Shown here in pieces: positions 1-64,000 of a DNA stretch of 64,000 bases. The notes below the pieces were generated by a model. That model ran no database searches and was not told the DNA's origin. It saw nothing but the letters and a program-made list of their open reading frames with translations. Made by a program: the position numbers and the translations under genes. Each line of letters begins with the position of its first letter. Position 1 is the first letter of the stretch. This DNA is from Motacilla alba alba. Taxonomy: Eukaryota > Chordata > Aves > Passeriformes > Motacillidae. Location of the stretch: positions 2,589,685-2,653,684 of the forward strand of contig NC_052019.1 of the NCBI RefSeq assembly GCF_015832195.1, written 5' to 3'.

Positions 1-1006
1 AACCTGGAACTGAGGGTGCCTGAGACAAAAGAAAAGCATCCATTCTGTCCCATGGGGACCGAGTCAATGAACTCAGTAGGGTGGGTGGGCAATGGTCAGC
101 TGAGTGGCCACAGCTGTCCAGAAGCCACTGACCTTGCTCCTCCAGGTTTGGTTCAATCACTCAAACTTTGCAATGCTCCTTCCCCCTTCCTTCAGGTAAT
201 GAGATCCTTGGCTGGTACAGGTTCAAATTCTCCGTTATTCAATGAGGTAACAAAAAAAAGGTTGTTGTGGGTCTTGTATTTCCATAAATAAGATTTTACA
301 CCTTTGTGTAAAAGCTGATGAGGAGCATCTAGACAGCTGAGAATTGGTCCCAAGGATAACTGGTCCCAGAACAACCCTAGTGAAAGACAACTTTTGAAAC
401 CATTATTTGCATGTTATCCATGCCCCATGGCCTAGTTTTGGCCAACCCAAGGCACAGCCTAAGTAGGAATCAAATGGAGAAGGGAAATAAAGATTTGAGA
501 GAAAATTTAGGATGACACCTGCACAAAATAATCTTTTTAAAAGCTCAAGTTCAGGTGAGCAACAATCCCAAGAAAGAGATGGAAATTGTGTTGCTTAAAC
601 CCCGTGGTGTCATCCCTAAGGGATGTGCTGAAGGGAGCACTTGTATGAACCAGGACCAGGGATGGGGACCTTCCATCTCCATGGGAACACAAACTTCCTC
701 AAACCTGGGAAAAGTGACAGAAATAATTCAAGCTTGGGCTTGGTTGTGTCTCACCAGTGCCATAGAGCTGTGCCTACTAAAATCCATGCAACCCACTGCC
801 CTGGGAACCACAAGCCTTGGACTGAGAAGATTAGGAGCTCTTTTTGATAACAGTGGGTGAGGTTTGGGGAATGCTGCTCCTCCAAGGGATCTGGGGCTCC
901 CACAGAAGAGGAGAACCCCATCACCAGGACATGATTTTGATCCGCAAAGGGCACAGCAGACAAAAGGCACCTCTTTAACAACCCTTTTTTCCCCTCCTTG
1001 TCCCAG
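1..1006. other. Upstream flank or intron before the first visible LZTS3 coding exon
   Basis: No gene is supported here. The stretch ends in a pyrimidine tract and AG at 1005-1006 that reads as a 3' splice acceptor, so the LZTS3 5'UTR probably starts in an exon to the left of the window. Short open frames on both strands show no recognisable protein. Confidence 0.6.
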
Positions 1007-1045
1007 TGCCACTGAGCTGTGCCTCCACCTCACCCCTACGCTGCC

Positions 1046-5693
<4,648 letters not shown>

Positions 5694-8600
5694 GGGGGCA
5701 CCGAGGCGACACCACGGAATTTTTTATTGCTGTGCATGTACTACCTACTCAAGCCAGTGATCTTCCGAAGGATGACGCGCTCCCGTCGGAGCGGTGTGAG
5801 CGTGCTCCCACCAGGCTCCCTCACCCTCACTCTCCACTTCTGTGCTCTTTAGGTACAATAACTGTGGATGTGCGTTGGTTTTCTATCAATAATGTGACAT
5901 CTCGTCTGGGTATTTTTCCTAGTACAGCTGGTGAGGGTCAATTGGCTCTTTTGTAATCTGTCCTGACTGTTACTTCACTAGAGGCTGCACCCCCTCTCCT
6001 GCAATTCACCCTTCTTCGGTTGGTTGTTTTGGAGGGTTGTATTCGGTTTCTTTGGTTTTCCAAGCATTGATGTGCAGCAAAACAGTTCAAAGTGGCAGGT
6101 TTGTTGTTTTTTGGGTTTGTTTTTTTTTTCCAGGCCGTTTTTAGCCACATTGGCTAATGGAGCAAAGCTCTTGGGATCATGAGCAAACTCAAGCATTCTG
6201 CATCAAGTATCCTGTCTAGACGGTGGTCTTAGTGAAGTCAGTGCGAGCTTGGCCACTGATTTCAGTGAAACCAGACATATCTCTACCATATCTCCCTCTT
6301 GCCCTGGCTGCAAGGGGTTAGGACATCCTTGAGGAGCAGGATGAGCCTGTCCTGGTAACAGAAGCCAACAAGGAATGATGTCCCAGCAGGAGCCTCTCTG
6401 GAGGCTCAGCAGAGCTTGACATATGCTGCGTTTTCACTTCCTTGTGGTTTCCTCCTGCAGTTCCACTCCTCTCCCAGGTTGTGACCAACCCCGGGAGCAG
6501 AAATACCCTCCCACCTCTGCCTTGGTCCCCTTACTCTATACCCAAGCTGGCTGCAGCAAGAAAACAGCTTGGAAATCCAGGCTAGTTTCCCTTCCCAACA
6601 GCCCTCTTACTTCCCAAAGTCAATGGAATCGAGGTTTGGGGAAGCCTCCAAACCCATGGGATGTTTATGCAAACTGAAGCTTTAGCAATCTGCCCCAAAA
6701 GTGGGCAATTGTGCCACCCTGTCCCCAAACGAGTGACACCTCAGTGCACTCTCTTGGTCCAGGGTCTGCTTAAAAACAGCACTCGAGCCTCACTCAGGAG
6801 TTGCAGGCGGGGCACAGCAGCACCACAGCTGGATTGCAGCAGTCAGCCTTCAGTACTGCCATTCCAAACAGCACCCACAGCCATCCCATGGGGCATCCCA
6901 CACTCCAGGGATGGAGATAACAACTCGCAGGCCTAGCTCAAGAAAATACTCACTATTAACTCTGAGCATGGAAGAAGTCATAAGAGGGGGAAATGCTTAA
7001 GATCACGCAAGTGCTTATGCCCTGGCAGAATAATAAACCAAATCCTACGTGCACAGTCACCAAGGCAGCAAAACCTGGCACTCTGCTTGAAAAGGTGAGC
7101 AAGGTGAGCTCAGTTCTTCGTGTCATGGACAATTTTTTACCACGAGTCACAATAAAGAGAAGAAAAATGTTGCAAAGTGGAGTTTGCACTGGCCAAAGGA
7201 TCAAAGGGAGTGGGGATTTTGGCTCTTTGCCCTGGGGAGCAGCTAGAAGAGAAAAGTTACAATTAGCACTGGGATGTCTTGAAATGTCTGTGAGGTGACT
7301 CCAGGGCAAATTTGGCCAGATTAAATTTCATGTGCATACCAAGGAAGAACCTGGAGGCATTGAGGGGCTGAAGACCTTCCAAACAAAAGCCCTGAAGCTG
7401 CACGTTTTCCATGTTCTGTCTCCCCAAAGCTCTCCTGTTCACGACCAGGTGTGACCATCAGTTTGATAACAAACATTGTTGTGATGAGCTCCAGACTGAG
7501 CAGAGTGGAGACTGCAGTTAGTCCCACCAGCCCAAGTCATGGGACAGTGCTACCAGCCAGGAGCTGGTGGTGGCTGCCAGAAATCCCTGGGGCCACTGAA
7601 AATAGAAAAGTGCCAAGACCAGGGCATTTCAAGATCCCAGTGGACAGCTCCTGTCTTTTCCCACCACTTCTTCCCGTGTCTTTGGAGCTGGAGGAAGACA
7701 ACTCATGGAAAACACCAGGGCAGCTCAGGCTAAGCCCCCTTCCCTGCACCAGCCATAAAAGGGAGGTTAGACCAGGTCTGACACTGATGGGCGTGGGGAA
7801 GAGTCCTACTGCAAATCCTGAAGATCTCCAGCACTCTTGGACATCAGCCCGTGCACCCCAGCCAGGAAGGAGCGCAGCTGCCTGCCAGTGCCACACAGCT
7901 GCAGACTTTGCCATGGCAGGGAGACATCCACACGCACCTGGCCAGGCAAATCCCAGAGCTTCCTCCATGTCATACTCCAGGCCTTCCAGACAGAGACAAA
8001 CATCCCACAGTGTCAGGGCTGGAGATCTGGTGTCTTGCACTGTCTCAGTTTTCTGCTCACATCGGACAAGCCCACGTTGTCCTCCCTCCCAAAGCAGGCG
8101 TTTGGTGTCTGTCCTTGTGAAGGTTGTTCACCTTGGAGGAGGAGAGGCCCACTCCTTCCACCTTCCTCACTGCATCACATCGATCCAGAGCTTCAATCCA
8201 GACCTGAGAGACCTCGACTGTGGACATTCCCTGGATGACAGAGCCTTGCAGACACCCGTTAGGACACTCTGCTGCTGGTTTTCCCTCTCTTGGGATTCTC
8301 TCCAAGCAGCACCCCCAACTGTCCTGCAGAAACCACCCCACCCCTGCTATGGTGACAGAAAACACAGATGGTTTTGGGAGCCAAACTGCCACAAAGGATT
8401 CCTGTGCTTCAGGATTCCTCCCGACAACTGGATGTGCTGCTCCCCATCAAGTCCTCTCCCCTGTGCCAGCCCTTTGCTCAGCAGAGATGGAGCAAAATGA
8501 TGGTGAGACACCTGGATTCCTCTCGTTTGTGCCCAGGTGGAGCTCACGTGGCTCCTTCCAGATCTTTCACACTTTCACAAGCTGATGAAATCTCCCATCA

Positions 8601-9522
8601 AAAGCTTCTTTGAGGCTCTGGGGTCTAAGCCCTGGATTAGGACAGCCAAGGGGTGCCAGGCTGGTTTGGGTGACATATCCTGGGAATGGCCAAGGAGGCT
8701 GGCAGCATGTCTCTTGGAGGCTCAGGCAGGGCTGATGAATTGTTTCTGTCCCATGGAATTCCACCCAGAGTTTGGGCTTGACCATCCCCCAGCTGTGTCC
8801 TCCACCTTGGAGCTGGGGAAACTCAGCTTGATGTCCTGGTTCTTGTGTCATTCTCCAAGTCCTGCCCCCAGCATCCTCTCTAACTTCCCACCACCACAAG
8901 CTGTGGCCGTGAGGGTCTCAGTTGCCCATACATGGGGGTCCAGAAGCATTAGAGATGCTCTGGGATACCCAACACATGCAGCTGGACAATACAATCCAAG
9001 ATTTTTGGGAGAGCCAGGCCAGTGGTGGCAGTCCTGGAGCAGCTCTGTTGTCACAGGCCCCCCATGTACAGAGCCCAGTCATGCCCCAGGCACATCCACA
9101 CGGCAAAAAGAGGACACTGATCAGCTCCAGAGGCTTCCACCCATGAGGATGTGGCTAAGCAGCCTGTCCTGCTGCCAGGGAAGGTCTTATTCTGCTGTGA
9201 GCAGGGCTGCTTTGCTCCACCACCATTCCAAGGCTGGCTGCTACCATTGTCCCAGCAACCCAGCTGGGCTGATTCCAGCACTCCCCTCTCACCCCCAGGG
9301 TGAACACCACAACCAGGGCACGTTGTTGTGCCTCACACAGCCCCACTTAGCTCCTGCCACTGTCTGCTGGCAGCTGGTGGCCCCGGTCCTGCTGTCACTG
9401 GTGGTGGTCACTCACCTCCAGGTTTCCACGCTCCAGAGAGGAATGGAATTGTTGCTCTAACACTGTTGTACAGAGAGAAGTGTATTTGGATGTAAATAAG
9501 AGCCCAGCTCTGTATGTTGATG

Positions 9523-9528
9523 ATTAAA
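9523..9528 (+). terminator. Candidate polyadenylation signal (ATTAAA), LZTS3
   Basis: ATTAAA is followed within about 30 bases by a GT/T-rich stretch (CTCTGTGGCTTCTCTGTTGG), the usual layout of a cleavage site. It lies 3.8 kb past the LZTS3 stop. This is a variant hexamer, so only a candidate. Confidence 0.35.
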
Positions 9529-12500
9529 AGGAGACAAGAAGGCTCTGTGGCTTCTCTGTTGGCGAGCGGGGCTGAGTGCTGCACACAGGATGCTCAGCAC
9601 CCCCACCTGGGCCTGGCTGCACTGGGAATGTGGGCTTCAGCACCTCCCAGGAGAGCAATCCACTTGGGATTAGCTCAGCCTGGAGTCACTCTGTCCTGCT
9701 TGGATGCTTGCTGTCACCCTGAGCCTGTGATGGGCCCTGGTTAAGGGTGAAGTCCCCTTTGCCTGGCTGGTGTCACACCCAGACTCCATGCAGACAGTAG
9801 TTCCCAGAGTGTCCCCCCTGAGCTCTGCCCATGGAAAGGAACATCCTGCTCCCCTCCTGCCCCTTGCAGTGGCACTTTATAGCTCGCTCAAGGCAGCGAG
9901 CTCACGAGCAACGTGACCAAAGATCTCTGGAGAGCACTGGGCTGCATGCTTGGAGCTGCGTCCTGGCTTTCCTGCAGAGACGTGAGGCTGGTGGGGGCTG
10001 GAAAAGGGGAATGAGAGCTGGCAGGGGACATGATTTCCCCGTGTCCCACCTGAGAATGTTTGCAGGTCCGTAAGGGCCTTCCCTGTGCGAGATAGGACAG
10101 GATAGAAAGGAGTTCCTGGGTGAGGTGACTGTCCCCAGTTGGTGACACCAGTATCCTCCACAGCCATACCAATTAGCTCCACACATTTCCCGTGGAGAAT
10201 ATGGACCAGGGGCTGTCCCTAGGAGTTGGGATGGATGCCATTCCCTTTCTTCTTGAGGAGAAGAGAGGATGCACACCAAGCCATCCTCTTGTCTTCAGGA
10301 AACTTCATGCCTCCCCTCTTTAGAGCAATAGTTCTCCTCTAGGTTAGCAGCAGACACCACTACAAGGTCCAGTCAATTGTTCTGGCTCGGTGGGAATTGT
10401 CCAGGAAAATGAGCATCCTGAGAGCTGGTGGTCCTGCTGGCTGCCCCCTCAGTGTCCTCTCCCCAGGGCATCCTCAGCACCTTCCTTACCAAGGAACCAA
10501 ATTCCAAGGTGAAGGCAGCGTGTTCTTCACTTCTCCTGCTTGGGGTGTTGAAGGCATCTCCACACACCTGTGCTCCAGGAAGGCTCCTGGACCTGGCAGG
10601 AGGCCAGTGGGAGATCTGTGCTCCTGCAGGTGGGTGTTCAGGTGGGCCTGGGCCTTGGGCAGATGCCTCTCAACTGTGCCTCTGCTCCCCAGCCATTCTC
10701 AGCCTTCTCCACTCCATCCCTGGGATGGAAGAGAGCCCAACTCGCTGTTAATTAATCCAAACCTTCAGTTTAAGCCTTGAAACCCCTCTATATTTACTCT
10801 TCACCAAGACCCCTTGCTAAAGATCTGTTCGTGTGCTGCCTGTGCCCTGCTGCTCCTCTGCTCCAGCTCTCCAGGCTCTCCTGCCTCCCTTTAGATCATC
10901 CCCATCCCCCTGGAGCAGTCAGTGCCTCTCCCAGGTACATCTGGACAAGCTGGAGCTACAGCCCCCACTGGGAATGGGTTATCCCAACCCTGCTCTCAGG
11001 AGCTTCCCAGAACCCTGATCCTCTCCTCTCTGGCACCCCCACGGCAGCTCCATCAGCCCTGCTTTACCTCCAAGGACAATCTGGCTTCCTGCTGAAGGAC
11101 ATTCCCATGGCCTGCAATCCTGTGGGACCTTAGCACGGGGATTCACACCTTCACCACCAGCTCTGGAGCTCCTTGGTCCTTCCACCCTCTGGAAAAACAG
11201 GGGTCTGAGGGGTCTCTGAGGTCCTTAGGGGCACACAGAACCCTGCAGTGTATCAAAGGGTTGGGATTGCATCCAGCTGTTTGCAGATGTTGGCTTCCCC
11301 AGAGGATGTTTCATGCTGGCAGCACCGAGCTCCTGCACGTTCAGGGTAATCCTCCTCCCTGGTTCTCCCAGTGATGGGGATCGTGTCAGGTCTGGAGCCT
11401 GGACCAGGCTGTGTCCCCACAGCTCTTTCACAAATCTGTTTTTTTCTGGCAGGAAGTCTCTGCTTTCTGTCCCAAAGCAATAGGTTTTTCCAGGGAGATT
11501 TCAAAGGGACTCTTCCCAACTCCGACGCCGGCAGGCAAGCCAACATTCCCATGAATACCTTCATAGCTCCAGCCCTGGCCTCAGCTCCTCTGGAAAGGGA
11601 TGCAAGGTCCAGTCTGGCTCTAAATACCCACAGTGGCCTGAGCTTGGTGGCCCTGTTTATCCAGAGAGCCCAAAGCTTCCCACACCCAGCAGGCCACCAG
11701 CCTGGCCACCCCGGAGGTGTGACCCATCCCCTCCGTGGCTGTCACTGGGCCCCTGCAGCAGATCTTCTCCACGTGGGAGCCACTGGGGTGTCCGAGCTCA
11801 CGGAGCCACCTTCAGCGAGTGGCTCTGCCATTCCTGAGAGCCAGGCTGGGAGGAGAAGGCCCCTCGACCCCTTCCCCGTGACTGAAAGGAGCGGAACGCG
11901 CGCGGGCAGAGCTCCAGCCCCGGCGCGGGAGCGTCCCAGCGCCACCCAAATGCTGCACACCCGGCTGAAGCGTCTATGCAGTCCCTTCCCAGGCAGCCGT
12001 GTCCCCGCAGAGCCCAGCCCAGGGCTCCTCCAAGGTGTTTTTGTTTGCACTCTCCAGGACCTGGAAATCGCTGTGAGCCCAGAGGAGCCGCGCTGGCCTT
12101 CGGGCACCGCACCGGGCAGGGATTCCCCTGGCCCCAAACCCATCTCCACGTGGCTGAGTGCAGTTCTCCAGCAGATGCAGAGCTGTGCCCCCTCAAAGCC
12201 CAGCTCCCCAGGGTGGGCAAGGCTGCGTCCGACCTCACCAGCAATAACAGGAGCTCTGCTGGCCGTGCCCCCGGGCAGCACCTCCTGCGTGCCACCCCTG
12301 GTGCCACCCCGCAGCTCCCCGCGTGTAAATTCAGTGCCAGCCCTGTGCTTCTCTTCCCTCTCGTTTCCTGACGCCTCGGTGGCTCTCTCTTTTCCCTTCT
12401 TTCCCTCTCTTTCTCTCTCCTCTCTGACTGTGAATTCAAACCAGAAGTGTTCTGAACTCGACTCTGTTACTGTTCTGTCTCTGCGTCCGACTGTTGGTTC

Positions 12501-12529
12501 TCCGAACTGCGTTTAAACGAGACTTTGCA

Positions 12530-12780
12530 AAAAACAAAAAAAAAAATCTTAAAAATCTAAAAAAAAAAAAAAATCTTAAAAAAAAACTTTAAAAAATCTG
12601 AAAAAATCTAAAAAGAAAAATCTAAAAAAAAAAAAAAATCTGAAAAAATCCAAAAATACTCTTAAAAAGTCTAAAAAAGTTCTTCAAAAATAAAAAAATA
12701 TTCTTAAAAAAATATAAAATTCTAAAAAAATTTAAAAATTATATATATATAAATATATATATATATACTTTAAAAAATTA
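12530..12780. repeat. A-rich low-complexity tract (AAAAATCT-type) ending in an AT microsatellite
   Basis: Runs of A broken by TCT or TCTT repeat irregularly, then pass into ATATATATAAATATATAT near 12740-12770. It looks like a decayed poly(A)-derived simple repeat. Confidence 0.8.
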
Positions 12781-13130
12781 ATAAAAAATATTTAAAAAAA
12801 TAACTCCATTAAGTCGGGTGTCTCTCCTGTCCACTTGGTCACTTCCAAACACCATTGTCTTGACTTTGCCTCTGGTTGAAGTGTGTTTAAAGACAAGAGG
12901 TTGAACAAAAAAAAAAAAAAAAGAAAGAAAAAAAATTTTAAAAATATTAGAAAACAGAGGTAACACTCACCATTCTGGGATTTTTTTGTACAGCAAAGGT
13001 GTATCTGTTTCAGAGGTTCTTGTTAAAACTCCACCACAATTCCCAACTCCCTGCTGGCCTGTTGTCTGTCCCCATGGGGTTATCCAGATGTGAAGAGCTA
13101 CTGCCTTTGCCATTTTCTACAGTGAATATA

Positions 13131-13136
13131 AATAAA
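13131..13136 (+). terminator. Candidate distal polyadenylation signal (AATAAA), LZTS3
   Basis: AATAAA sits in an AU-rich stretch followed by TCTGTACAGAGGTATGTATA, typical of a 3'UTR end. If real it gives LZTS3 a 3'UTR of about 7.4 kb that includes the A-rich tract. Confidence 0.35.
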
Positions 13137-13299
13137 TCTGTACAGAGGTATGTATATATATAAATAGACAGGCAGATCAATATGTATACGTATCTCCAGC
13201 GCTCCTCTCTCCACCTGACTGTGAAGGGTTTTTATTGGGCAAAAATAAAATGGAGAAAGGCCCCGTTTTAAAAAGGGAATGTGTGGTTTGTGTCACAGC

Positions 13300-14890
13300 T
13301 GGGAGAATTTGGGGACCAGGGGGATTTGGGGATGGATCCACAGCTGGGAGAAAACCAGGGGGATTTTGGGATGGATCCACAGCTGGGAGAATTTGGGAAC
13401 CAGGGGGATTTGGGGATGGATCCACAGCTGGGAGAATTTGGGAACCAGGGGGATTTGAGGATGGATCCACAGCTGGGAGAGAACCAGGGGGCTTTTGGCA
13501 TGGATCCACAGCTGGGAGAGAAGCAGGGGGATTTTGGGGATGGATCCACAGCTGGAAAAACCAGGGGGCTTTTGGGATGGATCCACAGCTGGGAGAGAAG
13601 CAGGGGGATTTTGGGATGGATCCACAGCTGGGAGAACCAGGAGGATATTGGGGATGGAGCCACAGCTGGGAGAGAAGCAGGGGGATTTGGGGATGGATCC
13701 ACATCCTGGAGAACCAGGAGGATTTGGGGATGGATCCACAGCTGGGAGAACTAGGGGGATTTTGGGATGGATCCACAGCTGGGAGAATTTGGGAACCAGG
13801 GGGATTTGAGGATGGATCCACAGCTGGGAGAGAACCAGGGGGCTTTTGGCATGGATCCACAGCTGGGAGAGAAGCAGGGGGATTTTGGGATGGATCCACA
13901 GCTGGGAGAACCAGGAGAATTTTGGGATGGATCCACAGCTGGGAGAGAAGCAGGGGGATTTTGGGATGGATCCACAGCTGGGAGAACCAGGAGGATATTG
14001 GGGATGGAGCCACAGCTGGGAGAGAAGCAGGGGGATTTGGGGATGGATCCACATCCTGGAGAACCAGGAGGATTTGGGGATGGATCCACAGCTGGGAGAA
14101 TTTGGGAACCAGGGGGATTTGGGGATGGATCCACAGCTGGGAGAACCAGGGGGATTTTGGGATGGATCCACAGCTGGGAGAACCAGGGGGATTTTGGGAT
14201 GGATCCACAGCTGGGAGAATTTGGGAACCAGGGGGATTTGGGGATGGATCCACAGCTGGGAGAAGGGAGCAGAACCAAGTGGATTTTGGGATGGATCCAC
14301 AGCTGGGAGAGAACCAGGAGGATTTTGGGATGGATCCACAGCTGGGAGAGAACCAGGGGGATTTTGGGATGGATCCACAGCTGGGAGAGAACCAGGGGGA
14401 TTTTGGGATGGATCCACAGCTGGGAGAACCAGGGGGATTTGGGGATGGATCCACAGCTGGGAGAACTGGGGAGAACTAGGGGGATTTTGGGATGGATCCA
14501 CAGCTGGAAGAATTTGGGAACCAGGGGGATTTTGGGGATGGATCCACATCCTGGAAAACCAGAGGGATTTGGGAATGGATCCACAGCTGGGAGAAGGAAG
14601 CAGAACCAGGGGGATTTTGGGATCCACAGCTGGGAGAACTGGGGAGAACCAGGGGGATTTTGGGATGGATCCACAGCTGGGATAACCAGGGGGATTTTGG
14701 GATGGATCCACATCCTGGAGAACCGGGGATTTGGGAATGGAACCACAGCTGTGAGAAGGAAGCAGAACCAGGTGGATTTTGGGATGGATCCACAGCTGGA
14801 AGAATTTGGGAATCAGGGGGATTTGGGGATGGATCCACAGCTGGGAGAATTTGGGAACCAGGGTGAGTTTGGGGATGGATCCACAGGTGG
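13300..14890. repeat. Minisatellite, ~38-44 bp unit containing GGATGGATCCACAGCTGGGA
   Basis: About 40 tandem units. Each has the GGATGGATCCACAGCTGGGA core (a BamHI site and a PvuII-type CAGCTG). The units differ by short inserts: none (38 bp), a GA insert (40 bp) or an ATTTGGG insert (about 44 bp). The mixed lengths shift the frame and stops are absent, so very long open frames appear on both strands; they are not genes. A higher-order duplication is visible: the segment starting near 13452 (GATTTGAGG, then TTTTGGCATGG) recurs at 13803, 351 bases later. Confidence 0.95.
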
Positions 14891-15358
14891 AATGAGGAGT
14901 TTGGAGGGAAAGCTTCACTCTGGGTGAACCAGCAGGCTCCAATCCAGCTGCAGTGCTGGGAAGGCAATTCCCCTTTCCTCCCCTGGAAGAAGCCACATCC
15001 CCCACTGGAGCATCCCTGGGGGCTCCCTGATTTCCCCAGCACGTGGCTGAAGGAGTGGAGCACACTCAAAATGCTTCAAATTCGTGTTAGATCCCAGACG
15101 CTGGGAGTGAGGACCCCAGGCTGAGCTCCATCCACCTTCCCTCATGACCAGGGAGGAAACACCACATCCAAAACCTCCTGCAGGATTTTACTCAAATCAA
15201 TCCCTCCCAACTCTGTCAGCGTCGCTAAAAGCAAGAGAAAAAAACGTTGTTTTTCTTTAAAACCCCAGCAATTCCAGCACTTTTCCAGCTTCATTAGCGA
15301 GCTCTCCTGCCCTCTGGTGACAGAGGAGAGGCAGGGATTCCCTCAGGTCGCTCAGGTT

Positions 15359-16187
15359 TGTTATAAATAAGAAGCTTGACCAGGCCAATATTCAAGCAGC
15401 AATCAATTTATTAATTAAGGTGGTAAAGTATGAGCAAAACAGCGCTGGGTACAGTGGGGGAAGTTTTCCCTCCAGCTGCACACCGATGGTTGGGGCGTGC
15501 AGATATTTATAGGGGTGCACATGAGCTTTTCTCAGCAGTTTCTATTCCCGATTTTCACGTCACAATTCTATACACTGTTGTGAGTTAGTTTTTCTCAGGA
15601 TGTACCCCAGAAAGGAGCATCCCCAGATGGTGGGGTCCGACTTCTGAAAGAAGAAAGAGGTCTCCCAGCTGGTGTGGTCCAGACTCCAGATGTGGGTCCA
15701 CCTTTTAATTACAAAGAGTATAAATCTCATAGCAGTGATGTCCAGCTTCCCTTGGTCGAAGCCATCAATCCTTGGGTTGATGTTCATCTTCCTTTCTCAA
15801 GCTGCTTTTCACTGCTTTGCTAAGGTGTCGAGATAAGCATGTTTCCTTTACATATATTCTAAACTTATATTTTCAAAGCTCTTTACTACAAGCAATATTC
15901 TAAATTTTATACTGCAAAAGGTTATTATTGCAAAGCTGTTCAAGGCTTGGCTACGTGCAAAAAGTTCCTGTCCAGCAGCAACATCCTTAAAGCTTTAATT
16001 CCGATGCTATAAAAGTTAATTGCAAACAAAGGATGGGTTCAAAGGCCTTCTTCCATGCTTTACTCCCTCAGTTATTTTTTTGGAATTCATCCTTTAATTG
16101 TCCCAGGATCAGTATCCACACGTATCACAATCACAAGCACACACGCTGCCTGTGTGTGCCTGACACCAAACACAGCTTTGCATCTCA
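15359..16187 (-). mobile_element. Solo LTR of an endogenous retrovirus, reverse orientation
   Basis: Read on the minus strand it has LTR anatomy: a TATA box (CTATAAATATC, complement of about 15505-15515), a polyadenylation signal TTAATAAATT (complement near 15406-15415), then a short U5 ending ..TTATAACA at 15359. The plus-strand ends are TG at 15359 and CA at 16187, flanked by a perfect 6-bp direct repeat CAGGTT (15353-15358 and 16188-16193), as made by class II (ERVK-like) integrases. An alternative right end at 16172 would give TGTT..AACA termini but an imperfect repeat (CAGGTT/CAGCTT). No internal viral genes are present. Confidence 0.6.
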
Positions 16188-16659
16188 CAGGTTTAAAGCC
16201 TGAGGTGCCGGCAGCCAGCGGGGCTCTCCTCCTGGGGCTCTGAAAACGGCATTTCCCCCCTTGCCAGGCGGGAAAAGCCTGGCCTGAAGGAAGAGGTGGA
16301 CAGGAAGCAGAGCTGGTGGAAATACCAGGAAGGGGCTCGAGGCAATCTCTGAACAATGTGCCAGTGCTGAAGGCCCGCAGCGGGCGGCAGAAAGGATTCT
16401 GGCGACAGCGGAGCTGTGATTATTGGAAACACTCATCATTTGTGAGGGCACAGCCCTGGCCAAGGGGCTCTGGGCGGCCGTGCTGGGGCAGGAGCCCAGG
16501 GCAGAGCTGCAGAATCTCCGTTCCGGCGGGACAGCGGCAGTGACGGGGGTCAGCTCACACACCCGCGCGGCTGCTGCCTCCCCTTGGGGACACAGAAAGG
16601 ACATCCCAGGCCCCCAGCAGCTCCTGTGCCCTGCAACCACAGCCTCACAGAGCCACCGG

Positions 16660-17075
16660 TGCCTCTGGGTTGCCCCCAGACAAAGGGAGGAATGATGAAT
16701 CTGACTCCGTGTGCTCAGAAGGCTGATTTATTATTTTATGAGACTATATTAGATTTAAAAATGCTCAACTAAACTATATTAAAGAATACAGAAAGGATAC
16801 AGACAGAAGGCTAAAAAGATAATAATGAAAACTCGTGACTCTCTCCAGAGTCCTGACACAGCTTGGCCCTGATTAGCCAAAGAGTGAAAACAACTCACAT
16901 GAAACCAAAGAAACAATCACCTGTGGGTGAACAATCTCCAAACACATTCCAAAGGAGCACAACACAGGAGAAGCAAATGAGATAAGAGCTGTTTTCCTTT
17001 TTCTCTGAGGCTTCTCATCTTCCCAGAAGAAAAATCCTGGGCGAGGGGATTTTCCAGAAGATGCGAGCGCCGCCA
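16660..17075 (-). mobile_element. Solo LTR, same family as 61490-61913 and 62234-62623, reverse orientation
   Basis: Reverse-complement matches to the two clean copies run throughout: GGAATGATGAATCTGACTCC near its left end, the TTTATTATTTTATGA region, AAACCAAAGAAACAATCACC, AACAATCTCCAAACACATTCC and GGGATTTTCC near its right end. The left end is taken as TG at 16660. The right end is degraded and merges into the UBOX5/FASTKD5 CpG island; no clear target duplication remains, suggesting an older copy. Confidence 0.75.
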
Positions 17076-17130
17076 GCCCCGCGCCGCTCTGGGCGGGAAG
17101 GGCCCTCAAAGACTCCGATCCCCCCCCCGC

Positions 17131-17220
17131 CATGGCAGCGACACCTTCCCCTGTCCCAGGCTGCTCCAGCCCCATCCAGCCTGGCCTTGGGCACTGCCAG
17201 GGCTCCAGGGGCAGCCGCAG
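17131..17220 (-). mobile_element. CR1 LINE 3'-region fragment inside the UBOX5/FASTKD5 promoter area
   Basis: The reverse complement carries the usual CR1 3' wording (GCCCAAGGCCAGGCTGGATG, GGAAGGTGTC), matching the better preserved copies at 18 kb, 33 kb, 43 kb and 59 kb. Confidence 0.65.
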
Positions 17221-17279
17221 GTCCCGGCGCTCGGGGCGGTCACGGCGCCTCAGGGGCAGCCCCGGGGCCGCCATGGCGG

Positions 17280-17482
17280 CGCTGTCACGTGACTCGGCGC
17301 CGTCACGTGATCGCGTGTCACGTGGCCGTGGGGAAAGGGGGGCACGCGCCGCTGGCGCCACCCGCCGGCCGCGCGCGCGCGCCTGCCGGGAGCCGGAAGT
17401 GGCGTCACCGCCGCGCGACCGGAAGCGGCGGGAGGAGGCGAAGGGGGCAGGAGGAGGAGGCGGCGGCGCCGGAGCGGCCCCG
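17280..17482 (+). promoter_or_regulatory. CpG-island promoter and first noncoding exon of UBOX5/FASTKD5
   Basis: Three GTCACGTG boxes lie at 17284-17291, 17302-17309 and 17317-17324; the first is the full palindrome GTCACGTGAC, the CLEAR/USF-type E-box bound by USF and TFEB/TFE3/MITF factors. Two ETS-type CCGGAAG motifs follow near 17392 and 17419. There is no TATA box. A leader exon is inferred to end at 17482, before GTGAGT. The next in-strand coding acceptors are those of FASTKD5 (22091) and UBOX5 (26754), so one promoter probably serves both. Confidence 0.75.
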
Positions 17483-17650
17483 GTGAGTGCCGGCCCCTGT
17501 CCTCCCTTCCCTTCTCCTCCCTTCCCCTGCCCCGGTGAGTGCCGGCCCCTGTCCTCCCTTCCCTTCTCCTCCCTTCCCCGGTGAGTCCCGGCCCCTTCCC
17601 CTGCCCGTTCCCTGCCCCTTCTCATCCCCGGTGAGTCCCGGCCCCTTCCC
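17477..17650 (+). repeat. Tandem repeat carrying four copies of a splice-donor sequence
   Basis: CCCCGGTGAGT occurs at the leader-exon donor (17483) and three more times over the next ~150 bases (near 17531, 17577 and 17626), each embedded in similar CCTTCCCTTCTCC-rich DNA. Each copy is a full consensus 5' splice site. Confidence 0.85.
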
Positions 17651-17784
17651 CTTCTCATCCCCGTTCCCTTCCCATCCCCGTTCCCCGTCCTCTTCCCTCC
17701 TCCCCGTTCTCTGCCCCCCTGCCCGAGCCACCCCCTCAGCCGGCGGGGCCACCCGCGTTCTGCCCTGGGCTGCATCGCCCCTAT

Positions 17785-17885
17785 ACCTATATATGTATAT
17801 ATATGAGTGTATGTGTGTGTATATGCGTGTGTAAATGTGGCTGTGTGTGTGGGTTCGTGGTTGTGTGTTATGTGCGTGTAACTGT
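17785..17885. repeat. TATG/TGTG-type microsatellite in UBOX5 intron 1
   Basis: Imperfect alternating purine-pyrimidine repeats (TATATATG, GTGTGTGTAT, GTGTGTGTG) over about 100 bases. Confidence 0.8.
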
Positions 17886-17944
17886 AGCCGAAGGGGTCAG
17901 TAACGGGACTGGGGCTTCCAGGAGAAGGGAATTGCTCGGGAATG

Positions 17945-18347
17945 CTCCAGGGCTGGAGCCCCTCTGCTCTGGAGCCAGGCTGGGAGAGCTGGGGGTGCTC
18001 ACATGGGCAAGAGAAGGCTCCAGGGAGAGCTCAGAACCCCTTCCAGGGCCTGAAGAGGCTCCAGGAGAGCTGGAGAGGGACTGGGGACAAGGGATGGAGG
18101 GACAGGACACAGGGAATGGCTCCCACTGCCAGAGGACAGAGATGGATGGGATACTGGGCAGGAATTGTTCTCTGGGAGGGTGGACAGGCCCTGGCACAGG
18201 GTGCCCAGAGCAGCTGTGGCTGCCCCTGCATCCCTGGCAGTGCCCCAGGCCAGGCTGGATGGGACAGTGGAAGGTGTCCCTTCTCAGGGCAGGGGATGGA
18301 ATGAGATCATCTTTAAATCCCTTCCCACCCAAACCATTCTGTGATCT
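17945..18347 (+). mobile_element. CR1 LINE 3'-end fragment
   Basis: A long stretch of the avian CR1 3' region, including GGCACAGGGTGCCCAGAG and CCCAAACCATTCTGTGAT at the 3' end. It lies in the first intron of UBOX5/FASTKD5, in sense orientation. Confidence 0.85.
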
Positions 18348-18828
18348 CAAAAGAGAAGGAAAAACCACAAACAACCCAAAAAGTGACATTTTTCACCTGA
18401 CATCACAACCTGCTGGGGAAATAAAATCCCTTTAGTGTTGCTCCCCTCTCCAGCCCAGCCCAGCAGTTCGCTCGGGCTCTGGTTTATCCCCAGCATTTAT
18501 CCCCTGTTCGCTCCTCGCACATCCCACAGAGCTTCCCTTTGCTGGGAGCACAGGGTCAGGGGCTTCCAAAACCCCCTCAGAGTGTTCCAGAAGCTCTCAC
18601 AGCATTTTTGGGATGCACCAGCCTCTCCTGGCTCCCCTGGGCTGGGTGGCATTGCTCTGGGAATGTCCTTTCCCAGGTGTGACACGTAAACAGAGGTGTT
18701 TCCCTGCCTCAGCAGCTCCTCGGGGGCATTCCCAGCCTGCTGGGCCCCCAGAATTCCCTGGCTCCTTGGGGCTGCTGGAAGGGAAAACTCTGCAGAGACC
18801 TGTGTGGAGCTGGGAGGAGATGGGAGGT

Positions 18829-19425
18829 GAGGAGGGAGGAGGAAAGGAAAGGAAAGGAAAAAAGGAGAAGGAAAAGGAAAGGGAAGGAAAGGAAAAAAGG
18901 AGAAGGAAAAGGAAAGGGAAGGAAAGGAAAAAAGGAGAAGGAAAAGGAAAGGGAAGGAAAGGAAAAAAGGAAAAGGAAAGGGAAGGAAAGGAGAAAAGGA
19001 AAAGGAAAGGGAAGGGAAGGAAAGGAAAAAAGGAAAAGGAAAGGGAAGGAAAGGAGAAAAGGAAAAGGAAAGGGAAGGAAAGGAGAAAAGGAAAAGGAAA
19101 GGGAAGGAAAGGAGAAAAGGAAAAGGAAAGGGAAGGAAAGGAAAAAAGGAGAAGGAAAAGGAAAGGGAAGGAAAGGAAAAAAGGAGAAGGAAAAGGAAAG
19201 GGAAGGAAAGGAAAAAAGGAGAAGGAAAAGGAAAGGGAAGGAAAGGAAAAAAGGAGAAGGAAAAGGAAAGGGAAGGAAAGGAAAAAAGGAGAAGGAAAAG
19301 GAAAGGGAAGGAAAGGAAAAAAGGAGAAGGAAAGGGAAAGGGAAGGAAAGGAAAAAAGGAGAAGGAAAGGGAAGGAAAGGGAAGAGGAAGGAGAAAGGAA
19401 AGGAGAGGGGAGAGGGAAGGAAGGA
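18829..19425 (+). repeat. 597-nt uninterrupted polypurine tract, ~35-bp tandem unit
   Basis: By eye there is not one C or T from 18829 to 19425. Units of about 35 bases (GGAAAGG, AAAAAAGG, AGAAGG, AAAAGG, AAAGGGAA in order) alternate with 30-base units lacking one block. It lies in UBOX5 intron 1, purines on the transcript-sense strand. Confidence 0.95.
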
Positions 19426-22091
19426 TTGCTCAAGGTGAAAAGAGGCAAATCCAGGGAAAGTTTGGGTGGAGCAGGAGGAGAAATGGGCTGGAAACTGGAA
19501 AGGTCACAAAGGTTTGGGCCAGGGGTGGGAGAAATCATGGAAGTATCACTTGGAGCAGCCCTGTGGCCCCTGGGGGTGCTTGGTACTGTCTTGTCCCATC
19601 CCAGCCTCACTCAGCTGTGTGTGGTCTTCTCCCTTTGGCTGGATTTGGAGCAAAGGAGGAGAGAAGCAGCCTCTGCACTGCCTGGATTCCCAAATGTGTC
19701 ACAGCTCCACAGTCAGTCCCTGGAGGATATTCTTAGCAGCACATGCAGAGCCTTCCCCAGGCCTTTGATTCCCTGGCTTTGAACTGGGGCTCTTGTTGCT
19801 GGGAGGGGCTCTGGGAGCAGCAGGGCTGCATTTCCTGGGGAGCATCACCTTTCACAGCAGGGAGGAGTTGGTTTGTATCAGTAACCCGGGGTTTGTTAGC
19901 AGGAAAATGGATGAAGATACTCAATAGTCGAGTCAGACAAGGAAATCTCTGGGAAAGGCTCGCCTGGATCAACCTGCGCTTGTTCAAGATGATTTTTGGA
20001 GCTTGATCCAGCCCCTCTAATGGTCCAAGCTGTGTGAGGTTTTTGGAGGAGGAGGTGTTGGAGAGGATTTCTCCTTCCCCCAGGCAGGTGCAGTCTGAGC
20101 CTTGTCCCCTGTCTCTGGCATCTGTCACATCTGAGGCCACTTTGGGCTGGACGCCACAGCCACTAGAGCCAGGAATGATCATTTTATCAGACATTCCCTG
20201 AGCTGAACAGGAGAGCTTTGAAATCCAGCTCTTGGTTTGTGTTCTCCTGTCCAGCTTCTGAGGAGGCTTTTCCATTCCCTGCCCCTCAGACAGGAAGGGG
20301 CAGAGTCTCTCCTGCCTGGCAGGATTTGACTTCTCATGCTGGCATGGGACAGCCACAGCCTCAGAACAGCCTGGGGTCTGTGGGACAGAGCCTGATCTGC
20401 TCCTGGGGCTGCCTCAGGCTCTTTGGAGATACAGATAAGGTGCCCTGTGGGTTATGGAGCAGCTCACAACATTTACAGATCACTCTGAAAACACAGTGGC
20501 CTCTCTCGTGCCCTCCTCCTTGCGTGGCCCTCCCCACAAATCCACATTTCAGTTTGCCTTTCCTTCCCCCGGAGCCTCTTGGTGCCCAGCCCAGTTGGTT
20601 TTTCCACCTCTCTGCTGGGGTGGTTTCTGCTCCAGCAGCTTCTCCTCGCTCCTGGCTGGTGTTTGCTGCCTCCGAGCCCTGCCCGTGGAGCAGAGGATGC
20701 GAGATGTCCTCATCTGCTTCAGTGGCACTGCTTGCCCAGAGAAGCGGTGGATGTCCCATCCCTGGAAGTGTCCAAGGCCAGGCTGAGCAGGGCTTGGAGC
20801 AACCTGGGATAGTGGAAGGTGTCCCTGGATCATGGCATCCAGAAAAACCTCCCCAGTTTATGCTCAACCAGAGCTGCACATGAGCCCCCATCCCATAGTG
20901 CTGCTCACACACCCCAAACCCACCTCTTGTGCCCCTTTTGCTGCTGCAAAACCGAGTTTGCCTGCTCTGCTCCCACATCTTGCTCCATCAGGAAGCCGTG
21001 GATACGAGCAGAGCTCCCGGGGCTGTCCCTGAGGATTCATTCCCGTTTGTGTGCGGGGAGCACAAAGTGTTTTCCACAGCGGCATCACCTCGGCCAGGCT
21101 TTGCCTTTCCTGATTGCCCAGCTCCATTTGGCACTGGGGGGGTTTAAGGAAGTGGAGAACACCTGTGTGATGGATGTTTGGGATGAGGATTTGAGAGAAA
21201 AATCTGACACCTGGTGCTTTATTTTTTATTTTTTTATCAGCAGCTGAAGGGTGGTAAACAGGGCTGCTTTGGCAGCCGGTGCAGGCTGGCAGCACCCAGC
21301 TGGACTCCCACGGATTTCTCATCCTCACCCTCCGAGCTGTAGCTGCTTCAGGCAGGAGTTAGGAAGGCACCAGCCATTTTTAAGCCTCCTCTACCCTAAA
21401 ACTCTTGGAAATGCTCTCAAATCTGAAGCTTAAAGCTCTGTTCCCCCTGGTTCTCGGCCTGGGATGTAGCATCATGTCATGATTTGTGTTATTTCTCCCC
21501 TGCTCTTCCCCCACCTCGCTCTGGCCACATTTCTTCGTTCCTCCAACCTCCATCTGCAGGTTCTGGGCCAGTTTTCACTCTCTGCTCTAGTTCTGTGGAG
21601 ACTTTGCTCCACGTCCTGTCTCCAGGTGCAAAGGGCAGCGCGGCACCCTGGATGTTTGGACAACTTCTCAGGTGGTGGTCAGTGATTCAGACCACGCTGG
21701 CCAAAGCAGCAGAACGCTCTGTCCGAACACACAAAGCCTCTTGAAGCTGCAGCTCTTCTGCAAAAACACATTTTCATGGTTCAGAATGAAAGAAAAGCAG
21801 CTTGGCTCTCTCAAAAGCTCTCTCAAAAATGAAAAAAACAATTTTTTTTTTTCTTAACTCTCCTAGTCCGAGCCAGGCGTGTCTGCTGAGTAGCAGGTCA
21901 TGCCTGCCTGCCTTCTACTCCAAGCCCAGCTCATCCTGAGCTGCCTTTGCATGAGGTGACATTCCATGGTGGCTTTGCAGGGACCCAGCTGCCCTGACCG
22001 GTGCCGCCTCCCTTTGGGTAGCTAAAGGATTGATTGAAAGGTGCTGCCTGTGAGGTGGAGGCCGCTGACTCTCCGTCTGCCCTTTTTGCAG
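19426..22091 (+). other. Intron 1 of UBOX5/FASTKD5, no gene; includes a CR1 fragment
   Basis: No coding exon is supported. A CR1 fragment (GTGTCCAAGGCCAGGCTGAG, then GGATAGTGGAAGGTGTCC) lies at about 20738-20836. The intron ends in the acceptor CCCTTTTTGCAG at 22091. Confidence 0.7.
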
Positions 22092-22130
22092 TACCTGGAA
22101 GCAGTTCTGAGCCCCACTAAGTTGAGACCC

Positions 22131-24521
22131 ATGGCTACGGTGCTAATGTGCCGAAGACTGCCCAGGCTGAGCAGGGTGACAGCGATTTCCACCACAGCCA
22201 CGAGCGAGGCCGAGCACGGCAGCAGCAAAAGCAAGAAGGAAAAGAGAGATAAACCAGGAGCAGCCAAGACTGGGACTCCAGCAGGGGCTACAATCCAGCT
22301 GCTGAAGCCACAGGACTACCGAGTGCTGTACAATCCAGCTGCCTATGCCAAAGGCAGGGCTGGCTCCCAGCAGCACGGGGATAGGGACGGCAGCCAGGCC
22401 CTCGGTGACACGTTCGCCAGCCCTGGCACTGCACAGGCTCCACAGACGTTCCCCACTGCCTCTTCCCAAGCTTTGCCACCTGTCAGGAACGCCCTGCCCA
22501 AGGCCAAGACCGGCACGCTCCTGGAGCAGACCGTCCTGGCCACGCTGTACAAGGAGGAAGCAGAGAAGGAGAAACGGGAATTGCACGACTCCAAGGAGGA
22601 CCCGCGCGCGTTCCAGAAGGGCAGGCCTGAGTACAGAGCTCTGGCCTGTGACAGTGCTGAGCCAGCACAGACCCTCCCTGCAGAGGAGGGGGACTGGATT
22701 TTACAGAGTGTGGCCGGCTGTGAGGGCAGCCCGGGGGTTCTCGGGGATTATTTCCTCAAGCTGAGCCGTTTGCCAGCGGAGCGCCGCGCGGCACTGGTGT
22801 CGGATCCCAGGTTCAGCGCCCTGTGTCACCGAGCTGTCACGGCCATCAGGCTGTTCAGCACCCCAGATCTCATCCAGGTTTTAAAGTCCTGTGTCCCTTT
22901 GGCCGTGCCAGCCTCCCACCCCCTGCTCAACGCGTGCGAGGCCGAGTTCTGCCGGCGGGCGTGGGACATGGGCCTGGAGCAGCTGCTGCTGGTGGCGGAC
23001 TGCTGGCGCTGCCTGGAGCGCAGCGTGCCCTCCTACCTGGGCATTCTGTTCAGCTACACCAACCTGCACTGGAAGGACCTCACCTTGCCCCAGTTTGTGC
23101 AGCTCCTTTACATCATCGGCGAAGGCCGGAGGTCGCCCGCGGACTTGGCGCAGAAGGTGGAGAGCACGATCCTGAAGCACTTGGACGCCTTCACCTTGGA
23201 GGAGCTGGGTGCCATCTGCTTGGGGCTCTTCAAGTCCGTCAGTGGCATTTCTGAGCGCGTCATGAGGAGGATTGCGGACAGGGTGTCCCTGCAGATGGAG
23301 GACATGAGCACCTACGCCTTGGTGAACGTGCTCAAGATGCTCCGCTACACCCGCATGGACCACCTGCCCCTCATGAGGGAGCTGGGCAGGGTGATCCCTG
23401 CTCGGATTCCTGCAACGAACATCCAGGGCATCATGCACATCGCTCTTACCTATTCATCCCTGCACTTCTTTGACGAGGATGTTTTGGCTGCTGTAGCCAC
23501 CTCGTTGCCTTCCAAGGTGTCCTACTGCCGGAGCAAGGACGCTGCCAAATTCCTGTGGTCGTTTGGGTGCCTGGACTATGAACCTCCCAACGAGGAGGAG
23601 TTTTACTCCAGCCTGATCAAGCAATTGCATGCAAAACTCCACGAGTTTAGCAAGTTTCCAGAGCATCTCCTTACTGCTCTGCTTGGCCTGGCTTTTGTCA
23701 AACGCTTCCCAGAGGAGCTGATAGACTTTGCTTTGAGGGAGGAGTTTGTCCAGAAAACCAGAGGTAGCAAATATGAGCTCAACAAGGACCTGTTCACCCT
23801 CGGTAAGAGCGTTGAAATCGAGTGCCCGACCTACCAAGGCAGCCACCTGACACCTCAGCTTTGTCAGGAGTTCACTGAGATGGTCTCAAGCTTTGCAGAG
23901 AGGGAAATCTACGTCAGGCCTGAAATTGTGGAAGCCACATCCCTCCTGGAGAGCATGTTGGGAGGCCCTGAGTACGTGAAGAACCACATGATCCTGCCCC
24001 ACACCAGGTCCAGCGACGTGGAGGTGCGTTTGGCCACGGACGGACATCCCGTCCCTTTCAACTTCAAGGATCCTGTGGCAGCCAAGAAGCTGAGAGACGT
24101 GGGAGTCAGTCTGACAGATGATTTAATGTCTCAGCTCATACAGGGCAGAGCTCAGAACCAGAGTCCCGCAGAAGTGGGAAACGAAGCCAGGATTCCCAGA
24201 CAGGAGAGAGAGGACGCAACAAGCACACCGTGCTTGGGTGGAGCCCTTCCTGCAGGTGCTGAGCCTAAACCAGGGCTGTGGCAGCCTGGGGAAGTGAGGC
24301 TGGCACTGCAGGTGTCCAACAGGAACCACTTCTGCTACGGCTCCAGGCGGCTGCTGGGGCTGCACTGCCTGAAGCGGCGGCAGCTGCGGCTGCTGGGCTA
24401 TGTGGTGGTGGAGATTCCCTTCTGGGAATGGTTCCCTCTGCTCAAGCGCACGCGCTCCGAGAAGCTCAGCTACCTGCACTACAAAGTGTTCTGCCCAGCA
24501 CTGCTCCCCAGGGCTGCCTAG
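22131..24521 (+). CDS. FASTKD5: FASTKD5 (FAST kinase domain-containing protein 5, mitochondrial)
   Basis: A single coding exon of 796 codons, ATG 22131 to TAG 24519-24521; the exon opens at 22092. An in-frame ATG at 22041 lies before the acceptor and was rejected. The N-terminus is basic and lacks acidic residues (MATVLMCRRLPRLSRV), as expected of a mitochondrial presequence. Family order follows: helical FAST_1/FAST_2 region in the middle (LHWKDLTLPQFVQLLYIIGE, SKDAAKFLWSFG, EEFYSSLIKQL) and a RAP domain at about 723-785 (NRNHFCYGSRRLLGLH, KRRQLRLLGY, LKRTRSEKL). Family knowledge: a matrix RNA-granule protein needed to process mitochondrial mRNAs that lack flanking tRNAs, such as COX1. The gene lies within the UBOX5 transcription unit, as I recall it does in human, and probably uses the leader exon ending at 17482. 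The linker around 690-720 is poorly conserved. Confidence 0.97.
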   Translation: MATVLMCRRLPRLSRVTAISTTATSEAEHGSSKSKKEKRDKPGAAKTGTPAGATIQLLKPQDYRVLYNPAAYAKGRAGSQQHGDRDGSQALGDTFASPGTAQAPQTFPTASSQALPPVRNALPKAKTGTLLEQTVLATLYKEEAEKEKRELHDSKEDPRAFQKGRPEYRALACDSAEPAQTLPAEEGDWILQSVAGCEGSPGVLGDYFLKLSRLPAERRAALVSDPRFSALCHRAVTAIRLFSTPDLIQVLKSCVPLAVPASHPLLNACEAEFCRRAWDMGLEQLLLVADCWRCLERSVPSYLGILFSYTNLHWKDLTLPQFVQLLYIIGEGRRSPADLAQKVESTILKHLDAFTLEELGAICLGLFKSVSGISERVMRRIADRVSLQMEDMSTYALVNVLKMLRYTRMDHLPLMRELGRVIPARIPATNIQGIMHIALTYSSLHFFDEDVLAAVATSLPSKVSYCRSKDAAKFLWSFGCLDYEPPNEEEFYSSLIKQLHAKLHEFSKFPEHLLTALLGLAFVKRFPEELIDFALREEFVQKTRGSKYELNKDLFTLGKSVEIECPTYQGSHLTPQLCQEFTEMVSSFAEREIYVRPEIVEATSLLESMLGGPEYVKNHMILPHTRSSDVEVRLATDGHPVPFNFKDPVAAKKLRDVGVSLTDDLMSQLIQGRAQNQSPAEVGNEARIPRQEREDATSTPCLGGALPAGAEPKPGLWQPGEVRLALQVSNRNHFCYGSRRLLGLHCLKRRQLRLLGYVVVEIPFWEWFPLLKRTRSEKLSYLHYKVFCPALLPRAA

Positions 24522-24687
24522 TGAGGGCAAGGGCTCGCCCAGAGCCTCCCCAGTGCATCTCCATGCCTGGGTGGAATGGTCTCTGGGTGTTGGCTCATTG
24601 TGCTCTGCGTGGCCATTTCTGCTCTGGTGACATCTGTACTTCCCATGCTCTCCTTTTGTACCTGGATCCTCAAATGCTTCCAGCACA

Positions 24688-24693
24688 AATAAA
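24688..24693 (+). terminator. FASTKD5 polyadenylation signal (AATAAA)
   Basis: AATAAA lies 167 bases after the FASTKD5 stop, followed by T-rich and GT-rich DNA (TTTTTCACTGTGGTTGCTTC). Confidence 0.85.
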
Positions 24694-26754
24694 AGCTCCT
24701 CATGATTCATTTTTCACTGTGGTTGCTTCTTTCTCCGCCTTAAATAAGATTGGTTGGATTTGGTGGCTCTGTGAATTTAGTCACGAGGCTGAGCTGGGTG
24801 CCAGGAACACACACACAGCTGTTTCCTCAAGTTGCCATCCCCATGGGGCTGAGGGCACAGCCTGGGTTTCTCCTTTAGGATGTGGATACTGAGTGGGACT
24901 GAGGCTTGAGGGTGCTCTGACCTCGGGACATTCATTTCATGCTCCAAGGACTTTATTTGGTGCCCACCATGCACGTTCCTTATGGCAGCAGCTCCATAGT
25001 CCCACACAGGACACCAGGAAGAGTTGTGGTGACAAACTCCAGACAGACTGGTTTAAAATTCCTGGTCCAAAACCACTGAGGATTTTTTTTCAGGTCTGTG
25101 TTTCACTGCCTCAGTCCAAATTTCTTTGTCCACCTGAGGGAAGGCACTCACTGAAGAGAGAGAGAGAGAAAAAAAGACCAGCCATGGGTAAAAGCAACTC
25201 AGTGACTCAACTTTTGCCATGAGATTTGTAGCAGAGTCTTTCAGCAGAAGGGAGTGCAGTGATTTGGAAATACAGAATAATCCATTTTCTCACTGAGGTA
25301 TTGAGACTGGAAAAATTAACCTGAGTTAAGTCCCTCAGGGTCACAAACAGGAGAAAATCCTATAAAATACCCACACAGCTCCTCATGTTGCAGGAGAAGT
25401 CTTCAGCCCAGGAAAGAGAGATAGATCAGGGGGAGAATCCTGAGTTTTTCCAAGGAATGGAGCAAGGAGAGTTGGTTTGCCACTTTTCATAACACCAGTG
25501 CTGAGGGGCCAAATGAATTTACCATTTTAGTTCAAAATGAAGCAAAAAGAGCAGTTTTGAGGCACAGCCTGCAGTTGAACTGTCAGTCTCCTACAAGATG
25601 TGAGTGCCACAAGTCAGATCAGTGTGAAGAGTTCCCCACTGGCAGCCCAGTTCTGGAAAGCTCTCAGACTCAGAAAGCCAGGAAAGTAATGTTGGAGGAG
25701 AGTTGGTGTGTGCTTGTCCTGCTCCTTGAGGAGCAGGAACTGCTCCTGATGGCTGCCAGACACATTCTAAATTCTGGGATAGAAGTGCTGCTCCCCTGCC
25801 TGTTCCTCTTGTGAGATGTTCACACCTCCTTCATTTTCAAGGCATTGTGACCAAGCTCTGCTCTCTGCAGGTGTGAATTCTGTGTTGGGCTGGGTTTTAC
25901 CTGTGCGATTTGTGCCTTGAATTCCACCTTTCTCCTTGCAGATGCAGCACAGGGAGCTCATTAACTCTGCCTTTCCACCGTGCCCCCAGAAGGCCAATTT
26001 CATTTGGGCTGAACCAACAGATCAGTGGAAAATCATTAAAGAGCTGCTTGTTCTTGAAGGAGGCAGCCAGTCCCTGATTTGCAAGGTTGCCCAGGGCAGT
26101 GACATTTTAAAGCTGGGGTTAACATGAGGTTAAAGCTCTCACCTCACCGATAATTTCATTCTTAAAAGGGATCTGAGACAGCCAATTCCAGTCACTTTTT
26201 TTTTTTTTTTCAATGGGAAAGAAGGTGTGTTCAGTTGAGTTTCTTTAATGAATGCTGGCAGAAGAATTTGGTGTTGACATCTCCCTCAGAGCTATTCCGT
26301 GCTCTCTGCTCCTTGGAGTTATTTAACACAATTATTAATATTTGTGGTTCATCTTGATTCACTGTGACAGCCTCCTGTGCTGTGCTGGTGCTTTTCTACT
26401 CCTACAGAACTCCTGCACCTTTGATAAACCTTCAGGTCTAATTGCTGCTCTGTTCAGAGGTGGTTTTAGTTAAAATAGCCATTTGCTTTTTGCTTTTCCT
26501 CCCCAGGTTCACTAATTAATATCAGTGTGATTTTTTTTTTTTCCCCTCAGTTTCATCTCTCCACCACACTCATTTGGGTTTATATTGGCTTCACCTCCTG
26601 GACTCAGATCTGAGCTGCATTTTAGGAAATCCCAAGCCTGTAACTCACCCAAAACACGAGATCCTTTCACTGCTCATGGATATTCACTTCCTTTATTTTT
26701 AATTTTTTTTTTCTCCAAGCTGACTCTGATGCTCAGCAAGTGACCTCTCTCCAG
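24694..26754 (+). other. Intron between FASTKD5 and the first UBOX5 coding exon
   Basis: No gene supported. Sequence is moderately AT-rich with T-runs near 26200 and 26530. A pyrimidine tract and AG at 26753-26754 form the acceptor used by the first UBOX5 coding exon. Confidence 0.65.
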
Positions 26755-26762
26755 CTGCCAAG

Positions 26763-29700
26763 ATGGTAATAAACGTCTGTCTCCCACAGTTCAAGCCAAG
26801 AATTCACTGCAACAAGGTAAAATAGGGAGGAGGGGGTTTTGGGGAGTGGGAGGGATGGAGGGATTAGATGGAATTATCCGGGGGAGGAACTGGTTCACTG
26901 CTCCTCTGGGATAATCAGCATCACTGCTCTGATGTGGCACACGCTAAACACTGGAGGGGAAAGCCCTAATTTTGCAGGATCTCATAACCAGACAGCATGA
27001 TGTGCTTCCAGGTGTAAGTTCTTCGACTTGAGATCCCTTTTTCCCTGCAATATTCCAGCTTTCCCTCTGCCCATTGGAACATACAGCTCTTGGTAATGTG
27101 AAATTATCAATTAATGTGAAATTGTGAAATGGTAACTCGGTGAAGTTGCTTTCCAAGCGTTTCTGGTTTCACTCAGCACATCAGAATCTCTGTCAGAAAC
27201 TCAGTTTTCATTCAAATCTGGTTTTTAGCTGTATGTTTCCCCACCAACTCACCCCAAAATCCAGGACAGCCTTGGCTTTGTAAATACTGTGCTGCTGGAA
27301 TTTTTTGTGGAGAGACCCAGCCACGCCACAGAGTTTTAGTGTGATTGTCGTGATCAAGACCACATTAAACAGGTGGAATAAATAGATTTTCCTCATTTTT
27401 ATTTGTCCATTCAGCAAGAATTCTCAGGGCCTGGGGCTTCCAGGAAAGGGAATGGATTGAACCAGGCTGCCCAGGAGCAGTGCAGGGGTGGGATGGGATG
27501 TTCCAAACCAGACCCAGCCTGGATTGATGGGTCTCCCTCAGGGATGGGTGGGGTGGCTCCCAGAGGCTGATTGACATCCAGAGTTCCTCTGGGACCCTGT
27601 AACTGTGATTCCAAGTGCATTTCCACATGGATAAGTAGGCACAAAAAAAATTGAGAGACTCCCACCTGAAAAGGGAGACTGAAAGGAGACTCCCATCTCC
27701 CCCACGCTCATCCTCTGCTCCCAGCCACCCTCTCCTCCTGGACTTACCTCACTGACCCAGCCAAAACCACGAATTGCCCCTGATTTTCCACTCTTCCAGC
27801 AGTTCAGTCAGGTCTGCCCATGGTGACAGAGGGTGCAGGAAGAGGGGATGGAGGAGGATGGGAGCACTCTGCCTTACAGCAGGGTCTGAGCTGCACATAA
27901 ACCTCAGCCTTGGCTCCTGGTTGATGCCATCCTGAGAATCTCTGGAAGTGCTTGTGAAATTGGCCTTCCTTGTGTTTCCTTGCTCCATCCTGACCCCAGT
28001 TTTGGTCTGGCACACAGATCTCAGCCGATGGCTACGAGGTGGAGAACCTGATCTCCGAGGACCTGGCCAGGAGGAACCGTGGCTTCCGCAGCGAGTACTT
28101 CATCAAACCGCCGGTGCACGTCACCATCTCCTTCCCCTTCAACATCGAGATCTGCAGGATCAACGTGGACATCTCCTCCGGGGGCTACCAGACCTTCTCT
28201 GGCTTGGAAGTTTACACCTCTACCTCATGCAACAAAACCTCTTGGCAGAGCCCCGAGGGGCAGTGCTCGGGTCTGGCCGGGCAGCCCGTGTCAGACAAGG
28301 ACACCTTCACCCTGGTGGGCAAAGCTGTCTTAAAAAATCAGAGCAAAGTGACTTTTGGCCACAGAGGCTTCAAGCCGAGGCCTCCCTTCCATCAGATGGA
28401 AAATGTCTTCTCCTACCCCGGCTCCGTGTCCCAAGACCTCTGGAACAAAGGGCCGGCCTCGCTCAGCAACGTGTCCCACCTAAAAATCTGCATCACCCAC
28501 GTGGCCGGGGGGGGCCTGCCCAGCATCAAGAGGCTGGAGGTGTGGGGACAACCGGCCAAGTCCTGCCCACAGGAGGTGATCGAGGGCGTCTTCCAGGTGG
28601 CCTCCCAGTTCCTGGCCCAGGACGTCGGCGGCCTCAAGCCGGAGCTCTGGACGCCCATGGAGAGCGACTGCGTGCCCTTCGGTGCCAACGAGCAGCAGAC
28701 CCTGCACAAGCTGGTGGACGTTGTCCACGACATCCCTGAAGAATTCCTGGACCCCATCACTCTGGAGATCATGACTTTACCCATGCTCCTGCCCTCTGGG
28801 AAGGTGATTGACCAGAGCACCCTGGAGAAGTGCAACCGGAGCGAGGCGTCCTGGGGCCGCGTCCCCAGCGATCCCTTCACGGGCGTGGCCTTCAGCCAGC
28901 ACTCCCAGCCCCTACCTCACCCCACCCTCAAGGCCAGGATAGACCACTTCCTGCTGCAGCACAGCATCCCTGGCACCAACCTGCTGGGGAGGGCTCATGC
29001 CTCGGAGAGCCTGGTGCCCTCCTCCATCACCATGTCCTCTCTGAAAAGGAAAATGGACTCCATGGATCAGGGCTCCCTGCAGCCGCCCTATTTTTCTGCT
29101 ACAAACTTACTTGTCACTTCTACCTCAGAGAACAGTGCTAAAAAAATGAAAACTGACAGTGACTCCCACTTGATCCAGATGGACTGTTCCACAGGTATCG
29201 TGGCTCCCCAGGTCACCTCTGTCCCTTGAGTGTTGGGACAGCCCCAGGCTGGGCTTTCAAACCGGGAGAAATCCAGTGCAAGTTCCCATCACGCCTCTAG
29301 AAAGTTTCTAGGCTGTGCTTGGCTGGTGGAGCTGGGTCATTTCATCCACTTCCCATGTTCCTTGTTGTGTTTCACAGCCCTTGCTTGCTCAGGTCACCCT
29401 GTTCCCCTTTTAGTTTGGATTCCCTTTCTCTTCCTTCCATGTGGAGACAATATTTTCCTCACCGTCCTGATTTGTAGTTCCTTTATCCAGGGAGATTTAT
29501 TGTGTCCTGCAAAAACAGGAAAAGAAATGTCTGGTGCTGCAGTGGTGATGGCACAGGGAGTCCTGGCTCGTCATGAGGAGGGAGGTTGGAAGGAGAGCAG
29601 GGATGGGACACAGAGCAACCCACAGCAAGGGAATTGCAGGGAGGAGGGACAGCTCAGCCTGGGAGAGACTTGCACAGAATTTGCAGGTGGTTAGAGCAGA

Positions 29701-32700
29701 AAACCTGGTAGAGGCTAAATGAGACAAGAAATGTGACTTGTGTCCCTTCATCCATCCCTTTCTCAGTGATGCTGGGAGTGCAAAATGTCCTGCAGATCTG
29801 GGGACAAGCTCAGGTGGGACCTTGTTGTTGCCAACAACTCCCTGACAGGAGGGAGGAGCCGGGTGGGGGTCAGGCTCTGCTCCCAGGGAGCAGGGACAGG
29901 AGGGAACTGCAGTTCCCATCCCTGGAGGAATTGAAAAGCCATGAGAGTGTGGCACCTGGGGACAAAGGGTGTAAATCCAGGTGTGGGGGTATTTCGTGGT
30001 TGGCTCTCTGGGCAGCTCAGTCTCCTGGTGTGCTCTAACCCAGTGTGGTCTGTGACATGTCAAAAGGTGACCCAGAGCTGCTGGGACCTGTCACTGCCTT
30101 CACCCTTCTCTCAATCTGCCCAAAAAGATTTTGAGGACAAAGCTCAGGTGGCTGTTTGGTTTTTAATAAATTCTTCAGTTGGAAAGAATTGATGTCGGGT
30201 GGTAGCAGGAAGAGTAGGGAGAAGCCAGACTGCACGTTTCTGCTCTGGTCCCTCATCCTGGAGCTGATTCCCTCTTTTAGGAGGAATCTTTGGTTATTTT
30301 GGCTGTGGAGGTGTGTGACAGCTCCCACAGGATGTGCCCCAGCCCCACAGGAGCAGGAGCTGCCCTGTGGGTCCTGGAGCTCCCGGGGCAGCCGTGTCCA
30401 TACATAAATAAAAGCAGAGTGCTCAGCCCGTGGAGCTCATGCTTCACTGGATCATCAGCCTTGATTGGTGGAGGAAATGTGCAGCACCAGTTGCGAGCTC
30501 TTCCTCTGGGAGCTGGGTTTAACAGAATTAGTGATGCAGACAACATTCTCTTAATGCTTGGTCTTAATTAGCGCCGTCGGTGCTGCGCAGGGCAGCCCTG
30601 CGGGGAGGGTCCAGCCCTGGCCCTGTGGCTCAGAACTGGGACAGAGAGGGAAAAACAAGTCCCACAGATTTTATTAATGCTTTAAATGTTCTCTGTGAGC
30701 TGCACGGAGCAAGGCTGGGAGCACTGGGCTGGGAGCCAGCTGAGGGAGTGCCTGGGATTTCAGGGAAAAGCAGCTTCCTGGGTTATTTGGAGTTTGGCCC
30801 TTTTTCAGTCCTGCAGACTTCTACAGCTCCACGGAAGGAGGGTGCAGCCAGGTAGGGGTCAGGCTCTGTTCCCAGGGAATAAGAGGAAATGGCCTCAGGA
30901 GAGGTTTAGGGTGGTATTAGGGAAAATTCCTTCATGCAAAGGGTTCTCCAGCCCTGGCACAGGCTGCCCATCCTGAAGGGATTTAAAAGCCATGTGGGTA
31001 TGGCACTTGGGGGCATGATTTAGTGATGGCCTTGGCAGTGCTGGACTCCATGATCTTGGAAGACTTCTTCAACCTAAATGATTCTGTCCTGTGTAAGTTG
31101 GCACTGGGACACCACATGAGTGGTGGTGATCCCTGGGGCAGCCCACCTCTAGGACCTAGAGGACACGAGGCACTCAACCCCAAATCCCAGCCCCTTGGTG
31201 GGAAAAAGGCACCTCTCAACAAAACAAGTGCAGGGCTCCTAAAATCCTCCAAAGTTCAGAGCCAAGGCAGTGTTTGCATCACAGATTCTTTTTCCCAGCA
31301 TCTGCTTCTCCATCTTTTTCTCGTCTTTGCAGACCTGGTGTTTCCCTTTGCCAATCTGATCTCTGGGTTCCCTTTGCAGATTTGGTCTCCCAATTCCCTT
31401 TGCACACCTGGTCTCTGTTTCAGTTTGCAGATTTTGTCCTTGTTTCCCTTTGCAGACCTGGTCCTTGATGTTTCCCTTTGCACACCTGGTGTTTCCCTTT
31501 GCACACCTGGTGTTTCCCTCTGCACACCTGGTCTGTATTTCCTTTTGCAGACCTGATCCTTGATGTTTCCCTTTGCACACGTGGTCTCTGTTTCCCTTCG
31601 CAGACCTGCTGTTTGTGTTTCCCTTTGCAGATTTGCTCTGTTTCCCTTTGCAGACCTGGTCCTTGTTTCTTTTTGCAGATTTGCTCTCTGTATCCCTTTG
31701 CAGACCTGTTCTCTGTTTCCCTTTGCAGACCTGTTCTCTGTTTCCCTTTGCAGACCTGCTCTCTGTTTCCCTTTGCAGATTTGCTCTCTGTTTCCCTTTG
31801 CGCACCTGGTCTGTATTTCCCTTTGCAGACCTGATCCTTGATGTTTCCCTTTGCACACGTGGTCTCTGTTTCCCTTCGCAGATTTGCTCTCTGTTTCCCT
31901 TTGCAGAGCTGGTGTTTGTGTTTCCCTTTGCAGAGCTGCTCTCTGTTTCCCTTTGCAGACCTGTTCTGTGTTTCCCTTTGCAGACCTGTTCTCTGTTTCC
32001 CTTTGCAGATTTGCTCTCTGTTTCCCTTTGCAGAGCTGGTGTTTGTGTTTCCCTTTGCAGAGCTGGTCTCTTTTTCCCTTTGCACACCTGGTCTCTGTTT
32101 CAGTTTGCAGATTTTGTCCTTGTTTCCCTTTGCACACCTGGTCTGTATTTCCCTTTGCAGACCTGCTCTCTGTTTCCTTTTGCAGACCTGTTCTCTGTTT
32201 CCCTTTGCAGATTTGCTCTCTGTTTCCCTTTGCAGATTTGCTCTGTTTCCCTTTGCAGATTTGCTCTCTGTTTCCCTTTGCAGACCTGCTCTCTGTTTCC
32301 CTTTGCAGAGCTGGTGTCCCACGAGCAGAAGCTGTCGGAGAGCTTGGACACTGCCCTGACCTCTGCTCTCAGCTCCATGCCCTCCTTCACGGCCAAGCTG
32401 ATGAAGAGCCAGCAGCAGGCTCCGGGAGAGGGGGGCTGCAGCACTTCCTGGAGCCCGGGCACAGCCCTTGGTGAGCAACAGGCACCTCTGGAGCACCTTT
32501 GGGACCTGGGGCTGCCTTAACAGGGAGCGTTGTTCAGAGCCCAGGCTATTACATGTTCCACATAAAAATATTCCATGGTCTCCCAGCAAGCTTTAGTTCA
32601 CAATCCTTGCCTCTGTCTCAGCAGTTTTGCTGCTTTATTCTCCACTGAGGCAGGTCAGACCTTGCTGACCCCCAAGGTGTGGGATGTTGTCCATGCCCAG

Positions 32701-34448
32701 GGTCAGAGCAGGCTGTGGCAGCAGTGCTGTGATTCTCCCGTGTTCTTGGCTGGCTGTGCTGCCCCAGGGTGAGCTGGGATGGACACGGTGCTCAGCCTGC
32801 TCCAGCTCGGTTCAGACAGCTCTCAGAGCTCTGCACTTTGGGCTCAGAGGTTCAGTGTTGCCCGTGAGCTGTGTGCAGCAAGCTGGGGAGCTGCCACGTG
32901 GGTGGAGAACGAGTCTGGTGTGGGGATGCTGCAGGAGAGGTGTAAATCCAGCAAACACTGCAGCCCTCCAGTGCTTGAAAGGGCCTTGGAAAAAAGAGGG
33001 AGAGTCACATAGAGACTGTGCAAGGGGGAATGTTTGTAAACTAAAAGAGTAGGGTGAGATTGGATATTGGGAAGGAATTGTTCCCTGTGAGGGTGGTGAG
33101 CCCTGGCACAGGGTGCCCAGAGAAGCTGTGGCTGCCCCTGGGTCCCTGGAAGTGTCAAAGGCCAGGTTGGACAGGGCTGAGAGCAGCCTGGGCTAGTGGA
33201 AGTGTCCCTGCCTATGGCAGGAAGGTGGAATGGGATGGGGGCTTTATGATCCCTTCCAACCCAAACCATTCCCTGATTTGAAACACCGTGTGACATCCAG
33301 CCTTTGGCAGGAGCAGGTCACAGCAGCAGAGTCCCAGGCCAGCCAGCTGTGTGTGCCCAGAATCCCATCAGGATTGAGTGTCCATAATCCAGGCTGCCAC
33401 ACCCACCCAGCCGCTGCCCAGCCGCTCATCCAGCTGTGCATGCATTCCCAAAAGGATTCCTTTGGGCTGCAGGGAAGCGCTGAACCTTCAGATGTCCCTC
33501 CACATGTCCTGGCCTCTCTTCCCCTGGGTGAGGCTCTGCTTGCCCGTGGCTGAGAAGGGGCTTCAGAGGGACCCTGGGAAGGGCTGTGTCTGTCTGTCCG
33601 TCCACCTGCCTGTGCCTGTTTTTCCCTCTCTGCCCCTCCCCAAACAGCTTCTGCTGTTTCACAGTGCCATTCAGCTCTTCAGCTTTTCCCTGTCCCCTCT
33701 AAAACTGCAGCTGTTGGAGAGCTGAGCAGCCCTGGATGGGTGTGTGACAGGAATGCAAAGCGACCCCTCAGCTGTTCCACCTGGGAACGGCTGTGGAAGA
33801 GCGGGAGGGAGGGTGATTTAATCTCAGTAAAAGTGAAAAGCCCTTTTTTACAGTCATCTGCCCTCAATTAAAAGCCTGATGGCGCGAGTGCTTGATGTGA
33901 TCCATCCCTTTCTGAGCACAGCCTGCCCTGGAAGCTGGACCATTCCCTTTCCTCGTGGTGATGACGGCAAAGTGGCACAGTCCTGAGTCACAGCTGTGCC
34001 CTGCAGGACCTGTGGCACCGGGGGGGGTGGCCCAGCCTGACTTCTCACACTCCCTGCCCGACCCACTTCTGTCCCTTTGTTTCACACTCTGAAGCTGAGG
34101 AGGGATCAGACATTGGAAGGGGCTGCCCGGGGAGGTGCTGGAATCACCAGCAAAGCCCGGACCACCAGTTGGTTCACTCAGTAACCTCTGACGTTTCTTC
34201 CAGCCTGCTGATTGTGTGATTCTGCATTCGCAGAGCACGGCAGGAGCGGCCAGACCCAAGGATGTGCTTCCTGTGGCAAATCCTTCTCCTGCTACTTCAA
34301 GGCAGAGCCCGTGTACCAGCTCCCCTGCGGGCACCTGCTGTGCCGGCCCTGCCTGGCCGAGCGCCAGAAGGCTCCGGCTTCCCCCGTCCCCTGCGGGAGC
34401 TGCAAGAGGGCGGCGGCCACGCAGGACATCAGGAGGGTTCACTTCTGA
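26763..34448 (+). CDS. UBOX5: UBOX5 (U-box domain-containing E3 ubiquitin ligase 5; RNF37)
   Basis: Four coding exons: 26763-26816 (18 codons), 28018-29194, 32309-32470 and 34234-34448; GT/AG borders and phases agree, giving 535 residues (human 541). The tiny first exon encodes MVINVCLPQFKPRIHCNK, almost identical to human. Exon 2 holds the conserved N-terminal region (SADGYEVENLISEDL) and the U-box at about 258-334 (EEFLDPITLEIM, LPSGKVIDQSTLEKCNRSEA, PSDPFTGVAF). Exon 4 carries a C-terminal RING-like cysteine/histidine array at 475-521 (CASC, LPCGHLLCRPC, PCGSC). Family knowledge: a nuclear E3 ligase that works with UBE2L3-type E2 enzymes and interacts with VCP. A premature stop 35 bases past the exon 2 donor would give a shorter protein if intron 2 were retained. 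FASTKD5 lies in its 5' intron. Confidence 0.97.
29840..29975 (+). mobile_element. CR1 LINE fragment in UBOX5 intron 2
   Basis: CR1 wording GGTGGGGGTCAGGCTCTGCT, CAGTTCCCATCCCTGGAGGA and GTGTGGCACCTGGGGACA, matching the copy at 30838. Confidence 0.7.
30838..31090 (+). mobile_element. CR1 LINE 3'-end fragment in UBOX5 intron 2
   Basis: Contains GGGTTCTCCAGCCCTGGCAC, CATGTGGGTATGGCACTTGG, GATGGCCTTGGCAGTGCTGG and a near-terminal CAACCTAAATGATTCTGTC, the 3' end of a CR1 subfamily distinct from the 18 kb copy. Confidence 0.85.
31325..32308 (+). repeat. Minisatellite of 3' splice-acceptor units abutting UBOX5 exon 3
   Basis: About 39 tandem units, mostly 25 bases (27 in some), with the shared core TTTCCCTTTGCAG followed by ACCTG, ATTTG or AGCTGGTG. 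The core is a polypyrimidine tract plus CAG, and the last copy (AG at 32307-32308) is the acceptor of the exon at 32309. Several units continue AGAGCTGGTGT as the real exon start does, so the array appears to have grown from the exon boundary itself. About ten units read CACACC instead of CAGACC and have lost the AG. Confidence 0.95.
32936..33285 (+). mobile_element. CR1 LINE 3'-end fragment in UBOX5 intron 3
   Basis: Contains GGAAGGAATTGTTCCCTGTG, GGCACAGGGTGCCCAGAGAA, TCCCTTCCAACCCAAACC near its end. Sense orientation relative to UBOX5. Confidence 0.9.
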
Positions 34449-34982
34449 GCCCCGAGGGAGCTGCTGCTGTCCCCGCGTCCACACGGAGCCGCCCGGGAGC
34501 CGCAGACAGGAGAGGACTCGGTCTTTGTGCTTACAGAGTAGCGGGGGGTGGGGGGGTTAGAGCCCGAGGATGACAAAAGCCATAGCTTCTTTATCAAGGA
34601 ATATGTATTTCTATCCAGGACTGGTCTCCAGCACTGCCCCGGGGCTCAGAGGTTTAGCACAGGTGCCTTTGGGACCAGCTCAGCTTCTCCCCCTCTGCCA
34701 GTTCACGCCACGTTTGACCAGCAGCCAGCCGGCTGTGGAGCAGGTAACGTCCTTGTGAGTGACAGCACACACGCAAAGCCCACCCTGTGACTTCCTCCCC
34801 TTCCCCACCTCGCCCTCCCCTCCCTGCCGGGAGCTCTCTCATCGTGGCTGAGGTGGGAGGAGCTGGCAGTGATCTCGCCCTGCTCATCCAGACTCTTGTA
34901 GAAAAGCCATCCCATCCCACCCTCCCGGTTGATGTCGTGTGAGCAGCCCAGCTCCTGGCTGGCTGATAGACATTTAAGCCTT

Positions 34983-34988
34983 AATAAA
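34983..34988 (+). terminator. UBOX5 polyadenylation signal (AATAAA)
   Basis: AATAAA lies 535 bases after the UBOX5 stop, followed by a T-rich element (TTCTTTCTCTCTCTCTGGCT). Confidence 0.8.
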
Positions 34989-36306
34989 ATGTTTAAAGTC
35001 AGGTTCTTTCTCTCTCTCTGGCTCCTAATTAGTCTCATCCTGAGGCTTAATGGTGTCATGGAGTGAATCTCTTGGCAGAGGAGGAAATAAACTGGAAAAA
35101 GCCAAACCAACATGGAGGAGCTGCAGGCCAGAGGGGTTCAGAGGGGTTCTGGCAGCAGCCTCGTGCATCACAGGGATGAGATACCCATGGGCGCCTCAGA
35201 GAGATGCTCAGAAAAAAGCCAGAAAAAAAAAATTACTTTGATACCTTCTGTCCTGGATATGCCAGGGTAAGGTGACATCAAAGGGTTTGTCACCTCCACA
35301 ACCCCCTGCTGGTGCCACTTCATGGATGTTCTGGGCCATCACGAGCCTCCAGCTGACTCAGCTCACCTTGGGCACGGCTTTATTTGCTCTCCAAAGACAC
35401 CTGAGCAAAGTTGTGGTGTTCTGGCAGGGGAAGGAGCTGCTTGTGCCCTGGAGCACAGCTTTGTGCTGGCCCCACACCGATCCTGACCCTGCCTGCGTCA
35501 GCAGGAGTTTACAGCCCATCTCCATTCCCAGCAAAAAAAGAAAATCACACTTCTTAAAATAATAAACACTTAGAAAATAGGCACAGAACTCCTAAAAAGC
35601 CCACGGTTCAGAGGCAGTAAGTGTGCTCCATTGCAGCGGTGGTGTCGTGCTTGCAGTGAGCCATCCCGGGGTGATTCAGCTCTCACACCTCCCCCAGGGA
35701 AGGGGGGAGCATGGGCGGCTGCCTCTGGATCCCAGAGCCACCAACCAAAGCCAGCAAAGCTTGGATGCTTCCAGAGTCACCGGTTCTGACGAGCTCCTCC
35801 AGTGCCCAAAAGTTCCTTGTGGTGTCCTGAGGTGGGCGGTGATCCAGGTGGGAGCCGCCCAAATTTCCTCCAGGTTCCCTTTGTTCTGCAGGGATTGGAA
35901 GGGAAGGGGTGGTGCTGGGACATCAGGTCCTCCTCCCTGCTCAGAGCGGGGCTCATCTCCACCTCACTGCAGGTTCTCAGAGCCTTCATCCCCCAATTTC
36001 TCCTCCTTAACCCTCTGGGACCCTTGGCAGCACACTTCACCTGCTGTGTCCCCCCTTGCAGGGGATCCAGGGGGGATCTCTTGCAGGGGATCCAGGCATG
36101 AGTGTCTCTCTGCACCCACATTCTGGAGCTCAGGGAAGGATCACCTGCCCCAGCTGGGTGTGAATCCCCCTGATCCCAGGGCACTGGAACCCCTGTGGGC
36201 AGCAGGGACCCTCTCCGCACCCCAAGGTGGGTGGCACAGAGCCAGCAATTTCCTCTGCCTGGACCCACAGCAATCCCTCTTCTCCAGCAATCCCTGTTTG
36301 TGACAG
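34989..36306. other. UBOX5-vasotocin intergenic, proximal part
   Basis: No gene or recognisable repeat family seen. Moderately GC-rich unique-looking sequence; open frames on both strands lack known motifs. Confidence 0.5.
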
Positions 36307-36612
36307 CCCATGGGTGACGTGAGTGTGCTGGTGCCACCCCCAGAGGTGCCTTTGCTTTTGGTCTCCCCTCTCCCAATGCTTTCCCTGCCTTCTGGTTTCT
36401 TGGGGAAGAGGGGGAAGAGGCAGGAGAGCCGTGGCTGGCACTGATGGATCACTTTGGGGACAGGGTCCTGCCCTGCACCCCGATGCTGCAGCCCAGCCCC
36501 TGGGTTTGGGGTGGTGTTGTGCAGCCAGGGCTCTCTCCCGGCCCTGACCCAGAGCAGTATCCCCTCCCAGAGCAGCATCAGTCAAAGCAGCATCCCCAAA
36601 GCAGCATCCCTC
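36307..36612. repeat. Duplicated 306-bp segment, copy 1
   Basis: Matches 41032-41337 at a constant offset of 4725 bases with no gaps and five mismatches that I could find (about 98% identity). Both copies run into a GCAGCATCC-type minisatellite on the right. Confidence 0.95.
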
Positions 36613-36935
36613 CTAAAGCAGCATCCCCAAAGCAGCATCCCTCCCTAAAACAGCATCCCTAAATCAGCATCCCTCCCTAAACTAGCATCCCACAAAGCAG
36701 CATCCCTCCCCAAAGCAGCACCCCACAAAGCTGCATCCCTCCCCAAAGCAGCATCCCTAAATCAGCATCCCTCCCTAAACTAGCATCCCACAAAGCAGCA
36801 TCCCTCCCCAAAGCAGCATCCCACAAAGCAGCATCCTTCCCCAAAGCAGCATCCCTAAATCAGCATCCCTCCCCAAAGCAGCATCCCACAAAGCAGCATC
36901 CCACAAAGCAGCATCCCACAAAGCAGCCTCCCTCC
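36565..36935. repeat. Minisatellite with AAAGCAGCATCCC units
   Basis: Short units of 12-20 bases (CCCAAAGCAGCAT, CACAAAGCAGCATCCCTCC, variants with AAATCAGCATCC and AAACTAGCATCC) repeated about 22 times. Confidence 0.9.
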
Positions 36936-37469
36936 CTAAAGCTCGCACACAGCTGCCACCAGCAGGTTTATTGCCAGCCCCAAGCCTGTGCTCTCCCTGG
37001 GAGCTGGGGAGTGGAACTGATTGCAGCCTGGGCAATTTCCTCTAATGCTGTCCTTCAAGCATTTTTTGGACAAATCCATCTCTTGTCGGTCAGTGACCTC
37101 CCAGCGTGACGTCCCCAGCCCAGCAGGATGGATTTGGCCCTGGGAATGATCAAAGCAGTGCCCCAGCCAATCTTGACGTTGCCTGTGCTGCCTTTAAGGA
37201 GCCATCAAAGCTGTTTTCCAGCTGTCAGGGAAGCAGAGGAGCATCTTTGTCTGTGATGTGAGGGGAGGAGGTGCAGGATCCCCCTCCCCACCACCCGTCA
37301 GCCTCGGGGCCACGGTGACAGTGACAGATCCATTTGAGGAGCATTAGAGCCCCCAGGCAGGAGCAGGGAGCTCTCCCTTGCCAGCCTGACCCTCTCCATG
37401 TGGCGTCTTCAAGAAGTTTCTCCTTCCCTGCTGCATCCCCCTCCAGCCACAGCAAAGGCAGGAAATGCA

Positions 37470-38790
37470 CAAATCAGTGAAATCCATCCCATTTTCCAAC
37501 ATCCTCTGGTTTATCCTGATGGAGTGTTGTCACTTAAAGTCAGTGAAATTCACCCCATTTTCCAACAACCCTCTGGTTTATCCTGATGGAATGCTGACAC
37601 TAAAAAATAGTGAAATTCACCCAGTTTTCCAAATCCTCTGGTTTATCCTGATGGAATTTTGTCACTAAAAATCAATGAAATTCATCCCCTTTTCCAGCAT
37701 CCCCTCTGGTTTATCCTGATGGAATCTTGCCACTAAAAATGAGTGAAATTCATCCCATTTTCCAGCATCTTCTGGTTTATCCTGTTGGAATGTTATCACT
37801 AAAAGTCAGTGAAATTCACCCCGTTTTCCAGCATTTTCTGGTTTATCCTGATGGAATCTTGTCACTAAAAATCAGTGAAATTCACCTCATTTTCCAACAT
37901 CCCTGTGGTTTATCCTGATGGAATGTTGTCACTAAAAATCAATGAAATTCATCCCATTTTCCAGCATCCCTGTGGTTTATCCTGATGGAATCTTGCCACT
38001 AAAAATCAGTGAAATTCACCCAGTTTTCCAAATCCCTCTGGTTTATCCTGATGGAATCTTGACACTAAAAATCAGTGAAATTCATCCCATTTTCCAACAT
38101 CCCCTGGTTTATCCTGATGGAACCTTGTCACTAAAAATCAATTAAATTCACCCCACTTTCCAGCATCCTCTGGTTTATCCTGATGGAATCTTGTCACTAA
38201 AAATCAGTGAAATTCATCCCATTTTCCAGCATCCTCTCATTTATCCTGATGGAATCCTGCCACTAAAAATCAGTGAAATTCATCCCATTTTCCAACATCC
38301 CCTGGTTTATCCTGATGGAACCTTGTCACTAAAAATCAGTGAAATTCACCCCATTTTCCAACATCCCTGTGGTTTATCCTGATGGAATCTTGTCACTAAA
38401 AATCAGTGAAATTCACCCCATTTTCCAACATCCCTGTGGTTTATCCTGATGGAATCTTGTCACTTAAAGTCAGTGAATTTCATCTCATTTTCCAGCATCC
38501 CTGTGGTTTGTCCTGATGGAATGCTGACACTAAAAATCAGTGAAATTTACCCAGTTTTCCAAATCCTCTGGTTTATCCTGATGGAATCTTGTCACTTAAA
38601 GTCAGTGAAATTCACCTCATTTTCCAACATCCTCTGGTTTATCCTGATGGAATCTTGACACTAAAGATCAGTGAAATTCACCCCATTTTCCAACATCCCT
38701 GTGGTTTATCCTGATGGAATCTTGCCACTAAAAATCAATTAAATTCACCCCACTTTCCAGCATCCTCTGGTTTATCCTGGTTTAATGCTG
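37470..38790. repeat. AT-rich minisatellite, ~66-bp unit, about 20 copies
   Basis: Units run CAGTGAAATTCATCCCATTT, CCAACATCCTCTGGTTTATC, CTGATGGAATCTTGTCACTA in order, with small variation (TTCACCCC, TTGACACT). The frame stays open in places, giving short repetitive frames that are not genes. Its AT content stands out from the GC-rich surroundings. Confidence 0.95.
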
Positions 38791-38944
38791 TCCCTCTCAT
38801 TTATCCTGGTGGAACTTTGGCCCTGGGAGCTCTGTGTGCTGCAGCCAAGCTCCATCCCCTCCATCCCTCCTCCTGCCTCCAAAGGGGCTCTCCCAAACCT
38901 CATGGGGGGCTCCGGAGCTAACGAAGCTCCTGCTGTTAATGAAG

Positions 38945-39175
38945 GAAGGGGAAGGTTCGGGTTGGATATTTGGGAAGATTTCTCCATGGAAAGGATGGTC
39001 AGCCCTGGCACAGCTGCCCGGGGCAGTTTGGAGTCCCCATCCCTGGAGGGATTTAAAACCCATGTGGATGTGGCACTTGGGGACACGGTCAGTGGTGGCC
39101 TTGGCAGTGCTGGGGGAATGGTTGGACCGGATGATCTTGGAGATCTTTTCCAGCCTCAAAGATTCCATGATCTCC
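38945..39175 (+). mobile_element. CR1 LINE 3'-end fragment
   Basis: Contains CCATCCCTGGAGGGATTTAA, GATGTGGCACTTGGGGACA, GGCCTTGGCAGTGCTGGGGG, GGATGATCTTGGAGATCTTT, the same CR1 subfamily as 30838-31090. Confidence 0.9.
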
Positions 39176-39784
39176 ATGGCTGAGCCCCTCCGGCAGCCCC
39201 AGCCCCTTTGCTGCTGTGGACGAGAGCTGGGGCTGTATTTTGGCTGAGCACGGGGGCACATTTGAGGGTGCTGCCCCATTCCCAATCCCTTTGGGATTTC
39301 CCTCATTCCCGGGGGGAGCTGGGATGGGGATGGCAGCCACTGGCACCCTGCTGAGTGCCCTGGCACCGGCCACAGCCTGTGGGGGGAGTCAGGGGAGCAG
39401 GGGCATCCTCTGGGGCAGAGCAGGGACGTGGCAGAGCAGATCCAGTGCTGGACACACAGAGAAGGGAGCCTGGGGCTGGTGTTGGAGGATTTGGGGTTGG
39501 ATCTGAGCAGCCCCAGGGCCTCAGCTGGGGGCAGGATGTGGGATGGGGGCCCAGCAATACCCTGGGTTCCAGGGAGCCATCACAGCCCAGCAGGGCTGGC
39601 TCTGCCCCGCTCTGGGAAACCCATCCCTCTGGGATCCCTTGTCCCATGACTCACCCCAGGCGACCCCAATATTTTCCTCCCCCAACCCTCTTTTTTGTGT
39701 TTCCTACCCCTTTCCCCCTCCCCGTTTCCACCTCGCCCTCCCCTTGATTCCCCTAAGTGATTCTGCCTGGCGGCTGCCAAGCCT

Positions 39785-40015
39785 CTGCAACTCGGGAAAA
39801 AAACATTTTATTAACCTTCCTTGACTTTAAAGAGCATAATTACATTTTAATCTCATATTCCCGCGTTATCATTCCAGACACAGAGTCATTTGAATGCAGC
39901 TCGTTCCCGGCTAATGTAATTTTACGATACAGTAATGAAGAGACGGAGCGCGAGCGCCTGACGCCCAATTTAGAGCTGACATTTGGGGTTCTTCTGAAGG
40001 AAAGTTTTCCCAGCC
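39785..40015. promoter_or_regulatory. Non-repetitive AT-rich block, candidate conserved noncoding element
   Basis: In a region made mostly of minisatellites and CR1, this block has unique-looking sequence with clustered AT-rich words (TTAACCTTCCTTGACTTTAA, AGCATAATTACATTTTAATC, GGCTAATGTAATTTTACGAT) containing homeodomain-type TAAT cores. It sits about 2.1 kb upstream of vasotocin. The inference of conservation is from texture only. Confidence 0.35.
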
Positions 40016-41031
40016 GAGGGCTTTTGCGTCCTCCTCGGCCCCTGCAACGTAAGTGGCTCCGGGCTCCCGCTGCGCAGGGATGGGTTTGGATGGGGAAATG
40101 AGGCTGGTGATGATCCTGGCGGTTCCGTCCCCCGCTGCTGGGCTGCCCCTCGTGGGTGATTCAGCGGCGCGGGGGCAAATCTGGGAACTCGCCGCTCCCT
40201 GGGCCCCGGGGAGAGCTGAGGCAGGGGCTGTGGCCACCCTCGCCCCCCTGGGCCCTCGTGGTACCCAGCAAAGCCCCAAAGCCCAGGAGTGTCACCCCCC
40301 CAGGCTGATCCATGCCCCAAAATCAGCTGGGAGCGGGCTGGGACCCCCCAGCACTGATACAGAAAATGCTTCCCTGCGTGCCTCAGTTTCCCTTTGGGGG
40401 GCTCTGGGGTTCAGCCCCCTCCCGCATTGATCCCTGTGGAGCTTTTCAAAGCACTTTGAAACAAACACCGAGGTTTTGCAGGGAGGGCTGCAGTGGGATC
40501 TCCAATTCCTTTGGGATGCTCAGGCAGAGCAGCCCCTTCCCCACCCTGGGTACCACCCTTCCCCTCCCTCTAACTGGGGCTGGGGTGTTTGTCCGGCAGA
40601 AAAGGGATGTTAATGAGGGGGAGAAAATGAGGGAAACTAATGAGAGGCAGGGCAAAAACACGTTCAGCCACCCCGAGTGATGTCCAGGCAGATTTTTACG
40701 GTTCTCTGCCTCAGTTCCCCACCTTACGTGAGGATGAGTAAAGGATGAAACCACTCCAGAAGCGGGACCACAGCTGGCAGCACCCCCACATTGTCCAGCC
40801 TCCCCAGACAAACCCTCCTGATCACTGTGAGCCAGTCCCAGCATTTTTTGGGGGGGAGAAGCAGAGGGTGGCTACTCACAAGCACCAGATTCCTCTCTGC
40901 CTACTAATTTCACATTGCTGAGGTTGCTTTGGGTGTAGCTGGAAAAGGGATCCAGGAACAGCAGGAATATTCATGGCTGGATGGGGTAGGGGGTTGCTGA
41001 GGGCGTTTTTCCTGTACAGATGTTTTTGACA

Positions 41032-41337
41032 CCCATGGGTGATGTGAGTGTGCTGGTGCCACCCCCAGAGGTGCCTTTGCTTTTGGTCTCCCCTCTCCCA
41101 GTGCTTTCCCTGCCTTCTGGTTTCTTGGGGAAGAGGGGGAAGAGGCAGGAGAGCCGTGGCTGGCACTGATGGATCACTTTGGGGACAGGGTCCTGCCCTG
41201 CACCCCGATGCTGCAGCCCAGCCCCTGGGTTTGGGGTGGTGTTGTGCACCCAGGGCTCTCTCCCGGCCCCAACCCAGAGCAGTATCCCCTCCCAGAGCAG
41301 CATCAGTCAAAGCAGCATCCCCAAAGCAGCATCCTTC
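41032..41337. repeat. Duplicated 306-bp segment, copy 2
   Basis: Near-identical copy of 36307-36612 (about 98%), same orientation. It lies about 0.8 kb upstream of the vasotocin TATA-like box. Confidence 0.95.
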
Positions 41338-41860
41338 CCCAAAGCAGCATCCCACAAAGCAGCATCCCTCCCCAAAGCAGCATCCCTCCCCAAAGCAGCA
41401 TCCCCAAAGCAGCATCCCTCCTGGGCCAGCAGGCTCCAAACAAACACCACTTCCCAAACCATCTCCCCTTCAGAGCAGCATCCCTTCCCAAACCAGCGCC
41501 TCTCCCAAAATCTGCATCCTGCCAAGCCAGCATCAATCCCAAATCAGGATCCTCCAAATAAACAACCCTCTCTAAAGCAGCACCTTCCAAACCCTTATCC
41601 CTCCCCAAATTAGCATTGCTCCCAGAGCAGCATCCCTCTGAAACCAGCACCTCTCCCAAAATCCACATCCATCCCAAACCAGCATCACCCCCAAACCAGC
41701 ACCCTTCCCAAAATCTGCGTCTTTCCCAAAACCACATCTCCTGCATGAACATCTGTCCCCAAATCCACATCCCTCCCCAGACCGCATCTTCCAAACCTCC
41801 ATCCCTCCCCAAGCCAGCACCTTCTGAAGGAGCTCCTCTCCCTGAATCCTCCCCCAGCCC
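41300..41860. repeat. GCAGCATCC minisatellite grading into degenerate CCCAAATCCGCATC-like units
   Basis: The left part (to about 41420) is the same array type as 36565-36935. The right part continues with diverged units (CTCCCAAAATCTGCATCC, AAACCAGCATCACCCC), up to about 200 bases before the vasotocin promoter. Confidence 0.8.
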
Positions 41861-42063
41861 ATCCCAATCCTTCCCAAGCCCGTCGCAGGGCCGGCCCGTG
41901 CCCCCTGGAGCAGCCAAGGGTGGGATTCACCAGCCCCGAGCGCTGCTGCACTGAATCATCTCAATTACAGATTTTGCTTGGATGCGATTTGGGAAAACAA
42001 CAAAAAAACCCAACCCATCCCTCTTCTTCCTCCTCCTCCTCCCCTGGGAAGGGGTGATGGCAG

Positions 42064-42072
42064 CATAAATAG
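42064..42072 (+). promoter_or_regulatory. Vasotocin TATA-like box (CATAAATAG)
   Basis: CATAAATAG lies 60-68 bases upstream of the vasotocin ATG, placing the start of transcription near 42095 and giving a short 5'UTR. A CT-rich run (42020-42050) precedes it. Confidence 0.7.
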
Positions 42073-42131
42073 CAGCTCTCTCAGCACGGGGCCAGACGCA
42101 GCTGGAGCAGCTTCCCCGGGCACCCTGCACC

Positions 42132-44112
42132 ATGGCAGAGCCTTCGCTGCCCCTCTCCTTCCTCTGCCTCCTCGCCCTGTCCTCCGCCTGCTACATCCAG
42201 AACTGCCCGCGGGGCGGGAAGCGGGCGCTGGCCGACACAGCTCTGCGACAGGTACGGCTTGGGGACACGGTGGCTCCGGGGGTGCTCCCCGTCACCTCCG
42301 GGCACCGCTGGCTCCGTGGCATTGTGCCACCCACCCGGGAGCCGTGGGGTTTTGGGGTGGCGGGGGGACACGCGATGGGGCAGTGGCACAGGAGTGACAG
42401 CTCCAAGGCGCTGTTGGCACCTGGAGAAGAGGCTCCGGCTTGGCCACGGCAGAGCGTCCTGCTGGGCTGGGGGGCAGCGGGACAGGACAGAGCACGGAGA
42501 GGGGACAGGGAGGTCGTGGGGACACCCCAAAGCGGGGACGCCCCAAAGCGGCGACACCCCAAAGCAGGGACATAAGGTCACCATTGCTGGTGGCAGCGTG
42601 GCACCTCCAGGAGCTGGAAGGGGAGCTGCTGGTGGCAGCGTGGCACCTCCAGGAGCTGGAAGGGGAGCTGCTGGTGGCAGCGTGGCACCGCCAGGAGCTG
42701 GAAGGGGAGCTGCTGGTGGCAGTGTGGCACCTCCAGGAGCTGGAAGGGGAGCTGCTGGTGGCAGCGTGGCACCTCCAGGAGCTGGAAGGGGAGCTGCTGG
42801 TGGCAGCGTGGCACCTCCAGGAGCTGGAAGGGGAGCTGCTGGTGGCAGCGTGGCACCTCCAGGAGCTGGTGGGGAGCTGCTGGTGGCAGCGTGGCACCTC
42901 CAGGAGCTGGTGGGGAGCTGCTGGTGGCAGCGGGGCACCTCCAGGAGCTGGTGGGGAGCTGCTGGTGGCAGTGTGACACCTCCAGGAGCTGGAAGGGGAG
43001 CTGGTGGGGAGCTCCAGGGGGGGTTTCTAACACAAGGGGGTGCAGAAGGGTGGTTTTGGGGTGCGGGCACTGAGGCAGCTCCTTCCCGCAGTGCATGCCC
43101 TGCGGTCCCGGCAACAGAGGGAACTGCTTCGGGCCCGGCATCTGCTGCGGCTCGGAGCTCGGCTGCTACCTGGGCACGGCGGAGACGCGGCGCTGCGCCC
43201 AGGAGGATTTGCTGCCCTCGCCCTGCCAGCCCGCCGGGCAGCCCTGCGGAGCCGGGGGCCGCTGCGCCGCGCCCGGCATCTGCTGCAGCGCCGGTAAGCA
43301 GCGGGGCACGGGCACCGAGGGTGGGTGGGCAGCACGGAGGGATGGCGAGGGGGGAGAGAGGTCCGCAGGTAAAGCTTAGCCGGTGGTGGGGTTTAGTTTC
43401 AGGGAGGGGGAAGTGAGGTGGGGAGTGGAAGCGGTGTCGGCGGAGTTCGGAGATCGTTTGGGGGTGGTTGGGTTAAGCTGGCTGTAAGGAAGGAATTGTC
43501 CCCTGGGAGGGTGGGGAGGGCCTGGCACAGGGTGCCCAGAGAAGCTGTGGCTGCCCCTGGCTCCCTGGAAGTGTCCAAGGCCAGGTTGGACAGCGCTGGG
43601 AGCCACCTGGGCTAGTGGAAGATGTCCCTACCCATGACAGAGGGTGGGACAAGGTGTTCTTTGAAGGTCCCTTCCAACCCAAACCATTCTGACTCTAAAG
43701 GATTGGGCTCGCAGCTCCTTCCTGACCCACCACGAGCTTTTCCTGGCCAGCACGGCCTCTTTGATGTACCAGAAATTCCAGCCCCGCTCCCCGCTTAGCG
43801 GGAGAGACAAAACAGGAGCACGAACTGTGCTGATCCCCCAGGCTGCCACCAACCCCTTCCCCAGCCGAAAACAACCCCCTGATGATCCCAAATAACCCGT
43901 GCCACGGCCGCGTTTTGCTCCCTGCGGCAGAGACGTGCGCCATGGACACCGGCTGCCTGGACGAGGGCAGCGAGGGCGCTCAGGAGGCGGCGGAGGAGAA
44001 GAACCTGACGGTGCTGGATGGCTCGGCCGGAGATCTGCTCCTCAAGCTCATGCACTTGGCAAACCGGCAGCAGCAGCAGCAGCAGCAGCAGGGCAAGCAC
44101 CCCCTGCTCTGA
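42132..44112 (+). CDS. AVP: Vasotocin-neurophysin-copeptin precursor (AVP orthologue)
   Basis: Three exons: 42132-42251, 43092-43293 and 43931-44112, giving 167 residues. Exon 1 encodes a 19-residue signal peptide, the nonapeptide CYIQNCPRG (Arg8, vasotocin), then GKR for amidation and cleavage, and the first residues of neurophysin. Exon 2 and the start of exon 3 supply neurophysin, with 14 cysteines in the family spacing ([26 protein letters not shown]). Exon 3 adds a copeptin-like tail with a glycosylation site (NLT) and a leucine-rich core ([11 protein letters not shown]). There is no arginine between neurophysin and the tail, so the mammalian copeptin cut is not expected. The tail holds an eight-glutamine run encoded by pure CAG (44068-44091). 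Product: secreted antidiuretic and social-behaviour hormone made in hypothalamic magnocellular neurons. Mesotocin follows in the same direction 3.3 kb on. Confidence 0.98.
42584..43015. repeat. VNTR-type minisatellite in vasotocin intron 1, 42-bp unit
   Basis: About ten copies of a 42-base unit (CTGCTGGTGGCAGCGTGGCA, CCTCCAGGAGCTGGAAGGGG, AG), the last four shortened to 39 bases by GTGGGGAG in place of GAAGGGGAG. Units are near-identical, implying recent expansion. It fills about half of the 840-base intron and ends about 75 bases before exon 2. Confidence 0.97.
43470..43700 (+). mobile_element. CR1 LINE 3'-end fragment in vasotocin intron 2
   Basis: Contains GGAAGGAATTGTCCCCTGGG, GGCACAGGGTGCCCAGAGAA, TCCAAGGCCAGGTTGGACAG, CCCTTCCAACCCAAACCATT; sense orientation. 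Confidence 0.92.
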
Positions 44113-44180
44113 GCCAGGGCGTGGGGAGTCCCCCCATCCCTGACAGACCCCCCCAGCTCGGCTCTGTACATACCAGACCC

Positions 44181-44186
44181 AATAAA
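44181..44186 (+). terminator. Vasotocin polyadenylation signal (AATAAA)
   Basis: AATAAA lies 69 bases after the vasotocin stop, followed by GTGCACTGTGCTGG. Confidence 0.9.
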
Positions 44187-45639
44187 AGCCCTCGTGCACT
44201 GTGCTGGCCTCGTCCCGGGCACTTGGGGGTGGCTCGTGGGGGCTCCAGGGGACCTGGCTGGGGCTCAGGATGGGGGTGCTGGAGGGTCTTCTGTCCCCAA
44301 GTCCCCACAGAGTGCAGGCGGTTCGGCTGGGCTGGGGGCAGGATTTGGATCTGTCCTTTTAGCTCCCGGGGGAAGGAGCTCAGGCAGAGCTGGAATTTGG
44401 GATCTGGCCATGGAGTCCCACCCAGCAGCACCCCAGCTCCAGGACTCTGGGAACAGCCGGGATGTGCCACTGTCACATTACCTCGTGGCCAAGCCCCTCT
44501 CCGGGGCAGGTTTGGGGCCTCGCTGCCTTCAGCAATCAGCGCAGCATCTACTAAAAATGATAAAAAGTAAGGAAAAGCTTTTTCCTTGGGAAAAGCACCC
44601 CAAATCCCTCAAGAGCAGAGAGGTTTGGGCTCCCAGCTCCAAAGACTCCTTCCAGGGCTGGTCTCATTTTTCCCCATCCCCTCTGGACACTGACAGGGAG
44701 GATCAGTCCCCATTATCCCACAGTCACCCCCAGAATTTGGGGAATCCCAACCCTCTCCCGGCTCTCTTACCCTGCGGGGTCCTTGCTCCGAGGTCTCTCC
44801 GGGCTGGGACTGGCCACGGCACAGGGGACAGCTCGTCCTTTTATACTGTCCCTGAGGGAGGTGGCACCTCCGGGGAGGTGGAGCTCCCTGACACCGGCGG
44901 GATCCATCCTGCCCGCGGCAGCTCCCTGCAGCCCCCAGGGGATGCAGGATTGATGCAGGATTGATGCAGGACTGGTCCAGGACTGATGCAGGATTGATGC
45001 AGCACTGGTCCAGGATTGATGCAGGACTGGTCCAGGATTGATGCAGGATTGATACAGGACCTGCTTCCCACAGCCAGCATCTGATCCCAGCCCTGGGGAA
45101 AGGGGGGCGACACCAAATCACCCCAAAATCATTGGGAAAGGGGTGACACCAGCATGGATGAGGGACTCCAAGCTGGGATGAGGGAATTGGGCTTTCAGCC
45201 CAGCTCTAGCACTCGGGTTTTCCAAGATGCAGGGTGTGAACCCCCAACATTCCTGCAGCACCGGGAATGTGTGGCTGAGCAGGGAATGCTCCGTCTGATG
45301 AACACCTCAAAATCAGGCAAAAATCGAGTCCCCAAAAAGCACCAGGGGCTGATAACTGGGTTTTCCCCCACTTGTCTACCCGAGACACGTCCTGCAGGGG
45401 TCTGGGCACCCCTGGAGGAGCCACAGGGGCTCTGGGATGACAATTCCCTCCCTCCACCCTGTGCTGCAGCCCGAGCTGAGCTGCTGGGACAGCACACAGC
45501 GGGTGCTGAGCCCCATTTCCAAGCCATTACCATGGATCCCAGCGCCCGCCTTGTCCCCAGGGACTGGGACTGACCCGGGGTGGGTGACAGGGACCCGGCT
45601 GCCCTCGTGCCAGCCTCGCTAAGTGGTGGATTTTGAAGC
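44187..45639. other. Vasotocin-mesotocin intergenic, left part, with a short GATGCAGGA minisatellite
   Basis: No gene supported. At 44941-45060 a short array of 15-base units alternates GATGCAGGATT and GGTCCAGGACT about eight times. Confidence 0.7.
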
Positions 45640-45790
45640 AAGCCAGAGGACAGGAAAAGGTCACGGCCGTCCGGCTCTGGGCTGCCTAATTCCCAATTAA
45701 GCCAGAGCAGGGTAATGATCTCAGCGGACGTCAAGGTTTGTCCTCGGCAAGGAAATTTATTCAAGCTGGGAAGCTCCTAATTGGGATAAG
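45640..45790. promoter_or_regulatory. Candidate regulatory block between vasotocin and mesotocin
   Basis: Non-repetitive stretch with a CRE-like half site GGACGTCAA at 45726 and palindromic AT words (CCTAATTCCCAATTAAG, CTCCTAATTGGG). Candidate only; based on motif density amid repeats. Confidence 0.3.
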
Positions 45791-46365
45791 GAAGGCAAGG
45801 GGCCGGGGTGAGCAGGACCTTGGGTGGTTGCGTCAGCCTCCGGCCTCATCCTCAGTGCTGCTTCTCAGGGAGGAAGAGGAGGGGCGGCTCTGTCTGCTGC
45901 TGATGTGGCTCAGGACATCACACTGAATCCCTATGAGCAGCTCCAAGGAGCAGCAGTGGGGAAATTTGGAGTTTCAGGCCTTTGCCCGGGAGGTTTGGTA
46001 TTGTCAGGCAGCTTTGGAGCTGTTGGATGAAGGTGGGTGGGGATGGGCTGGGTGTCACTGTTGTCCCAGAGAGGGATGAGCCCAGTGCTGAGCATCCCCC
46101 AAAGGCCAGGCACGGGTGGGTGGACAGGGCCAACAAGGACACTCCCATGGCTGATCCCAGACGATTTGGGGCTGCTTCCTCCCACCCAAAGGGATTGGAA
46201 GCCGGGGGAAGCACACACTCTTCTCACCTCCAGCTCCTGGGTGGACACATCCCACCTCCAGCCTTCCTTCATCCCTACCCTCTCCATGCCAGAGGGGGTC
46301 CCAACAGGACACACCAAAGCTCAGCAGCCCAAAGCGGCTGCCAGAGAAGGGCCCCAAGCCCCAGG

Positions 46366-47195
46366 CTCCATCCACAACCTCCACACATCCCTCCAGCTCC
46401 ATCCACACCTCCACACATCCATCCAGCTCCATCCACACCTCCACGTGTCCCTCCAGCTCCATCCACAACCTCCACACATCCCTCCAGCTCCATCCACAAC
46501 CTCCACACCTTCATACAGCTCCATCCACAACCTCCACACGTTCCTCCAGCTCCATCCACAACCTCCACGCGTCCCTCCAGCTCCATCCACAACCTCCACG
46601 TATTCCTCCAGCTCCATCCACAACCTCCACGCGTTCATCCAGCTCCATCCACAACCTCCACATGTCCATCCAGCTCCATCCACAACCTCCACGCGTTCCT
46701 CCAGCTCCATCCACAACCTCCACGCGTTCCTCCAGCTCCATCCACAACCTCCACGCGTTCATCCAGCTCCATCCACAACCTCCACATGTCCATCCAGCTC
46801 CATCCACAACCTCCACGCGTTCCTCCAGCTCCATCCACAACCTCCACATGTCCATCCAGCTCCATCCACAACCTCCACGCGTTCCTCCAGCTCCATCCAC
46901 AACCTCCACATGTTGCTCCAGCTCCATCCACAACCTCCACGCGTTCCTCCAGCTCCATCCACAACCTCCACATGTCCATCCAGCTCCATCCACAACCTCC
47001 ACGCGTTCCTCCAGCTCCATCCACAACCTCCACATGTTGCTCCAGCTCCATCCACAACCTCCACGCATTCCTCCAGCTCCATCCGCAACCTCCACGCGTT
47101 CCTCCAGCTCCATCCGCAATCTCTACACCTTCATCCAGCTCCATCCACAACCTCCACACGTTCCTCCAGCTCCATCCACAACCTCCACACGTCCC
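46366..47195. repeat. 31-bp minisatellite immediately upstream of the mesotocin promoter
   Basis: About 27 units of exactly 31 bases: CTCCATCCACAACCTCCACG followed by CGTTCCTCCAG, with variants CATGTCCATCCAG and CATGTTGCTCCAG. Many units contain ACGCGT, adding about two CpGs each. The array ends about 170 bases before the TATA box. Because 31 is not a multiple of three and stops are absent, long frames appear on both strands; they are not genes. Confidence 0.97.
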
Positions 47196-47235
47196 TGCTG
47201 CTGCCAGACTCATCACAGAGGAGAAAACCAGCACC

Positions 47236-47250
47236 TTGTCCTTGACCTCA
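47236..47250 (+). promoter_or_regulatory. Candidate composite nuclear-receptor element of the mesotocin promoter
   Basis: TTGTCCTTGACCTCA resembles the composite hormone response element at about -160 of mammalian oxytocin genes (GGTGACCTTGACC as I recall it). It reads as an SF-1/ERR-type site on the reverse strand (TCAAGGACA). Its distance to the inferred start near 47393 is about 150 bases. Confidence 0.45.
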
Positions 47251-47362
47251 CGTCCTCGACCTCCTGCTATTAGCCGAGCCCTTGCTGTGGGCAGCAATGC
47301 CTTGTGGTTTTTAAGAAGCACGGGTGACGCCGGTGCCAGAATCCCTAAGCAGGAGCCAGGAC

Positions 47363-47370
47363 TATAAATA
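47363..47370 (+). promoter_or_regulatory. Mesotocin TATA box (TATAAATA)
   Basis: A perfect TATAAATA 59 bases upstream of the ATG; transcription should start near 47393. Confidence 0.9.
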
Positions 47371-47421
47371 CAGGGCCAGCTGTTGGGATGAGCAGCCAAA
47401 AATCCCCCCTGTCCTGCCACG

Positions 47422-48756
47422 ATGTCCTGCAAGGCTCTGGCCCTCTGCCTCCTGGGGCTCCTGACTCTCTCCTCCGCTTGCTACATCCAGAACTGCCCCA
47501 TCGGGGGCAAACGCGCTGTGCTGGACATGGATATCAGGAAGGTAGGTCCTGGAAGCTCAGGGCACTCCCAGCTCCATCCTTCCCTTCTCCCAACCTTCTT
47601 ACCCCCCGTTCCCGAGCAGTGCCTGCCCTGCGGTCCCCGGAACAAGGGCCACTGCTTCGGGCCCAACATCTGCTGCGGGGAGGAGCTGGGCTGCTACATC
47701 GGCACCTCGGAGACGCTGCGCTGCCAGGAGGAAAACTTCCTGCCCACGCCCTGCGAGTCGGGCCGCAAACCGTGCGGCTCCGGAGGGAGCTGCGCCGCTC
47801 CCGGCATCTGCTGCAGCAGCGGTGAGGCGGCACGGCATCCCGGGATTCCCGTGCTGAGCCCTCGCACGGCCGGCAGGGGATCCAGGGTTCTTGGAACAGT
47901 GGGAGAGGGGAGGATGCCCAAGGGATTGTCTTTGTCCCGTCCGTGTGTCCATCCATCGCCCCGACAGCCAGAGCGGGCTCCATGATCTATCCAGAGCCCA
48001 GGGAAGGGATGAGACCGGGAGGGTTTGGGCTGGAGGGACGCAGACAGCAAATTCTGGGGGCTGAGCAAGTGCAGGAGTCACGTCCCCTGCTGCTCTCATC
48101 AGTTTTTCCTCAAAATCCCACCCTCCTCCCTAAATTGAACTGCCAGGGATCCTGCTGTGAACCTGCGGGCTGTTTTGGGGATGTCTGGGAGCTGTTTTGG
48201 AAGTCCCTGCAGGCTGTTTTCGGGGTCCCTGGGGGCTGTTTTGGGGAGTCCTTGAGGGCTGTTTTTAGAGGTCCCTGGGGGCTGTTTTGGGGATCTCTGG
48301 GGGCTGGTTCAGAGGGTTCCTGGGGGCTGTTTTGGGGAGTCCTTGAGGGCTGTTTGTGGGGGTTCCTGGGGGCTGTTTCAGAGACCGCTAGGAGCTGTTT
48401 TGGAAGTCCCTGGGGGCTGTTTTGGGGATCTCTGCAAGCTGTTTTTGGGGGTTCCCAGGGGCTGTTTTGGGGATCTCTGCGAGCTGTTTTTGGGGGGTTC
48501 CCAGGGGCTGTTTCAAGGATCTCTGGGAGCTGTTTTGGGGAGTCCTTGAGGGCTGTTTTGGGGGGTTTCTGGGAACTGTTTCAGGAGCTCGTTCATCAGG
48601 TCCCTGGGGGCTGTTTCAGGGATCTCTGGGGCCCGTTTTGGGGGTTCCCTGGGGTCTGGTGAGTGCTGCCTGGTTTCACACCACACTCCCCCCTCTCTCC
48701 CCTCAGAGGGCTGTGGCACTGACTCATCCTGTGACCAGGAGCTGCTGTTTGTGTAG
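47422..48756 (+). CDS. OXT: Mesotocin-neurophysin precursor (oxytocin orthologue)
   Basis: Three exons: 47422-47541, 47620-47821 and 48707-48756, total 123 residues, with the same intron phases as vasotocin. A 19-residue signal peptide ends at SSA, followed by CYIQNCPIG (Ile8, mesotocin), GKR, and a neurophysin with 14 cysteines. The last exon is very short ([16 protein letters not shown]) with no copeptin, which separates it from vasotocin. Family knowledge: magnocellular neurohypophysial hormone acting on oxytocin-type receptors in reproduction and affiliation. Exon 2 is the same length (202 nt) as in vasotocin. Intron 1 is only 78 bases, while intron 2 holds a minisatellite. Confidence 0.98.
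48165..48660. repeat. Minisatellite in mesotocin intron 2, GGCTGTTTTGGGG units
   Basis: Around 20 imperfect units of 22-28 bases built on GGGGGCTGTTTTGGGGA and TCCCTGG or TCTCTGG. The array ends about 45 bases before the exon 3 acceptor, so units lie close to the branch-point region. Confidence 0.92.
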
Positions 48757-48850
48757 CCACCCAGGAGAGAACGCGCAGGATCCCGCATCCATCGCTGTGC
48801 CAGCCCCAGCCCGGGCTGTGACTCAGACTGAAGCGATGAGCTTAATTAGA

Positions 48851-48856
48851 AATAAA
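48851..48856 (+). terminator. Mesotocin polyadenylation signal (AATAAA)
   Basis: AATAAA lies 95 bases after the stop; a GT-rich tract (TCTGCGGGTTTTGTGTGCTT) follows. Confidence 0.9.
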
Positions 48857-49711
48857 ACTTGGACAGAAAAACAGCCCAGACACAAGTCTGCGGGTTTTGT
48901 GTGCTTGCCTGGTTGAGGTGCAGGCTCGGGAGAAGAAGACGCTTTTAGGGAAAAGTGGAGGTAAAAAGTGAGGGTTTCAGGTCAATGAACTGAGGGAGGG
49001 AGGGAGGGAGAGGGAGCTGCAGACCACGGCTGAACCACAGCAAACTCCAGGCTCAACACTGGGCAGCCCAAAACCAGAAGTTTTAGGACAAAGCTGAGAG
49101 CCTGCAAGACCCCAACAACCCAGAACACCCAAAGTCATTACAATTTGATCTATACCTTCAGTGGTGATGAATAAATTAAGCCTGAAGGGGGGAATAAGGA
49201 GACACCAGAAATCCTGGATCATTCAGACACATTTTCTTATTCAGCCACACCAAGGGATGTGCAAAGGGGGGTTTGAAGTGTGAAATCAGGATTACAATTA
49301 ATTCCTTCCCCCAACAAGATAAAAAGGGAAGGTCAGTGTTTCGTACAAATTCATTCAGCCCTCCTTTGCCTTTGGAAGCATCCAGAGGAGTTGACAGCGA
49401 GGAGCCGAGCCAGGCTCTTCCTCAGGACTGCTCCTGCTCCTCCCCACATGCTGTGTGTGAAGGCAGCAGGGATCCAAACACGTGGGAGGTGGGATCACAG
49501 GCACAGCAACAGGGCTGAGCCAGGCTGCCGGAGCCTCCAAGTTTCCCCTCACCCCCTTTCCCACAGGCGTTAACCCTTCGGAGGCAGCACAGCCAGACCC
49601 GGGGCCCTTCTCCACCACTTCTGTGGCCAATTTCTACATTCCAAGGAAGGATCTGTGTTTTCCAGGGGGGCTCTGGACGCAGGACAGGCCGGGAGCCCCG
49701 TGGCAGGGCTG
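48857..49711. other. Convergent 3' space between mesotocin and MRPS26
   Basis: No gene. It must hold the MRPS26 3' end, but no canonical AATAAA was seen on the minus strand close to the MRPS26 stop. Confidence 0.5.
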
Positions 49712-52700
49712 CTATGACAGCACCGTGCGCTTGACGATCCGCCCGTCCTTGTCGATGGCGAAGTTGTAGTTCCGGGGGTTGTCCAGGCACTCCTGGATCC
49801 GAGCCTCCAGGTTCTCGGGGGTGATGAAGTTTTTGGCTTCCTCCTGAAGCAAAGGACAAGGATTGTCCCCCTCAGGATTGTCCCACCCTGTTCCCAGAGC
49901 TCCGGCTCAAGCTCTCTCCCATCCACACGCTGTCAACACCCCTGGGAGGTGCTGACGCTTGTGTTCCCAGCTGCCAGCTGAAAAATCCGTGGAAAACAAG
50001 CTCACAGCTTCCACATGGCTCCCTGGGAAATTCTGGGAATTCTGGCAGGGAATTCTGGCAGCCTGCTTGCCAGGAGGCACCAGCTGCTCTTACCTGCAGC
50101 TGGAGAACCTCCTTCTCCTTCTCCTCCAGGAAAGCCTCCATTTTCCTGGCCTGTTTCTCTGCAATCTCTAACTTCCTCCTCTTCTGCTCCTCCTCTTCTT
50201 TCCTGAGTCTCTCCTCTCTGCCAGACAGAAAGGAAAATGTGATGGATGAGGTGACACATCCACCCCCAGGACAGCAGGAGGCTGCCCAGAGCACCTGGAC
50301 TTGGCCCTCAGCAGCAAAAGGCACAGGAACCACGAGAGCTGCAGAGGCAGATTCATTAAAAAAGGTCAGGATTTCCCAGAATCACAGAATCCATTAGGGT
50401 GGAAAAGGCTGTGTCCTCTTGTCCTCTGCTCCCAGGCTGCCAGGAAGCAGATCCTGACCCATCCTGGCTGCACCCTCCTGTCAGGGAGCTGTGGAGAGTG
50501 ACAAGGTCTCCCTTGAGCCTCCTTCTGCCCCCCAGCTGCTCCTACAGGGGTCTGGAGCTGTGTTCCAGCCCCTTCCCCAGCTTTGCTGCCTTTCCCTGGA
50601 CACACTCCAGCATCTCCACGTCCTTCCTAAACTGGGGGGCCCAGAGCTGGACACAGCACTCGAGGTGCTGCCCAAGCAGTGCTGAGCACAGGGGAAGAAT
50701 CCCTTCCCTGCTCCTGCTGGCCACACCATTCCTGATCCAGGCCAGGAGCCAGCCTGGCCCCCTGGGCACGCTGCTGGCTCGTGCCCAGCCTGCTGTCCAT
50801 CAGTCCCCACAGGTCCTCTCTGCCTGGCTGCTCTCCAGCCCCTCTGTCCCCAGCCTGCAGCGCTGCAGGGGTTGTTGTGGCCATTGCTGATCCTCATCTC
50901 CTTGGACTCGGCCCCTGGATCCACCTGTGCAGGTCCCTGTGCAGAGCCCTCCTGCCCTGCAGCACACCCACGCTCACGCCCAGCTCGGTGTCACTGCAAA
51001 TCTGCTGCTGCCACGCACATCACCAGCAAAGACATCAAACGGAGCTGAGCCCTGACCCCTGGGGACACCTCTGGTGGCTGGGAGTGACCACTCCCCGCCG
51101 GGCCCGGCCCTGAACCAGTTCCTAACTCAGGAGTGACCCTGCCCAAGGTTCTCTGTGAACGCCAGCCCAGTCCTGCCCGAGCAGAAGGCAGCGCAGGCGG
51201 GGCAGTGTCCCCTGGCCCTGCAGGGGCCGTGCTGACCTGCGTGCCCTCTGCCGGGCGTTCTCCTCCTCGTTCCAGGCCATCAGGCGCCGGTGCTCCTCCA
51301 GCTCCTCCAGCGAGTCCTCGGCCAGGCGCTCCTCCCGCTTCCTCTGCAGCACCTCGGCCCTGAACTCCGCCCTGCAGCGGGAGGGGAGGGCCCTGAGCTC
51401 CTCCTGCCCGGGGCTGGGAGCACAGCGGCTCCTGCCCAGACTGCCCGGCAGCAGAGCCAGCCCAAGCACCCTGCCCCACAGCGCTCCCAGACCCACTACC
51501 CTGCCCCACAGCGCTCCCAGTCCCACCACCCTGCCCCACAGCGCTCCCAGTCCCACCACCCTGCCCCACAGCGCTCCCAGTCCCACCACCCTGCCCCTCT
51601 CCTGCCCCACAGCATTCCCAGTCCCATGATCCCCACTCTTCCCTGCCCCACAGCATTCCCAGTCCCACCACCCTGCCCCTCCCCTGCCCCACAGCGCTCC
51701 CAGATCCATGATCCCCACTCTTCCCTGCCCCACAGCGTTCCCAGTCCCATGATCCCCACTCTTCCCTGCCCCACAGCGTTCCCAGTCCCATGATCCCCAC
51801 TCTTCCCTGCCCCCAGCATTCCCAGTCCCACCATCCCCACTCTTCCCTGCCCCCAGTGCTCCCAGTCCCACCATCCCCACTCTTCCCTGCCCCTATCAGT
51901 CCAAACCCCACCACTCTTTCCCACCCCCAGTGTCCCAGATCTCCCCGCTCCTGTCACAAAGTGCCCCACACCCGCCCCTCCTCTGCCCCACAGCCCCTCA
52001 CAGCGGCCCCAAATGGCCACAGGCCTGACCCTCCCCAGCCTCACAGCCCCATTTCCAGCCTCCCACCCCACAGCCAGCCCCACAACCCTCTCTCGTTCCG
52101 CATCAGCCCTCCCAGCACTTCATTCATCCTCCAGCTCCATCCCCAGAGCCGCAGCCACCCCCAACCTTCCCCTGCCCCACGGCAGCCTCACAGCCCCTGT
52201 CCCCAGCCAGCCCTGTACCCAGGCCAGCCAGCCCCCAGAAACCCCACAGCCACCCCTGCCCCACACCCAGCCCTTCAACCTTCCCCTGCCCCATAACCAG
52301 TCCCTTTCCCAAACCCATAAGCACCCCCAGTCCCACAACCACCCCCAGCCCTCCTCGGCCCCATAACCAGTCCCGATCTTCCCCTGCCCCACAGCCTGTC
52401 CCTTACCCAAACCCACAAGCACCCTCAGCCCCATGACCAGCCCCACAACCACCCCCAGCCCTCTGCTGCCCCATAACCAGTCCCTTTCCCAACCCCACAA
52501 CCACCCCCAGCCCCATAACCAGTCCCGACCTTCCCCTGCCCCACAGCCTGTCCCTTACCCAAACCCACAACCACCCCAGCCCTCCCCTGCCCCACAGCCT
52601 GTCCCTTTCCCAAACCCACAACCACCCCCAGCCCTCCTCAGCCCCACAACCACCCCCAGCCCTCTCCTGCCCCATAACCACTCCCAGCCTTCTCCTGCCC

Positions 52701-53509
52701 CATAACCAGCCCCTTTCCCAACCCCACAACCACCCCCAGCCCCATAACCGGTCCCGATCTTCCCCTGCCCCATAGCCTGTCCCTTACCCAAACCTACAAC
52801 CACCCCCACCCCTGCCCAGCCCCATAACCACCCACAGCCAGTCTCTAACCCAAACCCACAACCCACAACCACCCTCAGCCCCATAACCAGCCCCGACCTT
52901 CCCCTGCCCCACAGCCAGTCCCTCAAACAGCCCCACAACCACCCCCAGCCCTCTCCTGCCCCATAACCAGTCCCTTTCCCAACCCCACAACCACCCTCAG
53001 CCTTGCCCTGCCCCACAGCCAGTCTCTAACCCAAACCTACAACCCACAACCACCCTCAGCCCCATAACCAGCCCCGACCTTCCCCTGCCCCACAGCCAGT
53101 CCCTCAAACAGCCCCACAGCCAGCCCCAGAGCAGCCCATGTCCGCCCTTCCCCTGCCCCACAGCCGCCCCTGCCTCCAGCCCCCCAGAGGCGCCCATCTC
53201 CACGGGCACAGCCCAACCCTGACGTGCCCCAGAGCCCCATGCCCAGCCCCGGTACCGGAGGGCGCTGAGCACCAGCCGGTGCTGCCGGTACCGCTCCAGC
53301 ACCACCAGCAGCTCCTCGGGGTCCACGGGCGGCGGCAGCTTCACGCGGCCCGCCTTGGACTTGGCGGGGGGGTCGTGCCGGGTCTTGCGGCCCCGCGCCG
53401 GCACGGCCCGCGGGCCCCAGGCGGGGCAGAGCCCCGGGAAGGGGCCGGGGCCCAGCGCGGCCGGGAGCGGGACGGGCCCCGGGCGGCAGCGCCTCAGCGC
53501 CCGCAGCAT
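49712..53509 (-). CDS. MRPS26: MRPS26 (mitochondrial small ribosomal subunit protein mS26)
   Basis: Four exons on the minus strand: 53509-53256, 51371-51237, 50217-50094 and 49843-49712, phases 2, 1-2 and 0 closing correctly to 214 residues (human 205). The N-terminus is a presequence ([11 protein letters not shown]...). Conserved blocks: [15 protein letters not shown] in exon 1, [12 protein letters not shown] in exon 2, a long charged helix [20 protein letters not shown] in exon 3, and the C-terminal [13 protein letters not shown] plus NYNFAI in exon 4. Exon 4 has no ATG and is identified only by homology and splice sites. Role: structural protein of the 28S mitoribosomal subunit. It converges on mesotocin and lies just downstream of GNRH2 on the same strand, as in human. 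Intron 1 is swollen to 1.9 kb by two tandem arrays. Confidence 0.96.
50374..51115 (-). mobile_element. CR1 LINE 3'-region fragment in MRPS26 intron 2
   Basis: A long (about 740 bp) CR1 piece in reverse orientation, ending in the 3' signature CCCAGAATCACAGAATCCAT. It includes CTGGACACACTCCAGCATCT and CCACACCATTCCTGATCCAG. It lies in sense with MRPS26. Confidence 0.9.
51478..51905. repeat. ~31-bp minisatellite in MRPS26 intron 1, near exon 2
   Basis: About 13 units of CCTGCCCCACAGCGCTCCCA followed by GTCCCACCAC, then GTCCCATGATCCCCACTCTT variants. Confidence 0.92.
52235..53130. repeat. C-rich minisatellite in MRPS26 intron 1, CCCCATAACCAGTCCC units
   Basis: Imperfect units of 50-60 bases combining CCCCATAACCAGTCCCTTTC, CCAACCCCACAACCACCCCC and AGCCCTCCCCTGCCCC; a higher-order block near 53030-53110 repeats one near 52850-52930. 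No G-rich stops, so open frames on both strands are artefacts. Confidence 0.92.
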
Positions 53510-53590
53510 GGCGGCGCCGGGAGTGACGGCACGGCGCGGGGAGTGACGTCACAGCCCGCGCGCGCGGCGCCGCGGGAAGGGAGGGGAGCG
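53510..53590 (-). promoter_or_regulatory. MRPS26 CpG-rich promoter
   Basis: A short TATA-less CpG-dense stretch (GGGAGTGACGTCACAGCCCG, GCGCGCGCGG) lies just upstream of the MRPS26 ATG. TGACGTCA at 53543-53550 is a perfect CRE/ATF palindrome. Confidence 0.65.
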
Positions 53591-53629
53591 GGGTGTGATG
53601 GGAAATGGAGTTCGGGAGTCGTGAGGGAC

Positions 53630-54480
53630 ACGGACACCCGTGGGACAGGGACAGCCGGGGGACACGGACACCGGACACCGGCTGGAACAGGGACATGCTA
53701 CTCGGGACGGGGACAGCCCAGGGACACGGACACCCGTGGGACAGGGACAGCCAGGGGACACGGACACCGGACACCGGCTGGAACAGGGACATGCTACTCG
53801 GGACGGGGACAGCCCAGGGACACGGACACCCGTGGGACAGGGACAGCCAGGGGACAGGGACACCGGACACCGGCTGGAACAGGGACATGCTACTCGGGAC
53901 GGGGACAGCCCAGGGACACGGACACCCGTGGGACAGGGACAGCCAGGGGACACGGACATCCGTGGGACATATGGACACCGGCAGGGATAGGGACACTCTG
54001 CGCAGGATAGGGACAGCCAGGGGACACGCACAATCGTGGGGAAGCGACACCCGTGGGACACACGGACATCCGTGGGACAGGGACATCGGCGGGGATAGGG
54101 ACAACCTACACGGGACAGGGACAGCCAGGGGACACGGACACCGGCGGGGACAGGGACACCCGTGGGACACGGGCACCCGTGGGACAGGGACACCCTACAC
54201 GGGACAGGGACTTCCGTGGGACACGGGCACCCGTGGGATACACGGACACCCTACACGGGACAGGGACTTCCGTGGGACACGGGCACCCGTGGGATACACG
54301 GACACCGGCGGGAATAGGGACACCCTACACGGGACAGGGACACCGGCGGGGACAGGGACACCCGTGGGACACACGGACACCTGTGGGACAGGGACACCCT
54401 ACACGGGACAGGGACACCCGTGTGACACGGCACCTGCGGGACAGGGACACCGCCACGGGACACGGCACCCCAAAATGGGA
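53630..54480. repeat. GGGACACGGACACC satellite with a 96-bp higher-order unit
   Basis: The left part repeats a 96-base block three times (same word CACGGACACCCG at 53725, 53821 and 53917), each built of GGGACAGGGACAGCC and GGACACCGG sub-units. The right part is a looser array of GGGACACCCGTGGGACA and ACCCTACACGGGACAGGGAC units. Confidence 0.93.
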
Positions 54481-54706
54481 CAGCCGCCCCCACGGGACAC
54501 GAATTCCCCACCCAAGGATCCCAAGGGAGGCGACACCTCCCACCCACGGGACACGGCATCCCTCTGGGGACACAGCCCCCGCCCCAAGCCACCCGGGACC
54601 CCGAGGGACACCAGTGTCCCCATGGCACACATGCCACCCCCCCCAGCATCCCGCCCCCACGCGAGCCCCTCCATCACCATCGCTGCGCACAAATCCCCCC
54701 AGCCCC

Positions 54707-54712
54707 TTTATT
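54707..54712 (-). terminator. GNRH2 polyadenylation signal (AATAAA, minus strand)
   Basis: TTTATT on the plus strand, 47 bases beyond the GNRH2 stop. It supports the inferred last exon. Confidence 0.75.
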
Positions 54713-54758
54713 CCCACGGGAGGGTCCCGGCTCGCTCCTGGGGGGTCGCGGGCTCCGG

Positions 54759-57028
54759 TCAGGGGCGCAGCAGGGGCAGCTGTGGGAGAGGGGAGGGGGC
54801 ATCGGTCAGTCCCGGTTCCGGGGACCCCCAGGATGGATCAATCCCGGTCCCGGGGACCCCCAGGATGGGTCAGACTCGGTCCTGGGGACCCCCAGGATGG
54901 GTCAGACCCGGTCCCGGGGACCCCCAGGATGCGTCAGACTCGGTCCCGGGGACCACCAGGATGGATCAGTCCTGGTCCTGGGGATCCCCAGGATGGATCA
55001 GACTCGGTCCCGGGGACCCCAAGGATGGATCAGTCCCGGTCCCGGGGACCCCCAGGATGGGTCAGTCCCGGTCCCGGGGACCCCCAGGATGGGTCAGACT
55101 CGGTCCCGGGGACCCCAGGATGGATCAGTCCCGGTCCCGGGGTCCCCCAGGATGGATCAGTCCTGGTCCTGGGGATCCCCAGGATGGATCAGACTCGGTC
55201 CCGGGGACCACCAGGATGGATCAGTCCTGGTCCTGGGGATCCCCAGGATGGATCAGACTCGGTCCCGGGGACCCCAAGGATGGATCAGTCCCGGTCCTGG
55301 AGACCCCCAGGATGGGTCAGTCCCGGTCCCGGGGACCCCCAGGATGGATCAGACTCGGTCCCGGGGACCCCCAGGATGGGTCAGTCCCGGTCCCGGGGAC
55401 CCCCAGGATGGATCAGACTCGGTCCCGGGGACCCCCAGGATGGGTCAGACTCGGTCCTGGGGACCCCCAGGATGGATGAGTCCCGGTCCCGGGAACCCCC
55501 AGGATGGGTCAGTCCCGGTCCCGGGGACCCCCAGGATGGGTCAGACCCGGTCCCGGGGATCCCAAGGATGGATCAGTCCCGGGGACCCCCAGGATGGATC
55601 AGTCCTGGTCCCGGGGACCCCCAGGATGGATCAGTCCTGGTCCCGGGGACCCCAGGATGGGTCAGTCCCGGTCCTGGGGACCCCAAGGATGGGTCAGTCC
55701 CAGTCCCGGGAACCCCCAGCATCAGTCAGTCCCGGTCCTGGAGACCCCCAGGATGGTCAGTCCTGGTCCCGGGGACCCCAAGGATGGATCAGTCCCGGGG
55801 ACCCCCAGCATCGGTCAGTCCTGGTCCCGAGGACCCCCCCCCCCCCGCCCCCGGACCCCTAGGATCGGTTAATCCCGGTCCCAGGGACGCCAAGGATGGG
55901 TCAGTCCCGGTCCCGGGGACCCCCCCAGGACCCCCCAGCCCCGTTCCCGCTCACCGGCAGCGGCTCCTCCCGCCGGGGGGGACACGGGAGGGGACGGCAG
56001 CGCCAGAGAGGGGACGGGACCTGCGGGAGGGGGGAAAAAAAAGGGGGAAAAGCAGCCGGGATGGGGGGATCACCCCGCGGGTGGGGGGAATTCCAGGGTG
56101 GATAAAGTGTGGGGGATTCGGGGAGGAAGGAGAATGGGTGGGGAAGATAAACACGGGGAAAGGGGATGATCTGGGGGGGGGATCACTCAGGAAAGGGGAT
56201 AAACTGGGGGGGTTATAGCCCTTGGGGGGGATAAACCAGGATAATTTAGGGAGGGGGATAATCTGCAGGGCTTTATAGCCCGTGGGGGTGAAAAATCCGG
56301 ATAACTCAGGGAGGGGGGATAACCTGGGGAGAATTGTAGCCCGTGGGGGTGATAAACCCCCATAATTTAAGGAGAGCGATAACCTGGGGGGGTTATAGCC
56401 CGTGGGGGTGATAAATCTGAATAATTCAGGGAGGGGTTTATAACCCGTGGGGGTGATAAACCCGGAGTGGGGTTTAACCTGGGTCGGGGATAAATCCAAG
56501 GACTGAGCGGGGAGATAATCGCGGGACGGGGACATGATTGCGAGGGGATAGAACCCAGGGAGGATGATTCGGGGCAGGGTAACTCGGGCGGGGATAATCC
56601 AGAGGGATTACAACCCAGGGAGGATGATTTGGAGCAGGGACACTCGGGCGGGGATAATCCAGAGGGATTATAACCCAGGGAGGATGATTCGGGGCAGGGT
56701 AACTCGGGCAGGGATAATCCAGAGGGATTGTAACCCAGGGAGGATGATTTGGGGCAGGGTAACTCGGGCGGGGATAATACAGAGGGAATATAACCCCAGC
56801 AGCAGGGTCGGGGGACACAGCCGGGGTGGGCATCACCCGGGGAGGGAAGGGGATGGCCCGGAGGGGGGTGACCCGCGGGGGACACCCTACCTGGAGGGTG
56901 GTGGGGGTCCGGAGGTCCCGCTTGCCCCCCGGGTACCAGCCGTGGGACCAGTGCTGGCCGCGGGCGCGGGGCAGGGAGCAGCTCAGCAGCAGCAGCGCCA
57001 GCAGCAGCAGCGACCCGCGGGGTGCCAT
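54759..57028 (-). CDS. GNRH2: GNRH2 (gonadotropin-releasing hormone II precursor)
   Basis: Minus-strand coding exons 57028-56891, 56020-55955 and 54779-54759, all phase 0, giving 74 residues. The signal peptide ([21 protein letters not shown]) is followed by [10 protein letters not shown], the invariant GnRH-II decapeptide, then GKR for amidation and cleavage. This first exon is certain. Exons 2 and 3 are inferred from splice signals (CCCTCCCGCAG acceptor, CCGGTGAGC donor, TCTCCCACAG acceptor) and from the AATAAA that follows. The predicted associated peptide is only about 35 residues, rich in proline and arginine, and unlike the longer human one, so the downstream exons could be mis-called. 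A noncoding exon probably ends at 57908. Role: midbrain neuropeptide acting on GnRH receptors. Position between PTPRA and MRPS26, all on one strand, matches human. Confidence 0.88.
54825..55930. repeat. 32-bp minisatellite in GNRH2 intron 2, about 34 copies
   Basis: Units of GATGGATCAGTCCCGGTCCC followed by GGGGACCCCCAG, alternating CAGTCCCGG and CAGACTCGG types. It fills nearly the whole intron between exons 2 and 3. Confidence 0.96.
56160..56470. repeat. Degenerate tandem repeat in GNRH2 intron, GTGGGGGTGATAAACC units
   Basis: Five to seven units of 55-65 bases with TTATAGCCCGTGGGGGTGAT and GATAACCTGGGG words, diverged from each other. Confidence 0.85.
56541..56800. repeat. 60-bp minisatellite in GNRH2 intron, about four copies
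   Basis: The word AACTCGGGCGGGGATAATCC recurs at an exact 60-base period (56581, 56641, 56701, 56761, with single changes). It ends about 90 bases from the decapeptide exon. Confidence 0.95.
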
Positions 57029-57179
57029 GGCCGGGGGGCTGCGGGGACACAGGTGGCCCTGTCCCACCGGCATCCGCTCCGGGGACACCCCCCCGGGGGG
57101 CTGCGGGAGGACTGAGCACCCGTGGGTGCTGCCTGCGGTGGGTTGGGTTCAGTGGAAGGCCAGGGGTTGAGTGGGGGGA

Positions 57180-57735
57180 TGGAGATGCAGAGGGGGTGAG
57201 CACCCATGGGTGGGTTTGGGATGCAGATCCAGAGGGGATGAGCACCCCTGGGTGGGTTTGGGACGCAGATCCAGAGGGGATGAGCACCCATGGGTGGGTT
57301 TGGGACGCAGATCCAGAGGGGATGAGCACCCGTGGGTGGGTTTGGGATGCAGATCCAGAGGGGATGAGCACCCGTGGGTGGTCTGGGATGGGTTTGGGAT
57401 GCAGATCCAGAGGGGATGAGCACCCGTGGGTGGGTTTAGGATGCAGATCCAGAGGGGATGAGCACCCGTGGGTGGGTTTAGGATGCAGATCCAGAGAGGA
57501 TGACCACCCGTGGGTGGGTTTGGGATGCAGACCCAGAGGGGATGAGCACCCCTGGGTGGGTTTGGGATGCAGATCCAGAGAGGATGAGCACCCGTGGGTG
57601 GGTTTGGGATGCAGATCCAGAGGGGATGAGCACCCGTGGGTGGGTTTGGGACGCAGATCCAGAGGGGATGAGCACCCCTGGGTGGTGCTGGGATGGGTTT
57701 GGGATGCAGACCCAGAGTGGGTGAGCACCTCTGGG
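57180..57735. repeat. 42-bp minisatellite in GNRH2 5' intron, about 13 copies
   Basis: Units of GATCCAGAGGGGATGAGCAC followed by CCGTGGGTGGGTTTGGGATG and CA, very regular. It lies between the inferred noncoding exon and the decapeptide exon. Confidence 0.96.
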
Positions 57736-57907
57736 TGCCCTTTGGGGCTGCAGAAGCTGGAGGGGCTCAGCACCCCGGGGTGCTGCTAGGGTTTGGGTCC
57801 AGCATGGGCACTCCCCCCACCCCCCAGACCCCATTTGGGGTCTGATTTTGGGCAAGCAGGACCCCCCACCCCGGGCCCAGCCCGAGCCGTGGCCGGGGCA
57901 GCCTCAC

Positions 57908-58023
57908 CTGGGCGGGCGGTGCCGGTGGTGGCGGTGGCCGGTGGCAGTGGTGGCGGTGGCAGTGGTGGCAGTGGCCAGCAGGGCAGGCACCGCTATTTGA
58001 AGGGCTCGGTGACAATGACGTCG
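57908..58023 (-). promoter_or_regulatory. GNRH2 promoter and noncoding first exon
   Basis: On the minus strand: a CRE-like CGACGTCA at 58023-58016, a TATA-like TTCAAATAGC near 58001-57992, then about 60-80 bases of CCACTGCCACCACC-type repeat ending in CAG at 57908 followed by GTGAGG, a good donor. This suggests transcription from near 57970. Confidence 0.55.
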
Positions 58024-59344
58024 GCCCGGCCACCGTTCCCACGGGGGGCCGTGACCTCGCTGATGGCATCAGCCTCCCCGTGCCAGTGCCCGGCGCCTCC
58101 TTCCCCCCAAATCTGAACAGCACCCTGAGACCCTTTTTTGGGGTTCTGCCCTGGGGACCCCCCAGAAAGGCCTCATTTCCCATTTCCTGGCAGCTGGGAA
58201 TGGGATGGATCCAGATTGTCCCTCTGCAGCCCCAGGGATGCTCTTGTTGAAAGGAAGGGAGCGAATTCCCCGTGCCTCAGTTTCCCTACCCAACCCCAGC
58301 CCTGATTTCCTCGGTTCTCCCCCCATTTCAAATCTGTCACCCCCAAAGTGGGGCCGGATGCTGGCAGTGGAGCCCAGAGCTCCCAGCCGAGGGGATGTGG
58401 CAGAGCTTGGGAAGGGGATTTAGGCAGGATCTGGCCCTGGATGATCTCCAGCAGCTGCTCATCTCTCTGATATTTGCAGTTGGATGCAGGATGGGGCCAG
58501 GGCAGATGCTGTGGCAAAAGCTCAAGGCAGCTCCTGGGTCCCCAAAATTTTCCCCCACACCCCCTGAGATCCTGGGAATGAAGGGAAAAAGGGGAAATGG
58601 AGGGACTTGGGATGGTCCATGTTCCTAGAGTGGAGCATCTGTGGGGGCAAGTGAAGCTCTCCTGTTCAAGGAGGGTCCCCATTTCTTTGGGGTCACCACA
58701 TTTATTTCTGACTGGGACTGACAGCTTCGGTCCAAAGCCCCCAGAATTTAGGAGCTGGAATTAATTAGCAATGGGGTGGTGTTGGGGCTCATGAGGGGTA
58801 CCGGGTGATGGCGTGGGGCTGATGGCAGCAGCCAAGCAACTTTTAGGGGTGTTGTGGGTGGCTGAGGGTGCCCCCTTGCCTGTGTGCCTCCACTGAACCC
58901 CCCTGTGGATCCTGCCTGGATGGAAAAAGCTGAAAAAACTTGGTTATTGACTCATGGGTTGTTTTTACCCAGAATTTCTGAGATTTCAACCCCATATCCT
59001 GGGCCTAGGACATCCCTGTCAATATTCCTGGCCCCTGCCACCCAGCCTGTGCTCCCCAGCACTGTTTGGGGTGTCCAGAGAAATCCTTGGGGTGAAGCCT
59101 CTGCTCCAAACCAGTTCTGCCAGTGCCTGCAGAGGGGATGGAGCTCCCCTGTGAACCTGGCCATGGTGCCCCTGACTGCAGGAGGAACAAGGAAGGCGTT
59201 TCCTCAGGCACTGCTTCATAAGAAAGAAAATAATAATAAAATCACCCATATTTTATGGTTTTTTTTAGTCATGTACAAGTGCTGCACCTCTGGTCCTCAG
59301 GATATTTCTTGAGCCTTTGGATTCTTCTTGAAAGAGAGCAGGCC
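58024..59344. other. GNRH2-PTPRA intergenic
   Basis: No gene or clear repeat family seen. Open frames on both strands lack known motifs. Confidence 0.5.
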
Positions 59345-59568
59345 TGGAGTGGGGATTTGGGAAAAATCCTTCCCTGGGAGGGTGAGGAGCCCTGGCACAG
59401 GGTGCCCAGAGAAGCTGTGGCTGCCCCTGGATCCCTGGGAGCGTCCAAGGCCAGGCTGGATGAGGTTTGGAGAAATCTGGGATAGTGGGAGGTGTCCCTG
59501 CCGGTGGGACTGGGTATTTTGTGAGATCCCTTCCACCCCAAACCATTCCCTCATTCTGTGATCTCTCA
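59345..59568 (+). mobile_element. CR1 LINE 3'-end fragment
   Basis: Contains GGCACAGGGTGCCCAGAGAA, CGTCCAAGGCCAGGCTGGAT, AAACCATTCCCTCATTCTGTG at the end. Confidence 0.9.
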
Positions 59569-59949
59569 GGCTGCCAGGAAAAATAATCTGACATCATCTC
59601 CAGCAGCAGCTGGGGATGGAGCTCCCCTGCAGCACAGAGCCCCAGCAGGGATGGCAGGGCCACTGTGATCACCCTCAGCTCAGGGCCACGGGGCCAGCCC
59701 CAATCCCTGCTCGAAAATCCAGCTCCAAACACACAGACCTTTCCTGCAGGGAGCAAAAATCCTTTTGTTTTCCTGGGGTTTGCTTTTTTTGGGGTGGAAA
59801 TCCCAACATTTGGGTGCTGCTGTGTGGCAATTACACTTTCCAAACCAGCAGTACATGGTGGCCTGACCCTGAGGGAGGAAAGTTTTTAGCTTCTGGTACA
59901 AAAATGAGGGTATTTGTATATAAACACACACAGAGAATGAGCTTTTTTT

Positions 59950-60480
59950 TTTTTCTCCTTATTTTTTTTTTGAAGAGCTGACCAGCAGAAAAATGTGAAA
60001 CCATTTCCCTGCAGGTTTGGAAAAGCTTTTGCTGGTGGGGGGGGTGTTTGGGTTTCGTTTCAGATGAGATCCAGGATACCTTTCTTTCCTTTTTTTTTTT
60101 TTGTTTTTTTAAAAAGGCTTTACTCCCTCAAGAAAGAAAGAAAAAAAAAAAAGATTTACAAACAAAATAACAGCCTGTATCAACTCTCCAGAAGAGAGAT
60201 GGTATGACAATATTAATCCAAACATTTAATTCCCCAATAAAACATTGGAAAAAAAGGAGCCAACAGTATCTGCACTAACACTTTGCTACATATAAAATCT
60301 CCAGCTAATATGAAGCTTATGGTACCAACCTCTAAAACAGTTAAGATATATACACATAGGTTTTTTTTTTTGTTTGGGGGGGTATATTAACAAACAGAAT
60401 ATTACAAAATATTAAAGAAGGCAACTCTTCTGTCATTTGTTTTGGGGAGGGTGGGTGTGGATTTTTGTTCCTGTTTTTCT
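59950..60480 (-). other. PTPRA 3'UTR (proximal part)
   Basis: AU-rich DNA directly after the PTPRA stop on the minus strand, with a candidate ATTAAA at 60230-60225. Homopolymer T/A runs occur near 59945, 60095, 60130 and 60365. The 3' limit is not clear. Confidence 0.55.
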
Positions 60481-63400
60481 TCACTTGAAGTTGGCGTAGT
60501 CTGAGAAGGCGTCGATGTATTCCTGCACCACCTTGTAGCAGAATTCGTACTGTTCCTGTGGGATTTGGGAGAGAACAGGGTCAGAGCAGGAAAATCCACA
60601 CCTGACACAGCACCTGAGGCTTGGGCAGGTGTCCAGAGCAGGTCCCACCTCCTTGTGACCCCCAAAGCCCTCCTGGGGTACTCACGGCAAAACAAACTCT
60701 GCTTTCCCCTTCCTGCTCTGAGGTTCTGTTTGGATCCCAAAGGATTTTTCTTCTAAAACCATGAGCAAACGCCTCTTGCAAGACCTCACCCAGCCCCACC
60801 TGCCCCAGCCCTGCCAATGTGCAGGGTTCCACAGCCACTCCAGGACGCTCTTCCAGGTGTTTCAGCTCATTAACGTACGGACTGTGGCTGAGGATGTCTC
60901 CAAGGGGGTTCCTACAACTCCTGTCAGTGCTTGAAAGGCACTTGATGCCTTGACAAGAGGAAGGGGAGGCAGCTCCTGGCTCACCTTCCCAGAATCATGG
61001 ATCCTAGAATGGTTTGGGTTCAAAGGAACCTTGAGGATGACCTTGCTCCAACCCCTGCCACAGGCAGGGACACCTTCCACTGTCCCAGGTTGCTCCAAGC
61101 CCTGGACACTTCCAGGGATGATGAACCCACACCTTCCCTCACTCCCTCTTTCATGGAGAGCAAAAACCTTGAACCAGCGAGGTTTTTGCTCAGCACTGAG
61201 CCCCCGGCCCATCCTTGCTGAGGTTCTGGCAGGGCAGGAGGCACCTACCAGTGTCTGCACCATGTGTGGCCTCTGTAGTCTTAAACTCTTGACTGTCTGA
61301 AAGACATCGAGGATGGCCTCTGCCTTCACCCTCTCCAGGACAGTGCTCAGCGCACAGAAGGTGCCCGTTCTTCCTGCTCCAGCACTGGGGAAGAGAAACC
61401 AGAGCTGAGGGAAAACCCCTGCTGGCTTTGCCCAGGGGACAATCCATGTGGGAAGCTCTGGAGAACTGGAGCAGCCAGCCCTGCCCCAGTGTCACTGCCA
61501 TATTTTCCGGAAAAATCCCTTGCCCAGGATTTCTTCTCCTGGGGAGCTGAGAAGCCTCAGAGAAAAAGGAAAACAATATTATCTCATTGCTTCTCCTGTG
61601 TTTTGCTGCTTTGGAATGTGTTTGGACATTGTTTACCCACAGGTGATTGTTTCATTGGTTTCATGTGAATTGTTTTTACTTAGTAACACCAATCACCATC
61701 CAGCTGTGTCAGACTCTGGAGAGAATCACGAGCTTTCATTATTATCTTTTAGCCTTCTGTCTGTATCCTTTCTCTATTCTTTAGTATAGTTTAGTTTAGT
61801 ATTCTTTAACATAATATAGATCATAAAATAATAAAATAATAAATGAGCCTTCTGAGAACATGGAGTCAGATTCATCATTCCTCCCAGCAACGGGGAACCC
61901 CACAAATACCACACCCCAGCCTCTCCCATTTTATCCAGGACACAATTTGGGATTCTGACCACCTGCCAAACTCCTGGTGGAGCAGATCCCTTCGGAGGGG
62001 TGGCCCAGCTGCTCCAGCCAGGCTTTACCTGCAGTGCACAGTGATGGGGTGGTTGCCAGACTGCTGCTGCTGCTTCTGCACCGCTGCAATGATGTTGATC
62101 ATCCCCTTCCCATCCCCGGGGATCCCAACCTCTGGCCAGCCGTGGAAGTGAAACTGCCGGATCTGTCGGCTCTTGTTCTCCTGTGGGGAGGGCACAGCTC
62201 GAGGTCAGGCTCAGGGATCTGTCCCAAGGAACCTGTCACTGCCATATTTTCTGGGAAAATCCCTTCGCCAGGATTTCTCTCCTGGGAAGCTGAGAAGCCT
62301 CAGGGAAAAATGAAATCAATATTATCTCATCTGCTTCTCCTGTGTTTTGCTGCTTTGGAATGTGGTTTGGAGATTGTTAATCCAACATGTGAATTGTTTT
62401 CATTTATTGGCCAACCACAGCCAAACTGTGTCAAGACTCTGGAAGAGAGTCACAGGTTTTCTTTATTATCTTTTAGCTTTCTGTAAGTATCCTTTCTGTA
62501 TTCTTTAGTTTTAGTATAGCATTCTTTTATATTATATAGTAACATAAAATAACAAATTAGCCTTCTAAGAACATGGAGTCATCATTTCCTTTGCCTTTGT
62601 CGGGGGACCCCACAAATGCCACAGGAACCCAGGGACTCAGGGCTTGGGGTAACAATCCCTGTAGGAAAGTTGCTTGTGGAGGAGTGGCATTCCCAGGGCA
62701 AGGAGCAGGGGAAGTGCAGGGAATGGGGAGCAGGAGGGAGATAACAATCCCTGTAGGAAAGCTGCTTGTGGAGGAGTGGCATTCCCAGGGGAAGTTTGGG
62801 GAAAGGGGAGCAGGAGGGAGGCTTGGTGGTGAGGGCAGCAGGAAGGAGCAGCAGGACAGGGACTCTCAGGGATAAAATCCCTTTGGGACGATGGAGAGCT
62901 GACGGAGCTGAGGGAACACCAGGTCACGGCAGTGAAAGCCAGGAGCAAGCAGAGGTGCCCAGGGGGAGCAGGCAGGCTCTTACCCTGGTGTTGGTCACCA
63001 GCAGGTCCCGCACTGTGTAGCTCTCACACTCCTCCTCCTTCTTCAGCTCCACCGTGATGTCCCCGTAGGACACGGAGCCGTCGGACGGCCAGTACTGGGC
63101 ACACTTCTCCTGAGGAAGCAGCACAGGAGGCCACAGGGTGAGGAACCCCTGCTCTTCCCATGGATTTGGATAGAAGAATCTCCAGGTGGTGTTGAGCTTT
63201 ACTGGAGCATGTGAAACTGCACTTGTATAATCATTTAATGACTGTGGATTGTTAAATGCAATGATCGTTTGGTAATTGGATAGAATTATTGTTTAATTGT
63301 AACAAGAATCATGAGAAACGATGTTTGGGGGGTTTGATGGAGATTACAAGAATCCATGCTTGAATGAGATCAGTGCATACAACAGAACAATATACGTTTA

Positions 63401-63844
63401 ATAATTAATCTGTAGTTATATAATGATAAGGGTGTATGATGGTGTTCATCCCAAACCCATGCTGGAGTCAGATTTGGATTTGTACCCCTGACACCCAGAG
63501 CTCCTCAATAAAAGCACCTGCACATAATGATCCTGTGATTATGTGTTTCTAAATGCTAACAGTGGGATCCCACAGGCTTCACAAACTCCGGGAATCACAG
63601 ACTGCTTTGGGCTGGAAGGGACCTTAAGGGTCATCCCATTCCAAACTCCTGCTGTTCATTCCCTTATTTATTTCCCTGGTGTTTAGTGCAGCTGATCCTG
63701 GGAGCTTACCTGGCCTCTCTCCTCCAGCTCTGTCAGCATCACTATGGAGCAGGATTTCCACTCCCAGATCATCCTCCAGAAGTCCTCTATCGTGTGCTGC
63801 AGCGGCCCTTGGCTGGCGATGTAGGAATCCTTCTGGCGATAACC
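60481..63844 (-). CDS. PTPRA: PTPRA, last five coding exons (receptor protein-tyrosine phosphatase alpha, D2 domain), partial
   Basis: Minus-strand exons 63844-63710, 63109-62984, 62180-62029, 61384-61249 and 60555-60481, phases consistent, giving the last 207 residues. Upstream exons lie beyond the right edge. The sequence is the C-terminal half of the second phosphatase domain: [46 protein letters not shown], the P-loop [10 protein letters not shown] (split between exons), and the C-terminus [13 protein letters not shown]. In D2 the P-loop has Ala where D1 has Val. Family knowledge: a transmembrane phosphatase that activates Src-family kinases; D2 has weak activity and regulates dimerisation and redox sensing. 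Near-identity to human PTPRA separates it from PTPRE. The introns carry three solo LTRs and CR1 pieces, the LTRs all antisense to the gene. Confidence 0.97.
60983..61130 (-). mobile_element. CR1 LINE 3'-end fragment in PTPRA intron
   Basis: Reverse-strand CR1 end: CCTAGAATGGTTTGGGTTCA, CCACAGGCAGGGACACCTTC, CACTGTCCCAGGTTGCTCCA on the plus strand. Confidence 0.85.
61490..61913 (+). mobile_element. Solo LTR (ERVK-like), 424 bp, perfect 6-bp target duplication
   Basis: Starts TGTCACTGCCATATTTTCC and ends CCCCACAAATACCACA; the flanking hexamer CCCCAG is present at 61484-61489 and 61914-61919. AATAAA signals lie near the right side (AAATAATAAATAATAAATGA-like). Same family as 62234-62623. Confidence 0.93.
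62234..62623 (+). mobile_element. Solo LTR (ERVK-like), 390 bp, perfect 6-bp target duplication
   Basis: Starts TGTCACTGCCATATTTTCTG and ends CCCCACAAATGCCACA; flanking hexamer GGAACC at 62228-62233 and 62624-62629. It differs from the 61490 copy by several small deletions. Confidence 0.93.
62648..62835. repeat. Two-copy tandem duplication, 92-bp period
   Basis: AACAATCCCTGTAGGAAAG followed by TGCTTGTGGAGGAGTGGCAT occurs at 62651 and again at 62743, near-identical. Confidence 0.9.
63190..63561 (+). mobile_element. Solo LTR of a different family, 372 bp, 4-bp target duplication
   Basis: AT-rich element with TGTT...AACA termini, an AATAAA at 63507-63512 near the 3' side, and GTGG flanking both ends (63186-63189, 63562-63565). 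A 4-bp duplication fits a class I (gamma-like) or related element. It lies antisense in a PTPRA intron. Confidence 0.6.
63592..63655 (-). mobile_element. CR1 LINE 3'-terminal fragment in PTPRA intron
   Basis: The plus strand reads GCTTTGGGCTGGAAGGGACC and TCATCCCATTCCAAACTCCT, the reverse of the CR1 3' terminus. Confidence 0.8.
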
Positions 63845-63914
63845 CTGGAATTTGGGAACAGGGTCAGAGCACCAGCAGGAGGAACCTCTTGGACACAGCT
63901 GGCCTACCAAGCCC

Positions 63915-64000
63915 AGCTCAATTTTGGGAGAATCACATCCCCTCAGTTCCATTTTGGGAGGATCACATCCCCTCAGTTCAATTTTGGGAGGATCACATCC
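63915..64000. repeat. Tandem repeat at the right edge, ~35-bp unit
   Basis: CAATTTTGGGAGAATCACAT with CCCCTCAGTTC repeats about two and a half times and runs off the window. Confidence 0.8.

Follow-up and report, generated by a model that had tools for sequence, protein, structure and literature searches.

The window, meaning the whole stretch of 64,000 nucleotides of Motacilla alba alba DNA that was analysed, lies 2.59 Mb from the contig start and carries UBOX5/RNF37, as identified by protein homology. The best protein matches to the gene product came from Pycnonotus jocosus (96%), a penguin (93%), and Bombycilla garrulus (92%). Four coding exons were located on the forward strand: exon A, with its coding part (MVINVCLPQFKPRIHCNK) at 26763–26816; exon B (28018–29194), which carries the U-box and ends at the junction CCACAG/GTATC; exon C (32309–32470), which is 162 nt long, has phase 1-1, and is followed by the donor TTG/GTGAGC; and the last coding exon, D (34234–34448), which carries the RING domain. 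A six-frame search of the bird's own genome gave four matches, corresponding to exons A, B, C, and D at one genomic place. The exon referred to as UBOX5 exon 3 in the original prediction is the third coding exon, 32309–32470, and the residues that it encodes are conserved in UBOX5/RNF37 of other vertebrates.

Since exon C has phase 1-1, exon B can join exon D in frame, making exon C a skippable cassette. Among 123 homologous proteins, 104 matched both a RING pattern and a pattern for the start of exon C, 5 matched the RING pattern without the exon C pattern, and in 14 the RING pattern was unmatched. As judged by eye, the five RING-only proteins include a gecko isoform without exon C (P0042); in P0013, another sequence replaces exon C; the acceptor of P0120 seemingly lies within exon C; and P0080 and P0100 show mere variation in the exon C start pattern. 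Human isoform 2 presumably lacks the same 54 residues. A search with the exon C region (24 matches among 56 candidates) yielded no further bird proteins. No retrocopy was found as a record of spliced RNA (14 candidates scored, with four matches that were the window's own four exons), and no RNA family reached its gathering score in 30500–35000.

Acceptor-like units upstream of coding exon C

Forty tandem units, whose core ends run from 31332 to 32308, make up an array upstream of exon C (31318–32308, forward strand) in which each unit comprises about 15 nt of intron end and about 10 nt of exon start. Its last unit is the genuine 3′ splice site (TTTCCCTTTGCAG; 32296–32308), as established by the homology of the exon that follows, and the upstream units are in register with it, confirming a predicted tandem array whose final copy is the real acceptor. 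The prediction had put the array at about 39 units of mostly 25 bases, which was close to the 40 units counted and to the spacings between them: 25 nt in 26 of 39 cases, 21, 28, and 27 nt in three each, and 26 and 23 nt in two each. The first (5′) two units (31318–31353) are 21 nt apart. Tandem Repeats Finder reported periods of 25 (31394–32315), 50 (31339–32315), and 75 (31339–32309). Thirty of the 40 units end in AG, namely the genuine acceptor and 29 decoys, and the AG has been lost in 10 of the 39 upstream units (eight GCAC, one GCGC, and one GCCA), as many as had been anticipated.

With up to one mismatch allowed, TTTCCCTTTGCAG occurred 32 times in the window, always inside the array and on the forward strand, against an expectation of 0.26. 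In the bird's own 1.07-Gb genome, an exact pair of motifs 6–16 nt apart was found at no fewer than 13 places, each within this array, and a search with 32100–32470 returned at least seven matches: the query's own position and six more, all inside the array. A plasmid collection, which is unsuitable for a bird and carries no weight here, contained no similar DNA.

We compared the array with a control set of 78 arrays that do not overlap and measure 150 bp or more, comprising 19 in the window and 59 in 20 stretches of 10 kb on the same contig. Under the single, self-chosen site definition on which this control rests, the UBOX5 array ranked first of the 78, with 27 acceptor-like sites and a density of 27.6 per kb. 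At least 10 such sites per kb on one strand were present in 7 of the 78, the UBOX5 array included, so acceptor-like minisatellites are not unique to it; its special trait is its register with a real border. Arrays accounted for 16.9% of the window and 15.2% of the 200 kb sampled from the same contig. Acceptor-like sites were also seen in the minisatellites at 51559–51893 (seven, forward strand), 52494–53129 (five, forward strand), and 13317–14890 (18, reverse strand). By eye, the first two lie on the strand opposite to an MRPS26-like gene, and large minisatellites are interspersed among the neighbouring genes in 42069–57148, which, judged by eye from their open reading frames, we take to be vasotocin, mesotocin, MRPS26, and GnRH-II.

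A second border-like array (17478–17680, forward strand) holds four tandem donors, CCCCG/GTGAGT, at 17478, 17530, 17576, and 17626, with a period of about 50 nt. It lies at the edge of a GC-rich region that is probably exon 1 of FASTKD5/UBOX5. Of the 78 arrays, it alone had at least three donor-like sites on one strand; when one mismatch was tolerated, four or more sites of the donor motif in the window were reached in 8 of 100 shuffles.

Origin and growth of the array

The start of exon C in penguins (ATCTGGTCTCTCACGAACAAAAACTGTCGGAGAG) was decoded from king penguin isoform X2 (P0017), which reads it in a shifted frame, together with P0002 of another penguin, which reads it in the normal frame; the decoding relies on one predicted isoform (P0017) and has two solutions, which differ in the next base. 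In the 39 upstream units, the 12 bases past the AG position agreed with this decoded start at a mean of 8.69 of 12 positions, compared with 3.01 for 20,000 random 12-mers of the window and 2.4–5.0 for the 14 remaining even-numbered registers between −14 and +14 (38 units). Agreement with the window's own exon start was lower (6.85 of 12), and two upstream units match the first nine bases of the present exon exactly. Since the unit tails match an exon start, the polypyrimidine-like stretch CTCTCTG is at least partly exon-like. The agreement in register upholds the proposed growth of the array by duplication of the intron–exon border, and an origin from that border is, judging from these comparisons, very probable.

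The tails also differ from the present exon in an informative way. Exon position 2 is C or T, giving Asp, in 35 of the 39 upstream units and G, giving Glu, in four. Among 11 other bird proteins (representatives of 90% clusters), the first residue of exon C is Asp in 10 and Glu in one, Bombycilla, and the window's own exon C likewise begins with Glu. The tail of unit 1, ACCTGGTGT, codes for Asp-Leu-Val, which the majority of the other bird proteins compared also have. This pattern suggests that an older exon start is preserved in the array and that the present start was also copied in later rounds of duplication; exchange may also have run in the other direction. Separately, the predicted isoform P0017 continues directly from upstream sequence into exon C in another frame, which hints that upstream acceptors of exon C are used, or predicted, in a non-passerine bird too.

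Identity to the genuine acceptor increased toward the exon (Spearman 0.62, n = 39), and four duplicated block pairs were found, with identities of 69/70, 78/80, 69/70, and 61/62. The block at 31394–31463 recurs at 32074–32143 (69/70; the two copies differ solely by G/C in the AG of 31455), and that at 31526–31605 recurs at 31804–31883 (78/80). Units at 31423/31430 and 32103/32110, which are copies of one block, read TTTCAGTTTGCAG and have two AGs 7 nt apart. Within the units, the G of the AG was the most variable of the 15 intronic positions, varying in 10 of the 39 units, whereas T-7, G-4, and C-3 varied in none; since the units are not independent, neither the gradient nor these column counts carry a clean significance. 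Selection had been offered as one possible reason for the lost AGs; with the G being the most variable position, nothing points to the AGs being maintained.

Decoy acceptors and the expected splicing outcome

Over 20 intronic nt, six of the 29 decoys show no difference from the genuine site, and 12 match it at 19 or more of these positions. Candidate branch points were sought with the heptamer nnyTrAy published for cattle and human (PMC8531310) and the AG-exclusion-zone rule (PMC1431707), covering the zone plus 15 nt. In this range, the genuine acceptor of exon C, whose AG exclusion zone is 25 nt, has no TNA or CNA adenine, and the acceptors of exons A, B, and D have candidate branch points in the zone scanned. 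TNA was missing from 32% of random 31-nt stretches of the window (CNA not counted), and branch points in vertebrates follow their consensus loosely; the lack of a consensus one at exon C is therefore suggestive only. Full nnyTrAy motifs in 31200–32308 lie at 31359, 31468, 31556/31563, and 31834/31841 on the forward strand. For the first two, the next AGs at a distance of 12 nt or more are 31379 and 31550, respectively, both out of frame.

Translation of the predicted products showed that 10 of the 29 decoys would keep the full-length frame, adding 41 to 235 residues. The nearest of these is the decoy at 32173–32185 (+41 aa, in a 285-nt exon). For 14 decoys, translation was predicted to end prematurely, 50 nt or more ahead of the last junction, and for five it would end at the last junction, with the RING missing; thus, 19 of the 29 break the frame.

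These features lead us to lean toward a tolerated minisatellite of the "mirage" type, in which the genuine site is mainly used and skipping of exon C is raised. In this reconstruction, slippage or unequal exchange in the lineage of this bird would have made tandem copies of one intron–exon border, and further duplication of single units and of blocks would have enlarged the array, mostly on the exon-proximal side. The last AG would be the spliceosome's main choice, because exon definition from the donor at 32471 presumably favours the 162-nt exon. Since no consensus branch point was found near the genuine site and 29 decoys compete with it, the array should raise in-frame skipping of exon C, and the decoy products would mostly be destroyed or lack the RING. 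The array would then persist because its leaks are tolerated, not because isoforms are produced.

A splicing-neutral border minisatellite, with the same origin but with exon definition strong enough for 32308 alone to be used and for inclusion to stay unchanged, is a possible, clearly less probable reading. It would fit the drifting AG position, the array peptide's lack of a match among the 7998 candidates scored (see below), and the abundance of arrays in the window and along the contig, which indicates that they are common and tolerated here; moreover, the border-spanning arrays of amphioxus seemingly leave splicing undisturbed, as far as RT-PCR goes (PMC3087553). Against neutrality stand the six decoys that equal the real site across 20 nt, the missing consensus branch point at that site, and the correlation of a 25-bp border VNTR in human ABCA7 with exon skipping (PMC5954066).

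Use of a decoy with its own branch point as the major acceptor, reached by first-AG scanning, appears improbable. The two decoys concerned are 31603, which is in frame (+235 aa), and 31881, which shifts the frame with loss of the RING. Each follows full nnyTrAy motifs (31556/31563 and 31834/31841, giving the spans 31556–31603 and 31834–31881) by 40–47 nt with an AG-less unit in between, and in distant-branch-point exons the first AG after the branch point is the one taken (PMC1431707). Such use would, however, produce exons of 867 nt (31603) or 589 nt (31881), and no protein of this kind occurred among the 7998 scored candidates. Internal exons of these sizes are long for vertebrates. In addition, both decoys sit in copies of one block (78/80), so the lost AG in front of them does not represent two independent events.

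Still less probable is a maintained generator of isoforms with Phe/Leu/Cys-rich inserts between the U-box and the RING, as the original prediction had considered. Its insertion point was right, given that in the orthologue P0001 the U-box spans residues 257–334 and the RING 475–523 (the latter under the Pfam cut-off); the predicted structure of P0001 (17 sequences; mean pLDDT 37) is informative around the RING only. The in-phase frame is indeed open, from 31564 and not from 31573, and 10 decoys could use it, but the inserts would not be multiples of about 25 residues. This openness follows from unit composition and says little about isoforms: three common unit forms are stop-free in all six frames, and the array contains two stops in each forward frame and 0, 1, and 1 in the reverse frames. 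The 19 frame-breaking decoys and the unconserved AG also argue against isoform production. A search with a full UBOX5 protein that included the read-through array, in which scoring was confined to the array region, found no protein at E ≤ 0.1 among the 7998 candidates with the most shared words (about 424–1347 aa, from a clustered and capped search, and hence weak evidence), and the array peptide had no Pfam match.

Trans-acting titration of U2AF or PTB had been raised as a further role; CTCTCT, which we take to be a PTB motif, occurs 10 times in the array, and a sponge acting from one pre-mRNA would be implausible on grounds of stoichiometry. An assembly artefact or a collapsed repeat is scarcely credible, even though the array is known from a single assembly, in view of units that differ in ordered, non-identical ways, several block duplications, intact flanks and exons, and one genomic place.

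Relation to known border arrays and meaning

The tolerated border minisatellite that we favour is closest in kind to the mirages of amphioxus, arrays spanning intron–exon borders in Adh3, BflGb6, and BflGb9, whose splicing is suggested by RT-PCR to be regular (PMC3087553). Both are tandem, border-spanning units that retain the genuine border and have AG or GT in many, but not all, copies; in the UBOX5 array, intron end and exon start recur in register and the AG is present in 29 of the 39 upstream units. They differ in scale, BflGb6 having three to six units of 150–160 bp and this bird 40 units of about 25 nt. For the amphioxus mirages, haplotype length differences and RT-PCR are reported, whereas the UBOX5 array is known from the sequence of one assembly.

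The closest functional parallel is the VNTR in intron 18 of human ABCA7, whose 25-bp unit starts with the exon 18 donor; the published work describes retention of one unit and more in-frame skipping of exon 19 with increasing VNTR length (PMC5954066). Both arrays have 25-bp units at a splice site beside a skippable in-frame exon, but that of ABCA7 consists of donors, with the skipped exon downstream of the array, and that of UBOX5 of acceptors. No donor-like site was found in the UBOX5 exon C array on either strand. For human IFI6 (G1P3), Turri et al. reportedly described in 1995 a minisatellite carrying multiple splice donors; like the UBOX5 array, it would supply several splice-site copies, donors in its case. 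Two other classes of splice site do not resemble the array: exons with distant branch points have a long AG exclusion zone, unlike exon C, and a recursive-splicing ratchet site is an acceptor directly followed by GT (AG/GT), whereas A stands at +1 in all 39 upstream units. The DDX3Y/MSY2 minisatellite, also considered as a parallel, is an array of start sites and not of splice sites (PMC3039753). Among the literature matches listed, which consisted of titles and the beginnings of abstracts and mostly lay outside subscription journals, no description of the UBOX5 array was found.

Border-copy arrays are thus already known from a few other animals, and UBOX5 is a further case, in a bird. In a natural vertebrate gene, it lines up 30 similar 3′ splice sites, of which one is genuine and six more match it fully over 20 intronic bases, which makes the choice among sites testable at equal polypyrimidine tract and AG: the first AG after the branch point, proximity to the downstream donor, or exon sequence may decide. 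It is also a minisatellite born from a splice border that seemingly preserves how the exon once began, and systematic searches for such arrays in minisatellite-rich parts of bird chromosomes seem worthwhile. Drawing on the ease with which copy number changes in such arrays, one may further imagine a length-tunable dial in which copy number sets how frequently exon C is included, is skipped, or is spoiled through the use of decoys. We regard this as rather unlikely; if true, individuals or species would differ in how much of a ubiquitin ligase they make and in which form, and the same gene would have a second dial in the tandem donors near its probable exon 1.
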